48,090 nt of DNA from an uncultured bacterium (GTDB lineage Bacteria; UBP6; UBA1177; JAKLFG01), in assembly GCA_937871295.1 (NCBI GenBank), contig CALMRE010000268.1, positions 1-48,090 on the forward strand, given 5' to 3'. The notes beneath the pieces are model-generated. The model did not search any database. It worked only from the letters and a program-made list of their open reading frames with translations, and was not told where the DNA came from. Made by a program: the position numbers and the translations under genes. Positions within the stretch are counted from its first letter, which is position 1. The number at the start of each line of letters is the position of its first letter. Positions 1 through 48,090 of the stretch are shown piece after piece.

Positions 1-408
1 CCATAACCGCAGAAGGAAGGTCGGGTAGTAACCGCCGTGGCGGATCCACCGCCCAAGGAAATAGACGCGCCGTTTGAAATAGACGCCGCTCGTCCCTTCC
101 GGCATTGCCGGCAGAACTCTGTTTATCTCGGCCGCCAGCTCTTCGGTCAGATACTCGTCGGCATCGAGCCGCATGACCCACGGCGTCGTTATCGGCAGAT
201 TCTCCAACGCCCAGTTGAGCTGCGCCGCGTGGTTCCCCGGCCATGCGTGGTCAACGACCGTCGCGCCGAGCCCTTCGGCGATCGCCCGGGTCCGGTCGGT
301 CGATGAGCAGTCGACGAGGAACACCTTTGACGCCACCGTCTGCGCGTTCTTGACGCACCGCTCGATATGCCGCTCTTCGTTGAAGGTCAGGATGATAGCG
401 GTGATCAT
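1..408 (-). CDS. Family 2 glycosyltransferase, partial (C-terminus beyond window)
   Basis: N-terminal 136 residues of a GT-A fold glycosyltransferase, reading off the left edge of the window. The protein opens with ITAIILTFNEERHIERC, the usual nucleotide-binding start of GT2 enzymes. A DCSSTDRT segment follows near residue 34, and the metal-binding DXD-type motif lies in VMRLDADEYL near residue 80. The later FLGRWIRHGGYYP stretch is typical of the WaaE/SpsA-like subgroup that adds sugars to LPS core or O-unit intermediates at the cytoplasmic membrane face. The ATG at 408 is preceded by GGGGGAGG. It lies 10 bases after the Fe-S protein stop, so it is the last visible gene of the long glycan operon. 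Donor and acceptor cannot be read from the sequence. Confidence 0.9.
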   Translation of the reverse strand, partial: MITAIILTFNEERHIERCVKNAQTVASKVFLVDCSSTDRTRAIAEGLGATVVDHAWPGNHAAQLNWALENLPITTPWVMRLDADEYLTEELAAEINRVLPAMPEGTSGVYFKRRVYFLGRWIRHGGYYPTFLLRLW

Positions 409-418
409 TGCCTCCCCC

Positions 419-1594
419 TTATTTGATGAGTGCCTTCAGTCGCCATACCGCCCGTTTCACCATTCGACGGATCTTCCGTTTCATAACATCGCTATTTTTC
501 ATATAGATGCTTGCTGCCGCACGAAAAGAACCGTGTCGGAACGCGTCAAAAAATGCTGATCGGCACGCCGGTTCCGTGGCAGAATGATTCAGGTGGGCAT
601 TGTTGGCAATGCCGTGTGCGATATCGGTCTGATGGATGATCAGTGCGTTCCCGACATGAAGAAGTTCGTTGCCTTTTTTCGAGTGGGTCAACACCAGCGA
701 GGTCCCCTTGTCATCATCATATCGCGGGTACTTCGTCGCCACGCCCCAATAGTCGGCCAGTGTGATATCAGCGATACGCGGCAGGGTGTAAAAAGGACAT
801 CGGTAGCAGACCGGACGCAGGAGAACATTTTTTAGAAAGCCATGCATGAAATTATCGGCCCAATCCATAGAATGATATGTTCGTTCATTCGAGAACTCCT
901 GATGAACCTCCATGAAATTCCACCCCGTCCTCTTGTGCCGGAACGAATACTCTGTCGTTTTCGCTCCGTATTTTTCCTCCTGTTCGTTCATGTATTTCTC
1001 GAACACTCCCGGTGAGGGAACACCGTGACACACGAGATCACAGGTGGTCAAGCCCTGCGTATCGCCGCCGATGAAATTGCGCAGACCCGCCACTTGGCAC
1101 GGCGTCCCGGAAAAGAACACCTTTCGCCCCGAGCCCAGCAATTCCTTTACCTGCGGGAACACCCCGACCGTCGAACTCTGGACATACTTCGACCCTTGAA
1201 GCTGCGGCAGAGCGTCCGGAGAATCAATTCTTATATGATGGACCGCATGAAAGTCGTCGCGGAACGCCGCGCCGAAGACCACGCCGCCCTCCCGCAGGAA
1301 CTGTTTTGCCAATTCGGGGAACACCCCGCCCGACGAACTTTCCCGGCGCGTATGTTCATCGCGGCTCCATGCGGCATAGGCCGCCGGAAAGCCTTCGGCC
1401 GGTGTCGGCGCCGGCTTATTCATCACCGGACAGACGGCGGTACACTTGCCGCAGTCAGTACAGCGGGCAGCATCGCGCACCGGATACTCGAATCCTTCCT
1501 CATCCACCGTCACGGCGATACAGTTCACGGGACAGACCGGCACACAGGCCATGCACCCGCAACAATCTTTTTTCTCTCCGGTGAACAGATACAT
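419..1594 (-). CDS. Ferredoxin-domain / FrhB-FdhB C-terminal family iron-sulfur protein of a glycan cluster
   Basis: 391 residues. The N-terminus holds two [4Fe-4S] motifs: C11-x2-C14-x2-C17-x3-C21P and C45-x2-C48-x2-C51-x3-C55P. The remainder matches the coenzyme F420 hydrogenase/dehydrogenase beta-subunit family (FrhB/FdhB N and C domains), with SSSGGVFP, GTPCQVAGLR and CDLVCHGVPSP stretches. In polysaccharide loci this family is very often encoded next to a pyruvyl transferase, exactly as here, where the gene abuts the upstream pyruvyl transferase with no gap. It probably does flavin/Fe-S redox chemistry on a sugar or ketal intermediate, but the reaction is not established. It implies strictly anaerobic or low-oxygen operation. 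Family assignment is firm; substrate unknown. Confidence 0.85.
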   Translation of the reverse strand: MYLFTGEKKDCCGCMACVPVCPVNCIAVTVDEEGFEYPVRDAARCTDCGKCTAVCPVMNKPAPTPAEGFPAAYAAWSRDEHTRRESSSGGVFPELAKQFLREGGVVFGAAFRDDFHAVHHIRIDSPDALPQLQGSKYVQSSTVGVFPQVKELLGSGRKVFFSGTPCQVAGLRNFIGGDTQGLTTCDLVCHGVPSPGVFEKYMNEQEEKYGAKTTEYSFRHKRTGWNFMEVHQEFSNERTYHSMDWADNFMHGFLKNVLLRPVCYRCPFYTLPRIADITLADYWGVATKYPRYDDDKGTSLVLTHSKKGNELLHVGNALIIHQTDIAHGIANNAHLNHSATEPACRSAFFDAFRHGSFRAAASIYMKNSDVMKRKIRRMVKRAVWRLKALIK

Positions 1595-2683
1595 CTAACC
1601 CCCCAATGCCCCGGTCAAGTACCGTTGTGCCTCGGCGCGCCATTCCTTCAAACGGGAATGAGCCGCCTCCCAATCGACCGGCGTTTCCACCAGCCGAAGC
1701 AAGGTTGTTTCATCGTACGCCGCAAGAAAACGCCCGTCCAGCCCTATCCGCCCCAGCAAGGAGAGCATCCGGTCGTTCAGCGACGCCTTCTTACCGGTCA
1801 GACCGACCGTCACGAACGGTTTGCCGAAGATTATGCTGAAGACGGTGCCGTGGAACGAATTGGTCACCACGAACTTCGCGTTCCTGATATATCCTATCCA
1901 TTCGGTAGGCGACATCTTTTTCCGATGAGGATCTATCACCGGCGCCTGTAACTTATCGGCGACCAGCCGGTTCGCCTTTTCGACCCATTCCTTTTCGCGC
2001 AGGATGTAGGTGAAGAGATAGCCGCTCTCGGCGGGCGCGGTCGTTATGGCGTCGTAGTCATCCAACAGCAGGGTCGGATCGGGATGCCACGCCGCCGACC
2101 GGCCGGTGAATCTTTCGACCAGATCGGCGCCGTTCTTCTCGCGCACCGACAGCGCATCCATCTTCTTTAGCAGGCGCGTCATTTCGGCGCGGTACTCCGG
2201 CTCGATGTCGTTGCGGCCGAAACTGGCGGCATAGGCTATCCGTCTGCGGCCAGCCGGGGCGAAATCGAGATAGTAGGCAGGGTCGACGCCGACATGGATA
2301 GGCGGGTTCCATATCTGGTCACTGCCGCAGATGTAGGCATCGCACCGCGGCGGGTCGTCCCGGAGTTCGGCGAACGAGGTATAACGGCGAGGCGATACGG
2401 CAAGGAATACTTTACGGAAACTGTCGAATCCGGTTCCTTCGCTCCCCTGCGCCGAACCCCGACGCATGTTCAGCAATCTGATATACAGTGCATAGATGTT
2501 GGCCTTGATCGCGCGGCGCGACAGCGACAGGCGCAGACGACCGCCGTACAGGATATCGTCCGATCGGTAATCAATGATCCCGACCTCGTGCCCCAGCGAC
2601 CGGAGATAGGTCTGAAGCGCGTATGTCTGGAATACCGCACCGTAGTTATCGGCGTAGTGGAAGGTGATGATGCCGATCTTCAT
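1595..2683 (-). CDS. Polysaccharide pyruvyl transferase family protein
   Basis: 362 residues, full length for the WcaK/CsaB polysaccharide pyruvyl transferase family, which moves pyruvate from PEP onto a sugar as a ketal. The start MKIGIITFHYADNYGAVFQT is characteristic. GSDQIWNP lies near residue 120 and the conserved VTNSFHGTVFS segment near residue 275, the usual catalytic/binding region. It is a soluble enzyme predicted to act in the cytoplasm on lipid-linked or nucleotide sugars. It is one base from the upstream GT4 gene and abuts the downstream Fe-S protein, its standard partner in other clusters. Some members of this Pfam family are not proven pyruvyl transferases, so the reaction is inferred from family. 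Confidence 0.88.
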   Translation of the reverse strand: MKIGIITFHYADNYGAVFQTYALQTYLRSLGHEVGIIDYRSDDILYGGRLRLSLSRRAIKANIYALYIRLLNMRRGSAQGSEGTGFDSFRKVFLAVSPRRYTSFAELRDDPPRCDAYICGSDQIWNPPIHVGVDPAYYLDFAPAGRRRIAYAASFGRNDIEPEYRAEMTRLLKKMDALSVREKNGADLVERFTGRSAAWHPDPTLLLDDYDAITTAPAESGYLFTYILREKEWVEKANRLVADKLQAPVIDPHRKKMSPTEWIGYIRNAKFVVTNSFHGTVFSIIFGKPFVTVGLTGKKASLNDRMLSLLGRIGLDGRFLAAYDETTLLRLVETPVDWEAAHSRLKEWRAEAQRYLTGALGG

Positions 2684-2684
2684 C

Positions 2685-3800
2685 CTACGCCTCTATTTCC
2701 AATATCTTTTTCATCTTTTCTGCCGCACTCTCTACTGTATGGTTTTTTTGAACCGTCGCATAGGCGCTATCTCCCAATTTCTTTCTGAGATCGGCATCGG
2801 AAAGCAAGAGCGCGAGTTTCTCCGACAATGCGGCAACATCGCCCGCCTCTATCAACAAACCGTTGTCCCCATCAACGATCAAGTCGGGAATACCGCCGAC
2901 CCTCGTCGATATCGACGGAATGCCACACGCCATCGCTTCAAGAAGAGCATTGGGAAATCCTTCGAATTTTGTGGGCAGAACAAAAATATCGGTTTGCGAC
3001 AACAGCGTCGACTTTTTTTCACCCGTGACCCAACCTTCCAATAAACACACCCGGGTGAGATTCTCCTTTACTATTTTCTCCCGTAATCTTGCGGTTACTC
3101 TTCCATCGCCTGCAAAATGAACGATAAAAGGTCTCGTTTTTCCCGAACAAAGCGGGCGTACCGCATCAACGAGATCGAACACCCCCTTCGCCTCCTCAAT
3201 CCATCCCATAAAAAGGATGTTTATCGGAACCCGATCCAAGGAAAAAACATTTTTCTCGTAACGCGAGGTATCTAGCCAATTTTTTATCACGACCAACTGT
3301 TTTTCCTTCACTCCGGGAAAGGAAACAAACAGGTCGCGCCATTTCTCACCCTGACAGATTACTTTGTCAGAAATGGAAAACACGGTGTGAACATACCATC
3401 GCATTCGTCGGGAACTTTTTAAATCTTTTACAATATATCCAGATCGAGGAGCTAAGAGTATCGGGATCCTCAACGCTTTTGCCCAGATACACATCAGCCC
3501 TTTTTCAAGGAAACTGTACCCATTCCCGACGAATATCAGAGTATAATCAGGGCGATGAAATACCGTGTAAAAAAGAAAAAGAAAAACTCTGATCACTGCG
3601 AGCAAGAAGCGAATCCTCATGTTGGGCGAAGGGACAGTGGGGGTCGTCGAGTCTATTAAGCGCCATTCGACATGTTCAGATAATGAAGATTCTATCAAAG
3701 AGCGACTGGCAAAATTTAGGCCTCCGGTACTGCCATCTTTTGAGCTTTTCGCAAAAGAACCAACGAACAGAACCTTTTTCTTTTTTGTCGGACTCATCAC
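2685..3800 (-). CDS. Glycosyltransferase family 4 (GT-B)
   Basis: 371 residues, normal length for GT4. The N-terminal Rossmann half begins [21 protein letters not shown]. The C-terminal half carries [19 protein letters not shown] near residue 195 and the donor-binding [16 protein letters not shown] near residue 280, with the retaining-GT Glu-x7-Glu arrangement. It should transfer a hexose-type sugar to the growing lipid-linked oligosaccharide on the cytoplasmic face of the membrane. It overlaps the upstream acyltransferase stop by 4 bases (ATGA junction) and precedes the pyruvyl transferase by one base. The DNA is markedly AT-richer than genes beyond 18 kb, in line with an imported glycan cassette. 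Confidence 0.92.
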
Positions 3801-4387
3801 CTCTCATCTCCAGATGTGATAACTTTTCCATAGAGCTTTTGTTCGTGTTGCGCGATCTCTTCCATGACACCACGATATTTTATAATCCCTGCAGGGAACC
3901 CCGCTACTATCGCATATGGCGGAACATCTTTCGTGACCAATGCGCCAGCCGCCACGATAGCGCCACGACCGACACGAACGCCTCTTAGAATTATCGACCG
4001 TGCCCCAAACCAAGTATCATCCTCAAGGTGGACCGGCAGATCGTCGCCCGACATCTTTTCTTTTATATCAAACATATAACGCCCATCAAGAGGCGTGTTG
4101 TGCCTCCCCGTTATGATCGTTACCTTCGGGCCGAACATCACCTTGTTCCCGATAAAAATCCCCGCCTGTGTCGATCCACCGAACATCGCACCCGGACCGA
4201 TATAGACATCGTTGCCTATCGAGATGCAAGAATAGTTGAAAGAAGAAGATATCGGGAAAAAGCGCACATTCCTGCCGCAGGAGCGAAAACATGTGGAGTA
4301 GAGCCGACAAAGCAGATATTCGATGACCTTTTTTAGAAAGCCTGCCGCCTTCAAGGTCACGCGGATCGGCGATGAAATAATGTTCAT
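3797..4387 (-). CDS. Hexapeptide-repeat (LbH) O-acyltransferase, WbbJ/maltose-acetyltransferase type
   Basis: 196 residues. Left-handed beta-helix repeats such as [17 protein letters not shown] and [17 protein letters not shown] run from about residue 50. The catalytic His lies in the GRHNTPLDG loop near residue 115, followed by [32 protein letters not shown] in the usual C-terminal coil order. Such enzymes acetylate a sugar hydroxyl from acetyl-CoA as trimers. It overlaps both neighbours by 4 bases (GT4 upstream ending 4384, GT4 downstream starting 3800), so the three are translationally coupled. Position suggests O-acetylation of the repeat unit. The exact acyl donor and hydroxyl cannot be told. 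Confidence 0.9.
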
Positions 4388-5502
4388 GATTTTCTCCCCT
4401 CTATCACGGCAACATAACTTTTCAGAAAATGGTCGCCACCGAATAATTCTTCTGCCATTCTACGCGATTCTTGTCCCATTGCCTCTCTCTCTTCCGGAGA
4501 CAATACTATGAATTTATTAATTGCTTCTGCAATGGAAGTGGGATCTTGCGGATCGAAAAGAAAACCGTTCTTTCCTTCTTTCACCAATCGCGCATGGTCG
4601 CAGACATTGCTTGCCAAGATCGGCTTACCGCACGCCATCGCCTCACAGATTACATTGGGAAATCCTTCTATAAAAGAAGGAAGCATCACAGCATCGGCAG
4701 AATGATAAACTCTAATGATTTCTCGCACCGGTTCGTGGAGCAAAAACACGGCCTCCAAGTTGCGGTCCTTTATAGCCGACAAAGTATCAAGATAACATTG
4801 GGACCTCGGTGTCGGATAGCCATTCTCAAAAAGATTGTTGCCATACCACGAGATATGTACTTTCGCCAACAAGTTCTTATGAAGAAGATGGTGAAGAGCC
4901 GCGACTACATTGGCGGGATTCTTTTTTTTCTGGAAACTAGCCACTATTATTATCTCAACATCATCTTTTCTTATCGGCTTCGAGGTAACGACCGTCGAAA
5001 ACTTGGTTAGATCGACTGTGTTGATGATGGTATTCACTTTACTCTCTAGTCGCGGAGCCATTTTCTTCAGTTTATCAGAAAAGTCCCAAGAATTGCAGAC
5101 CACGACATCGGCAAGACGATGCAGGTGGAAGCTGACTCTATATCGCATGGAGAGTGTCGGAATACCCACTCTTTCGGACACGATAACACGCCAGTTTCCC
5201 CAGATACCGCATATTTCATTGACGATATTTGGAAAGTTAAGGTAAGAGATTACGGCGATTGGGGCTATTTTTATGATCTCCCGACAGATTCGACAGAAGC
5301 GAAGAACTTTAGATTTTCCATATACAGAGACATGTCGAATGCCGACATCGGCAAGATCATTGTTGAAGAATTCATCGACCTTGAAGTAGGTTATCAATGT
5401 CACCTCATACCCTGCCTTGTCCAGCACATTGCAAAGATAGACCATCTGTCGTTGGGCGCCACCGGAACCAAGCGAATCGATAAGACAAACTATTTTTTTC
5501 AA
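4384..5502 (-). CDS. Glycosyltransferase family 4 (GT-B)
   Basis: 372 residues. It starts [19 protein letters not shown], the glycine-rich acceptor-side loop of GT4 enzymes. [17 protein letters not shown] lies near residue 185 and [18 protein letters not shown] near residue 280, the retaining GT-B donor-site signature; [16 protein letters not shown] follows. Likely a cytoplasmic, membrane-associated transferase extending the repeat unit. Its ATG overlaps the stop of the polymerase gene by 4 bases, and its own stop overlaps the acyltransferase start by 4. AT-rich codon use resembles the neighbouring Wzy and GT genes and differs from the GC-rich conserved genes elsewhere in the window. Confidence 0.92.
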
Positions 5503-6701
5503 GCCAATCCCTCTTGCTCAGTCCTTTCTTCTAGTTTAGCCGATAACCAAACGACCATCAATAAATTACCCTTCTCATAATAACTCACCATCCCCACATC
5601 GAGGGCCAAAATCAGCAATAACAAAACAAAATAAAGTACATTCCCCGCTACTTTATTCATCATATAGGTGCGCAAAATCAAGAAATAACCCAAGTAATAT
5701 AGTGTGAAACCTATAAGACCAAGGCATGCAAGCAATTCCATTATATTATTATGCGCATAAGCTCCCCCGGTAAAATAGCGAAAAGCATTGACCCCCACGC
5801 CGATAAAAGGATTGTCCAGAAATACCGCTCCTGCTTTTTGCGCCAACAATATTCTGCCTTCCGTGCTTGCTTCCATCTCCTCTTCTTCACCGCTAAATCC
5901 ATCCATCATTCTATCGGCCCTATCAATGGAGTATTCTATTACTTCCATCTGACCTTCTGAGAAAAAGGTATCGTAGAAAACATAGAAAATACTTAGAATA
6001 ACCAATGAAAATAATAGTATTCGGCGAGGTTTGGCAAATTGCGTTATCAGAAATATCGCGGCCAAGATAACAGAAAAGAAAATACCTTTTCGACTACCGG
6101 TAAGAAACGAAACATACAGGGCAAATATTATATTAATTACGGCAACTACCTGTATGTACCTGTTATTATACAAACGAAGGAAAACCAAACTTGCAAAAAT
6201 ACTGAACATCATGGCAATACCTAATTGATTCGAATTAGGAAAGGTGCCTCCGAATCTTAAACTCCTATAAATTTCGTAACTCGGCGTGTACACACCCAAG
6301 GCAATCAGATAGTTGAAAAAAGCACCAACAACTACGCCGCTCAACATCCAATGAGAAATTCGATACCGTTTAAGCAAAGCATATATTAAAAAGTTATTCA
6401 AACACACTTGTACTAGTGTGATATTGGTATTATAAGAAACCTCCGGCAATGACGACCAGAAAAAGCTAAGAAAAGAAAAAAAGACAAACACCCCGTACGA
6501 CAACAAATAGCCGTTGAATGGTATTTTGTAGTTTCTGTTGAGAATGCTGTCTGCCAAAAAAACAAAAACCAACAACAAGTTAAGAGCATTGCGGTATTGA
6601 ACATTGCTCTCCTGCTGGAAAATGATTTGTCCCGCCATATAGACAAGCAACAAAAAACCTGTTGCTACTTGCCATTTGGCTCTCGGCAATGATTCCATCA
6701 T
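5499..6701 (-). CDS. O-antigen polymerase / ligase family membrane protein (Wzy-like)
   Basis: 400 residues with about ten hydrophobic segments spread from residue 15 to 390. Family landmarks are GGTFPNSNQLGIA near residue 150, FLTGSRKGIFFS near residue 200, and a periplasmic loop ending in NPFIGVGVNAFRYFTGGAYAHNN near residue 300, the Wzy_C/O-antigen-ligase signature including the conserved AHN. It should polymerise flipped repeat units on the periplasmic side of the inner membrane. A large acidic loop (GFSGEEEEMEAST) precedes that motif. It lies 4 bases after the ATP-grasp gene and overlaps the downstream GT4 by 4. WaaL-like ligase function cannot be excluded from sequence alone; the operon position beside Wzx and GTs favours polymerase. 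Confidence 0.88.
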   Translation of the reverse strand: MMESLPRAKWQVATGFLLLVYMAGQIIFQQESNVQYRNALNLLLVFVFLADSILNRNYKIPFNGYLLSYGVFVFFSFLSFFWSSLPEVSYNTNITLVQVCLNNFLIYALLKRYRISHWMLSGVVVGAFFNYLIALGVYTPSYEIYRSLRFGGTFPNSNQLGIAMMFSIFASLVFLRLYNNRYIQVVAVINIIFALYVSFLTGSRKGIFFSVILAAIFLITQFAKPRRILLFSLVILSIFYVFYDTFFSEGQMEVIEYSIDRADRMMDGFSGEEEEMEASTEGRILLAQKAGAVFLDNPFIGVGVNAFRYFTGGAYAHNNIMELLACLGLIGFTLYYLGYFLILRTYMMNKVAGNVLYFVLLLLILALDVGMVSYYEKGNLLMVVWLSAKLEERTEQEGLA

Positions 6702-6705
6702 GATC

Positions 6706-7815
6706 CTACGGCTGTCTTATGTTTATATGAAGCAGCTCTTCCAAAATACAGGTCTGAGGCCAAAAATGGCCCTCTATAAAATTCCCCGCTCTATCCCAGT
6801 GGCCCGGGCAATTATATATTGCGGTATCATTATACGAATAACTCATCTCGCAGAACTCGATACCGCCGCTCTCATTCTTCAGAAAGTCATAGGCCATCGA
6901 CTGGAATTTCAATTCAGCGGAAACCTTAAAGGCAACCTCCAGACAGCGTTTGTCGATTTTGTTTTGATCGTAGTCTATCTTGCCGCTGCCCGATGAGCGA
7001 AAGTCATTTTTTCGATTCATTCTGCGAAAGGCAAAGGCGCGATCGCCAATGACCGTAATGCGGGTGTCGAAGGCATTGCCCGGAAGGAACTTTTGGAAAA
7101 GAGCATAGTTCTTATGGGGGAGATAGCCTTCCATAGGGTCTTCGCCACGGAAACTTCTCATTATATTAAGAAGATGCCATTTGATGGTCTTAATGAAACT
7201 GGAGGGATGGAACCATACATTGTCGGCACTGGGCACATGCCATTGTCGAATCCCCTTCCCGAACATGGCCTTTATCAACTTTATCGCCTCGGCTCTTTTC
7301 CTTACCAGCACCACGTTAGACGAGCCTGCCCCCCCTTTGAGTTTGAACACAACAGGATAGCGAGCTTCAGTCTCGGCCCAATGAAGGGCCTCCTGTTTAT
7401 TCCAGAAAATCCATGATTCGGTGTAGGGAAGATCGTGTGCTTTGCAAAGAAGATATTGGCTGATTTTATCATCGTAGTGCCAAGATGTACTCCAATCCGG
7501 GAAGACTCTGACCCCTATTTCGCGCTCCCATATCTGTGTAAGGATCGGCGCTAAAAGGTAATGATCATCCGTGAGATTTCTGCGAAAGATCACCGTATCT
7601 TCTTTTGTGATCGACCACATTTCGGAGGGTAACAGCGGAAGAATGTTATGAGGTATATCATTAATTGCAAGAAGTTCTAGGAATTTTCTGTTAAAAGAAG
7701 CAACCTCTTTCTTGTCTTTACTGCCATCAATCACTATCAATACTCGCAACGCCGTCTCCATCCAATTGTAAATAGCATTGCCATCAACTTGTTGTATCTC
7801 GCTGTCTTCTGTCAT
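6706..7815 (-). CDS. ATP-grasp family protein of the glycan operon
   Basis: 369 residues from the ATG at 7815; a TTG two codons upstream (7821) and an ATG at 7761 are alternative starts. The 7761 start would avoid the 32-base overlap with the preceding gene, but no start has a strong Shine-Dalgarno. YPVVFKLKGGAGSSNVVLV near residue 130 is the ATP-grasp glycine-rich lid. FDTRITVIGDRAFAFRR and the C-terminal GIEFCEMSYSYND supply the Arg and acidic metal-binding positions. ATP-grasp enzymes activate a carboxylate as acyl phosphate and join it to an amine or thiol. In a polysaccharide operon the likely job is to amidate a carboxyl-bearing sugar, or to attach an amino acid to one. Substrate unknown. 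This is the natural partner for a lactyl-sugar made by the MurA/MurB homologues. Confidence 0.8.
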   Translation of the reverse strand: MTEDSEIQQVDGNAIYNWMETALRVLIVIDGSKDKKEVASFNRKFLELLAINDIPHNILPLLPSEMWSITKEDTVIFRRNLTDDHYLLAPILTQIWEREIGVRVFPDWSTSWHYDDKISQYLLCKAHDLPYTESWIFWNKQEALHWAETEARYPVVFKLKGGAGSSNVVLVRKRAEAIKLIKAMFGKGIRQWHVPSADNVWFHPSSFIKTIKWHLLNIMRSFRGEDPMEGYLPHKNYALFQKFLPGNAFDTRITVIGDRAFAFRRMNRKNDFRSSGSGKIDYDQNKIDKRCLEVAFKVSAELKFQSMAYDFLKNESGGIEFCEMSYSYNDTAIYNCPGHWDRAGNFIEGHFWPQTCILEELLHINIRQP

Positions 7816-8962
7816 AATCAAAAGCGCGAACGGTAGTTATCAATCCATGCAACAGGTCTCCGATCCAGCACCCCATTGAGAAAGAAGCCACACGATATAT
7901 GGCCTCATAACGGGGTAACGCCGAACGAATATCAAAATGATCAATAAAAAATTTCTTGGAAAAATGACTGTATTCTTTTCGTTTTAAGGAATCGTTTGTC
8001 AGTTCAGCGATCATCGCGATAGTCTGTTGTTCGCTATAATCTATTAACACATTGCGCGGGGAGAAGTTGGTAACCATGAGCGCCTCAACATTTTCCTTGT
8101 TCACCAGCACCGGCATCGCAGAACCCGCAAGAGGCGTCAAAAGAACCTTTCCCTTTGATGCCGCTTCCTGTATCGAACGCCCTGTCCCCACGACCAGATC
8201 GGCGGCAGGAACGAGTTCTGCCGCGTTCAGGGTAAAGTGAGAATCTGTCAGGAAATGGACCTCCAATCCTTGCGCCATCTTTTTTAATTCTTCAAGTACC
8301 GGTTGATCTTCGACAACACCCACCAGAACGAGTGCGTGACGCGCGCCACGATTCGTCAACTCATTAGAAAGACGGATGGTTTGGCGGAATGATTCGGCAT
8401 ATGTATTGCCGATCCGCGCGATACGCATGAGTACGGGCGCACCTTTCGCAAGGGCGCGAACCTCCGCGACGCGGGCGGGGTCTTCCGGTGGTTCAACCGC
8501 TCTATTTGGTATCAAGTGAAGCGCCGTTTTTCTAAATTTCGGCTGGGCGCGGAAATAGTCGTAATTCTCTTTGCTGAAACAGATCAGTGTTTTTGCGAAC
8601 GGATACCACCGGGTCGGGTTGGGTCCCCCTGCTTTGGTGTGAACAAGCGGCAAACGATAGCGCAGTGCGGCAATTCGTGCAAAGAAAAGGGCTCGAGTAT
8701 CGAAGGAATGAATTATGTCGGGCTTGACCTCATTGATTTTATGCAAAATATCCCTGATTACATTAATTGTTTTCTTCCCGTTGTAAAAAATATATTCTGT
8801 TTTTACATTTGATTGACGAAAAATTGCCAGCGGCAGTACGCCTATGCAGAGAATACAAACATCTCCTATGGCTACCATGGTTTCGGATATAGTCTTCAAG
8901 CTCATCGCATGTCCGCCTTGTCCATGTCCCCTTGTGCTAGTTATTAAATAAAGAATTTTCAT
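7784..8962 (-). CDS. Glycosyltransferase family 4-like
   Basis: 392 residues. It begins MKILYLITSTRGHGQGGHAMS, a GT-B opening, and has PDIIHSFDTRALFFARIAA near residue 95, typical of GT4. LMRIARIGNTYAESFRQTI lies near residue 190. The donor-site segment is GTGRSIQEAASKGKVLL rather than the common EGFPxxxLEAMACG; the Glu is kept but the subgroup is divergent. It abuts the MurB-like gene with no gap and its 3' end overlaps the ATP-grasp gene. Predicted to add one sugar of the repeat unit on the cytoplasmic face. Family call good, specificity unknown. Confidence 0.82.
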   Translation of the reverse strand: MKILYLITSTRGHGQGGHAMSLKTISETMVAIGDVCILCIGVLPLAIFRQSNVKTEYIFYNGKKTINVIRDILHKINEVKPDIIHSFDTRALFFARIAALRYRLPLVHTKAGGPNPTRWYPFAKTLICFSKENYDYFRAQPKFRKTALHLIPNRAVEPPEDPARVAEVRALAKGAPVLMRIARIGNTYAESFRQTIRLSNELTNRGARHALVLVGVVEDQPVLEELKKMAQGLEVHFLTDSHFTLNAAELVPAADLVVGTGRSIQEAASKGKVLLTPLAGSAMPVLVNKENVEALMVTNFSPRNVLIDYSEQQTIAMIAELTNDSLKRKEYSHFSKKFFIDHFDIRSALPRYEAIYRVASFSMGCWIGDLLHGLITTVRAFDYDRRQRDTTS

Positions 8963-9820
8963 CTAAACTACTTGCTGTTCCAGTTCGAGTTCCACGCCGT
9001 ATCTTTCCCGCACCTTTTGCTGAATATGGGCCACGAGCGCAAGGATATCGGCGCCGGTTGCGCCACCGGAATTCACAACGAATCCAGCATGTTTTGGCGA
9101 CACTTCGGCCCCGCCGATGCGATATCCCTTCAAATTCAATTCCTCTATCATCTGACCAACGAATCGCCCCTGAGGTCGCTTGAAAACACTACCGGCACTG
9201 GGCATATCCCACGGCTGTTTGCAGTGCCGCTCTTCACGGATGCAATTCATTTTCTCTGTTATCGCCGCGTTATCTCCCCGCGAAAGACGGAACACCGCGC
9301 GGGTGATGACCGCCGACATCTTCTGAAAGGCGCTCTGCCGGTAGCCGTAAGCAAGTTCCTCTTTTCTCGCGGTCCGTAGGGTGCCGGTCGCGGTATCGAC
9401 CCATTCGACCGATTCGAGGAGCGACCACAGATCGCCATCGTAGGCACCGGCGTTCATATAGACACCGCCGCCGACCGTCCCCGGAATATCCCAGAATATC
9501 TCCATTCCCGCGAGTCCCGCGTCGCGTGCCGTTTCACTGAGCTGTTCGAGCGTTGCCCCCGCCTGTGCCGTTATCCGGTCATCGGTCACCGTGATGGTGC
9601 TCATCTCCTCGCGGATGAATACAAATATCTCTTTTTCATAGCGCGGTTTAGAGAAGATGAGATTGCTGCCATTACCGAAAAAGAGTATCGGGTCGCCGCG
9701 ATGTTGGGCGCAGAGGGCGACGAGATCGGCCGCGTTCTGAGGAAAATAGGCACGGTGAACGGTTGCCGGTATCCGGTATGTGTTGTAGTTGGTCAGGTCA
9801 AGGTTCTCGCGATATATCAT
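8963..9820 (-). CDS. murB: UDP-N-acetylenolpyruvoylglucosamine reductase homologue (MurB)
   Basis: 285 residues, within the usual MurB range. MurB is an FAD enzyme reducing the enolpyruvyl ether of UDP-GlcNAc-enolpyruvate to the lactyl ether UDP-MurNAc with NADPH. NTYRIPATVHRAYFP opens the FAD domain. GNGSNLIF (49-56) and DIPGTVGGGVYMNAGAY (111-127) bind flavin and phosphates. YGYRQSAF supplies the active-site Arg near 161. SAGSVFKRP holds the catalytic Ser near 211, and GVELELE near 275-281 supplies the acid. All expected catalytic residues are present, so it should be active. It overlaps the flippase gene by 4 bases and abuts a GT4, placing it inside the surface-glycan operon rather than a division/cell-wall cluster. 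It may serve peptidoglycan, a muramic-type surface sugar, or both. Confidence 0.93.
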   Translation of the reverse strand: MIYRENLDLTNYNTYRIPATVHRAYFPQNAADLVALCAQHRGDPILFFGNGSNLIFSKPRYEKEIFVFIREEMSTITVTDDRITAQAGATLEQLSETARDAGLAGMEIFWDIPGTVGGGVYMNAGAYDGDLWSLLESVEWVDTATGTLRTARKEELAYGYRQSAFQKMSAVITRAVFRLSRGDNAAITEKMNCIREERHCKQPWDMPSAGSVFKRPQGRFVGQMIEELNLKGYRIGGAEVSPKHAGFVVNSGGATGADILALVAHIQQKVRERYGVELELEQQVV

Positions 9821-11052
9821 GCCGTCTGCGGTGTCCTAAAGGTTAAGCGGTAGTAGTCCCAAGTATAATAAAGTGCGGCAAAGGCATAACAGACGCTGGA
9901 GGCTATCGCCGCTCCGATAATACCAAGCCGAGGGATCATGATGATGTTGGCGGCGATATTGGCTAGAGCCGAAACGGAAAAGACCTTCATCGCGACAAGC
10001 GGAAATCCACGCGCGGCGAGGTCGCCGTTCAATAGTTTAAAAAATACCATAAGATAGGTGCCGGGGAGCAGAATTATCAGCGCGGTAGATGCAGAGACAA
10101 ATTCGCTTCCATAGAAGAAAGGAATAAAATAAGGGGCGGCAACACCAATAAAAACAATGAGTGGAAGGGTAGCAATCATGAGTTTTAATGTGTTCTGCCA
10201 CAACTTGTGAGAAAAAACCACAGGGTCTTTAGATGACACACTGTAAGAAAAAATTATCGATTTCAGGACATCAGGAATGGTCCATAAAAGAAGCGATAAT
10301 GACATTGCCACCGAAAAGATACCAACATCCTTTTTGTCCATGAAGTGATTGATAATCAAGACATTCGCCCGATAGTTGAGACTCATTACAAAAAGAGGCA
10401 ATGCAAATTCGAAGCCCTTGCGGACAACAGGCCACCCTTTTTCTTTAAATAATTTGAAGTCAAAAACAAAAAAACGGTAACCTTCAATATTCCGCACCCA
10501 CAAATAAGCGTGTAGCGCATTGGCGAGGTTAGAAATTAGAACTATCAAGAAATAGGTCACAAGGCCGCCATTAAGAAACAGCACAAAGACCACTACCAAC
10601 ACGAATTCGACGATGACCGGGATGATCTCTGCGTAATTGAGTTTGGCGATATTTCGTTGAGATAGTGCAAACGCATTGGTCGAGCCAATGTAACGTTGGG
10701 GAAAAATAGAGGCAAGGACCAGCAGTGTGATGATCCAGTTAGAAAGGATATCCTGTTCATAATAGATGATGACTAGGGCTATCACGGAAATGAACGAGGT
10801 CAACAGGTAGAGTATGGATTGAATACTGGAAATATCTTGAATGGAATAGCCTTTTTTAGACATGAAATAAGAAAAAGAACTGGTGGCGCCCCAATTTGTT
10901 AGGGAAAGGATTAGTTGCAAAGAAACAAAATAGACGGCGATGAGACCGCGCCCTTCGGCACCTAAACAACGTGCGACGATGACGCCCATCACGAATGACA
11001 ATCCCAGATGAAACGCCTTTATAAGCAAGGAACGGATAAAATCTCTTTTCAT
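9817..11052 (-). CDS. Polysaccharide flippase (Wzx-like, MOP superfamily)
   Basis: 411 residues with about twelve hydrophobic segments, the length and topology of Wzx/RfbX-type flippases. The N-terminus MKRDFIRSLLIKAFHLGLSF runs into GVIVARCLGAEGRGLIAVY, where the LGAEGRG motif is conserved in polysaccharide exporters. RANVLIINHFMDKKDVGIFSVAMSL in the middle and LLPGTYLMVFFKLLNGDLAARG toward the end also fit. It should move undecaprenyl-linked repeat units from the cytoplasmic to the periplasmic face for the Wzy-like protein encoded downstream. It starts one base after the acetyltransferase stop, and its stop overlaps murB by 4. AT-rich base composition. Confidence 0.92.
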   Translation of the reverse strand: MKRDFIRSLLIKAFHLGLSFVMGVIVARCLGAEGRGLIAVYFVSLQLILSLTNWGATSSFSYFMSKKGYSIQDISSIQSILYLLTSFISVIALVIIYYEQDILSNWIITLLVLASIFPQRYIGSTNAFALSQRNIAKLNYAEIIPVIVEFVLVVVFVLFLNGGLVTYFLIVLISNLANALHAYLWVRNIEGYRFFVFDFKLFKEKGWPVVRKGFEFALPLFVMSLNYRANVLIINHFMDKKDVGIFSVAMSLSLLLWTIPDVLKSIIFSYSVSSKDPVVFSHKLWQNTLKLMIATLPLIVFIGVAAPYFIPFFYGSEFVSASTALIILLPGTYLMVFFKLLNGDLAARGFPLVAMKVFSVSALANIAANIIMIPRLGIIGAAIASSVCYAFAALYYTWDYYRLTFRTPQTA

Positions 11053-11053
11053 A

Positions 11054-11575
11054 TTATTTCTGTAGCGGTTTTGCCGGAGCGCCGGCGGCGATACAGTCAG
11101 GCGGTATATCTTTTGTTACCAGTGCGTGGGCACCGATCACCGAATTTCTTCCCACACGAACATTGCCGATTAGGGTGACACCGGAATAAATAGTAACCCC
11201 ATCCTCAATGACCGGATACTCTTTGGGACGATCCTTTCTTCCCGACGAACCGAAGGTAACATGCTGAAATACGGTGCAATTGTCGCCGATGACGGTTCTG
11301 TCGCCGATCACTATGCCTATGGGGTGTGCAACTTTAAAGTTTTTTCCTATCTGTGCCTTGAGGGAAACCTCGCTACTGAAAAATATGAGGTAATGATACT
11401 TGATAAAAATGGTAAACAGTCTGAGCAAGGGAATCCTTCTTAAAAGACACCCGAGTCGGTAAAGAAACACGAATTGGAATCTCGGATCAAAAAAGAAAGT
11501 AATGATCGAAGACCAAAGGCTCTCCTGCATCCGGTAAAAGCGGATATCTGATAGGACGGCTTCCCTAAAGCTCAT
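11054..11575 (-). CDS. Serine O-acetyltransferase-like hexapeptide acyltransferase
   Basis: 173 residues. A short helical N-terminal part is followed by a left-handed beta-helix. AHPIGIVIGDRTVIGDNCTVFQHVTFG around residues 85-110 is the CysE-type active-site coil. IYSGVTLIGNVRVGRNSVIGAHALVTKDIPPDCIAAGAPAK closes the helix. Family members transfer acetyl from acetyl-CoA to serine or to sugar hydroxyls. CysE-like proteins of this short form are common in exopolysaccharide clusters, where they are probably sugar acetyltransferases. It starts 11 bases inside the murA homologue and ends one base before the flippase, so it is translationally coupled to both. True cysteine biosynthesis seems unlikely in this setting, but cannot be excluded. 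Confidence 0.87.
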   Translation of the reverse strand: MSFREAVLSDIRFYRMQESLWSSIITFFFDPRFQFVFLYRLGCLLRRIPLLRLFTIFIKYHYLIFFSSEVSLKAQIGKNFKVAHPIGIVIGDRTVIGDNCTVFQHVTFGSSGRKDRPKEYPVIEDGVTIYSGVTLIGNVRVGRNSVIGAHALVTKDIPPDCIAAGAPAKPLQK

Positions 11576-12809
11576 GGATGTTCCCTTGCAAATAAGTGAT
11601 TTTTTCCACTATGCTCTCATATCCCCGTTCGACCTGCTCGAAATTGGTGATGGTCGTTTTGCCATCGGCGCACAGCCCGGCAAGCACCAGCGCGGCACCA
11701 GCGCGCAAGTCGAGCGCGGTCACGGCCGTCCCTTTCAGCTTCTTGCCACCCGTCAGTTTCAGCATATCGCCCTGCACCGAACTCTCCGCCCCCATCTTCT
11801 TTAACTCTTCGACATACTGGAACCGCCCCGAAAAGCGCAGATCGACGATGCGGCTTTCGCCCTTTGCCATCAGCCCGTACACCGCGAAGAGCGGCTGCAT
11901 ATCGGAATTTATCGCCGGATAGGGACCGGTCGCGATATCCACCGGATAGATCGCCGAGGGACGGACGATGATGCTGTTGCGGTCCTGCGCGATGAAGTAT
12001 CTCAGCCCCGATTCACGCAGATGGATAAGCGGCACTTCCAAATGATCGAAGGGAAAATTCCGTATCTCCACCTCACCGCCGGTCACCGCCGCCGCGATGA
12101 GAAAAGTGATCGCCTCCATATTGTCGGGAATGCAGGTGTAGGCGCATCCGTGCAGTTTTTCGACCCCTTCCACTACTATGGATTCCTGTCCGTTAACCGT
12201 AATCTTGGCCCCCATCGCGCGGAGCATGGCGATAAGGTCGAGTATCTCGGGACGCACATGGGGATTCCAGATGGTGGTGGTTCCCTTTGCCAAGGTTCCC
12301 ATGAGTATGCCGTTCTCGGTAGCGCCGGTGGAGCGGATGGATAGCCGTATGTCGGCTCCTGTCAACCGTCCTTTTGACTTTGCACAGAGATAGCCCGCCT
12401 CTTCCCATACCTCCGCCCCGAGCGTTCGCATGGCCATTTCGTGCAGGTCATATTTCCGCTCGCCGAGATCGCAGCCGCCCGGTAGCGGTACCCGCCCCTC
12501 ACCGTGACGGGCGAGGAGTGAGCCAAGCATAAGCAGGGTGTTGCGAATGGTGCGGCCATCCCATGAAAGTTCTGTTTTTGGTTTTTGGTCGGTGACGGTA
12601 AGGGTATTTCCCTGCACGGCTATCTTCTTGCCTACCTTTTCCAACATCTCGATCTGAGTCCGAACATCAAGGATATTTGGAATGTTACGAAGGATAACCG
12701 GTTCTTCGGTAAGAAGCGAGGCCACCAGAAGACGAAGCGAACTATTCTTCGCGCCGGAGACATCGACCGTGCCGGTGAGTCGGGACCGTTGTACCGAAAC
12801 TGTCTTCAT
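11565..12809 (-). CDS. murA: UDP-N-acetylglucosamine 1-carboxyvinyltransferase homologue (MurA)
   Basis: 414 residues. MurA transfers enolpyruvate from PEP to the 3-OH of UDP-GlcNAc. The active-site set is complete: Lys21-Asn22 in SGAKNSSLRLL, Arg in GRTIRNT near 86-89, the fosfomycin-target Cys113 in LPGGCDLGERKYDLH, Asp in AINSDMQPLF, and the C-terminal VERGYESI. The loop reads CDLGERKYDLH where E. coli has CxIGARPVDLH, so it is a divergent subgroup. The start is set by GGAGGGG at 12813-12819; an open frame runs upstream to 12959 but lacks family similarity. It is the first gene of the 13-gene glycan operon, with a TTGACA-N16-TAGAGT promoter just upstream. Paired with MurB in the same operon, it could make a dedicated muramic-acid-type sugar. 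Confidence 0.92.
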   Translation of the reverse strand: MKTVSVQRSRLTGTVDVSGAKNSSLRLLVASLLTEEPVILRNIPNILDVRTQIEMLEKVGKKIAVQGNTLTVTDQKPKTELSWDGRTIRNTLLMLGSLLARHGEGRVPLPGGCDLGERKYDLHEMAMRTLGAEVWEEAGYLCAKSKGRLTGADIRLSIRSTGATENGILMGTLAKGTTTIWNPHVRPEILDLIAMLRAMGAKITVNGQESIVVEGVEKLHGCAYTCIPDNMEAITFLIAAAVTGGEVEIRNFPFDHLEVPLIHLRESGLRYFIAQDRNSIIVRPSAIYPVDIATGPYPAINSDMQPLFAVYGLMAKGESRIVDLRFSGRFQYVEELKKMGAESSVQGDMLKLTGGKKLKGTAVTALDLRAGAALVLAGLCADGKTTITNFEQVERGYESIVEKITYLQGNIHEL

Positions 12810-12832
12810 GTGCCCCTCCATACGAGCGCTTA

Positions 12833-12860
12833 ACTCTAGCAAAAACGGTGCGGTTGTCAA
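12833..12860 (-). promoter_or_regulatory. Predicted promoter of the murA-led glycan operon
   Basis: On the minus strand, TTGACA (12860-12855) is followed after 16 bases by TAGAGT (12838-12833). Transcription would begin near 12826 and leave a leader of about 17 bases containing GGAGGGG before the murA ATG at 12809. The -35 box is perfect and the -10 matches at four of six positions. It faces away from the promoter at 12989-13016, so the two transcription units are divergent. Confidence 0.55.
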
Positions 12861-12988
12861 AGAAAGAGGGAGATCATTCACAAACGCGCGGCACGCGTCA
12901 TGTCGGTTTGACAATCGAATGGTTTCAAATGTTGCGAGGGCCTCGATACCGGACAACAAGTATCCGAATATATTTTACATAAATTAAG

Positions 12989-13016
12989 TTGACAGACTCT
13001 TAATTCTGTTTATTAT
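12989..13016 (+). promoter_or_regulatory. Strong predicted promoter of the FG-GAP protein gene
   Basis: TTGACA (12989-12994), 16-base spacer, TATTAT (13011-13016). The predicted start is near 13023, with a leader of about 32 bases including the ribosome binding site GGGAGGA at 13044-13050, four bases before the ATG at 13055. This is one of the best consensus matches in the window. Confidence 0.7.
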
Positions 13017-13054
13017 GAAGCTATGTTCATTGACGGATTGAGAGGGAGGATACG

Positions 13055-16000
13055 ATGAGAAATGTACTTGTTATTTTGAGTGTGCTCTTCGGGCTGACGG
13101 CCTTGTACGCCGTGGACTACTGGCCCGAACGGGTTTATAACGGCGCAAGAAGTGGTCGTTCAACAGGCGATGGAAATATCGCTGTGCCCGAGGTGGCCTG
13201 GAAACTGCCGATGGGAGGAGGTTTTAATGATCGCACTCTCTTGATGGAAGGAAGTGTTTATTCTTCACCGGCATTTGTCTTTGTACAAGGGGGCCATATA
13301 TTCAAAAAAAACGGAAGCGGTCATCTTCTTTGGGATGCCGGGAACATCGGGGCCACCTCTCTTGCCGGACGATGGGATTTAAATGGAGATGGTCAAGAAG
13401 AACTCGTAGTATTTGGAAACAACTACCAATGCTACATAGTATCTGCCTCTACTGGTGAACTTTTTTCGGAACTTCTTCCCTGCGGCGTTCCTTTGAAAAC
13501 AATTGACATTGACAACAATGGAACGTTGGAAATAGTCACTCGAAATCTTTGGTCGGTAGTCGGGGTGCGGGCTTACGATTTCACCGATGGCCTCTCAAAT
13601 CCCAAGGTGGCATGGACGACCGCTGAGAATCTGACCAACAACGGGTTCGAACTTGCCTTTGGCGATCTGGACGGCGACGCGTTAACTACCGAGTTGGCCA
13701 TCGACATCAACGACTATGCGAAAATAACGGTGCTTGATGCAAAAACCGGTGAAGTTCGTCGAGCGCGTACGACCCCTTCGGTATTCGGCAAGTTCAGTTA
13801 TGGTCCCAACCTCATCGTGGATGTGGATGGCGTTGCTCCGGCCGAATTTATTTTCTCGGGAATGGTTGCCACCTATGGGAACCGTGGATCTCTGGGCATA
13901 TCGGTCTATGATTATGTGACCGACAGTTTCAAATGGCAATACGAATACGGTCAGAACACCGGCGATGTAAAAGTAGAGTTCATCCCCGAAGCGGTAGCCG
14001 ACCTGGATGGCGATGGTCTGCCCGAAGTGGCGATCTCTGTCTATAACAACACGCTTGAACTGACACGGGTCAACAACAAACAGGTACCTGCGGAAAAGGA
14101 CGGTATCAATGAGCCGAATCGGTGGGTGACCGCCGTGTATCGCGCCGCTGACGGTATTCTTAAAGGATACATCACCGATGCCTACATTCAGACCGTAGCC
14201 GACCTGACGGGAGACGGCATCCCCGAGTTGGTGGTAAAGCGGACGGTGGCGGGGAACAGTACGATTCCCGTTTATGGGGAAATAATGGCCTATCGTTTAA
14301 TGCCTGATGGAGCTTTGACTCAAGTGTGGTCCGCATCGAACCTTTCATTACTTGAATGTTCGAGGGAAACCAAATCATCGATCGACGACTATCGCGCCCA
14401 CAAACAAAGTTGCCTAAAAGATATGGACGGTAACGGCAGTTCGGATCTTATAGCGGTACGCGACAACAACAACGATGGCAAGCCCGAGGAGGTTGTTGCT
14501 CTGTCGGCGGCAACCGATATTCCCTTTGTTTCTCGGATCACCGCGCTAAGCAATGATGAAGAGGCTCTTGTAGTAAAAGTCGAAACAGGGGCCGTCTGTC
14601 TTTCCCGAAATAGCGGTGTGGTACAATGCGTTGATCTGTCTGGATCAAGTCCCACTGTCATAGTCTCTATTCCTGCTAATAACCACACGGGAAGCGCGGT
14701 GGTTTTTCCTCATAAGGGATCTGCCCGTCTCCTCACCACCGATGCGCGAAAGCGGCTGTCTCTTTGGAATCCATCGGCGGCCAACCCCTTAACCGCTCCT
14801 ACCATGCTCTGGTCTCTTTCAAACACGGTTAATCAGGAGTTGTTCTCTGTTCAACCAACGGCGGGGGGCAGTTACAATATATTGAGGAATACACTTACCT
14901 CTCTGGGTGCCCCTCGTATTGAGTTTCGATCTGCTACCGGCGCCCTTGTGTGGGGAAAAGATTTCCCCGGTGCGGTTATTCAACCAAACAGTTTCGTCAG
15001 CGGCAATTTCGGCGGGGGCACATCCCGGGATATCGCGGCATTCATAGATTTTGGTGGGAACCATCCGACCGTTCTTGCCTTTGAGGCAACCAACGGAAAT
15101 TCTCTTATGAATTTCGAAAATCCCGATACCAGCCGTTATCAAAAAGCGACTCTTGTGACAGTACCAAATGCCGTGGGATTGGATACTCTATTCGTTATTA
15201 GCGAAGGAACTGGAGAGGTTCTCGATCCCGCAACTTCTACCCGTCTTACTACGCTTACGCTGGGCAGGTTGAACCGTAACGGATTTTCCGCAGACCTTGA
15301 TGGCAATGGGGTTTATGATTTGTTCGGCAATCAGTCATTCGATCAGAAGCGCATCTTGCGTCCTGACAACTCGGTGTTGTGGGAATTTCCTTTCAGTGCC
15401 GGCTCTTCCTACTATAATTACTACATGAATCATGCCGGACTTGCCGACATTGACACCAATCCGGGGCTCGATGTGGCGCTGGGCGGTCAGTACGGCGATC
15501 TGTCGGCCTATTCGGGGCTGGACGGGACGGCGCTGTGGAAGCGCTGTCTCTATCTCGGGATGGCGATAGATCTGCCGGTCGATTCGTTCCTGACCCGCAC
15601 CGATTGTCCCGGATCGAAACTCTCCAACATCGCCTCGGGCGATATCGACGGTGACGGGCTCGAGGAGTTCGTGGTGGGCAGTCCCGACGGCTATCTGTAT
15701 GTGGTCAACACCGAGGATGGAAGCCTCGCGTGGTCGTATCTTTTCGACTACGCGGTGGGCAATCCGATACTCGCCGATGTGGACAACGACGGGAAGATAG
15801 AGGTGGTGGTCGGCGTCGCCGACGGCTATCTCTATGCGATCGATCAGAAGAAGTACACCGCCCCCATTCCGGCCCGCGAAGCAGTGATAAAGAACGGTAA
15901 GATACAGAATCCCAACACCGACATTGACGCGCAGTCCTACGCCGGGCAGATCGGCGTGGCGTGGAGTCCGGTCTTCAAGGCGAAGGGGTACGATGTCCGT

Positions 16001-16228
16001 ATCGTCAATTCGTCGGGCGCGGCCATAACGGATGTGGTCACGGTGACCAATGGGTTCCAAGCGATCATCACCGATGCCGATATCGTCAGCGGACAGACCT
16101 ACTATGCCGAGGTGCGCGGCTACGATGCCAAGGGCTACTACAGCGACTGGAGTCACGGTGACGGCGTGACGGTGAATGTACCGGCGGCGGCGACCGTTCT
16201 GTCGAGGATCAGAAGTTTTTTTAGGTGA
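13055..16228 (+). CDS. Secreted FG-GAP/PQQ-type beta-propeller protein with C-terminal fibronectin-III-like domain
   Basis: 1,057 residues with a cleavable signal peptide (hydrophobic core 4-17, likely cut after LYA). Many VCBS/FG-GAP calcium motifs follow: WDLNGDGQEEL near 107, ADLDGDGLPEVAI near 316, ADLTGDGIPELVV near 385, ADLDGNGVYDL near 747, SGDIDGDGLEEFVVG near 863 and ADVDNDGKIEVVVG near 907. They are interleaved with GYLYVV/GYLYAID strands like BamB/PQQ blades, so one or two large beta-propellers are likely. Residues about 940-1045 (VAWSPVFKAKGYDVRI to YYAEVRGYDAKGYYSDW) look like a fibronectin type III domain. No lipobox or sorting tail is seen. It is predicted to be extracellular or periplasmic; role unknown. 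Base composition rises sharply in the last 0.8 kb. Confidence 0.85.
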   Translation: MRNVLVILSVLFGLTALYAVDYWPERVYNGARSGRSTGDGNIAVPEVAWKLPMGGGFNDRTLLMEGSVYSSPAFVFVQGGHIFKKNGSGHLLWDAGNIGATSLAGRWDLNGDGQEELVVFGNNYQCYIVSASTGELFSELLPCGVPLKTIDIDNNGTLEIVTRNLWSVVGVRAYDFTDGLSNPKVAWTTAENLTNNGFELAFGDLDGDALTTELAIDINDYAKITVLDAKTGEVRRARTTPSVFGKFSYGPNLIVDVDGVAPAEFIFSGMVATYGNRGSLGISVYDYVTDSFKWQYEYGQNTGDVKVEFIPEAVADLDGDGLPEVAISVYNNTLELTRVNNKQVPAEKDGINEPNRWVTAVYRAADGILKGYITDAYIQTVADLTGDGIPELVVKRTVAGNSTIPVYGEIMAYRLMPDGALTQVWSASNLSLLECSRETKSSIDDYRAHKQSCLKDMDGNGSSDLIAVRDNNNDGKPEEVVALSAATDIPFVSRITALSNDEEALVVKVETGAVCLSRNSGVVQCVDLSGSSPTVIVSIPANNHTGSAVVFPHKGSARLLTTDARKRLSLWNPSAANPLTAPTMLWSLSNTVNQELFSVQPTAGGSYNILRNTLTSLGAPRIEFRSATGALVWGKDFPGAVIQPNSFVSGNFGGGTSRDIAAFIDFGGNHPTVLAFEATNGNSLMNFENPDTSRYQKATLVTVPNAVGLDTLFVISEGTGEVLDPATSTRLTTLTLGRLNRNGFSADLDGNGVYDLFGNQSFDQKRILRPDNSVLWEFPFSAGSSYYNYYMNHAGLADIDTNPGLDVALGGQYGDLSAYSGLDGTALWKRCLYLGMAIDLPVDSFLTRTDCPGSKLSNIASGDIDGDGLEEFVVGSPDGYLYVVNTEDGSLAWSYLFDYAVGNPILADVDNDGKIEVVVGVADGYLYAIDQKKYTAPIPAREAVIKNGKIQNPNTDIDAQSYAGQIGVAWSPVFKAKGYDVRIVNSSGAAITDVVTVTNGFQAIITDADIVSGQTYYAEVRGYDAKGYYSDWSHGDGVTVNVPAAATVLSRIRSFFR

Positions 16229-16238
16229 ATGCTGCGCT

Positions 16239-16309
16239 GTTGAGCGGGAGTTGAGCGGGCGGGTACGCCCTGTTGAGCAGGAGTTGAGCAGGAGTTGAAG
16301 GTTGATGGG
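16239..16309. repeat. GTTGAGC short tandem array
   Basis: Four GTTGAGC units in GTTGAGCGGGA/GTTGAGCAGGA form, then GTTGAAG and GTTGATGGG, interrupted once by a GGGCGGGTACGCCC palindrome. A related array lies at 22554-22586 beside the VapBC genes, again directly before an ACCGAAT(C/T)GTAGGGGC element. Confidence 0.75.
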
Positions 16310-16328
16310 TGAAGGGAAATACCGAATC

Positions 16329-16353
16329 GTAGGGGCTTCCCAACGGGACGCCC
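16329..16353 (+). repeat. GTAGGGGC-type palindromic unit 1
   Basis: 25-base unit beginning GTAGGGGC, with TCCCAACGGGA at its core and ending CGCCC, so its ends can pair (GGGGC with GCCC). The same core recurs at 22600-22625. Confidence 0.7.
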
Positions 16354-16464
16354 GATCCTGAACCGAAACCCCCTCCCAACCCGATAGGGGCGCTCTGGAT
16401 CCGTGAATCGTGAGTCGTGAGACGTGAAACACGGAGGCGGGGCGCCCCACTTTGTTTATGATCC

Positions 16465-16490
16465 GTAGGGGTGCACCGATGTGTGCACCC
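16465..16490 (+). repeat. GTAGGGGC-type palindromic unit 2
   Basis: GTAGGGGTGCACCGATGTGT followed by GCACCC. The arms GGGTGCAC and GTGCACCC pair, so this variant keeps base pairing although its sequence differs from the other units. Confidence 0.7.
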
Positions 16491-16515
16491 TGAAACGCGG
16501 ACACCCCCGAATACC

Positions 16516-16541
16516 GGGCGGACACACCGGTCCGCCCCTAC
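16516..16541 (-). repeat. GTAGGGGC-type palindromic unit 3 (inverted)
   Basis: Read on the minus strand it starts GTAGGGGCGGACCGGTGTGT and ends CCGCCC. The arms GGGCGGAC and GTCCGCCC pair. It is preceded by GAATACC, like unit 4. Confidence 0.7.
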
Positions 16542-16561
16542 GGGATCAACGCACGAATACC

Positions 16562-16586
16562 GGGCGTGCCGTTGGCGCGCCCCTAC
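16562..16586 (-). repeat. GTAGGGGC-type palindromic unit 4 (inverted)
   Basis: On the minus strand it reads GTAGGGGCGCGCCAACGGCA then CGCCC. It shares the GAATACCGGGCG flank with unit 3 and with the truncated copy at 22653-22675. Confidence 0.7.
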
Positions 16587-16611
16587 ATCACGGAACAGGA
16601 CGCTCGGCGGG

Positions 16612-17913
16612 TTATCCGCCGATGCAATGGACGGCATAGAGTGGTATGGCTTTGACGCCGCCGGTATAGCCGAAATGCTTGGTCGATATCCGCAGGGCAT
16701 GATCGGGTTTATACCGGTCGCGGTAGGAACTCAGGCTTTTTGAGGCGGTATTGTCGGCGGCTTTCACTTCGACGGGGATGATGTTCCCTTCTACATTAAG
16801 AAGAAAATCGACCTCCGCCTCGGCGTTTGATTCCCAGTACCACAGATCGAGTCCGGCGCACCGGAAGGTCTGTGCGACGAAGTTCTCGGTAAGAACGCCG
16901 CGGTACATCAGCGATGTTTCCAGCAGTATCTCGCCGAAGTGAAATTTCGAGAGCGCCGTGAGCAGGCCGACATCCGACAGATACAGTTTGAAGAAATTGG
17001 GTTTCTGGTATGCCGACAGCGGCGCCTGCGGCAGGTCGATCCGCACCGCCTTGAGGAGCAGTCCGCTCTGAAGCAACCATTCCAGCGCTCCTTCATAACT
17101 CTCCTTCTTTGCCTTCTCGTGAACCAGTTTATACATGAATTTTTTGTTCTCTTTCGCCAACTGAGCGGGGATGCTGTTGTACGCCTGAGCGGTTTTTACC
17201 GCCTGTGTGCCGGTGGTGTATTTGGCCATATCGGCCAGGTACGCGAAGATGATGTTGTGGTGAATGTTCCGGTCGTATGCGACCATGTCGCCCTTCTTCG
17301 CGATATACTCCATGATGGCCTGCGGCATGCCGCCGATGCAGAGGTAGGTGCGGTAGAGCTGGAGCGCCTTCCGGTGCAGCGCTTCGTTGAGCGGCTTCAG
17401 TTTTCCGTAGGCGGTACGGATCTCTGCGGCGAGCAACTCTTCACCGACCGCCAGCAGGAATTCCTCAAAGTCCATCGGGTAGAGCTGTTCGATCGCCACC
17501 TTGCCGACCGGGAATGAAGCGGACATCCGGTTCAATTGAACGCCGAGGAGACTGCCGGCGCAGACGATGCGATAGGGTTTCTCCGATTCGTTGAAGTATT
17601 TGAGCGCGGCGATGGCCCGTTCGCTTACCTGTATCTCGTCAAAGAAAATGACCGTATCTTCTATTGATATCTTTTCTCCGCGATATGTCTCTATGTTCCG
17701 GATGATCTCTTCCGGATTCAGAGAGTTTTCGAAAAAACTTACATGGTCACGGCTCTCCTCCAGATTGATATAGAGGTGCTTTGCAAAGTGATCCTTGCAG
17801 AATTCTTTAAGGATGTAGGTTTTTCCGGTCTGCCGCGCACCCATGAGGAGAAGCGGCGGCGCTTTTTCCTGCGTTTTCCATGCGATCAGTTTTTCCATGA
17901 ATTTCCGTTTCAT
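16612..17913 (-). CDS. AAA_14 / DUF4143 family ATP-binding protein
   Basis: 433 residues, normal length for the family. Walker A is GARQTGKTY near residue 26 and Walker B is VIFFDEIQ near residue 88. AGSLLGVQL is the sensor-like segment. The C-terminal DUF4143 part carries EVDFLLNVEGNIIPVEVKAA near residue 390, the E/D...ExK pattern of a PD-(D/E)xK nuclease-like fold. These proteins occur in many copies in bacterial and archaeal genomes, often near mobile or toxin-antitoxin genes; no biochemical role is settled. The ATG at 17913 has GGAGGG just upstream. It is convergent with the FG-GAP gene and bounded by repeats, so it looks like an accessory insertion. Confidence 0.9.
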   Translation of the reverse strand: MKRKFMEKLIAWKTQEKAPPLLLMGARQTGKTYILKEFCKDHFAKHLYINLEESRDHVSFFENSLNPEEIIRNIETYRGEKISIEDTVIFFDEIQVSERAIAALKYFNESEKPYRIVCAGSLLGVQLNRMSASFPVGKVAIEQLYPMDFEEFLLAVGEELLAAEIRTAYGKLKPLNEALHRKALQLYRTYLCIGGMPQAIMEYIAKKGDMVAYDRNIHHNIIFAYLADMAKYTTGTQAVKTAQAYNSIPAQLAKENKKFMYKLVHEKAKKESYEGALEWLLQSGLLLKAVRIDLPQAPLSAYQKPNFFKLYLSDVGLLTALSKFHFGEILLETSLMYRGVLTENFVAQTFRCAGLDLWYWESNAEAEVDFLLNVEGNIIPVEVKAADNTASKSLSSYRDRYKPDHALRISTKHFGYTGGVKAIPLYAVHCIGG

Positions 17914-17948
17914 CTTCCCTCCGTCGAGAAATGATGATTACACCATTT

Positions 17949-17975
17949 TTTATATAAAAAGAGGGGCCAAGTCAA
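17949..17975 (-). promoter_or_regulatory. Possible promoter of the DUF4143 gene
   Basis: On the minus strand TTGACT (17975-17970) is followed after 15 bases by TATAAA (17954-17949), about 36 bases before the ATG at 17913. The spacer is one base short of the 16-17 seen elsewhere in this window. Nearby GTCGA/GTCAA repeats could bind a regulator. Confidence 0.45.
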
Positions 17976-17976
17976 C

Positions 17977-18000
17977 AAAAAGTCGAATTCTTGACTTTTT
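17977..18000. terminator. AAAAAGTC...GACTTTTT inverted repeat between tviB and the DUF4143 gene
   Basis: Perfect 8-base arms AAAAAGTC (17977-17984) and GACTTTTT (17993-18000) around an 8-base loop. It sits 23 bases past the tviB-like stop and upstream of the DUF4143 promoter. The stem is AT-rich, so termination strength is doubtful. The related AAAAGTCGATTTTT lies at 18010-18023, and an operator role for the DUF4143 gene is equally possible. Confidence 0.4.
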
Positions 18001-18023
18001 ATGTACAATAAAAGTCGATTTTT

Positions 18024-19280
18024 CTACAGCCGTGCCGTGACCTGTTTTTTATCGAGGATCGATTTCACATCGAAGAGGACGGCATCTTTCTTGAGGAGCG
18101 CGGGGATGTCGAGGTCTTTGAATTCATTGTGGGAAACGGCGAGGACCACGGCGTCGTAGGGTCCGGCGGGCTTTTTGACGGGGTGGATGTCGTACTCTTC
18201 CACTATTTCTTCGGGTTCCGCCACCGGGTCGTAGACATCAATGGCGCAGCCGAAATCGGCGAGTTCGCGGATGATGTCGATGACGCGCGAGTTGCGGATG
18301 TCGGGGCAGTTCTCTTTGAAGGTCATGCCGAGGACGAGCACTTTCGCGCCGAGTATCTTGGCGCCGTTGCGGCTCATGAGTTTCACCACTTTCTGCGCGA
18401 CGAAGTTCCCCATGTTGTCGTTGATGCGGCGACCGGCGAGTATCACTTCGGGGTGGTAGCCGAGCGATTCGGCTTTATGGGTCAGGTAGTAGGGATCGAC
18501 GCCGATGCAGTGGCCGCCGACGAGTCCGGGGCGGAACGGGAGGAAGTTCCATTTGGTCCCCGCCGCTTCGAGCACTTCGACGGTGTCGATGCCCATCCGT
18601 TCAAAGATGAGCGCCAGTTCGTTGACGAAGGCGATGTTGATGTCGCGCTGGGAGTTCTCGATGACTTTGGCCGCTTCCGCCACTTTTATCGATGAGGCTT
18701 TGTAGGTGCCGGCGGTGACGATGGAGCGGTAGAGCGCGTCGACCTTCTCGGCCGCCTCCGGCGTCGAGCCGCTGGTCACTTTCTTTATGGTGGTGACGGT
18801 ATGGACCTTGTCGCCGGGATTTATCCGTTCGGGGGAGTAGCCGCAGAAGAAATCTTTGTTGAATTTGAGTCCGCTGCCCTTCTCAAGTATCGGGACGCAG
18901 TCCTCTTCGGTACAGCCGGGGTAGACGGTCGATTCGTAAACGACGATGTCTCCTTTCTTGAGCACCTTCGAGACCGTTTCGGTCGCCTTCACCACCGGGG
19001 TGAGATCGGGCCGTTTGTAGATGTCAATGGGGGTCGGGACGGTGACGATGTAGATGGCGCAGGGGCGGATATCGTCGAGTTCGGCGGTATAGGTGAGATG
19101 CGTGGCCGCTTTGAGGCCGTCGGGCGACACCTCGCGGGTGCGGTCGTGGCCGCTTTTCAGTTCGGCGATGCGCTCTTTTTTTATGTCGAAGCCGACCACG
19201 GGACGAACCTTCCCGAATTCGACCGCGAGCGGCAGGCCGACATAGCCGAGCCCGATGATGGCGATGGGTGCGTGGGTCAT
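18024..19280 (-). CDS. tviB: UDP-N-acetylhexosamine 6-dehydrogenase (TviB/WbpO type)
   Basis: 418 residues, full length. It oxidises C6 of UDP-GlcNAc or UDP-GalNAc to the uronic acid with two NAD+. [19 protein letters not shown] is the N-terminal NAD-binding loop. [18 protein letters not shown] marks the TviB/VipA/WbpO subgroup; WecC/ManNAc dehydrogenases differ there. [10 protein letters not shown] lies near residue 150. The catalytic Cys lies in [12 protein letters not shown] near 265, and [17 protein letters not shown] is the C-terminal UDP-binding part. It is last in the aminotransferase-MaoC-CitE-acyltransferase-dehydrogenase operon, 21 bases after the acyltransferase. It supplies an acidic sugar to the surface glycan. 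Whether GlcNAc or GalNAc is used cannot be read. Confidence 0.92.
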
Positions 19281-19301
19281 GGGGACCTCCGTTGAGAACG
19301 G

Positions 19302-19952
19302 TTACCTTTGTTTCAGAAGTTTCGCGGGATTGCCGACAACGATGCTGTTCTCCGGCACATCGTTGAGCACCACCGATCCGGCGCCGATCAGACTGAAATC
19401 GCCGATCTTCACCTTTTCCCGGATGGTGGCGTTACTGCCGATATGTACCGCCTTCCCGACCAGCACATTGGCCCCGATGACGCCGTTGGTCGCCACATGG
19501 GCGAACCGTTCGAGCGTGCTGTCGTGACCCACGAACGAGTTGGGGAGCAGGATGCAGTTGTCGGCTATGGTGGTGTCGGGCGACAACTGGCACAGCGGCG
19601 AGAAGAGACACCCGTTCCCGATCTTCGCGTAGCCCTTGGGAATGATGGCGGTATGGTGTATCAGCGTCGCGAAACGGTCGGGGGGAATGGGGAGGGTCTC
19701 AACCTTATGGAAGGTCGCCTTTTCGTTCTGCAGGCCCACATAGGCGATGAAGAAATAGCAGTTCTCCCGTACATATTTCTCGACATCTTCGGTCGTTCCG
19801 ATGACCGGTATCTTTTTGTATTTCCCTACCTCGGAGCCGACCGGGAGCGCGTCGTTGAGAAAGCCGGCGACCTCATAGTACCCCAATGAATCGGCGACCG
19901 ATGCGGCGATCATGCCGATGCCGCTGCCGCCGAGAATGACCAGTTTTTTCAT
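19302..19952 (-). CDS. NeuD/PglD/VioB-like sugar N- or O-acyltransferase
   Basis: 216 residues. An N-terminal Rossmann-like domain (KKLVILGGSGIGMIAASVAD) is followed by a left-handed beta-helix. The catalytic His is likely in ATLIHHTAIIPKGYAKIG near 110, with LLPNSFVGHDSTLERFAHVATNGVIGANVLVG and the closing SLIGAGSVVLNDVPENSIVVGNPAK after it. PglD, NeuD and VioB acylate amino sugars or sialic acids from acyl-CoA. Because the operon starts with a VioA-like aminotransferase, N-acylation of dTDP-4-amino-4,6-dideoxyglucose is the best guess. The acyl donor may be made by the adjacent CitE and MaoC proteins. It overlaps citE by 4 bases. Confidence 0.88.
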   Translation of the reverse strand: MKKLVILGGSGIGMIAASVADSLGYYEVAGFLNDALPVGSEVGKYKKIPVIGTTEDVEKYVRENCYFFIAYVGLQNEKATFHKVETLPIPPDRFATLIHHTAIIPKGYAKIGNGCLFSPLCQLSPDTTIADNCILLPNSFVGHDSTLERFAHVATNGVIGANVLVGKAVHIGSNATIREKVKIGDFSLIGAGSVVLNDVPENSIVVGNPAKLLKQR

Positions 19953-20836
19953 TTCGCCCCCCGCTGTTGAATGAGTTCGTGCTTTTTCAAGGTCTTGTTG
20001 GCCGCGATCACCATCGGCGGGCCGATGAATTTGTTCTTCATGATGGCGACCCCTTTCCCCTCCTTCTGCGCCTCCTCGAACAGGCGCAGCATCTCCTTCG
20101 CGTCGGCGATCTCTTCCGCGGAGGGGCTGTAGTATTGATGCACGAGCGGTATCTCCTTGGGGTTAAGCACCAACATCCCCTCGAAGCCCAATTCTTTGGC
20201 CAGCGTGATATTTTTCTCCAGATCGACCAGATCGTGCACATGGATGTGGACCGTGTCTATCGGGATGACGCCGTTCGCTTTCGCCGCCATGGCGATGAGC
20301 GCGCGTGCGCTGAAAATACTTTTTCCCTCTGCGTCATGTATCCCGCCGAGGTCGCTGACGAAATCCTCACAGCCGAACGCGATGGCCACCACCCGTTTGG
20401 ACGCCTGACAGATATCCTGCGCGTTGAGTACCGCGCCGGTCGTTTCTATCAGCGGTATGATCTTGTAGGTGCCGGTCGGGATCCCCTTTTCGTACTCGAT
20501 GGTTTCGAGCAGTTTGTCGAAGAAATAGACATCCTCCCCTTTCTGCGATTTGGGATACATGAAGCCGGTGATGCCGGGGAGGGTGAGTTGGTGGATGTCC
20601 CGCAGAAGATGGCCGCTCTCCCGGTCGTTCACGCGCGGGAAGACCACCCGTCCGGCGAACGCGCCGTCGCCGACCATTTTTTTGATAAGATCGCGGGCGA
20701 CCTGCTTGTTCTGCGCCGGCTGTGCCGAGTCTTCGATGTCAAGGAGCAGAACATCGGCCGTGGAACGGGCGGCGCTCTGCATCAGCCGTTCGTTGTGGCC
20801 CGGCACGAACATGAGACTACGCATCAGGTACTTCAT
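19949..20836 (-). CDS. CitE-like HpcH/HpaI aldolase (malyl/citramalyl-CoA lyase family)
   Basis: 295 residues, standard CitE length. MRSLMFVPGHNERLMQ is the typical N-terminus. DVLLLDIEDSAQPAQ, RVNDRES near 65-75, PKSQKGEDV near 105, LIETTGAVLNA with the metal-binding Glu near 135, and AFGCEDFVSDLGG with the metal-binding Asp near 165 are all present. Family enzymes cleave or form malyl-CoA, methylmalyl-CoA, citramalyl-CoA or related 3-hydroxyacyl-CoAs with Mg2+. No citrate lyase alpha or gamma subunit is nearby, so it is not classical citrate lyase. It overlaps the MaoC gene by 4 bases and the acyltransferase by 4, inside a glycan operon. This suggests it makes or tailors the acyl-CoA used on an amino sugar (inference). 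Confidence 0.88.
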   Translation of the reverse strand: MKYLMRSLMFVPGHNERLMQSAARSTADVLLLDIEDSAQPAQNKQVARDLIKKMVGDGAFAGRVVFPRVNDRESGHLLRDIHQLTLPGITGFMYPKSQKGEDVYFFDKLLETIEYEKGIPTGTYKIIPLIETTGAVLNAQDICQASKRVVAIAFGCEDFVSDLGGIHDAEGKSIFSARALIAMAAKANGVIPIDTVHIHVHDLVDLEKNITLAKELGFEGMLVLNPKEIPLVHQYYSPSAEEIADAKEMLRLFEEAQKEGKGVAIMKNKFIGPPMVIAANKTLKKHELIQQRGAK

Positions 20837-21300
20837 TTTTCACCTCCCCGTGTCGGTATCAATACTTTCCTGCGTAACGAGAGGACCGGTATCTTATCCT
20901 GATTGAAGGCGGTCGTTTCGACATAGACCACGCCGCGGTCGGGCTTTTTCGCCGAACGGGTCACCGACAGCACTTTGGTGTGCGCATAGAGGGTGTCGTT
21001 GACGAACACGGGAGCCAGATGAACGATCTTCTCATACTCAAGGTTGGCAATTGCCTTGCCGCTGATGTCGGGGACCGTCATGCCGACCACCAGACTGAGA
21101 ACGAGCGTCCCGACCACCAGCACCCGGCCGTGTTGCGACCGCGCGGCGAAGTCGGCGTTGGTGTGGAGCGGATGGTGATTCATGGTGAGCAGGGAAAAAA
21201 GATTGTTGTCCGATTCAAAGATCGTTTTGGAGAGGGCGTGCTCGATCACCTCCCCTTCGGTGAAATCTTCCAGATAACGCCCTAGCGCGAAACCGCTCAT
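20833..21300 (-). CDS. MaoC-like (hot-dog) acyl-CoA hydratase
   Basis: 155 residues with a MaoC dehydratase fold. GRYLEDFTEGEVIEHALSKT opens, and ESDNNLFSLLTMNHHPLHTN around residues 30-48 carries the conserved catalytic Asp and His (D..LF..LT.N.HPLH). The closing strands are KIVHLAPVFVNDTLYAHTKVLSV and VVYVETTAFNQD. This subgroup resembles mesaconyl-CoA and itaconyl-CoA hydratases, which are frequently paired with CitE-type lyases. It adds water to, or removes it from, an enoyl-CoA. It begins 14 bases after the aminotransferase and overlaps citE. By analogy with the enoyl-CoA hydratase of the anthrose operon, it probably shapes a 3-hydroxyacyl group for sugar N-acylation. Confidence 0.87.
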   Translation of the reverse strand: MSGFALGRYLEDFTEGEVIEHALSKTIFESDNNLFSLLTMNHHPLHTNADFAARSQHGRVLVVGTLVLSLVVGMTVPDISGKAIANLEYEKIVHLAPVFVNDTLYAHTKVLSVTRSAKKPDRGVVYVETTAFNQDKIPVLSLRRKVLIPTRGGEK

Positions 21301-21314
21301 CTCTTACTCCTTTA

Positions 21315-22463
21315 TTATGTTGCTTTTATCACCGTGATCGTTCTTTCTATCTCCTCCCCGGTGATGTCGGGGAAGATCGGCAGACAGAGGACCTGCTCGG
21401 CGAACCGTGCGGCGACCGGCAGTTTCTCCGGTGCGGCCGACGGCAGATCGCGGTACGGCGCGAAGGAACTGATGAGCGGGTAGAAGTAGCGCCGCGGCAG
21501 GATATCGTGCCGCTTGAATTCTTCGAACAGGTCGTCGCGGCTCTTGCCGAGGTGCGCCGCCTCCACCGTTATCGGGAAGTAGGGCCACGCCGGTGTCACC
21601 CCGACGGAGGGCCGGACGATGCCGATGCCGGGGATCCCCGCAAGGGCGGCGGTGTAGCGCTCCGCGACGGCGCGGCGGCGCGCCAGCGCTTCGTCGATAT
21701 GGGTAAGGGCGAGGAGGCCGAAGGCGGCCTGCACCTCGTTCATCTTGCCGTTCATGCCGACCTCGGCGACGGTCGTTTCGCCGGTAAAACCGAAATTTTT
21801 GAGCGAGTCGATCCTCTTTTTCATCGCCTCGGAAGAACAGACTATTGCGCCCCCCTCGAAGGTGCCAAAAACTTTCGTCGCATGGAAACTGAGGACCGAT
21901 AGATCGCCGTCGCGGAGCGGCGGACGGGCGGGCCGCGTTACGCCGAAGAGGTGGGCCGCATCGTAGAGCACTTTGAGATCGTGCCGTTCGGCGATGTCGG
22001 CGATGGCGGCGGTGTCGCACGGGTTGCCGTACACATGGACCGGCAGAATGGCGCGGGTCCGGGGGGTGATCGCCGCCTCTATCGTGGCGGGGTCGAGGTT
22101 GCCGTGGGTCGGTTCGACATCGCTGAATACCGGCGTGAGGCGGTTCCATTTGATGGCGTGGGCGGTCGCCACGAAACTGAAGGGGGTGGTGACGACTTCG
22201 CTCCCCTCCGGCAGGTCGAGCGCCTGAAGCGCGGTGAGGAGGGCGTTGGTGCCGTTGTTGAAAAGAGAGATGAAGGGGACATTGAGATAGCGGCAGAGCG
22301 CCCGTTCCAGTTCCTGATGCTGAGGACCGCCGTTGGTGACCCAGCGGCTCTCCCATATCCGTTCGAGGTAGGGAATGAACTCGGCGAGCGGCGGCAGGAA
22401 CGGCCGGGTGACCGGGATGGGCTTGCGGTCGGACGGGCTTTTTTTCTGTTCCGGTCGCATCAT
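21315..22463 (-). CDS. DegT/DnrJ/EryC1/StrS aminotransferase, VioA-like
   Basis: 382 residues from the ATG at 22463; ATGATG follows GGAGAGGA, and the longer open frame upstream runs through repeats. A PLP-dependent sugar aminotransferase: IPVTRPFLPPLAEFIPYL and ESRWVTNGGPQHQELE at the N-terminus, LFNNGTNALLTALQAL near 60, PVHVYGNPCDT near 140, and the PLP lysine in SFHATKVFGTFEGG near 185. The opening closely resembles VioA-type enzymes that convert dTDP-4-keto-6-deoxyglucose to dTDP-4-amino-4,6-dideoxyglucose. RfbA and RfbB encoded at 24.7-26.7 kb supply that substrate. It heads the five-gene operon and has a TATAAT promoter of its own. A WecE-like (galacto) product is the alternative. Confidence 0.9.
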   Translation of the reverse strand: MMRPEQKKSPSDRKPIPVTRPFLPPLAEFIPYLERIWESRWVTNGGPQHQELERALCRYLNVPFISLFNNGTNALLTALQALDLPEGSEVVTTPFSFVATAHAIKWNRLTPVFSDVEPTHGNLDPATIEAAITPRTRAILPVHVYGNPCDTAAIADIAERHDLKVLYDAAHLFGVTRPARPPLRDGDLSVLSFHATKVFGTFEGGAIVCSSEAMKKRIDSLKNFGFTGETTVAEVGMNGKMNEVQAAFGLLALTHIDEALARRRAVAERYTAALAGIPGIGIVRPSVGVTPAWPYFPITVEAAHLGKSRDDLFEEFKRHDILPRRYFYPLISSFAPYRDLPSAAPEKLPVAARFAEQVLCLPIFPDITGEEIERTITVIKAT

Positions 22464-22488
22464 TTCAATTCCTCTCCGGTACCGCGCG

Positions 22489-22516
22489 ATTATAAAGGGG
22501 AGGAAATGCAAAGCAA
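22489..22516 (-). promoter_or_regulatory. Promoter of the aminotransferase-MaoC-CitE-acyltransferase-tviB operon
   Basis: On the minus strand TTGCTT (22516-22511), 16-base spacer, TATAAT (22494-22489). Predicted start near 22482, giving a leader of about 20 bases with GGAGAGGA before the ATG at 22463. The block GGTTTTCTTGCTTTG spanning the -35 is repeated exactly at the rfbA promoter (26718-26745), so the two operons may be co-regulated. Confidence 0.65.
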
Positions 22517-22528
22517 GAAAACCGAATT

Positions 22529-22553
22529 GTAGGGGCGAATCTTGTGTTCGCCC
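22529..22553 (+). repeat. GTAGGGGC-type palindromic unit 5
   Basis: GTAGGGGCGAATCTTGTGTT then CGCCC. The arms GGGCGAA and TTCGCCC pair. It is preceded by ACCGAATT, like unit 6. Confidence 0.7.
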
Positions 22554-22586
22554 GTTGAGCGGGAGTTGAGGGTTGATGGTTGAGCA
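22554..22586. repeat. GTTGAGC short tandem array, second copy
   Basis: GTTGAGCGGGA, GTTGAGG, GTTGATG, GTTGAGCAGC. It is the same motif as 16239-16309 and has the same position relative to the following ACCGAAT(C/T)GTAGGGGC unit. Confidence 0.65.
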
Positions 22587-22599
22587 GCAAAACCGAATT

Positions 22600-22625
22600 G
22601 TAGGGGCGATCCCAACGGGACGCCC
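22600..22625 (+). repeat. GTAGGGGC-type palindromic unit 6
   Basis: Starts GTAGGGGCGATCCCAACGGG and ends ACGCCC. Its TCCCAACGGGACGCCC half is identical to unit 1 at 16329-16353. Confidence 0.7.
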
Positions 22626-22680
22626 TGAATAAATTGGATACCAATAAATACCGGGCGTGCCTGCAGCGTCGTTGGAAGGA

Positions 22681-23082
22681 TTAGCGTTTTTTCCAGTTCT
22701 CGATGGCGAGTCCGCCGATGCGGGAGAAATGAGAGACATTATTCGTGACGAGGACGGCGCCGTGGTCCAGCGCCGCCGCCGCAATGAAAATATCGATATC
22801 GTCCACCGGCTTTCCTTTCCGCCGCAACTCCGCCTTTATCTTGCCGAACTGCGCGGCGCTCTCCGGCGTATCGGACAGAAAATCGACCAGCCGGGAGAAC
22901 TGCTTGACCCGTTCGATATTCTCGCGGGGCCGTGCCGAGTTGTATGCGCCGAAGAAAAGTTCGCTCAACACCGGACCGGTGATGCAGAGCGCATCGGCGC
23001 CGACCGCCCGGATCCGTTCCGCGATGGCATGGTCGCCGTTCAGGAAGTAGATGCAGATGTTCGTGTCGAGGAGATATTTCAT
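22681..23082 (-). CDS. vapC: PIN-domain toxin, VapC-like
   Basis: 133 residues, typical VapC size. A Mg2+-dependent ribonuclease fold. The first acidic residue is Asp6 in KYLLDTNICIYFLNG, followed by the conserved Glu in GPVLSELFFGA near residue 42 and the two aspartates of DDIDIFIAAAALDHGAVLVTNN near 95-115, so the four-residue catalytic set is complete. It should cleave RNA, probably tRNA or rRNA, when released from its antitoxin; the actual target is unknown. It overlaps the upstream antitoxin by 4 bases in the usual antitoxin-first order. The pair sits between two halves of a glycan gene set, beside repeats. Confidence 0.92.
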   Translation of the reverse strand: MKYLLDTNICIYFLNGDHAIAERIRAVGADALCITGPVLSELFFGAYNSARPRENIERVKQFSRLVDFLSDTPESAAQFGKIKAELRRKGKPVDDIDIFIAAAALDHGAVLVTNNVSHFSRIGGLAIENWKKR

Positions 23083-23336
23083 TTAAGAGCGGCCATTTTC
23101 CGGCTACGGCTCTTGCGTGTCCCCGTTATCGCGGCGATCTGTTCATCAGCGTTCCGATCGTCCCGCCAGCAGCCGCACAGCGCCAGTAGCGCCTCGGTGC
23201 GGTTGGGAGGGACGGTGACCGCGACGAATTCTTCACGAACGATGCGGATCAGGCGAAGTATCTTGTCCCGCATGATCGGCGGAAAACCGCGCAATTCATT
23301 CAACATCGTTCGTTCCTGTGCAGTTCTTGTCTCCAC
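23079..23336 (-). CDS. vapB: VapB-like antitoxin
   Basis: 85 residues from a GTG at 23336, chosen because GGGAGG lies five bases upstream; an internal ATG at 23306 is the alternative. No ribbon-helix-helix or AbrB fold is obvious by eye. The C-terminal ALCGCWRDDRNADEQIAAI followed by a basic RKSRSRK tail fits antitoxins in which a G/C-W-x-D-D-R stretch wraps the PIN toxin. It precedes vapC with a 4-base overlap and has its own promoter overlapped by an inverted repeat, as expected for conditional autoregulation. Assignment rests mainly on position and size. Confidence 0.75.
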   Translation of the reverse strand: METRTAQERTMLNELRGFPPIMRDKILRLIRIVREEFVAVTVPPNRTEALLALCGCWRDDRNADEQIAAITGTRKSRSRKMAALK

Positions 23337-23347
23337 GATAGCCTCCC

Positions 23348-23369
23348 ATCCTTAGTCAGGCGCAAGGAT
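23348..23369. promoter_or_regulatory. Candidate VapBC operator
   Basis: Inverted repeat ATCCTT (23348-23353) and AAGGAT (23364-23369) with a 10-base centre. It overlaps the -10 box of the vapBC promoter and lies 12 bases before the GTG. Binding of the toxin-antitoxin complex here would block transcription. Confidence 0.45.
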
Positions 23370-23393
23370 ACTTGAGAGACAGTGGTTTGTCAA
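23365..23393 (-). promoter_or_regulatory. vapBC promoter
   Basis: On the minus strand TTGACA (23393-23388), 17-base spacer, TATCCT (23370-23365). Predicted start near 23358, 22 bases before the GTG start of the antitoxin. Confidence 0.6.
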
Positions 23394-23470
23394 ATGCCGA
23401 CGGGAGGAGACATAAAATTTTACGGATTGGCTCCGCGACGCGGTGGGGGTGTTGATCGGTCGTTCCGCGT

Positions 23471-24736
23471 TCAGGCCCTTTCCCGTTCGATCCGGTCGAT
23501 GGCGGCGCGCATCCGGGCGATCCGCGTTTCGGAGGAATATTCGCGGGAGACGATGGCGCGGTTGGCGATGATCATGTCGCGGGGAAGCGGGGTCGCGAGC
23601 GTCTCTCCGTTCAGGTCGTCGGTCATCGAAAAAACGGTCGCGCCGAGGTTTTTCAGGTGGCGGTGGATGATCGAGGTGGGCGAGAGGAAGACCTTTGCGC
23701 CGTTCCAGAGGGCGATGAGGACCGCGCCGAGCGCCTGCTGGCGTTCGTGGCCGAAGAGCGCTACGGGGCAGGTGCGCAGGAGTGCCGCGTACTGCGGGAA
23801 GGGGAGGAATTCGGTCACCGGCCGGAAGCGGGCGCCGAACAGGTCGTTGCCCAGACGGGCGATCCGCTCGCCATAGGTCGGGTCGCCGTAACTGAGCGGC
23901 ACGACGATCTCTCCGCCGGGCGGCGGGGTGCGCCGCAGGAGGTCCAGAATATCGGCGTGGTTGTTCTCGAAGGTGGCCGAGTTGCCGATGAGTATGCCGT
24001 TCCCTTCGCAGAGCGGGGCGGCCGGTATGGTCGCGGCGTCGAAAAGGTCGTGGGTGACATAGTTGAAGGGTATCTCGCGGGGGGTGAAGAACTCTTTCCG
24101 CGCGAGGAGTTCGTATTCGTCGGGAAGGGTGGTGGAACAGTAGGTTATCCGGCCGACGGCCCGTTCGGTGGCGGCCCGTTCCCGCGCATCCCGTTCGGCG
24201 GCGGTCTCGCGCCGGCGGGCGAGCCGTTTCCGCAGCCGTTCGCCGATCAGCGCAAAGGGGCGGGGATGGAAAAAGAGGATATCGCCGAGGTCGCGCAGAT
24301 CCCCTTTTTTGAAAAAGCCTCCCTTCCTTTCGCGGTCGAGTTCGCGGCGGAGGGCGGCGGTCCGTTCGCCGAACAGTTCGATGTCGATGAGGTGCCGGTT
24401 GTAAAGATCGTAGCCCCACGATATCCACCAGATCCGGATCCCGGCGGGAATGGCGGGGAGCAGTTCGATGTCGACGGCGTAGAGCGAATGGAGCACCAGC
24501 ACGTCGTAGGATTGCCCGTCGGTCAGAACGCGCGCCAGTTCGCGGTCGGCCGCGGCGAATAGCTCGACCCGGTCGCGGCGTTTGATGTTGTTGAAGGTGT
24601 AGCGCGGTTTTTCGGTGCGGAACAGATAGCGGTTATGGGCGACCATTTCGTCGAACCGCGCCATCACGCCGTCCATCAGGGGGCTGTCGAGTACGAGGTG
24701 GAGGAAGCGGAGGCGGGCAACCCGTTCGCCGGTCAT
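23471..24736 (-). CDS. WecF/RffT-like 4-amino-4,6-dideoxyhexose transferase (GT56 family)
   Basis: 421 residues from the ATG at 24736, four bases after the rfbB stop with GGTGAG upstream; the frame extends further but only over rfbB. WecF moves dTDP-Fuc4NAc onto a lipid-linked disaccharide in enterobacterial common antigen. Family features are IRIWWISWGYDLY near 115, ILIGNSATFENNHADIL near 250, IVVPLSYGDPTYGERI near 280, FGHERQQALGAVLIALWNGAKVFL near 335 and HLKNLGATVFSM. It sits directly behind rfbA and rfbB, whose product plus a DegT aminotransferase yields a dTDP-4-amino-4,6-dideoxyhexose, so the donor sugar is probably that compound, N-acylated. Identified by eye; length exceeds E. coli WecF through a charged insertion (RRRETAAERDARERAATER). 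Confidence 0.78.
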   Translation of the reverse strand: MTGERVARLRFLHLVLDSPLMDGVMARFDEMVAHNRYLFRTEKPRYTFNNIKRRDRVELFAAADRELARVLTDGQSYDVLVLHSLYAVDIELLPAIPAGIRIWWISWGYDLYNRHLIDIELFGERTAALRRELDRERKGGFFKKGDLRDLGDILFFHPRPFALIGERLRKRLARRRETAAERDARERAATERAVGRITYCSTTLPDEYELLARKEFFTPREIPFNYVTHDLFDAATIPAAPLCEGNGILIGNSATFENNHADILDLLRRTPPPGGEIVVPLSYGDPTYGERIARLGNDLFGARFRPVTEFLPFPQYAALLRTCPVALFGHERQQALGAVLIALWNGAKVFLSPTSIIHRHLKNLGATVFSMTDDLNGETLATPLPRDMIIANRAIVSREYSSETRIARMRAAIDRIERERA

Positions 24737-24740
24737 CGGC

Positions 24741-25808
24741 TCACCGTCCGCCGTAGTGGGTATCGATCCAGCGGCGGTATTCGCCGGTGCGGACCGACTC
24801 GATCCACGCGGGGTTGTCGAGATACCAGCGGACCGTCGCGGTGAGAAGCGCGCGGAAATCGGGGGTCGGCCGCCAGCCGAGTTCACCCTTGATCTTTTCG
24901 CAGTCTATCGCGTAGCGGCGGTCGTGGCCCGGCCGGTCGGCGACGAAGGTGATGAGCCGGGTGTATTCGGCGCGGGCTTTCCCCGTTATTTCGGCCATGA
25001 TGTCGCAGAGGAGATGGACGATGTCGATATTCTTCCATTCGTTGTCGCCGCCGATGTTGTAGGTCTCACCGACGCGGCCACGGGCGATGATCTCCCCTAT
25101 CGCGGCGCAGTGGTCGGCGACATGGAGCCAGTCGCGGATATTGCCGCCGTCGCCGTAGACCGGGAGCGGTTTCCCTTCGCGCAGGTTGAGGATCATGAGC
25201 GGGATCAGTTTTTCGGGGAACTGATAGGGGCCGTAGTTGTTGGAGCAGTTGGATATGGTCACCGGCAGGCCGTAGGTGTGATGGTAGGCCGACACGAGGT
25301 GGTCGGAGCCCGCTTTCGAGGCCGAATAGGGACTGCGCGGATCGTAGGCGGTCGTTTCGAGGAACCGGCCGGTACTGCCCAGCGAGCCGTAGACCTCGTC
25401 GGTCGATATGTGGTGGAACAGGACATCGGTGCGATCTTTCCACGCCGCGCGGGCCGCTTCGAGCAGGGTGAAGGTGCCGACGAGATTGGTCCGGATGAAG
25501 GCGGCCGGCCCGCTGATGGAGCGGTCGACGTGCGATTCGGCGGCGAAATGGACGACGGTGTCGGGCTGCTCTTGGGCGATGAGGGCGGTCATTTTCGGGG
25601 CGTCGCAGATATCGGCGTGGAGGAAACGGTAGCGGTCGGGATGGGCCGCGGCGATATCCTCGAGGCTCAGCGGATTGCCGGCGTAGGTCAGCGCGTCGAC
25701 ATTGACGATGCGGCCCGAAAAATCGGGGCGCGCCAGCAGATGGCGGATGAAGTTGCTCCCGATGAAGCCGCACCCGCCGGTGACGAGGATGTTGTGAGGA
25801 TTTCTCAT
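24741..25808 (-). CDS. rfbB: dTDP-glucose 4,6-dehydratase
   Basis: 355 residues, standard RfbB length. An extended SDR enzyme converting dTDP-glucose to dTDP-4-keto-6-deoxyglucose with bound [23 protein letters not shown] is the nucleotide loop. [12 protein letters not shown], the catalytic [10 protein letters not shown] (Thr-Asp-Glu) and [11 protein letters not shown] (YxxxK) are all present, followed by [15 protein letters not shown] and [16 protein letters not shown]. The start is the ATG at 25808, overlapping the rfbA stop as ATGA; a longer frame upstream lies inside rfbA. No rfbC or rfbD follows, so the keto sugar is not going to rhamnose here but is available to the VioA-like aminotransferase. 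Confidence 0.96.
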
Positions 25809-26680
25809 GGGCGTTTCTGTTTCAGGATATCGAGCAGGTATTCGCCGTAGCCCGACTTGCGGACCGGTTCGGCCAGTTTTTCCAGTTGCCCGGCGTCGAT
25901 GAAGCCCATGCGGTAGGCGACCTCTTCGATACAGCCGATCTTGAGCCCCTGCCGCTCCTCGATCGCTTTGACGAACATCGCGGCGTCGGCGAGGCTCTCG
26001 AAGGTGCCGGTGTCGAGCCACGCGAACCCGCGCTGGAACAACTCGACGTTCAGTTTCCCCTGCGCAAGATAGTGGCGGTTGACATCGGTGATCTCGATCT
26101 CGCCGCGATGCGACGGTTTGACCTGTTTCGCCACCTCGACCACGGTATTGTCATAAAAATAGAGCCCCACCACCGCGTAGTGCGAACGGGGATTCTGCGG
26201 TTTTTCCTCCAGCGTCTCGGCCTTGCCGTTCTTGTCGAACGAGACCACGCCGTAGCGCTCCGGGTCGGTCACCCGGTAGCCGTAGACGGTCGCCCCGTCG
26301 GGCCGGGCGACGGCGCGGTCGAGATAGTCGCGCAGGCCGTGGCCGATGAAGATATTGTCGCCCAGTATCAGCGATACGCGGTCGTTGCCGACGAATTTTT
26401 CGCCGACGATGAACGCATCGGCAAGCCCGCGCGGCGCGGTCTGCACGGCGTAACTGAACGACAGCCCCAGTTGCGCGCCGTCGCCGAACAGTTCCTGAAA
26501 GCGCGGCAGATCCTGCGGCGTCGAGATGATCAGGATATCGCGGATCCCCGCCAGCATCAGCGTCGAGAGCGGATAGTAGATCATCGGTTTGTCGTACACC
26601 GGGAGCAGTTGTTTGCACACGGTCCGGGTGATCGGGTAGAGCCGCGTCCCGCTGCCGCCCGCCAGAATAATGCCTTTCAT
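25805..26680 (-). CDS. rfbA: Glucose-1-phosphate thymidylyltransferase
   Basis: 291 residues, exactly RfbA size. Makes dTDP-glucose from dTTP and glucose-1-phosphate. [20 protein letters not shown] is the nucleotide-binding signature, followed by [54 protein letters not shown] with the metal-binding Asp, and [20 protein letters not shown]. The ATG at 26680 is preceded by GAGGAG; the frame upstream has no family similarity. First gene of the rfbA-rfbB-wecF-like operon, with a predicted promoter at 26718-26745. Confidence 0.97.
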
Positions 26681-26717
26681 GCGTCGTCTCCTCAAGAAAT
26701 CCCCGTCAACCGTGTCG

Positions 26718-26745
26718 AGTATATGTTCCCTGTATTTCAAAGCAA
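26718..26745 (-). promoter_or_regulatory. Promoter of rfbA-rfbB-wecF-like operon
   Basis: On the minus strand TTGCTT (26745-26740), 16-base spacer, TATACT (26723-26718). The start would be near 26711, leaving a leader of about 30 bases with GAGGAG. The -35 context GGTTTTCTTGCTTTG is identical to that of the promoter at 22489-22516. Confidence 0.6.
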
Positions 26746-26756
26746 GAAAACCATCC

Positions 26757-26776
26757 GCTCCCTTGTCAAAGGGAGC
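26757..26776 (-). terminator. Hairpin downstream of the nucleotidyltransferase-fold gene
   Basis: GCTCCCTT-GTCA-AAGGGAGC, a perfect 8-bp stem, 11 bases after the stop at 26788. On the minus strand it is followed by GGATGGTTTTCTT, so the T-tract is offset. A rho-independent terminator is likely; it lies immediately upstream of the rfbA promoter. Confidence 0.55.
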
Positions 26777-26787
26777 TTGACGGGATT

Positions 26788-27750
26788 TCATTTCCGCCGG
26801 ACCACCTTCTTCGGCAGCCACAGCAGGGCGTTGCGGGCGAATAGCGGCACCGCCCATTTCCCGTAGAGGAGCGCCGTGAGCCGCAGGGCGCCGGTCGGCC
26901 CGAGCATCCCGTCGCGCCGCTTGACGATGCAGGCGAAGGCGGGGTGGATGGTGAAGTCGGCCGGGGTCACCACCGGATGTTCGAACAGCGTATAGATGAG
27001 GAATAGGATGAGGTCGTACCACCGCCCGATACCGTTCTTGCGGCAGAGTTCGCGGAACGCGGGGCGGTCGCTGAGGTGCGAGAGGATGACGCTGAATTCG
27101 GCGAGGTGACGGTGATCGATGCGCCGGTAATGCAGGAGGTGATCGCCGATATGATGGACGATGTAGAGGATCGCCGCGTGGTCGGGCCGGAGTAATTTCA
27201 CCTCTTTCCCGGCGACGGTGACCACCGAGGCCGCGTCGAAGAAGGGCTGAAAGTCAATGATCGGCATGAGGACAAGATCGCGCTTCACCTCGACCGATGT
27301 GTGGTCGGTCATGAACGATATATCGGCGGCGAAATAGGGCCGCAGGCCGAGCGTCCGCGCCATGTCGGGCTGCCACGCGCTGTTCGCCCGCACGATGCCG
27401 GGCAGTTTGCCGAAGTCACTGCGACGCACCATGAGATCGATATCGACCATCGTCCGGACACCCGATATGTCGCGGTACAGCGTGTGGAGGAGATGCATCC
27501 CCTTGATCGGATAGACCGCCGAGACACCGCCCGCCACCAGTTTCTCCGCCACCGCGAAGAAGACCTTTTCCTTCATCAGATTGGCGGCGAGATTGTGCTG
27601 ATAGCGCACCGACAGCGGTTCGGGCAATCTCGACGGATCGCCGTCCACCTCACGCAGGGCCATCATCATGCGGATGTAGGGATCGCCCGCCGCTTCGGGG
27701 AACACCGGCCGCGGCGTCAGATCGGGGATGTGGAGCAACTGCGCACTCAT
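26788..27750 (-). CDS. Nucleotidyltransferase-fold protein (NTP_transf_5 family)
   Basis: 320 residues. [28 protein letters not shown] around residues 85-112 is the landmark of the uncharacterised NTP_transf_5 nucleotidyltransferase family (KG..L...Y...G.R...DIDLLV), with the DxD metal ligands in [27 protein letters not shown] near 215 is a second conserved histidine-rich stretch. These proteins are frequently encoded in capsule and exopolysaccharide clusters; their reaction is not known. Here it is monocistronic, ends at a hairpin, and lies just upstream of the dTDP-sugar operon. Its ATG lies exactly six bases after a TACAAT box and has no Shine-Dalgarno, so its mRNA is predicted leaderless. 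Confidence 0.82.
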
Positions 27751-27756
27751 GCCGCC

Positions 27757-27784
27757 ATTGTAGCGGCGAGCGTTAAGAAGTCAA
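27757..27784 (-). promoter_or_regulatory. Leaderless-type promoter of the NTP_transf_5 gene
   Basis: On the minus strand TTGACT (27784-27779), 16-base spacer, TACAAT (27762-27757), then GGCGGC and the ATG at 27750. With the normal 6-base discriminator, transcription begins on or next to the A of the start codon. Confidence 0.65.
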
Positions 27785-27823
27785 AGGAAGGAAAGGAATA
27801 TCACCCGAGCGACGAGAGGAGCA

Positions 27824-29398
27824 TCAGTTCCGTTCCAGATCGTAGGTCAAGGTGAAAGAGCACTCCTGCGCGTCATTGACATAGAGGTCTATCCGCGACC
27901 GGCCGTGGCCGCTGTCGCTGTCAAGAAACATAAGGTTCTTGTTTTCCGAAATGGATATCTTGTTCCCGAGTATGGTCTGTGTGTCGCTCATGCTTCCCGT
28001 TATCGCATTCTCCGAAAGAGTGTAAGTCCCTTCTATGTTCTTGTCTTCTTGAGCGCAGGCGGCATCGGGACACATCTCCACCACGACCTTGCCCGCGGTC
28101 GACTTGGTGATGCGGGAATAGTTATATGCCGAAAGAGCGTTGTTCTTTTGCTCTTGGGTGCAGTTCACGGTGTCCGATATCGCAGGAGCGTTGTGCCGCC
28201 AAGTCCCTTCGATGTCTTCCGCTGAAACCGATTCGTAATAACACGTATCAACGATCTTCCGCTCACAGGCGTCGCATACCGCCATACCGCCCTTAAAACC
28301 GAGTCCGAGATCGGCGCAGGAATAGGAAAGCGCGATATCGCAGACCTCCCCTTCGTCGATCTTCGAATTGCCGCAGATGTTCACGCAATTCCCCAGTTCC
28401 AAGTAGCCAAGACACTGACTGCTACAGGGTGCCGAATAGGCGGGGTCATATTCCGGCGATATCTCGTTACACGCCTTCGTATCGCCGAGTTCGCAGACCT
28501 CTCCCGCGTCTATTTTTCCGTTGCCGCAATAATGGCAGACGCTTTCGTCATACCCGGAACAGTCGTTTTTGCATTTCATGACGGTCTCCGGGATATATTC
28601 CTTGTCCGGCACATCTCCACAGGTATACGAGAGACCCTCATCGCAGAACTCTCCATCGTCGACCACGCCGTTTCCACATCGCAAAACGCAAGTTTTTGTA
28701 TTCCAACGACAGGTGCGTATATTGCAGGCCGCAAAATAGGCTGGGACATATTCCTCGTTCAAAAGAGAACACTCCATCGTGGCATTCTCATCATCGCACT
28801 CCTCTCCCATATCCAGCACGCCGTCGCCGCATTTGGGATAACAGTCATACGCATTCCAATCGGTACAGTACGCATTACAGTATGCGACCCCCTTGTCCGG
28901 GAAATCGGGCCAATCGCTACAGGGCTTGGTATCGCCGTATTCACAGACCTCCCACTCTTCCAATATCCCGTTATTACATGCGGAACAATCGCGCAAGCTC
29001 ATGATATCGCAAGACTTGCAATACGCCTCGCCGGTGAGGAAGTCGAACGCCTCTATATCCTTGCAAAGGATCGTTTCTCCCGGCGTATCGCACAATTCTC
29101 CCTCGTCCAGCCGTCCGTTATTGCAATAGGTACAGGTCGACAGATCCCACGCAGAACAATCATCTTTGCAGTACGCCTCGTCGGTGATGCCATAATCGGC
29201 GCGTATTTCGGTGCAATATATCTTCTCTCCCTTTTCGCAGATTTCGCCTTTTTCCTTTCGATGGTTGCCGCATTCATGCACTGCCGCCGCCGTATCCTGA
29301 TCTACAGGGATATGTCCGTAGGAATCATTGTTGCAACTAATGAAAAGCAGAGCAATCATGCCGCACGACAGAAAAAAGCTTTTTTTTGTGATGCTCAT
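27824..29398 (-). CDS. Cysteine-rich-repeat lipoprotein
   Basis: 524 residues from the ATG at 29398 (GGGGAGGG upstream; an ATG at 29413 is inside that site). Lipoprotein signal peptide with lipobox LFIS-C22. Residues about 45-390 hold roughly eight units of CGNGxxDxGExCxxG...C...Y..G.A.C...C....C, e.g. CGNGVVDDGEFCDEG and CGNGKIDAGEVCELG, the Myxococcota-type cysteine-rich repeat. The C-terminal 130 residues (VSAEDIEGTWRHNAP onward, ending SFTLTYDLER) look like a small beta-barrel, lipocalin-like in rhythm (GTW near its start). Likely an outer-membrane or surface lipoprotein. Last gene of the four-gene exported-protein operon, 56 bases after the HEAT-like gene. Function unknown. Confidence 0.85.
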   Translation of the reverse strand: MSITKKSFFLSCGMIALLFISCNNDSYGHIPVDQDTAAAVHECGNHRKEKGEICEKGEKIYCTEIRADYGITDEAYCKDDCSAWDLSTCTYCNNGRLDEGELCDTPGETILCKDIEAFDFLTGEAYCKSCDIMSLRDCSACNNGILEEWEVCEYGDTKPCSDWPDFPDKGVAYCNAYCTDWNAYDCYPKCGDGVLDMGEECDDENATMECSLLNEEYVPAYFAACNIRTCRWNTKTCVLRCGNGVVDDGEFCDEGLSYTCGDVPDKEYIPETVMKCKNDCSGYDESVCHYCGNGKIDAGEVCELGDTKACNEISPEYDPAYSAPCSSQCLGYLELGNCVNICGNSKIDEGEVCDIALSYSCADLGLGFKGGMAVCDACERKIVDTCYYESVSAEDIEGTWRHNAPAISDTVNCTQEQKNNALSAYNYSRITKSTAGKVVVEMCPDAACAQEDKNIEGTYTLSENAITGSMSDTQTILGNKISISENKNLMFLDSDSGHGRSRIDLYVNDAQECSFTLTYDLERN

Positions 29399-29454
29399 TC
29401 GAGCCCTCCCCATATCAATTTGCGTTCTTCTTTGTCATATCAACGATCTCCGTC

Positions 29455-31341
29455 TTATCTCTCCATCAACTCCCGTATCTGCTGGGCAAGGTTATTGTCA
29501 TGCACCCCTTTTTCGAGCATCGTCCGGCAGATGTCGCGGACCAGTTCCTGATCGGTCGAAAGTTTGGTCACCAAGAGCGTAAGAATCATCTGATAACTGT
29601 TCTCGGTTATGGTGCCGTTTTCGATCTTGGTCCGTATCTCTTCGAGGTGCTCGGCCCGGGTCCGGTATTTTGAAAGCATCAGCAGGGAGGTATTCTGCAC
29701 ATTGCGGTCGCCGTCCCCCGCCAGATCAAGGAGCGCCCGTTCCGACTCTTCGCTCTGTGTCTTCCTGAGCGCCATCGCAACGGTCGTCCGCGTTTCGGGA
29801 TTTTTATCCTGCGCATATTCGAGTATCGCCGGAATGTTCTCTTCCATGCCGGCATTGGCCATGCTTACCAGCAGCCGCTGTCGATCCTCGTCGCTTTGAG
29901 CCTTCGACAATTCCTCCGTCAGTTTTGCGTTGTACTGCCGCGCCTCGTCGAGTCGTCCGTCTCCCTTGAGATTCTGCACCATGGCGCCGAGCGTGTAAGC
30001 CGCCGCATGTCGTTTTTCCCCTTGTTCTTTCTCCAGACACCCCGTTACCAGTTCTATCGTCTCCTTCTCCGGCGAGGCGATCGCACTCGCCGATTGCAGC
30101 ATCATGATGAACGACGGATCGTTCTTCGCCGCTTCGCCGGTCAGTATTTTCCGCACCGCCGCCTGCGTTTCGGGAAAACTGTGGCTGGTGAGAATAGTAA
30201 GTATCAGTTTGCGGGGCATGCTGTGCATCTGTTCTTTTTCAAAGATGGCGGCCAGCCGGTCGCTCAACTCGGGATGAAGACCCAACAGGCCGTGAGCCCG
30301 TCTGAGCAGATCGGTTATCGCCTCTTGAGAAAGCATCTCTCCGCTGTTCACTTGAGCCAGCAGAGACTCCAACTCTTCGATGGAAAGCATCGCCGCCATT
30401 TTCCTGAAATTCTCCCGCTCCGCCTCCCGGTCCGGTAGCGGCGCCGAAAAGGCGGCTTTTTCGTATTTCGTGCGGAGTTCGTCGAACGATAGGGGTTGCG
30501 GAGAAAACGATCCCTCTCGAAGAAAAATCAATTCCAGTTCGCCGGTGTAACGGTAAACTTCACGACCATCGGCGGAGTAGGCGACCGTGCGCTCCTCGCC
30601 CTTCAACGACCGGCAGTAACCGTCCGGCGCCGGGACCAGACTAAAAAGAGCCGACACTTCGACATCGCCCGACCCTGTTTTTGCCGGAAGCAGTTCATGA
30701 TATTGTTCCCACCTTTTCTCTATGACCGCTTCCGAAAAAAAGAGGCCGCCGCTCTTCCGGTAATGGGCCGTGTAGGGTCCGCGACGGTTCTGTTCCCGCG
30801 CACTCCATTCGCCGGTCTGCCGCAAAGACAGTTGCATCTCTCCCAGTATGTTCCGCATCAGCCGCTTGAAAACGCCGGTCGCCGCCGGAGCGAAGAAAAG
30901 TGCGCCGACCGTTCCATCCTCCGCGACCTGCATGAAGAGCGACTGCTTTTCGAATATAGCATCGAAGGAAAGGCGATCCGGTATCAATTCGCGATCGTTG
31001 ATCTTTATGAGATGCGCCTCCGGTTCGCTCAACGACGCGGCGACCAGATAGCCTTCGTTCGTATGACTGAGACAGCGAAGTGTCAATTGCGCTTCGAAAG
31101 AGGTCGTCGTGCCGATATCGCCCATGCCGATCTTGGCCAGCATACTTCCCTGCTCCGCGACGATGAGTTCTTCGCTCTGTAGCGAAAAGCGATAGCGGTA
31201 TTCCTTCCCCGGCTCCATGTAGAACTTCGGTCCCTGTTGATACCGGAAGAACAAAATAGCGATTAGCGTGGCCAGAGCGACCGTAAAAAGAACCAATAGC
31301 CCTCTGCGGGAAGTCACCCTTGTCGAGGAAAGGAACTTCAT
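29455..31341 (-). CDS. Membrane-anchored protein resembling a vitellogenin-N / large lipid-transfer module with HEAT-like helices
   Basis: 628 residues. One N-terminal membrane anchor (about 14-33, LLVLFTVALATLIAILFF) puts the rest in the periplasm. Residues about 40-300 look beta-rich: EPGKEYRYRFSLQSEELI, FEAQLTLRCLSHTNEGYL, FMQVAEDGTVGALFF then a VFKRLMRNILGEMQL helix, W-x-A-R-E-Q-N-x-x-G-x-Y-x-A-x-Y, and GELELIFLREGSF. Residues about 320-628 are helical pairs (PETRTTVAMALRKTQSEES, VQNTSLLMLSKYRTRAEHL) of HEAT type. The order, strand motifs and helical tail resemble the N-terminal sheet plus helical domain of vitellogenin/MTP-type lipid-transfer proteins. This is recognition by eye, not a search. 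It overlaps the LRR gene by 4 bases. Confidence 0.7.
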   Translation of the reverse strand: MKFLSSTRVTSRRGLLVLFTVALATLIAILFFRYQQGPKFYMEPGKEYRYRFSLQSEELIVAEQGSMLAKIGMGDIGTTTSFEAQLTLRCLSHTNEGYLVAASLSEPEAHLIKINDRELIPDRLSFDAIFEKQSLFMQVAEDGTVGALFFAPAATGVFKRLMRNILGEMQLSLRQTGEWSAREQNRRGPYTAHYRKSGGLFFSEAVIEKRWEQYHELLPAKTGSGDVEVSALFSLVPAPDGYCRSLKGEERTVAYSADGREVYRYTGELELIFLREGSFSPQPLSFDELRTKYEKAAFSAPLPDREAERENFRKMAAMLSIEELESLLAQVNSGEMLSQEAITDLLRRAHGLLGLHPELSDRLAAIFEKEQMHSMPRKLILTILTSHSFPETQAAVRKILTGEAAKNDPSFIMMLQSASAIASPEKETIELVTGCLEKEQGEKRHAAAYTLGAMVQNLKGDGRLDEARQYNAKLTEELSKAQSDEDRQRLLVSMANAGMEENIPAILEYAQDKNPETRTTVAMALRKTQSEESERALLDLAGDGDRNVQNTSLLMLSKYRTRAEHLEEIRTKIENGTITENSYQMILTLLVTKLSTDQELVRDICRTMLEKGVHDNNLAQQIRELMER

Positions 31342-32060
31342 TCTCCGCAGTTCTCGGGGAGAAGCTGATCGTCCGGATTGCAGATATATTTGAAATCAGG
31401 GTTTTGTTCCGCTATCGCATTCAGGTATTCAATCTCTTCCATGCAATCGATGCAGTTGTAATAAACACGGACATCCTGCATCTTGGCAAGATTGGGATGC
31501 TCCGCAATGGGTCGTAGCGTGGTTATCCGATTGTAACTTACATCGATCTTTCTTAATTTCTCCAACTGCGTGATCGGTGAAAGATCGACGATGCTGTTTC
31601 TCTCGAGGTTTATCTCCTCCAGTGTCGAAATGTATGTCAGAAAACCGATGTCTTCCAATCCGGTATCGTGTATGCCGAGGAATTCCAACGGCAATTGTGT
31701 CAGCGGTGCATACGAGTTTATTCTTTGGTCGGAGGTGATATTCAAGAAGTTAAGTTTGCTCAACTTAGCCAGCAAGGAAATGTCGGCAACCTTTGCCTTG
31801 TAGAGGTTGAGGTATCGCAAATTATGCAATCGCTCGATCCCCGACAAATTCCGAATACCATTCTCCTCGTGATCCGGGTCTTCTTCTCCGCAAATGAGGG
31901 TCTCTATCTTGTCCAGATCGCTTTGATCCAGATGGCTCTCGTCCGTTATCGGGGTGGCATTCCTGACACAGGCATCCAACGCCGGATCGTCGAATGTTAT
32001 CCCGTTATCGCAGGAGCATAGTAGCGCCGAGAGCAACAGGCAAAAAGGTATTTTTCTCAT
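31338..32060 (-). CDS. Leucine-rich-repeat lipoprotein
   Basis: 240 residues. Signal peptide with lipobox LCS-C17. About six internalin-type 20-22 residue leucine-rich repeats run from near residue 70 (IRNLSGIERLHNLRYLNLY, KVADISLLAKLSKLNFLNI, LEDIGFLTYISTLEEINLE, IVDLSPITQLEKLRKIDVS). A Cys-containing cap (CIDCMEEIEYLNAI...CNPDD...NCGE) follows. The repeats form a curved binding surface, so it is probably a surface or periplasmic binding lipoprotein. It starts 9 bases after the giant lipoprotein and overlaps the next gene by 4, so all are likely made together. Ligand unknown. Confidence 0.87.
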   Translation of the reverse strand: MRKIPFCLLLSALLCSCDNGITFDDPALDACVRNATPITDESHLDQSDLDKIETLICGEEDPDHEENGIRNLSGIERLHNLRYLNLYKAKVADISLLAKLSKLNFLNITSDQRINSYAPLTQLPLEFLGIHDTGLEDIGFLTYISTLEEINLERNSIVDLSPITQLEKLRKIDVSYNRITTLRPIAEHPNLAKMQDVRVYYNCIDCMEEIEYLNAIAEQNPDFKYICNPDDQLLPENCGE

Positions 32061-32069
32061 CGCGTACCT

Positions 32070-35000
32070 CTACTGTTTAATGAACTGTGCGATATCCTCA
32101 AGTTCAATATGGCGATACTCTTCCGGCATCTCGAGGATCGTGTATTCATAGTGTGCCTGCCCCGGGATGAAGTCTTTGAAGAGTGTCCTCCTGCCCGTAT
32201 CCACCACCGTGAAGCCGAAAACCGAAAGATCGGCCTGCGCATATATCTCCGAATGTTTGAGAATGTCAAGCGCTATCGACATCGAGGCGTTCATGTCAAG
32301 ATAGGGTTTGACCAATGTTGCCTTCCCCATATCGAGAAGTTTCCCTTCCCAGCAATCTTTTTCAAAAAATGTACAGGAAATCTCCAATCCGTCCGGTCCT
32401 TTTGCCTTCGGGGCGTTACTCATCCCGACCTCATACCGCGCCCGCAGAGGCAACGACGCCGAAAGGATGTCTATCTCCATGCCGAGCGTCCCGCTGGCCG
32501 AAAGGATGAAGGCGCTGGCGCTAACGCTTCCCTCGACAAACGCCGACACATCGACATAGGGACGCAGTTCGAACCTGCCGCGTGCATATTGGCCTAACGG
32601 TAACCGATATGATGCATCCTTTATCTTTATCTCCGTGAACGCCCCCGTATCGCCCAACTGCACCTCCATCCGCGCTCCGTAGTTGATGAAAATACCGGCA
32701 TCGAGGGTCAGCGTGACGCCGAACAGATCGTATTCGGCCACCCGTTTTGAGAAATACCAATCGTAGTTGGGATCCTCCCATCCCTCACCTTCCCACTTCT
32801 GATTGTCTTTCTCCGACTGATCAACCGAAGCCATGAGCATCTGCGGCCCCTCCGCAGGAAGGAACCACTTCTTCTGGAAGTTCTCGCCCAATGTTCCGAT
32901 GCCCGAACTGTCGGATTCCTTATACAAAAGATACTTGCCCGCCACATAAAGATGCATGTGGTAGAGTTTGTTCTTTGAGTCCTCTTTCATCGTAGTGAAG
33001 AATTTTTTGACATTGTCTCCCTTGACCTGTTTGCTGTCGGGGACCGGGATGCCGTTGTCGTTGGGGTTGAGTTGAAGATAGCCGACCAGTTCCAATAATT
33101 CGGTCTGATTCTCCTGCCATTTTGAATTGACATATTCCGAGACATCGGTGTGGTTGTTAGTTTCTGAGGAATTATTGTCGCTTACTTCCCCCGTCGCCAT
33201 GCCCATCGCCGCGTTCGCCGCCTCGGCGTTCAGCGGCTTGCCGAAAATGACGGCGCCGGCGCCGAAATAACCATACAGATAGGGGTTAAGCGCCAATTTA
33301 TTGACCGCATCGCGCACTCCATTGGATGTCGTTTCGGCAATGTCTTCGACCGACGGCATGAAATAGTCGAGTTCGGCTCTCATAAATTCACGGATGTTTT
33401 TCAGCGTATTTGCATTGCTGTAATCACAATTGTTGCTGCTGCAAACCGCATTCTTTATCTTCTTGCGCAATTCGCCGTCACATAAATCCTCATCGACAGT
33501 TCCAAATAATGCCTCCACCTTGTTGCGGAAGGAATCTTCCAGCAAATTGTATTTTCCTCCTCTTATCTCCCGCTCGCAGAAATCTTTAACAAGCGAGTCA
33601 AGAAACGCATCACCATCGGTGCCTTCTGCCTGATAAAATCCATCCAAGGAGCGGGCCAGATTGGCCGCCTCATGTATGCCGACTTTTTCGGGCCAGCCGC
33701 CTAAAGAATCCATGAATTCATTGAATTCCTCAAAACGATCCATGCCATCCACGCCCCACCCATAGGCGTAGCCGAAGTGGACATTGAATTCCTTGTTGCC
33801 GAACTGATAATAGCCGTAGCGTTTATCGCTGTAGCCCGCCTTTTTGCCGTTCCGATCAAAGCCGGACGATCCGTTGATGCCGTTGGCCATCAGTTTCAGT
33901 TGCAGCAGCGCTGTCTCGTACTCTCTGTATTGATCGAAGTGTTCAAGATATTTCGAGAAGTGCGACATGTCCTGCACATAATCAAGCTTGCCGCCGTAAA
34001 GGATGTCGCTTTCTTCAAAATAGGCCCGACGACCGGGATCCACCAAAGACACTGAAAGATCTGCCACAACCCGCTCTCCCGGATTAACTTCCTGGTCTGG
34101 GTCATGATAAAAATAATGGTAGGTAACCGGCTCTCCTTCCTCGAAAATGTGTTTTACATCAGGTTCTGCCGTTTCAAAGTAATTCCCGTAGGCAGGAATC
34201 GTGCTTTGAGAAATAGCGTGCTTTGTAAACCAGCGCAAAAAGACAGTCGAGGGTTCTCGTTCTTGGAAATACATTTTTCTTATGGCGGCCGTATCCCCCG
34301 GTTCAAGAGAAATGGTTTCACAGATCAACTGCGTGTCGTCATAAGCATCCGTGGTGGTGGTACAATACTCTCTTGAAACCTCCTCTTCAAAAACATATCG
34401 TCGATCCCCGCTACCTTTGCAGGAGAAATACTTGTCGGGAGCGTCTTCGGGAAGTTGCGTGTACTCAAAATCGTCCCCGTTCGCAGGATAACAATAATGT
34501 TCTTCAAGTACTGAACAGTCAACTCCCGGGTCTCCGCAGGTCTTTTTGCAGATATTCTTTTTTTCGTTTTCGAATTTAGCAGGGGGTAAGGTCAAAGCCA
34601 ACACATGGTACTTTTCCAAGAAATTCTGGGCTGCTTCGTCGTGATTCAGTCCCTGTTCGCAGACATCTTCCGCCCCCACAATGTCGACGAATCTAAAGTC
34701 ATAGGTGTTGGGGTTTACCTTAAGTACATTCTTGAGTTCTACAGGGTAACTACCTTTTTTTCTTGTCCCATCTCCCCATGTTTCGTCCTTGGGATCCAAT
34801 GTGTAAGAACAAATATATTTCAGCGTCACTACCCGTCCCACATCTCCTTTGCATGCGAAATCCTGATAGTCGCCGAGTTTATCAAAGGAACTTTCGGCGG
34901 CGGTCGGCAGAGGAATTTTCGTGATGCACTCCTTGTAATCGGTCTGCATGATATCGTAGATCGTTTTGTCTTCATACATCCGCAACATTCTGCATACCCT

Positions 35001-37451
35001 TTCCTGCGATGAGCCCCCGGGCAGATTCACTATCTGCGGGATCGTGGCGTTCGGATCGTCGCAGAAAGCGGTCTGTTCCTCTTCGCTGACCAGTTGTTCG
35101 TGCTCTATGTCTTCCTTGACGCTTTCTACGAACAGTTCCGGAAGCCAACCGCATATTTTCTGTAAAGGATCGTACTGGGACATTTCCGTAGAATTGGGCT
35201 TGAGACAATGAGCGGCGTCAGCGGTGGCAAGAAGGTCGGCTATCTGCTGCTCGGTCCGGGCAAGCGTCCCGGAACGTTTCACCTCATTCAATAAGGAGAT
35301 CGATTTGTTGAGATTGGTATAGGCGCCGGAGATATCCTCCTCATAGGGATTATCCGTTCCATTGGCCAGACGATCCGCCAATTGCATACCATACTGCGCC
35401 ACGCCGGTCAGCGTATCTATCTTTTTGTCGAGTATCGCCCGGATACGGTCTTTTTCGCTTCTGGTGAGGATACTCCACGCCTCGATGATGACATTTTCCG
35501 GATACACATCGCTCACTCGGACCCACTCTGGCGGCTTCAATTCCTTGCATTCTATTGTCTTTTTGTAATATCGTTCATCATAGCATCTCTTCATTTGCTC
35601 GTCGACCGGCAAACCGGCATCGAGCGCCTCCTGTATGAGGCCGGGCCAGCGGCCGTCCCGTTCGCGTTGTTGCAATATCGACTGTAACCATCCCCCCATA
35701 TCGGCGACTTTTTGCAAGTTCTCTTTTACGGAGGTCTCCCATATCTCTGCGCCGGCATTCTCACTGACGGGGGTCAGCTCGGTATTCCCCAGATCGCGGA
35801 ACAGAATGTAGTTGGTCAACAGTTCGAACAGCAATTCGCGACCGAGCCGGTAGCGGTCAAAATGGCGATCGGCTATTTTTTCGCCGAAAGAACTTTCCCA
35901 GTAATCGTTTTTCGACAGTTCGAACATCTTCCGGTGCCAATCGAAATCCAGAAAATGCCCCTGGTACCGGTCGTTCTGCTCGTTGATATATCCATTCTTT
36001 TTGCGTAGTGTCAGGAGGAATGGGTTGTTGGGAACATATCGACTGCGGCTTAACGAGAATTTATCGACATCGAAGCCCGACACCGGGTAGGTGTTCCCGA
36101 TGACATGGCGCGCGCCGAAGTAGAGAAGACGACCGCCGTATTCACGATGGAAGTTCTGCTCTTGAAGAGCGTTCAGACAACGATCTCCCCCCATATCCGC
36201 AACGGCGACATCACAGGATTTTCCGGGCGTTGCCGAGAACTCGACCACAAGGTAGGGATCATCGGATGACTCGGCGACCACATCGAGCCATATATTGTAC
36301 ATGAAGTACTTTTTATAGATGTAGTTCTCGCAGGAATCGATCTCTTTGACATCCACCCATTTGTATCTGGTCGAAAAAGAGGGGTCTCCTTTGAAAGTTT
36401 CAAACAGCGATATTCCTTTCGAATCCCCGAGCAGATAGCGGGTAAAAATATGTTGCCGGTACATCGTGAGGGGGATGTATAGGGAGTGATCCACATATCT
36501 GAATTGAGCCAACTGTGCCCGGTCGGCTTTCATGCTTTCGGTGAAACTGTTTTTTCCGAACGCGGCCCCCTGCACCATATCGTCCAGTCCGATGTTCTCA
36601 CATCCCTGTCCCACTTCGGGGAGCAATATCTGATCGAGTTCTATGATCGTTTGGTCCTGTTCGTTCTTTGCCAACGAGACCGTGAGCGGCTTTACCAGAT
36701 ATTTTGCCACACCGGTGGTGCGGCCGTCCTCATCGCAAGCAATGGGACGGCAACTCAAAGGATCGGGCTCCGTAGAAATGGAAGCCGCCGCCAAGCGGTA
36801 GCCCCGGTCTCCGTGACCATAGCCGAGGAAGCAATCGCAGAAGGGGTTCCCGTTCTCGTCCAAACGGCAGATGCCGTTGCCGTCGCAGGTCGCTCCCGCG
36901 CAAAGATCGACGACGCACCGGTGCGGATCGTCGTCGGGATTACGATAGCCGCTGGAACAGTCACATCGATAGTCGAACAGTCCTTGCGGCAGGCAGGTAC
37001 CGTTGGCGCAAATGCCTCTTTCGCTCACGCAGGGATTGATGATGATCGGGATATCGATCTTGTCCCACAGGCCGTTGTACCGGAAATCATAGAAATGTAT
37101 GAAGACCTGATAGTTCCCCGATCTCGGAAAAGTATGTTTGAACACCATATAGCCGGAAGGATATACCACCACCGACCCGTTCAGTATCGCATCGTCCAGA
37201 TACGAATGGTAGTGGTGGACATAACCGTTATCGCCGACCACCTCGTACTCGAATATGTAGTTCGCCGCGTCGGTCATGGTATAGCCGGTGAGCGGGCGGC
37301 CGTCTTTCAGAACCAATACCCGCATGTCGCAGACACCGGTCGAGGTGCAGTTGTAAGGCCCTTCGTTGTTGACCACTTCGAAACGGTTGATCTGGACCTG
37401 ACAGGAAATCAGCAACATCGACAATACAAGCAGCAACAGGCGCGTTCTCAT
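32070..37451 (-). CDS. Giant EGF-containing lipoprotein (1,793 residues)
   Basis: Start at the ATG at 37451 (GGGGAGGG upstream); the frame continues to 37514 without similarity. Lipobox LLIS-C17. Residues about 20-140 look like a beta-sandwich. About 143-235 hold two EGF-like modules (CANGTCLPQGLFDYRCDCSSGY; CDGNGICRLDENGNPFCDCFLGYG). A long, mostly helical middle part contains a cysteine-rich stretch at about 820-1060 and a small glycine-rich hydrophobic segment near 1,390 (YGYFGAGAVIFG). The last 220 residues (GIFINYGARMEVQL to HYEYTILEMPEEYRHIEL) are beta-rich with alternating polar/apolar strands. No family recognised for the bulk. First gene of the exported-protein operon. Probably surface exposed; adhesion or macromolecule binding is a guess. 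Confidence 0.8.
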   Translation of the reverse strand: MRTRLLLLVLSMLLISCQVQINRFEVVNNEGPYNCTSTGVCDMRVLVLKDGRPLTGYTMTDAANYIFEYEVVGDNGYVHHYHSYLDDAILNGSVVVYPSGYMVFKHTFPRSGNYQVFIHFYDFRYNGLWDKIDIPIIINPCVSERGICANGTCLPQGLFDYRCDCSSGYRNPDDDPHRCVVDLCAGATCDGNGICRLDENGNPFCDCFLGYGHGDRGYRLAAASISTEPDPLSCRPIACDEDGRTTGVAKYLVKPLTVSLAKNEQDQTIIELDQILLPEVGQGCENIGLDDMVQGAAFGKNSFTESMKADRAQLAQFRYVDHSLYIPLTMYRQHIFTRYLLGDSKGISLFETFKGDPSFSTRYKWVDVKEIDSCENYIYKKYFMYNIWLDVVAESSDDPYLVVEFSATPGKSCDVAVADMGGDRCLNALQEQNFHREYGGRLLYFGARHVIGNTYPVSGFDVDKFSLSRSRYVPNNPFLLTLRKKNGYINEQNDRYQGHFLDFDWHRKMFELSKNDYWESSFGEKIADRHFDRYRLGRELLFELLTNYILFRDLGNTELTPVSENAGAEIWETSVKENLQKVADMGGWLQSILQQRERDGRWPGLIQEALDAGLPVDEQMKRCYDERYYKKTIECKELKPPEWVRVSDVYPENVIIEAWSILTRSEKDRIRAILDKKIDTLTGVAQYGMQLADRLANGTDNPYEEDISGAYTNLNKSISLLNEVKRSGTLARTEQQIADLLATADAAHCLKPNSTEMSQYDPLQKICGWLPELFVESVKEDIEHEQLVSEEEQTAFCDDPNATIPQIVNLPGGSSQERVCRMLRMYEDKTIYDIMQTDYKECITKIPLPTAAESSFDKLGDYQDFACKGDVGRVVTLKYICSYTLDPKDETWGDGTRKKGSYPVELKNVLKVNPNTYDFRFVDIVGAEDVCEQGLNHDEAAQNFLEKYHVLALTLPPAKFENEKKNICKKTCGDPGVDCSVLEEHYCYPANGDDFEYTQLPEDAPDKYFSCKGSGDRRYVFEEEVSREYCTTTTDAYDDTQLICETISLEPGDTAAIRKMYFQEREPSTVFLRWFTKHAISQSTIPAYGNYFETAEPDVKHIFEEGEPVTYHYFYHDPDQEVNPGERVVADLSVSLVDPGRRAYFEESDILYGGKLDYVQDMSHFSKYLEHFDQYREYETALLQLKLMANGINGSSGFDRNGKKAGYSDKRYGYYQFGNKEFNVHFGYAYGWGVDGMDRFEEFNEFMDSLGGWPEKVGIHEAANLARSLDGFYQAEGTDGDAFLDSLVKDFCEREIRGGKYNLLEDSFRNKVEALFGTVDEDLCDGELRKKIKNAVCSSNNCDYSNANTLKNIREFMRAELDYFMPSVEDIAETTSNGVRDAVNKLALNPYLYGYFGAGAVIFGKPLNAEAANAAMGMATGEVSDNNSSETNNHTDVSEYVNSKWQENQTELLELVGYLQLNPNDNGIPVPDSKQVKGDNVKKFFTTMKEDSKNKLYHMHLYVAGKYLLYKESDSSGIGTLGENFQKKWFLPAEGPQMLMASVDQSEKDNQKWEGEGWEDPNYDWYFSKRVAEYDLFGVTLTLDAGIFINYGARMEVQLGDTGAFTEIKIKDASYRLPLGQYARGRFELRPYVDVSAFVEGSVSASAFILSASGTLGMEIDILSASLPLRARYEVGMSNAPKAKGPDGLEISCTFFEKDCWEGKLLDMGKATLVKPYLDMNASMSIALDILKHSEIYAQADLSVFGFTVVDTGRRTLFKDFIPGQAHYEYTILEMPEEYRHIELEDIAQFIKQ

Positions 37452-37520
37452 AAATACCCTCCCCGGCGAGATATCTGTTTTTGGCGGTCTTGCAAGGAAC
37501 TTCCCCTCATCCACGCGCCT

Positions 37521-37550
37521 TTTCTATCCTACGGTCTTTTCCGTTGTCAA
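37521..37550 (-). promoter_or_regulatory. Possible promoter of the giant-lipoprotein operon
   Basis: On the minus strand a perfect TTGACA (37550-37545) and, after 18 bases, TAGAAA (37526-37521). The -10 match is weak. The leader to the ATG at 37451 would be about 63 bases. Confidence 0.35.
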
Positions 37551-37677
37551 ACAAATCCGGCGCGATTTCTGTTAAGAAATGATTACTCCCCAGTATCGTT
37601 GGGAGATTTTTTCATCAGAGAATCGTTCCGCCGGAAGGAGGCTGCTGCCGCGCTCTTTTTTCCTTTCATTTGGTGTA

Positions 37678-37705
37678 TTGACATTTTATTTTTGATTGAT
37701 ACACT
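37678..37705 (+). promoter_or_regulatory. Promoter of the cysteine-rich lipoprotein operon
   Basis: TTGACA (37678-37683), 16-base spacer, TACACT (37700-37705). Predicted start near 37712, leader about 41 bases, with GGAGGA at 37739-37744 eight bases before the ATG at 37753. Confidence 0.6.
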
Positions 37706-37752
37706 TCCCCTTGCGAGTTTTGGAAAAAGAACAGCTCTGGAGGAATGGACCT

Positions 37753-39216
37753 ATGAAGAATTTCGGTGTGCCGATCATCGTTTGTATCGCTCTGTGCCTC
37801 GTGTTCGCGGCCTGCAAGAAGGAGACCGACAACAACATCATCAACACCGGCGACGGCACTACCGACACCGATGTGGTGGCGGCCGGCGAATGCGGCGACG
37901 GGGTGAAGAACAAGAACGAGGCATGCGACGGCGACAAGATCGACTGTTCGACGCTGGGCCGTTACCACATAGAACAGATATCGTGTCTGGCCGACTGTTC
38001 GGGGTACGACACCGCGAAGTGCGACGAGCGCGATCCGGGCGACCGTTGCGGCAACGGCGTGGTGGAGCAGGAGTTCTACGAGATATGCGAGATCGGCGAC
38101 ACGAAGCCTTGCACCGACATCAATCCCAACTTCGTGGAGGGCGATCTGGCCACCTGCGCCGACGACTGCAAGAAGTTCGATACCTATTCCTGCGCGCTGG
38201 CGGGGACCGACACCTGCAAGCAGATATATGAATGCGTTCTCCTGTGCGGCGACGCGGCCTGCAAGGAGGCGTGCATCGCCGAAGGTTCGGAAGAGGGGCA
38301 GCAGCGGTATGCGACGCTCATGACCTGTTTCGACGCCAACTGCGCGAGCGGCGCCGATGTGAAGGAGTGCACCGAGGAGTACTGTTCCGCCGATTATTAT
38401 CTCTGTTTTCCGTCGGAACTGTGCGGCAACGGGACGATAGACGAGGGGGAGACCTGCGAGAAGGGGCAGACCAAGGACTGCGGCGAACTCGATCCCGAGA
38501 AGTATAAGGCGGGCAAGGAGGCGCTGTGCAATTCGATCTGCACCGGGTTCGACACCTACCAGTGCATCGATATCAACGCGCTGACCTGCTACGAGGTCTA
38601 TGCCTGTGTGCAGGAATGCGGCGCCGACACCGCCTGCGTCGATGCCTGCCGGGCGAAGAGTTACGCCGACGCCAACACGAAACTCGACACGATGACGACC
38701 TGTTACGAGGAGAAGTGCTCCAATACCGATAACGGCTGTTACGATGAGAACTGCCAGTTCCAGACCGACGCGTGCAAGACCCACGCCACCTGCGGCGACA
38801 GCGTGATAGACACCTACGAGATGTGCGAGAAGGGCGATACGCTCGACTGCGGGCAGGTCGACGCGGACAAGTACGAGGCGGGTACGGCCGACGCCACCTG
38901 CAATGTCAACTGCACGCGGTGGAGTACGCTGGCCTGCTACGGGTTCTGCTCCTGTCAGGAGGTCTACAACTGCGTCGAACAGGAGTGCGGCGGTCAGGCG
39001 TCCCAGGATTCCGAGTGCGTCTCGGCCTGCAAGTCTCTCGGCTCGAAGGATGGCAAGGCGAACTACAACGCGTGGCGCACGATGATACTCAGTTGCTGCG
39101 AGACCGACCAGTCGGGCAATCCGACGGCGTGCGGTTTCGAGAGTCAGAACTGTATCGACAAGGCCAATCAGGACATCGGTTGCGCGGCGGGCGACAACGC
39201 GAAGTGCGCGTATTAA
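37753..39216 (+). CDS. Cysteine-rich lipoprotein with two alternating repeat types
   Basis: 487 residues. Signal peptide with lipobox VFAA-C21. Two repeat types alternate. Type A, four copies, follows CGNGTIDEGETCEKG...DCG...Y..G..A.C...C..FDTY.C (near residues 46, 97, 222, 347). Type B, three copies, is a helical cysteine motif TCYEVYACVQECG.DTACVDAC...TCYEEKC (near residues 155, 277, 395). Type A is the Myxococcota-type cysteine-rich repeat also seen in the lipoprotein at 27824-29398. Type B resembles small disulfide-bonded helical hairpins. Likely surface exposed and disulfide-rich. First of four plus-strand exported-protein genes; 32 bases separate it from the next. Function unknown. Confidence 0.86.
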   Translation: MKNFGVPIIVCIALCLVFAACKKETDNNIINTGDGTTDTDVVAAGECGDGVKNKNEACDGDKIDCSTLGRYHIEQISCLADCSGYDTAKCDERDPGDRCGNGVVEQEFYEICEIGDTKPCTDINPNFVEGDLATCADDCKKFDTYSCALAGTDTCKQIYECVLLCGDAACKEACIAEGSEEGQQRYATLMTCFDANCASGADVKECTEEYCSADYYLCFPSELCGNGTIDEGETCEKGQTKDCGELDPEKYKAGKEALCNSICTGFDTYQCIDINALTCYEVYACVQECGADTACVDACRAKSYADANTKLDTMTTCYEEKCSNTDNGCYDENCQFQTDACKTHATCGDSVIDTYEMCEKGDTLDCGQVDADKYEAGTADATCNVNCTRWSTLACYGFCSCQEVYNCVEQECGGQASQDSECVSACKSLGSKDGKANYNAWRTMILSCCETDQSGNPTACGFESQNCIDKANQDIGCAAGDNAKCAY

Positions 39217-39248
39217 GTGAACAGAAAATAGTCATCAAGGAGGACACC

Positions 39249-41333
39249 ATGAGTCGTTTTTCCGGTCTTTTGACGGCGTCGGTTCCGGCGCTGGCTCTTT
39301 TCTTCACCGTCGGCTGTACGCCGACCGATGATACCGGCGATCCTTACATCGGCGCCGGCGAACCCTGCTCGGGCGACGGGATGATCTGTTCCTCCGACGG
39401 CGATGACCTGCTGAAGTGTCAGGAGGGTTTCCTCGCGCTGGTCGAAGACTGCGCGGCGTTGAACAAGGACTGCAAGAACGGCGCCTGCGTCGAGCGTTCC
39501 AGCGAGGGCGACGACTGCACCGGGACCGTGTCGATCTGCTCGGGCGACAAGATACTTTCCTGTCAGGAGGGGAAGTATGCCGAGACCTTCGACTGCGCGA
39601 CGCAGAACAAGGACTGTAAGGAAGAGGGCGACGCGGCGGTCTGCGTGGAAAAGATCCTGCCGACCGACAACGACCCCCAGCCCGACGACGCCACTCCCAC
39701 CGACGATCCGGGGAGCGACGGCATTCTTCCCGACGATCCGGCCGAAGGGTTCGTGCCCGACAACGACATGGCCGAGACCTCCTGTCCCGATCCGAACGCC
39801 GACGACGATGAGGACGGCATACCCAACGGCGTGGAAGGGGCGGGCGACAAGGATAACGACGGCTCCCCCAACTGTCTGGATCACGACAGCGACGGCGACG
39901 GCATACTCGACAGCGTCGAGGCGGGGAGCGACCCGGCCAACCCGGCCAATAACGACAAGGACCCCGATCCCGACTTCCTCGACAAGGATTCGGACAACGA
40001 CGGTCTGTCCGACAAGGAGGAACTCATCGCCGGGACCGACCCGATCAAAAAGGATACCGACGGCGACGGCTCGGACGATCTGGCCGAGATAGTCTACGAA
40101 CAGAACAACCCGGGCGGCGCCGATCCGCTCGATCCGACCTCGAAGATCCCCGACGGCATTTTCTATGTGGTCCTTCCCTATAACTCGAAGGAGGATGTCC
40201 AGCGGACGCTCGAGTTCTCGACCATCATCGAGGCGATCGATGTGGCGGTCATCGTCGACAAATCGGGCTCTATGAGCGACGAGATAAACAAAGTGAAGTC
40301 GGAGATCAAGCCCAAGATCATCGATGCCATCCGGAACACCCTGACCATCAGTTCCGCCTTCGGACTCGCCTACTTCACCTGGACGCCGAACCCTCCCTAC
40401 AAACTTCTCGAGTACATCACCGAAGACGCCGATCAGGTGGCCTCGGCGGTCAGCGGGCTGGGCGACGCCAACGGCGACGACGAATATCTGCCCCCGGCGC
40501 TCTATCTGCTCGCGAGCGGCGTCGAGTTCCACGCGACGGTCGGCGCCTGTGTGCCCGGCTTCGGCGGCTGCAATCAGAACATTATCGCCGACGCGGTCTA
40601 CGACTTCCCGAAGATCGACTGCACCGGCAAACTGGGTACCCGCGGCGGTGCCTGCTTCCGGGCCAAGTCGATGCCCATCTTCATCATCATATCCGATGAA
40701 TCGGTCAAGGAGTGTCAGGCATTCAACGATCCGGTGACCGCCTACACCTCCTGCCGCTGGGAGATCGGCGATCCGATCAACATCCCCGAAGCGATCGCCG
40801 CGATGAACGGCATCGGCGTCAAACTCATCGGCATCGATACCGGGTTCGACGACAGCGGGAATGAGACCAATGAGTTGGAAGAAGGTTTCAATATCATGGC
40901 CGAACAGACCGGCTCGCTCGACAAGAACGGGAACACCTTCTACTACCACAACGCCAATTCGGACGGTTCGGGAATGTCCGACCAGATCGCGCAGGCGGTC
41001 GTGTCGCTGACCACCTACATCGACATGGATGTGACCACCGGCAGTCTGTCGGAAGAGAGTTGCGACGGTATATCGGCCGCCGAGTTCGTGAAGTCCTCCA
41101 CCACCGTCAAGGCCGAGCCGGCCGACGGCGTGTCGGGGAACGACGACACCACCTTCTTCTCGGTCAAACAGGGGACCATCGTCTGGTTCGATGTCCGTTT
41201 CTACAACGATTTCTGCAAGAACACCATGCCCGAGCCGGTCCAGTATCAGGCGCTGGTGACGGTGCTCGGCAACGGTTCCTATCTCTCGTCGCGGCTCGTG
41301 ACGGTCATCATCCCCGCCTCCGACAATTCCTAG
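39249..41333 (+). CDS. Lipoprotein with TSP3-like calcium repeats and a von Willebrand A domain (copy 1)
   Basis: 694 residues from the ATG at 39249 (AAGGAGGA just upstream); the frame extends backward only through the preceding gene. Lipobox FTVG-C23. Residues about 35-135 are cysteine-rich ([18 protein letters not shown] and repeats). About 140-175 is an Asp/Pro linker. About 177-300 holds thrombospondin type 3-like repeats ([39 protein letters not shown]). A VWA domain runs from about 330, with the MIDAS motif DKSGSMS intact. The last 150 residues hold a beta-rich tail ending [15 protein letters not shown]. Predicted surface lipoprotein with metal-dependent ligand binding. A close paralogue follows directly. 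Confidence 0.88.
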
Positions 41334-41379
41334 TTCGTCCGTTCGTTCTTCGTCGCGCAATAACCGCAGGGAGGGTATC

Positions 41380-43143
41380 ATGCGGCGCTCTTTTCATCTC
41401 ACCGGCTTAACGGTGGTTCTCTGTCTTCTTTCTCTTTTCCCCGGCTGTACGCCGACCGAGGAGGAGGGGCTGCTTACCGATGAAGCGGCGACGGCCGACG
41501 ATACGCCGACCGACGATCTCTCCGGAGACGACCCGGCCGGTGAAGGCGATACGGCGCCCGACATCGATCTGGTCGACACCGCCTGTCCCGATCCGAACGG
41601 CGACGAGGAAGGCGACGGCATCCCCAACGGCGTGGAAGGAGCGGGCGACCGCGACGCCGACGGCATGCCCAACTGCCTCGACGGCGACAGCGACGGCGAC
41701 GGCCTTTCCGACAGCATCGAGGCGGGCGTCGACCCGACCAGCCCGGCCGACAGCGACGGCGACGGAACCCCCGACTATCTCGACAAGGACAGCGACGATG
41801 ACGGTCTGTCCGACTCCGACGAGGCGGTCTACGGGACCAACCCGACCAACAAGGATACCGACGAGGACGGGACCGACGATCTGGCCGAGATCGTCTATGC
41901 CGAGGAGAACGGGTTCGATCCGGGCCAGCAGGCGACCGACCCCGAAAAGAAGGTGCCCGACGGCATGTTCTATGTCGTTCTCCCCTACAACGCCAAAAAC
42001 CCGGCGCAACGGGTACTCGATTTCAGCACCAACATCGACGCGGCCGATGTGCTGATCTTCCTCGACAACTCAGGCTCGATGTCCGAGGAAACCTACAATC
42101 TGAAACAAGGCATCCAGACCGACATCATCGACCCGATAAAACAGGCGCTCGACAATGTTTCGTTCGGGCTGGTCACCTACGCATGGGATCCCTTCTACCA
42201 CCTCTACCAGACCATGATCATGGATGCCGAAACGGTCAAGAACGCGGTCGCCGGCGTGGCCGACTGCACCGGGACCGAACTCCCGACGGCCGCCATGGTA
42301 TACGCCGCCACCGGCGCCCCGACGCAGTTCACGGTACAGGCATGCAACCCGATGAACGGCAACTGCGGACCCGGCGCATTCGGCGCGCTTCCCAATCCCG
42401 ATGTGGTTGCCGATTTCCCGAAGATGGATTGTACCGGCCAGTTGGGCACCCTCGGCGGTGTCTGTTTCCGCGAGAAGGCGATGCACATTTTCATCCAGAT
42501 CAGCGACGAGTCCTTCACCCAGTGTCCCGACCCGGCCAATTTCACCAACTACAACGAATGCAAAACGATAGCGGGGCATTTCCCCGACATCACCGAGTCG
42601 ATCGCGGCGCTCAACAGCATCGGCGCCAAGTTCATCGGCATCGACACCGGCTTCGACGACGATAACGACGGCGAGACCACCTTCTGCAAACAGGACTACG
42701 CCATGGTCGCCGAGGCGACCGGCTCGCTCGACGGGAACGGCAACAACTTCAACTCGCACACCGGCAGTCCCGACGGCAGCGGTCTTTCGGGCATGATCGC
42801 CGACGCGGTCGTGTCGCTGATGACCTACATCGACATGGATGTCACCACCGGGAGTCTCTCGGACGAACAGTGCGACGGCATATCGGCCGCCCAGTTCGTG
42901 AAGTCGTCGACCCCGGTCAAGGCCGACCCGACCACCGGCGTATCGGGGCAGGATTCTACCACCTTCTTCTCGGTCAAGCAAGGGACGACGGTCACTTTCG
43001 ATGTCCGGTTCCACAACGATTTCTGCAAGAACACCTCGCCCGAGCCGGTGACCTATCAGGCGCTGGTGACGGTGCTCGGCAACGGCTCCTATCTCTCGTC
43101 GCGTCTGGTGACGGTCATCGTCCCCGGCTCCGATAATTCGTAA
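41380..43143 (+). CDS. Lipoprotein with TSP3-like calcium repeats and a von Willebrand A domain (copy 2)
   Basis: 587 residues. Lipobox LFPG-C23, then an acidic Asp/Thr/Pro linker, TSP3-like Asp repeats from about residue 68 ([39 protein letters not shown]) and a VWA domain from about 220 with DNSGSMS. Shorter than copy 1 because the N-terminal cysteine-rich domain is missing. From the TSP3 repeats onward the two align almost without gaps, and the last 100 residues are nearly identical even at DNA level ([20 protein letters not shown]), pointing to recent duplication or gene conversion. The ATG is preceded by GGGAGGG. Predicted surface-exposed; ligand unknown. Confidence 0.88.
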
Positions 43144-43209
43144 CGATCTGAACGAATATCTCAATAATTACAGCCGGTCGGCTCTCGTTCTATTTTTCCG
43201 GTCGCTTTT

Positions 43210-43230
43210 CCCTAATAAATAGGGTATGCT
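43210..43230 (+). promoter_or_regulatory. Small palindrome and weak -10-like box before the 43279 gene
   Basis: CCCTA-ATAAA-TAGGG (43210-43224) is a 5-bp inverted repeat directly followed by TATGCT (43225-43230). No good -35 is seen. It may be an operator over a weak promoter, or part of a terminator for the preceding VWA gene. Confidence 0.25.
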
Positions 43231-43278
43231 CCGGGCACCAAAGGGGACGATTTCGTTCTATCCAAGATGGAGGATATG

Positions 43279-44391
43279 ATGAGCAAGACGACGATGTTCC
43301 TGATGACCCTGTGTTTCGCGGCGCTGGCCTACGCCATCCCGCCCGATCAGACCTATGTCGCCTGCGACGCCGAGACACCCTGTCCCGCAGAGATGCAGTG
43401 CGTGAAGTTCGAGGATATGGAGACGCCGGTCTGCTGGCCCGCCGACAGCGATCCGTGCGAATATTGCGGCGCCGCCGACTGCGCGATCATGGAATCGTAT
43501 CCGCCGCAGGTGGTCTGCGGCGACGAGACGCCCGATGTCGATCCGGCGCCCTGCGTGAGCGATATGGACTGCCCCGAGAACTACGCCTGTTTCGAGGGCT
43601 TTTGCGAACCGACCGATGAGCCGGTGGAGACCGAAGCGACCGCCTGCAAGAACGAGGCGGGTTACTGCGAGATCGGCGACACGAGCGGCTTCTGCCAGTG
43701 CGTGACCGGCGAAGGGATGGGCTGGGCCGACGCCGGTGAGCCGGTCGAGCCGGGCGATCCGACCGATCCGATCGAGGACGGCGACGGCGAGGTCCCGCCG
43801 CAGCCCTACTTCCTCCCCACGCAGGATGAATGCATGGCGAAACTGGTCGAGATCTGTGGCGAGACGGCGCCCGATATCGAAGAGGAATGCGGCGAAGAAC
43901 TGTTCGGCGCCTGCCTTGACGCGGTCGAATGGGTCGAGAGCACCTGCTTCGAGACGACGCTTACCGAAGAGGAGCGGGCCGCCATCGCCGCGGGCGAATG
44001 GGTCGGCGACTGGTCGCTGATGGTCTACCAGTGCTGCAGCGAAACGACGATGGAAGAGATAGAGAGTGATCTGGGCGAACTCAAGGAATGCATCGATACC
44101 GACGGATGCGAAGAGTGCCTCGGCGGCGGCGAAGAGCCTCAGCCGGCGACCCCGTGCGTCAGCGATGCCGATTGCGTGGGCGGACAATGCACCGACGGCA
44201 CCTGCTACTGGACCACCGAAGAGGGAGAAGAGAGCACCACCAACCCGGCCGACGAAACCGGGATCCCGGTAGGGGGCGATCCGGCCGATGAGCAGACCGG
44301 CGGCGAGGAGTACAACAACACCGACGACTCCAAAGATACCGCGACGCCCGAAGACGGCGCACAGGACGGCTGTTCTCTGGTCCTTATCTAA
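43279..44391 (+). CDS. Secreted cysteine-rich acidic protein
   Basis: 370 residues from the ATG at 43279, chosen because GGAGGA (43269-43274) lies four bases before it; in-frame ATGs at 43267 and 43276 are too close to or inside that site. Cleavable signal peptide ending near ALAYA. About 25 cysteines occur in patterns such as CVSDMDCPENYACFEGFCEP (near 95) and CVSDADCVGGQCTDGTCYW (near 293), which look like small disulfide knots. A helical cysteine segment at about 180-275 resembles the type B repeat of the 37753 gene. Very low pI. The protein ends DGCSLVLI, reminiscent of the start of a GlyGlyCys-type C-terminal sorting signal but without the membrane helix. Function unknown. Confidence 0.8.
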   Translation: MSKTTMFLMTLCFAALAYAIPPDQTYVACDAETPCPAEMQCVKFEDMETPVCWPADSDPCEYCGAADCAIMESYPPQVVCGDETPDVDPAPCVSDMDCPENYACFEGFCEPTDEPVETEATACKNEAGYCEIGDTSGFCQCVTGEGMGWADAGEPVEPGDPTDPIEDGDGEVPPQPYFLPTQDECMAKLVEICGETAPDIEEECGEELFGACLDAVEWVESTCFETTLTEEERAAIAAGEWVGDWSLMVYQCCSETTMEEIESDLGELKECIDTDGCEECLGGGEEPQPATPCVSDADCVGGQCTDGTCYWTTEEGEESTTNPADETGIPVGGDPADEQTGGEEYNNTDDSKDTATPEDGAQDGCSLVLI

Positions 44392-44423
44392 GAAAAATTC
44401 CCGCATAAATCTCTTTTTCTCCG

Positions 44424-44452
44424 TTGACTTTTCCCTTCGTCACGACTAGATT
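44424..44452 (+). promoter_or_regulatory. Leaderless-type promoter of the thiamine/purine operon
   Basis: TTGACT (44424-44429), 17-base spacer, TAGATT (44447-44452), CCCCCC, then the ATG at 44459. Transcription is predicted to begin at the start codon. There is no room for, and no sign of, a TPP riboswitch. Confidence 0.6.
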
Positions 44453-44458
44453 CCCCCC

Positions 44459-45070
44459 ATGTTATGGATGATCACCGACATCACCCGCACCCCGACGGTC
44501 GCCGCGACGGTCGACAGCATCGTTAGGGTCGCCGCAGCGGGCGTCGGCAAAGTAACTATCCGTAATGACGGCATATTCTGCGAAAAAGAACTTTGCGCCG
44601 CGGTCGTCCGCATCGCGGCGAAATGTCCCCGGCTCCGGATATTCGTGGCCGGAACACCCGCTCTTGCCAAGCGGTGCGGCGCCTACGGGATACATCTCCG
44701 TTCCTCCGAACTTTCCCGCATCTCCGCGACCCGCGCGGCGTCCCCCGACCTCGCCATAGCGGTATCGACCCATGCCCCGGCCGAATTCGAACGGGCCTTC
44801 GGCTCCGGCGCGAACTACGCCTTTTATGCGCCGGTCTTCCCCCCCTACTCCAAACCGGACGACACCCGGCCGACGGTGGCGCCGGTGAAGCGGAACGGAC
44901 TCTTTCTTCTCGGCGGGATCGATCGCGGCCGCGCCGAGGGGCTGATACGAAAAGGTTTTTACGACCTTGCCGCGATATCTCTTTTTTATGGCCAAACGGC
45001 GATCGATGATGTACAGTACCTTTCGCGTTTGTTGAACGAGGTTGCTCATGAAGACCCAGACCCAGCTTGA
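44459..45070 (+). CDS. ThiE/TenI family protein (atypical)
   Basis: 203 residues, TIM-barrel of the thiamine phosphate synthase / thiazole tautomerase family. MLWMITDITR opens like ThiE. GAYGIHLRSSEL near 82 and VSTHAPAEFERAFGSGANYAFYAPVFPPYSKP near 102-133 match the family's GxHLG, SxHxxxE and GPVFPTxxK segments. The ThiE diphosphate-binding residues are altered: the QLREK strand reads TIRNDG and the usual INDR strand reads FVAGTP. It may therefore be TenI-like, or a ThiE with changed kinetics. No Shine-Dalgarno: the ATG directly follows CCCCCC after the -10 box. It overlaps thiC by 23 bases, so a thiamine role is well supported. Confidence 0.78.
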   Translation: MLWMITDITRTPTVAATVDSIVRVAAAGVGKVTIRNDGIFCEKELCAAVVRIAAKCPRLRIFVAGTPALAKRCGAYGIHLRSSELSRISATRAASPDLAIAVSTHAPAEFERAFGSGANYAFYAPVFPPYSKPDDTRPTVAPVKRNGLFLLGGIDRGRAEGLIRKGFYDLAAISLFYGQTAIDDVQYLSRLLNEVAHEDPDPA

Positions 45071-46373
45071 GGCGGCCCGCGCCGGAAAGATCACCGCGGA
45101 GTTGAAGGCGGCGGCGGCGGCCGAACGGATGGATGCCGACGAGATGCTTCGTCGCGTTGCGGCGGGACGCATCGTCATCTGCAAAAATACGATACACGAT
45201 ATCGCGCCGCTCGCCATCGGCGAAGGGTGCCGCGTGAAGACCAACGCCAACATCGGCACCTCCGAGGATGTCAACTCGCTCGAGGAGGAACTCGAAAAGG
45301 CGCGCATCGCGGTGAAATACGGAGCCGACGCCATCATGGACCTCTCGACCGGCGGCGATCTCGCGCTGACCCGCAGAAAGATCATGGATGCGGCGAAGGT
45401 CACCATCGGCACCGTGCCGATCTATCAGGCGATCGTCGACAATGTCCGGGCGCGGAAAAAATCGTTCGCCGAAATGACGGCCGACGAGATGTTCGAAGCG
45501 ATCGAAGGACAGGTGAAAAGCGGCGTTGACTTCATCACGGTCCACTGCGGCGTCAACCGGCACCTGCTCGACGGGCTCCGCGATAACGGCCGGCTCATGG
45601 GTATCGTCTCGCGCGGCGGCTCGATCACGGCCCGCTGGATGGCGCACCACGACGCCGAGAATCCGCTTTTTGAACAGTTCGACCGCCTGCTCGATATTGC
45701 CCACGCCTACGATTGCACCCTGTCGCTCGGCGACGGACTCCGCCCCGGCGCCCTTGCCGACGCCACCGACCGCGCCCAGATTGAGGAACTCATCACCCTC
45801 GGAGCGCTCACCGACCGGGCCCGCGCCGCCGGGGTGCAGGTGATGATCGAAGGGCCGGGTCATGTGCCGCTCCATCAGGTCGTCACCAATATGCAGCTCC
45901 AGAAATCGCTCTGCAAAGGAGCGCCGTTCTATGTGCTGGGACCGCTGGTCACCGATGTGGCGCCCGGCTACGACCATATCACCTCGGCCATCGGCGGAGC
46001 GCTCGCGGCGATGAGCGGCGCCGATTTCCTCTGCTATGTGACGCCGGCCGAACATCTGTCGCTCCCGACGGTCGATGATGTGAAGGAGGGGGTCATCGCG
46101 GCGCGGATCGCGGCCCATGCGGCCGACATCGCGAAGGGCTGGCCCGGCGCGGCCGAATGGGACCGCGAGATGTCGACGGCACGGCGCAAACTCGACTGGG
46201 AGGCGCAGGAGCGGCTGGCGATAGACCCGGAGAAAGTGCGGAAATACCGCGATAAGCGCGGCCCGAAGGCCGACACCGAGACCTGTTCAATGTGCGGCGA
46301 CCTCTGCGCCGTCAAGAACTTCAACGACGCCGAAGAGAAACTGAAGAAACTGCATAAGGGAGATGCCGCATGA
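45048..46373 (+). CDS. thiC: Phosphomethylpyrimidine synthase
   Basis: 441 residues, the short ThiC form without the long N-terminal domain. A radical-SAM enzyme that rearranges 5-aminoimidazole ribotide into HMP phosphate. [11 protein letters not shown] near 65 and [16 protein letters not shown] near 90 are followed by [33 protein letters not shown] near 270, and [21 protein letters not shown]. The C-terminal cluster motif reads CSMCGDLC near 412, a C-x2-C-x3-C spacing instead of the classical C-x2-C-x4-C. The ATG at 45048 has GAGG upstream; a TTG two codons earlier is less likely. It overlaps purM by 4 bases, coupling it to the enzyme that makes its substrate. Confidence 0.95.
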
Positions 46374-47395
46374 GTGGAGATGCCTACCGGAAAGCGGGGG
46401 TCGATATCGAGGAGGGTAACCGCCTCGTCCCGATGCTGAAAGAACTGGTCAAGAAGACCCACCGCCCCGAGGTGCTCGCCGGTATCGGCGGCTTCTCGGC
46501 GATGGTGACCATCCCCGAGGGGATCAGGACCCCGGTGCTCGTGAGCGGCACCGACGGGGTCGGCACGAAACTGAAACTCGCCTTCATGGCGAAGAAATAT
46601 GACACCATCGGCATCGATCTGGTCGCCATGTGCGCCAACGATGTGTTGGTGCTCGGTGCCGAACCGCTCTTCTTCCTCGACTACTTCGCCACCGGCAAAC
46701 TGTCGGCCGACACCGCGGCGCTCGTGGTCAAAGGTATCGCCGAAGGCTGTATGCAGGCCGGTTGTGCGCTCGTCGGCGGGGAAACGGCCGAGATGCCCGA
46801 CTTCTACCCCGAAGGGGAATTCGACCTCGCCGGGTTCTCGGTGGGGGTCGTCGATAAAGATAAGATCATCGACGGGACGAAGGTCGCGGAGGGCGATGTG
46901 CTCGTCGGCATCCCGTCGAGCGGCGTCCACTCCAACGGTTATTCGCTTGTCCGTCACATCCTTTTCGCCCAGCACAAACTGGCGATAGACACCCGCATCC
47001 CCGAACTCAACGCGACGGTGGCCGATGTCTTCCTCAAACCCACCATCATCTACGCGAAGCTCATCAAAGAACTGCTCAAAAAGGTGCCGGTCAAGGGGAT
47101 GGTTCATATCACCGGCGGCGGCTTCTACGACAATATCCCGCGCGTCGTTCCCGAAAGCCTCGCGGTCGAGATACACGGCGACTGGCCCATCCTGCCGCTC
47201 TTCCACTGGCTTAAGAAGGCGGGCAATGTGTCGGAACAGGAGATGTTCACCGTCTTCAACTGCGGCATCGGCTTCGTTTGCGTCGTCGATAAGGCGCACG
47301 CCGCCGAAACGGCGAAGATCACCGGCGGCCACATCATCGGGACCGTCGTGAAACGGGAGAAAGACGCGGTCATCTTCAAGAAAAAGTACTTCTAG
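46370..47395 (+). CDS. purM: Phosphoribosylformylglycinamidine cyclo-ligase (AIR synthetase)
   Basis: 341 residues, standard length. Makes AIR from FGAM with ATP, in purine synthesis and as the precursor of the thiamine pyrimidine. [18 protein letters not shown] opens. [11 protein letters not shown] near 37, [14 protein letters not shown] near 59 (the PurM signature), [25 protein letters not shown] near 81, [16 protein letters not shown] near 130, [16 protein letters not shown] near 180 and [16 protein letters not shown] near 245 follow in order. Its ATG overlaps the thiC stop (ATGA). Having purM inside a thi operon makes functional sense, since AIR is the ThiC substrate. Confidence 0.96.
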
Positions 47396-47404
47396 GAGGG
47401 CCTC

Positions 47405-47977
47405 ATGCGCTCGTTCATAGTGCTCGCACTCTCGTGCTGTTTCCTGTTCGCCTGCACCAAAAAAGAGGGGACCGCCGAAAACACCCCGATGACCCAGCCG
47501 AAGTTCCCCGAGGCGATCGAACAGGTCGACAAGGCGCTGGAGCGGGACCTCACCGATACCGATTTCCAGAAGGGAAAGAACCTCCACGGCATCGTGCTGA
47601 AGTCGCTGGTCACCGGCAAGACGCTGAACTTCGCCGACTACAAGGGGAAGAAGATCATCGTCGATTTCTGGTCGAGCTGGTGCATCCCCTGCATCGAGAT
47701 GTTCCCCGATATCGAGAAGATAAAGAAGGAATACGAAGACGGCAAGGGGACGGTCAAAGTGCTCTCGATCAGCGTCGATCCGATGCCGGGCAAGGTGCTG
47801 GAGATAGCGAAGGAGAAAGGGATCACCTTCGAGGTCATTCAGGCGCCCGAATCGCTCCAGAACGCCGGTATCCTGCTCCCCTTCACCGCCTTCGCCGATG
47901 AGAACGGGGTGATCAAAGAAACGACCAACGGCAAGCACTCCTACGCCGAGATAAAGAAATTCGCCGGTCTCAACTGA
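47405..47977 (+). CDS. TlpA-like thioredoxin-fold lipoprotein
   Basis: 190 residues. Signal peptide with lipobox LFA-C17. A thioredoxin/AhpC-TSA-like domain starts near residue 62 (GIVLKSLVTGKTLNFADYKGK), followed by KIIVDFWSSWCIPCIEMFP with the redox pair Cys93/Cys96 (CIPC) and the cis-Pro segment GILLPFTAFADENG near 162. Such proteins reduce or exchange disulfides in the periplasm, for cytochrome c maturation or general thiol balance. It begins 9 bases after purM with AGGAGGG. A disulfide exchanger fits a cell that exports many cysteine-rich proteins, but no specific client is shown. Confidence 0.92.
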   Translation: MRSFIVLALSCCFLFACTKKEGTAENTPMTQPKFPEAIEQVDKALERDLTDTDFQKGKNLHGIVLKSLVTGKTLNFADYKGKKIIVDFWSSWCIPCIEMFPDIEKIKKEYEDGKGTVKVLSISVDPMPGKVLEIAKEKGITFEVIQAPESLQNAGILLPFTAFADENGVIKETTNGKHSYAEIKKFAGLN

Positions 47978-48001
47978 TAGTTTCCGCCGAAGATCGCGCT
48001 C

Positions 48002-48030
48002 TTTACTTTCATTCCTCTCGTGGCTATAAT
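48002..48030 (+). promoter_or_regulatory. Leaderless-type promoter before the terminal gene
   Basis: TTTACT (48002-48007), 17-base spacer, perfect TATAAT (48025-48030), CGCGAC, then ATG at 48037. It has the same 6-base -10-to-ATG geometry as the promoters at 27757 and 44424. Confidence 0.65.
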
Positions 48031-48036
48031 CGCGAC

Positions 48037-48090
48037 ATGGTTATGACGAATACCTCACCCGGCCTCACGGCCGCCCTCTCCTTGAAAAAT
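48037..48090 (+). CDS. Start of an unidentified gene, cut by the window edge
   Basis: Only 18 codons are visible (MVMTNTSPGLTAALSLKN), too few for a family call. It is called because a consensus promoter ends six bases before its ATG. The ATG at 48043 is an alternative start. No Shine-Dalgarno is present. Confidence 0.45.
   Translation, partial: MVMTNTSPGLTAALSLKN

Follow-up and report, generated by a model that had tools for sequence, protein, structure and literature searches.

The window analysed here, a 48,090-nucleotide stretch of a contig from an uncultured bacterium of the GTDB phylum UBP6, contains a tightly arranged Wzx/Wzy-type operon, transcribed from the minus strand and with 12 genes inside the window (419-12809), the first of which encodes a MurA and the fourth a MurB homologue. 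A preliminary description of this DNA had placed both genes in these positions, and its coordinates and frames proved correct on re-check; its count of 13 operon genes came down to 12. It had also described the neighbours as overlapping or abutting, which is borne out by junctions of 11 bp, 4 bp and 0-1 bp. The features are as follows.

18024-19280, minus strand: TviB-type UDP-GlcNAc 6-dehydrogenase, in a gene block of its own upstream of the operon (match over cut-off)
12833-12860, minus strand: promoter-like site TTGACA-16-TAGAGT with an extended -10 TG (consensus match only)
11565-12809, minus strand: MurA paralogue, UDP-HexNAc enolpyruvyl transferase, operon gene 1 (profile, residues, tree)
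11054-11575, minus strand: hexapeptide acyltransferase, serine-acetyltransferase-like, EpsC/CysE family (profile below cut-off; conserved as cassette gene 2)
9817-11052, minus strand: Wzx-type flippase, Polysacc_synt (profile; conserved in the cassette)
8963-9820, minus strand: MurB paralogue, type II enolpyruvyl reductase (profile; R161/S211/E281 intact)
7784-8962, minus strand: GT4-type glycosyltransferase, directly after MurB in the cassette (cassette homologues)
6706-7821, minus strand: RimK/LysX-like ATP-grasp ligase (homologous genes in three further cassette loci)
5499-6701, minus strand: Wzy polymerase / O-antigen ligase family (profile)
4384-5502, minus strand: GT4 glycosyltransferase (profile)
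3797-4387, minus strand: hexapeptide acetyltransferase (profile)
2685-3800, minus strand: GT4 glycosyltransferase (profile)
1595-2683, minus strand: CsaB-like polysaccharide pyruvyl transferase family protein (weak match)
419-1594, minus strand: ferredoxin/F420-hydrogenase-beta-like protein, the operon's final gene within the window (profile)

The promoter-like site lies 24 bases before the MurA start and is the best minus-strand match, although shuffled sequence contains consensus matches of this kind just as readily. The MurA start codon (ATG at 12809) is preceded by the ribosome-binding sequence GGAGG.

The operon MurA scores 407 bits against the NCBIfam equivalog TIGR01072 (cut-off 393), and the operon MurB scores 281 bits against NF010480 (cut-off 259) and 210 bits against TIGR00179 (cut-off 144.5). 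The active-site residues previously assigned to MurA, i.e., K21/N22, C113, D303 of SDMQ and R395 of RGY, indeed correspond to E. coli K22/N23, C115, D305 and R397, and those assigned to MurB (R161, S211, E281) to E. coli R159/S229/E325. Conservation extends to the full set of MurA family residues (K22, N23, C/D115, R120, D305, D369, R371, R397 in E. coli numbering), and MurB combines the catalytic residues of the type II enzymes with an FAD domain and a MurB_C domain. Every catalytic residue of both proteins is invariant across the subfamily described below. An exchange of N233 for arginine in MurB was considered as a mark of specificity and dropped, as the two closest PDB MurB chains that were aligned (3tx1, 1hsk) also have arginine.

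Both operon genes are extra copies. The search proposed in the preliminary description turned up another murA (G000:C140) and another murB (G000:C190, inside a murC-murB-ddl cluster) elsewhere in the genome; the third EPSP-family match is AroA. As the genome carrying the window (contig C268) is 99% complete and these second copies have phylum-typical sequences, the alternative that the operon holds the only murA and murB, relocated by rearrangement, is excluded with near certainty. A binning artefact is unlikely, given that the PurM encoded on the window's contig shares 98% identity with its counterpart in a same-genus genome and 87-89% with those of the same family. A cassette of this kind was not found in the same-genus genome.

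In the trees suggested as a check at the same time, neither operon protein falls within the housekeeping clades. The operon genes are neither sole copies, nor grouped with the wall copies of their lineage, nor located in a dcw cluster. The operon MurA shares 45-60% identity with its subfamily, versus 30-41% with 60 other MurAs. In trees built by quick searches without bootstrap from a sample of 75-odd sequences rather than the full family, 15 subfamily members fall on one side of a branch with SH-aLRT support of 96, which rises to 100 once a divergent same-order member (G015/L015) is included. The 60 other MurAs lie apart, among them those of six cassette-bearing Bacteroidota and the genome's own housekeeping copy, which groups with its phylum. 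The cassette MurBs form two clades (100/100 support): the window groups with L015 and seven Bacteroidota, and the plasmids group with G1052. Wherever the hosts' own housekeeping MurBs were sampled, they lie outside both clades; the split indicates that modules have also been exchanged within cassettes. Housekeeping MurB in the six cassette-bearing Bacteroidota genomes is of the other structural type (about 340 versus 285 residues), and five of the six also contain the 285-residue cassette MurB.

The subfamily is further set apart by its UDP-sugar pocket, for which we used the residue list for PDB 1UAE (PMC10816260). The GERKYDLH loop had been noted earlier as divergent, and rightly so: lysine replaces E. 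coli P121 in 14 of 15 members of the subfamily, and none of the 60 other MurAs has it. V161R, V163T, T326L and V327R occur in 15/15 members, and K121, R161, T163, L326 and R327 are each found in at most six of the 60 others; A186H and E188R are further changes, and R327 is also present in L015. Instead of the housekeeping UDP-GlcNAc residues (P/R121, V163, V/I/M327), the MurA of the window has K121, T163 and R327, three residues that are invariant or almost invariant among subfamily members and absent from the 60 others. Such fixed changes suggest that selection has acted on substrate choice, on the handling of the product or on regulation. Since the pocket is altered across the whole subfamily, the acceptor may not be UDP-GlcNAc.

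Members of the subfamily are spread over three phyla: Bacteroidota, alphaproteobacterial plasmids and the window's own phylum. Relatives at 58-62% identity to the operon MurA were confined to six Bacteroidota in a scan of 84,980 genomes, each of which also holds a normal MurA at 33-35%; sampled orders gave four further members, and plasmids of Rhizobium, Agrobacterium and Qingshengfaniella carry members at 54-57%. Occurrence is sporadic, with 4/399, 4/391 and 1/396 sampled genomes (centre genome counted each time) and 2/28 genomes of the own phylum, figures in which absence and rarity are approximate because genomes were scanned with short exact patterns or only as samples. MurB accompanies MurA in 14 of 16 subfamily members, and no MurB was found near the subfamily MurA in L040 and L136. 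The order MurA-acyltransferase-Wzx-MurB is kept in L038, L039, L041, L135 and L138; L036 and L037 have MurA-Wzx-MurB with the acyltransferase missing, and in L137 MurB is shifted beside MurA (MurA-MurB-acyltransferase-Wzx-GT). On plasmids the arrangements are MurA-MurB-GT2 or MurB-MurA-polymerase. The Qingshengfaniella plasmid has just an acyltransferase-like gene, MurA, MurB and GT2, flanked by unrelated plasmid genes, and Agrobacterium sp. MA01 has MurB-MurA within a plasmid polysaccharide locus. The G020 MurB (L069/L095, 41%) was left uncounted as a further cassette, as it groups with the MurB of a Lachnospiraceae MAG (L144) and its MAG is 6% contaminated. The MurA/MurB pair is best read as a dedicated, horizontally mobile module shared between phyla.

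Three neighbouring functions bear on what this module might make. The same GT4 gene as in the window follows MurB in L036-L038, L041, L135 and L138, though not in L039; nine loci carry it, and the window protein is 28-32% identical to its eight cassette homologues. It is the best candidate for the transferase of a lactyl sugar. The ATP-grasp protein has homologues in L135 (36%) and L138 (40% across 266 residues) and a weak one in L037, so that the gene is present in only four of the loci examined; no homologue was found on the plasmids, and its sequence profile gave no match in the PDB. Its AlphaFold model is weak (mean pLDDT 56) and usable for the fold only, and at this low confidence it matches LysX/ArgX/RimK, synapsin and D-Ala-D-Ala ligases; the protein may be an amino-acid ligase acting on a glycan carboxylate. 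TviB/TviC-type genes directly precede MurA in L036 and L041 and lie upstream in L135 and L136. L037 and L038 have only TviC, and L137, L138 and L133 carry dehydrogenase-epimerase pairs of other kinds.

We propose, with a probability of roughly three in four, that the mobile MurA/MurB module makes UDP-MurNAc or a close lactyl-ether variant for a Wzx/Wzy surface polysaccharide, outside the peptidoglycan pathway. With PEP as donor, MurA would place an enolpyruvyl group on the 3-OH of a UDP-HexNAc, for which UDP-GlcNAc is the simplest candidate; reduction by MurB would then give the lactyl ether and with it UDP-MurNAc or a close variant. The GT4 encoded beside MurB could then add the acidic lactyl sugar to a lipid-linked repeat unit, whose carboxylate the ATP-grasp ligase may cap with an amino acid; Wzx would flip the unit and Wzy polymerize it into the surface polysaccharide. 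That the pair may supply a lactyl-ether sugar, muramic or isomuramic in type, for a surface glycan had been suggested before, and the suggestion is now supported at the level of sequence by the extra copies with intact active sites, the separate subfamily in the trees and the cassette conserved between phyla, from which we infer the reactions, the donor of the glycosyltransferase, the role of the ligase and the final glycan structure. We know of no glycan structure for any of the cassette-bearing strains found, among which are the environmental strains Algoriphagus marinus, Fluviicola chungangensis and Moheibacter sediminis.

It is possible, though on balance unlikely, that the MurA of this same module has been adapted to another nucleotide sugar, such as UDP-GlcNAcA, UDP-GalNAcA or UDP-GalNAc, in which case the product would be a uronic or galacto sugar with a 3-O-lactyl group rather than MurNAc. 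The fixed subfamily changes lie in or beside the UDP-GlcNAc pocket and several of them add positive charge, and several loci have TviB/TviC-type genes (UDP-GlcNAc to UDP-GlcNAcA/GalNAcA) or other dehydrogenase-epimerase genes near MurA; the window has a TviB over cut-off. However, some of the altered residues contact UDP and not the sugar, clusters of this sort often contain UGDH and epimerase genes, the best TviC match of the own genome reaches only 33%, and no dehydrogenase or epimerase was seen near MurA-MurB-GT2 of Qingshengfaniella. A bolder and slightly less probable version has the changed-acceptor MurA and MurB producing a nucleotide-activated, di-acidic 3-O-lactyl HexNAc uronic acid (or a GalNAc-type sugar), perhaps linked to an amino acid by the ATP-grasp protein, with the module passing from one phylum to another as a transferable part of surface-glycan loci.

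Far less probable is that the operon genes are backup or booster peptidoglycan copies like the MurA1/MurA2 pairs of Firmicutes and owe their operon position to chance. The kept catalytic residues and passed equivalog cut-offs would fit such a role, but the housekeeping copies are intact, and the operon-type pair is sporadic, groups with none of the sampled housekeeping clades and, in each of three phyla, has genes for Wzx, Wzy and glycosyltransferases beside it.

Annotation pipelines label these genes as peptidoglycan enzymes, which, if the lactyl-ether reading holds, would mislead work on wall biology, drug targets and pathway reconstruction. The signature R161, T163, H186, R188 and R327 could serve as a simple mark of glycan-type MurA and make lactyl-ether sugars predictable from sequence. 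The housekeeping MurA of the genome (C140) has aspartate at the position of Cys115, where the operon MurA has cysteine; this lineage and the sampled cassette-bearing Bacteroidota alike combine a wall MurA with Asp115 and a glycan MurA with Cys115. Fosfomycin might thus block the glycan MurA while sparing the wall MurA, and such selectivity would make the glycan function directly testable.

The operon pair shares fold, catalytic residues and equivalog-level scores with housekeeping MurA and MurB and differs from them in its separate clade, changed UDP-sugar pocket and glycan-operon context. NikO of nikkomycin biosynthesis (PDB 4FQD) is likewise a MurA-fold paralogue in non-wall use but far less similar to the operon MurA (140 bits, versus 290-296 for the E. 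coli and Enterobacter cloacae MurA structures). For NikO, we are aware of no MurB-Wzx context.

With its MurA/MurB pair in a Wzx/Wzy locus and a possible amino-acid ligase, the operon follows the same idea as the capsule locus of Vibrio vulnificus ATCC 27562, which comes from a different phylum. Nakhamchik et al. reportedly described in 2010 that this locus carries paralogues murA(CPS) and murB(CPS), which are said to work in E. coli although the capsule can be made without them; by analogy, the necessity of the cassette murA and murB is not guaranteed. Here, too, MurA and MurB paralogues stand in a Wzx/Wzy locus beside intact housekeeping copies. The capsule of V. vulnificus ATCC 27562 contains N-acetylmuramic acid with amide-linked serine (PMC7247339), and the same article reports that horizontal acquisition of its locus was proposed. 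Yersinia ruckeri, Proteus penneri and Psychrobacter arcticus also have MurNAc in their surface glycans (PMC4515632). Two O-antigen sugars exemplify the type of product predicted here, N-acetylisomuramic acid in Proteus penneri 62 and 4-O-lactyl glucose in Shigella dysenteriae (PMC10609480). Literature searches gave no direct hit on MurA/MurB in O-antigen loci, and the 1-carboxyethyl groups in reviews of Alteromonas EPS were rejected as a precedent, being pyruvate ketals and not lactyl ethers. The idea itself is already known from V. vulnificus; the present analysis adds a widespread subfamily recognisable by its pocket residues, which occurs in three phyla and on plasmids, and a conserved cassette.

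Across region 419-13500, G+C content falls to 43-50% in the middle of the operon, as against 60-63% in the adjoining parts of the window, a drop that is in keeping with horizontal acquisition of the operon. Two relatives of its enzymes call for separate comment.

L095 (G020:C77:1930-2832), MurB, 38-41% like the operon MurB
L136 (G1004:C8), subfamily MurA of the glycan-cassette clade (45%), behind TviB and TviC genes

The L095 MurB, which comes from a same-order MAG with 6% contamination, clusters in the tree with the MurB of a Lachnospiraceae MAG and is probably foreign DNA. No MurB was found in the neighbourhood of the L136 MurA; its end product may be enolpyruvyl rather than lactyl, or the housekeeping MurB may be used instead.

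Elsewhere, the window encodes further proteins of note.

27824-29413 (-) and 37696-44391 (+), Cys-rich proteins in which GNG..D.GE.C motifs recur, together with VWA-like proteins bearing calcium-type repeats
18024-22784 (-), five consecutive genes: TviB dehydrogenase, NeuD acyltransferase, citrate-lyase-beta-like protein, MaoC-like hydratase, DegT aminotransferase

The former are predicted to be large secreted surface proteins, and the latter row looks like a pathway to an unusual acylated amino sugar.

Position 115 is Asp, not Cys, in 15/15 housekeeping MurAs from the window's phylum and the cassette-bearing Bacteroidota.

G000:C140:9491-10777 (-), housekeeping MurA of the window's own genome, Asp at position 115
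L083-L088, housekeeping MurAs of Bacteroidota, Asp at position 115

Unlike these, the operon MurA has Cys at this position, where a change to Asp is a known cause of natural fosfomycin insensitivity.

Follow-up and report, generated by a model that had tools for sequence, protein, structure and literature searches.

A MaoC-CitE cassette beside amino-sugar acylation genes: a candidate source of unusual N-acyl groups

Results

Gene run at the locus

The window, that is, the whole stretch of 48,090 nucleotides that we analysed, comes from an uncultured bacterium. Five intact genes lie on its minus strand at 22463-18024, where the sequence-only reading had placed them. RfbA and RfbB are found upstream of the first of these genes, with a GT56 gene and a PIN-domain gene in between.

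26680-25883, minus strand: RfbA, glucose-1-phosphate thymidylyltransferase, sugar precursor supply (PF00483)
25808-24741, minus strand: RfbB, dTDP-glucose 4,6-dehydratase, sugar precursor supply (PF16363)
24736-23471, minus strand: GT56-family glycosyltransferase, candidate transferase of the 4-amino sugar (PF07429, E 1e-13)
23082-22681: PIN-domain gene, between RfbA/RfbB and the aminotransferase
22463-21315, minus strand: DegT/DnrJ/EryC1 aminotransferase of the DesI/VioA type (PF01041, E 2.3e-98)
21300-20833, minus strand: MaoC-type hydratase/dehydratase of the RipB/mesaconyl-CoA hydratase lineage (PF19315/PF01575; active site Asn41/His46)
20836-19949, minus strand: CitE-like TIM-barrel enzyme of a separate clade (PF03328, E 2e-41; lid Asp absent, Gly272)
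19952-19302, minus strand: sugar N-acyltransferase of the NeuD/PglD/VioB family (TIGR03570, 169.5 bits, cut-off 160.8)
19280-18024, minus strand: TviB-family UDP-GlcNAc C6-dehydrogenase (NF011729, 608.6 bits, cut-off 592)

ATGA overlaps join MaoC to CitE and CitE to NeuD, and ribosome sites can be seen. Because a gap of about 220 bases precedes the aminotransferase, the stretch from RfbA to TviB is one gene run, but not demonstrably a single transcript. Extra MurA and MurB genes are also located in the cluster.

Sugar precursor, acyltransferase and TviB

With RfbA and RfbB both present, the supply of dTDP-4-keto-6-deoxyglucose is local, as had been proposed. RmlC (PF00908) was not found in the window's genome, which is 99% complete, whereas it is present in 11 of 14 control genomes. 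The intermediate is therefore available to the aminotransferase instead of being drawn into rhamnose, which we rejected as the use of RfbA and RfbB. The best NCBIfam model for the aminotransferase is DesI, with 285 bits under its cut-off of 650, and the best PDB match is 2po3 (E 6e-62). The enzyme is predicted to be a dTDP-4-keto-6-deoxyglucose 4-aminotransferase yielding dTDP-Qui4N, which would make Qui4N the acceptor rather than Fuc4N. GT56 is the Pfam family to which the dTDP-Fuc4NAc transferases of the WecF type belong.

The acyltransferase matches the viosamine-pathway enzyme VioB best in the PDB (7txp, E 8e-27). The viosamine-like logic of the sequence-only reading is supported by the precursor, the predicted 4-aminotransferase and the VioB-like acyltransferase, with MaoC-CitE in the position of the acyl makers. 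The HexNAc dehydrogenase, counted as part of the same module, has to be taken out of it. Although TviB passes the cut-off for UDP-GlcNAc C6-dehydrogenases, it is variable among related loci and directly adjoins NeuD in the window's locus only, among the loci compared. TviB is a neighbour outside the conserved cassette and most likely serves to make a different sugar in this polymer.

Recurrence of the MaoC-CitE cassette

A GTDB scan gave 77 loci, to which two genomes near the window's own were added (79 in total), and nine canonical CitE loci served as comparison. MaoC lies beside CitE in 71 of the 79 family loci versus one of the nine canonical loci; an acyltransferase is nearby in 74/79 versus 0/9, and an amino-sugar or polysaccharide marker is present in 77/79 versus 1/9. 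Sugar-free catabolic orthologues, raised earlier as the counter-case, are thus not what the family shows. The cassette is spread over about a dozen phyla, and the order AT-[CitE2]-MaoC-CitE-NeuD is contiguous in ten loci, among them Malikia, Sunxiuqinia, Gelidibacter, two Calditrichota and Electryonea; Sunxiuqinia elliptica, Malikia spinosa and Gelidibacter sediminis are carriers in culture from the environment. As the arrangement recurs in other phyla, chance is far from sufficient to explain it.

The acyltransferase that follows CitE comes from one of two unrelated families, NeuD hexapeptide or AAC(3)-like (PF02522), and the cassette is swapped among Qui4N, pseudaminic-type, FdtA-type and AAC(3)-like acyltransferase contexts. 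The amino-sugar contexts of MaoC-CitE are thus of at least four kinds, and the pair is not specific to Qui4N. A plasmid search for relatives returned no CitE other than canonical ones and no MaoC other than catabolic or distant ones. None of the window's sugar genes was seen at a Streptomyces locus whose MaoC is 50% identical and whose CitE is divergent.

Active sites of MaoC and CitE

In the alignment of the MaoC family, Asn41 is present in 74 and His46 in all 75 of 75 sequences. An Asn at this site is also found in 4e3e domain 2 and in catabolic relatives, whereas the PhaJ-type rows carry Asp; the Asn/His pair in place of Asp/His is that of RipB-type enzymes and mesaconyl-CoA hydratase. Judged by this alignment, the cassette MaoC carries the Asn/His site of mesaconyl/itaconyl-CoA hydratases, which we report here as new. 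Against the RipB model NF038241 it scores 127.9 bits, under the cut-off of 340.

The AlphaFold model of CitE (pLDDT 92.8) shows a TIM barrel with a C-terminal lid, formed by a hairpin at 264-271 followed by a helix, as in the beta-hydroxyacyl-CoA lyases MCL, RipC, Rv2498c and CLYBL. It superimposes on 5ugr, 4l9y and 5vxc with TM scores of 0.84-0.87, and the top PDB matches are MCL and CLYBL. E35, D36, R68, E131 and D158 are invariant in 79/79 family sequences, including the Arg and the Mg-ligand Glu and Asp of CitE-like lyases (R68, E131, D158). Citrate lyase was rejected, as CitD, CitF and CitC neighbours are missing and CitE reaches 187 bits against a cut-off of 443.

The lid aspartate (Asp299/Asp318 of MCLs) is missing from the family. 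Among the 78 sequences scored (one member was unscored), the position is Gly in 71, as Gly272 in the window, Ser in seven and Asp in none. The aspartate is present in nine of ten outside CitE sequences as well as in Y. pestis RipC (3qll), 6aq4, CLYBL and 1sgj. The family forms one clade (support 100/98), across which the sugar contexts are scattered. We report as new that all Mg and substrate residues are kept but the lid aspartate, the presumed catalytic acid/base, is lost clade-wide. On these residues, 'plain malyl/citramalyl-CoA lyase' does not describe the cassette CitE, since the loss extends across the whole clade. Simple malyl-CoA synthesis is doubtful, because the aspartate presumed to abstract the alpha-proton of acetyl-CoA is replaced by Gly or Ser, and the equivalent Asp to Asn change abolished the activity of malate synthase (PMC3832036).

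Discussion

The genes present, their coupling, their recurrence beside genes for amino-sugar acylation and the conserved active-site residues lead us to favour, with some confidence, a pathway of the viosamine type whose acyl-CoA comes from an exchangeable cassette. In it, NeuD would transfer a malyl/citramalyl- or enoyl-type acyl group to dTDP-Qui4N. RfbA and RfbB would provide dTDP-4-keto-6-deoxyglucose, the aminotransferase would convert it to dTDP-4-amino-4,6-dideoxyglucose (Qui4N), and the NeuD/VioB-type enzyme would cap the 4-amino group using an acyl-CoA donor made or finished by MaoC and CitE. The substrate of CitE may be a beta-hydroxyacyl-CoA of the malyl-, citramalyl- or methylmalyl-CoA type, which bears a carboxylate at its far end and would be built from a 2-oxo acid and a short acyl-CoA. 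MaoC may convert this compound to and from its enoyl counterpart, of the fumaryl, mesaconyl or itaconyl type. On amino sugars of marine bacteria, N-linked malyl and 2-hydroxyglutaryl groups have been described (PMC3210612), in keeping with such a donor. Once complete, the sugar probably goes to the GT56 enzyme for transfer. We infer the Qui4N acceptor, the CoA-thioester chemistry, the direction of flow and the identity of the acyl group. The lost lid aspartate, the lack of a CoA ligase or CoA transferase in the window's operon and the use of acetyl-CoA by many NeuD-family enzymes count against this pathway.

More tentatively, MaoC-CitE may be an undescribed, horizontally mobile acyl-CoA cassette for many amino-sugar pathways. 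CitE could make or break a C-C bond without the lid aspartate, e.g. if the condensation is decarboxylative or if a carboxylate of the substrate acts as the base; the products would be sugars that carry a malyl, citramalyl or unsaturated dicarboxylyl amide.

It is unlikely that the donor is an ordinary (R)-3-hydroxyacyl-CoA (3-hydroxybutyryl-CoA, for instance) produced by MaoC on its own, with CitE as a proofreading enzyme, thioesterase or partner subunit devoid of lyase activity. Qui4N, bacillosamine and diaminouronic acids commonly bear 3-hydroxybutyryl as their N-acyl group (PMC3210612), and the lost lid aspartate would fit; however, the MaoC site has the Asn that PhaJ-type enzymes replace with Asp, and CitE retains its Mg and substrate residues and rarely occurs without MaoC. 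A role of the cassette in the sugar's carbon skeleton, or for a different sugar in the cluster, and not in N-acylation, is less probable still. TviB directly downstream and the additional MurA and MurB would agree with such a role, but the presence of TviB varies, and what recurs beside MaoC-CitE is an N-acyltransferase, regardless of the sugar pathway.

Acetyl-CoA is the donor for many NeuD-family enzymes, and TIGR03570 is named for acetyltransferases. Nevertheless, a plain acetyl transfer, with MaoC-CitE only shaping local CoA pools, is improbable to a slightly greater degree, as it leaves both the tight, widespread linkage and the association with AAC(3)-like acyltransferases unexplained. 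A catabolic itaconate/mesaconate pair placed in the cluster by chance is very unlikely and was rejected: RipB and RipC are among the best NCBIfam relatives, but the scores are far under cut-off (RipC 105.7 of 375), a CoA transferase is missing, the pair is the only one of its kind in the genome, and both the sugar markers of the family and the lid residue differ from this expectation.

The cassette probably makes an unusual acyl group by an undescribed enzymology. Our literature search, covering open-access papers, found none that places MaoC or CitE in a polysaccharide locus or links citramalyl- or malyl-CoA to nucleotide sugars, in agreement with the claim that no described pathway has exactly this combination. 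Non-acetyl N-acyl groups on surface sugars help to set serotype and recognition; for the source of several of them, amide-linked malic and 2-hydroxyglutaric acids included, we found no enzymology. A conserved two-gene cassette linked to amino-sugar acylation in many phyla, with a clade-wide catalytic-site change, can serve as a genetic marker of these groups and supplies a defined enzyme for assays.

Comparison with known systems

The anthrose operon of Bacillus anthracis resembles the window's genes in combining an aminotransferase and an acyltransferase with a hydratase making a 3-hydroxyacyl-CoA, but to our knowledge it has no CitE-type enzyme. In the viosamine island of Pseudomonas syringae, the dTDP-Qui4N aminotransferase VioA and the acyltransferase VioB likewise adjoin genes making a 3-hydroxyacyl group, there VioS, VioR and an ACP (PMC3927599). 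These acyl makers are a ketoacyl synthase, a reductase and an acyl carrier protein, whereas the window has MaoC and CitE and no carrier protein. The O-antigen R-group genes wfpC-G of Flavobacterium psychrophilum also form a swappable acyl-making module that feeds a PglD-family acyltransferase acting on an amino sugar, but with fatty-acid-synthase-type enzymes and UDP-QuiNAc4N; its dihydroxyhexanoyl group was rejected as a precedent for CitE, since synthase-type genes are used there (PMC6519341).

Outside sugar loci, RipB-RipC of itaconate degradation (itaconyl-CoA hydratase and citramalyl-CoA lyase) are paired MaoC/CitE homologues with the same Asn/His hydratase site and Mg-binding residues. 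The window's pair differs in its sugar context, in the absence of a CoA transferase, in scores far under the family cut-offs and in the lost lid aspartate. Malyl-CoA lyases and CLYBL are 22-29% identical to the cassette CitE, which has Gly or Ser in place of their lid aspartate, but they share with it the fold, the Arg/Glu/Asp site and the C-terminal lid.

Gene run and amino sugar

The five genes that the sequence-only reading had described at 22463-18024 (aminotransferase, MaoC, CitE, NeuD/VioB-type acyltransferase and TviB-type dehydrogenase) are all present and intact on the minus strand. Four-base ATGA overlaps join MaoC to CitE and CitE to NeuD, and a clear ribosome site precedes each of the MaoC, CitE and TviB-type genes. 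Upstream on the same strand, beyond a gap of about 220 bases directly 5' of the aminotransferase, lie RfbA, RfbB, a glycosyltransferase of GT56 (the Pfam family to which WecF-type transferases belong) and, within the sugar operon region, a lone PIN-domain gene (23082-22681).

By curated models and solved structures, the aminotransferase is nearest to DesI-type enzymes, which form dTDP-4-amino-4,6-dideoxyglucose. The acyltransferase scores over the NeuD/PglB/VioB family cut-off, with VioB as its best solved relative. This pairing upholds the viosamine-type logic proposed earlier, and we infer that Qui4N, not Fuc4N, is the amino sugar. The genome, which comprises 3.4 Mb in 271 contigs and is 99% complete, contains no further CitE or MaoC of this kind and no RmlC; since RmlC is missing, the RfbA/RfbB product does not go to dTDP-rhamnose by the standard route.

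Recurrence of the MaoC-CitE cassette

Scanning GTDB with one genome per species gave 77 loci with relatives of the window CitE (up to 80% identity), and two genomes nearer to the window's own extended the set to 79. MaoC adjoins CitE in 71 of the 79 loci and an N-acyltransferase is found in 74 (at most 1.2 kb away in 53); 77 have one or more amino-sugar or polysaccharide markers. In canonical CitE-like control loci the corresponding counts are 1/9, 0/9 and 1/9. All these counts are descriptive, because the loci are non-independent, many contigs end early, one scan locus (L078) is placed by the tree outside the CitE clade, and there are few controls (n=9). Aminotransferase, (second CitE), MaoC, CitE and NeuD are contiguous in this order in ten loci (L012, L022, L031, L051, L061, L062, L063, L065, L076 and L077). 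The TviB-type gene, by family cut-off a UDP-GlcNAc C6-dehydrogenase, directly follows NeuD only in the window among the loci compared. We therefore take it to be the source of a different residue within the same polymer. Among the other genomes searched from the taxonomic order to which the window belongs, a single one carries the cassette.

At other loci the cassette accompanies PseF/PseG/NeuB-type nonulosonate genes, FdtA, PaaK-like ligases, or an AAC(3)-like acyltransferase, in part of these with a VimE-like deacetylase. The CitE family forms a single clade (support 100/98), and because sugar contexts are scattered over it and taxa from about a dozen phyla are mixed, the pattern is as would be expected of a mobile cassette, with the proviso that some members come from metagenome bins and isolated unexpected taxa may reflect misbinning.

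Five loci from Cloacimonadota and relatives (L037, L041, L055, L060, L064) share a distinct conserved cluster, in which MaoC-CitE is followed by PaaK-like ligase, PGA_cap or NadA, LPG_synthase_TM, GT2, NeuD and aminotransferase genes. In an Omnitrophota locus (L019:5038-7455), 2-oxoacid:ferredoxin oxidoreductase subunit genes (POR domains) stand directly 5' of MaoC-CitE-NeuD; such enzymes convert 2-oxo acids to acyl-CoA.

Active sites

CitE residues E35, D36, R68, E131, E157 and D158 are kept in 79/79 sequences. The lid position (Gly272 in the window) is Gly in 71, Ser in 7 and unscored in one. In malyl-CoA lyases it holds the lid aspartate Asp299/Asp318, the presumed acid/base (PMC3832036). 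Asp is also found there in RipC, Rv2498c, CLYBL and Deinococcus CitE, and in 9/10 CitE-like sequences outside the family; the tenth, which lacks it, is distant and neighbours a RipB-like MaoC. An AlphaFold model of CitE (pLDDT 92.8), which among solved structures most resembles malyl-CoA lyases and CLYBL in fold, places the residue immediately past the lid hairpin, as in those lyases. Solvent or the substrate's own carboxylate might stand in for the lost aspartate; decarboxylative condensation, or an altered reaction such as hydrolysis, would be further options.

In about 22 loci a divergent second CitE lies directly 5' of MaoC (e.g. L013:6708-7532, L046:4220-5065), with Glu at the lid position and, in most, His at 157. 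Mixed oligomers of the two paralogues are conceivable, since CitE-like lids cover the adjacent subunit.

The MaoC active site is Asn41/His46. This Asn is common to mesaconyl-CoA hydratase and catabolic RipB-type relatives; PhaJ-type relatives have Asp. Judged from these residues, the active sites point to dicarboxylic C4-C5 acyl-CoA substrates.

Remainder of the polysaccharide cluster

12959-11565, minus strand, second MurA (407 bits, cut-off 392.7)
9820-8963, minus strand, second MurB
7821-6706, RimK-like ATP-grasp gene

Other MurA/MurB copies lie on contigs C140 and C190 of the same genome. Together, the three genes suggest a muramic-type (lactyl ether) sugar in the polymer, perhaps amidated. 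G+C is about 0.42-0.52 in the glycosyltransferase/Wzy/MurB part (4000-12000) versus about 0.58-0.64 near the five genes, and this lower value suggests a mosaic cluster.

Proposed role and known systems

Most likely, MaoC and CitE would make a hydroxylated or unsaturated dicarboxylic acyl-CoA and hand it to NeuD. That the pair furnishes NeuD with its acyl-CoA donor we regard as fairly probable, and any one particular acyl group as much less so. Marine bacteria have amino sugars with N-linked malyl and 2-hydroxyglutaryl groups (PMC3210612). In one of these bacteria a malyl group is reported to be linked through C4, and this group has the same connectivity as malyl-CoA lyase products.

Our search of open-access papers found none on MaoC-CitE in amino-sugar acylation, in agreement with the earlier statement that no described pathway with exactly this combination was known; new enzyme chemistry is possible. 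The viosamine island comes closest among described systems: there, the partners that serve VioA and VioB are a ketoacyl synthase and a reductase, together with an acyl carrier protein (PMC3927599). A similar swappable acyl module is found in the O-antigen clusters of F. psychrophilum (PMC6519341).
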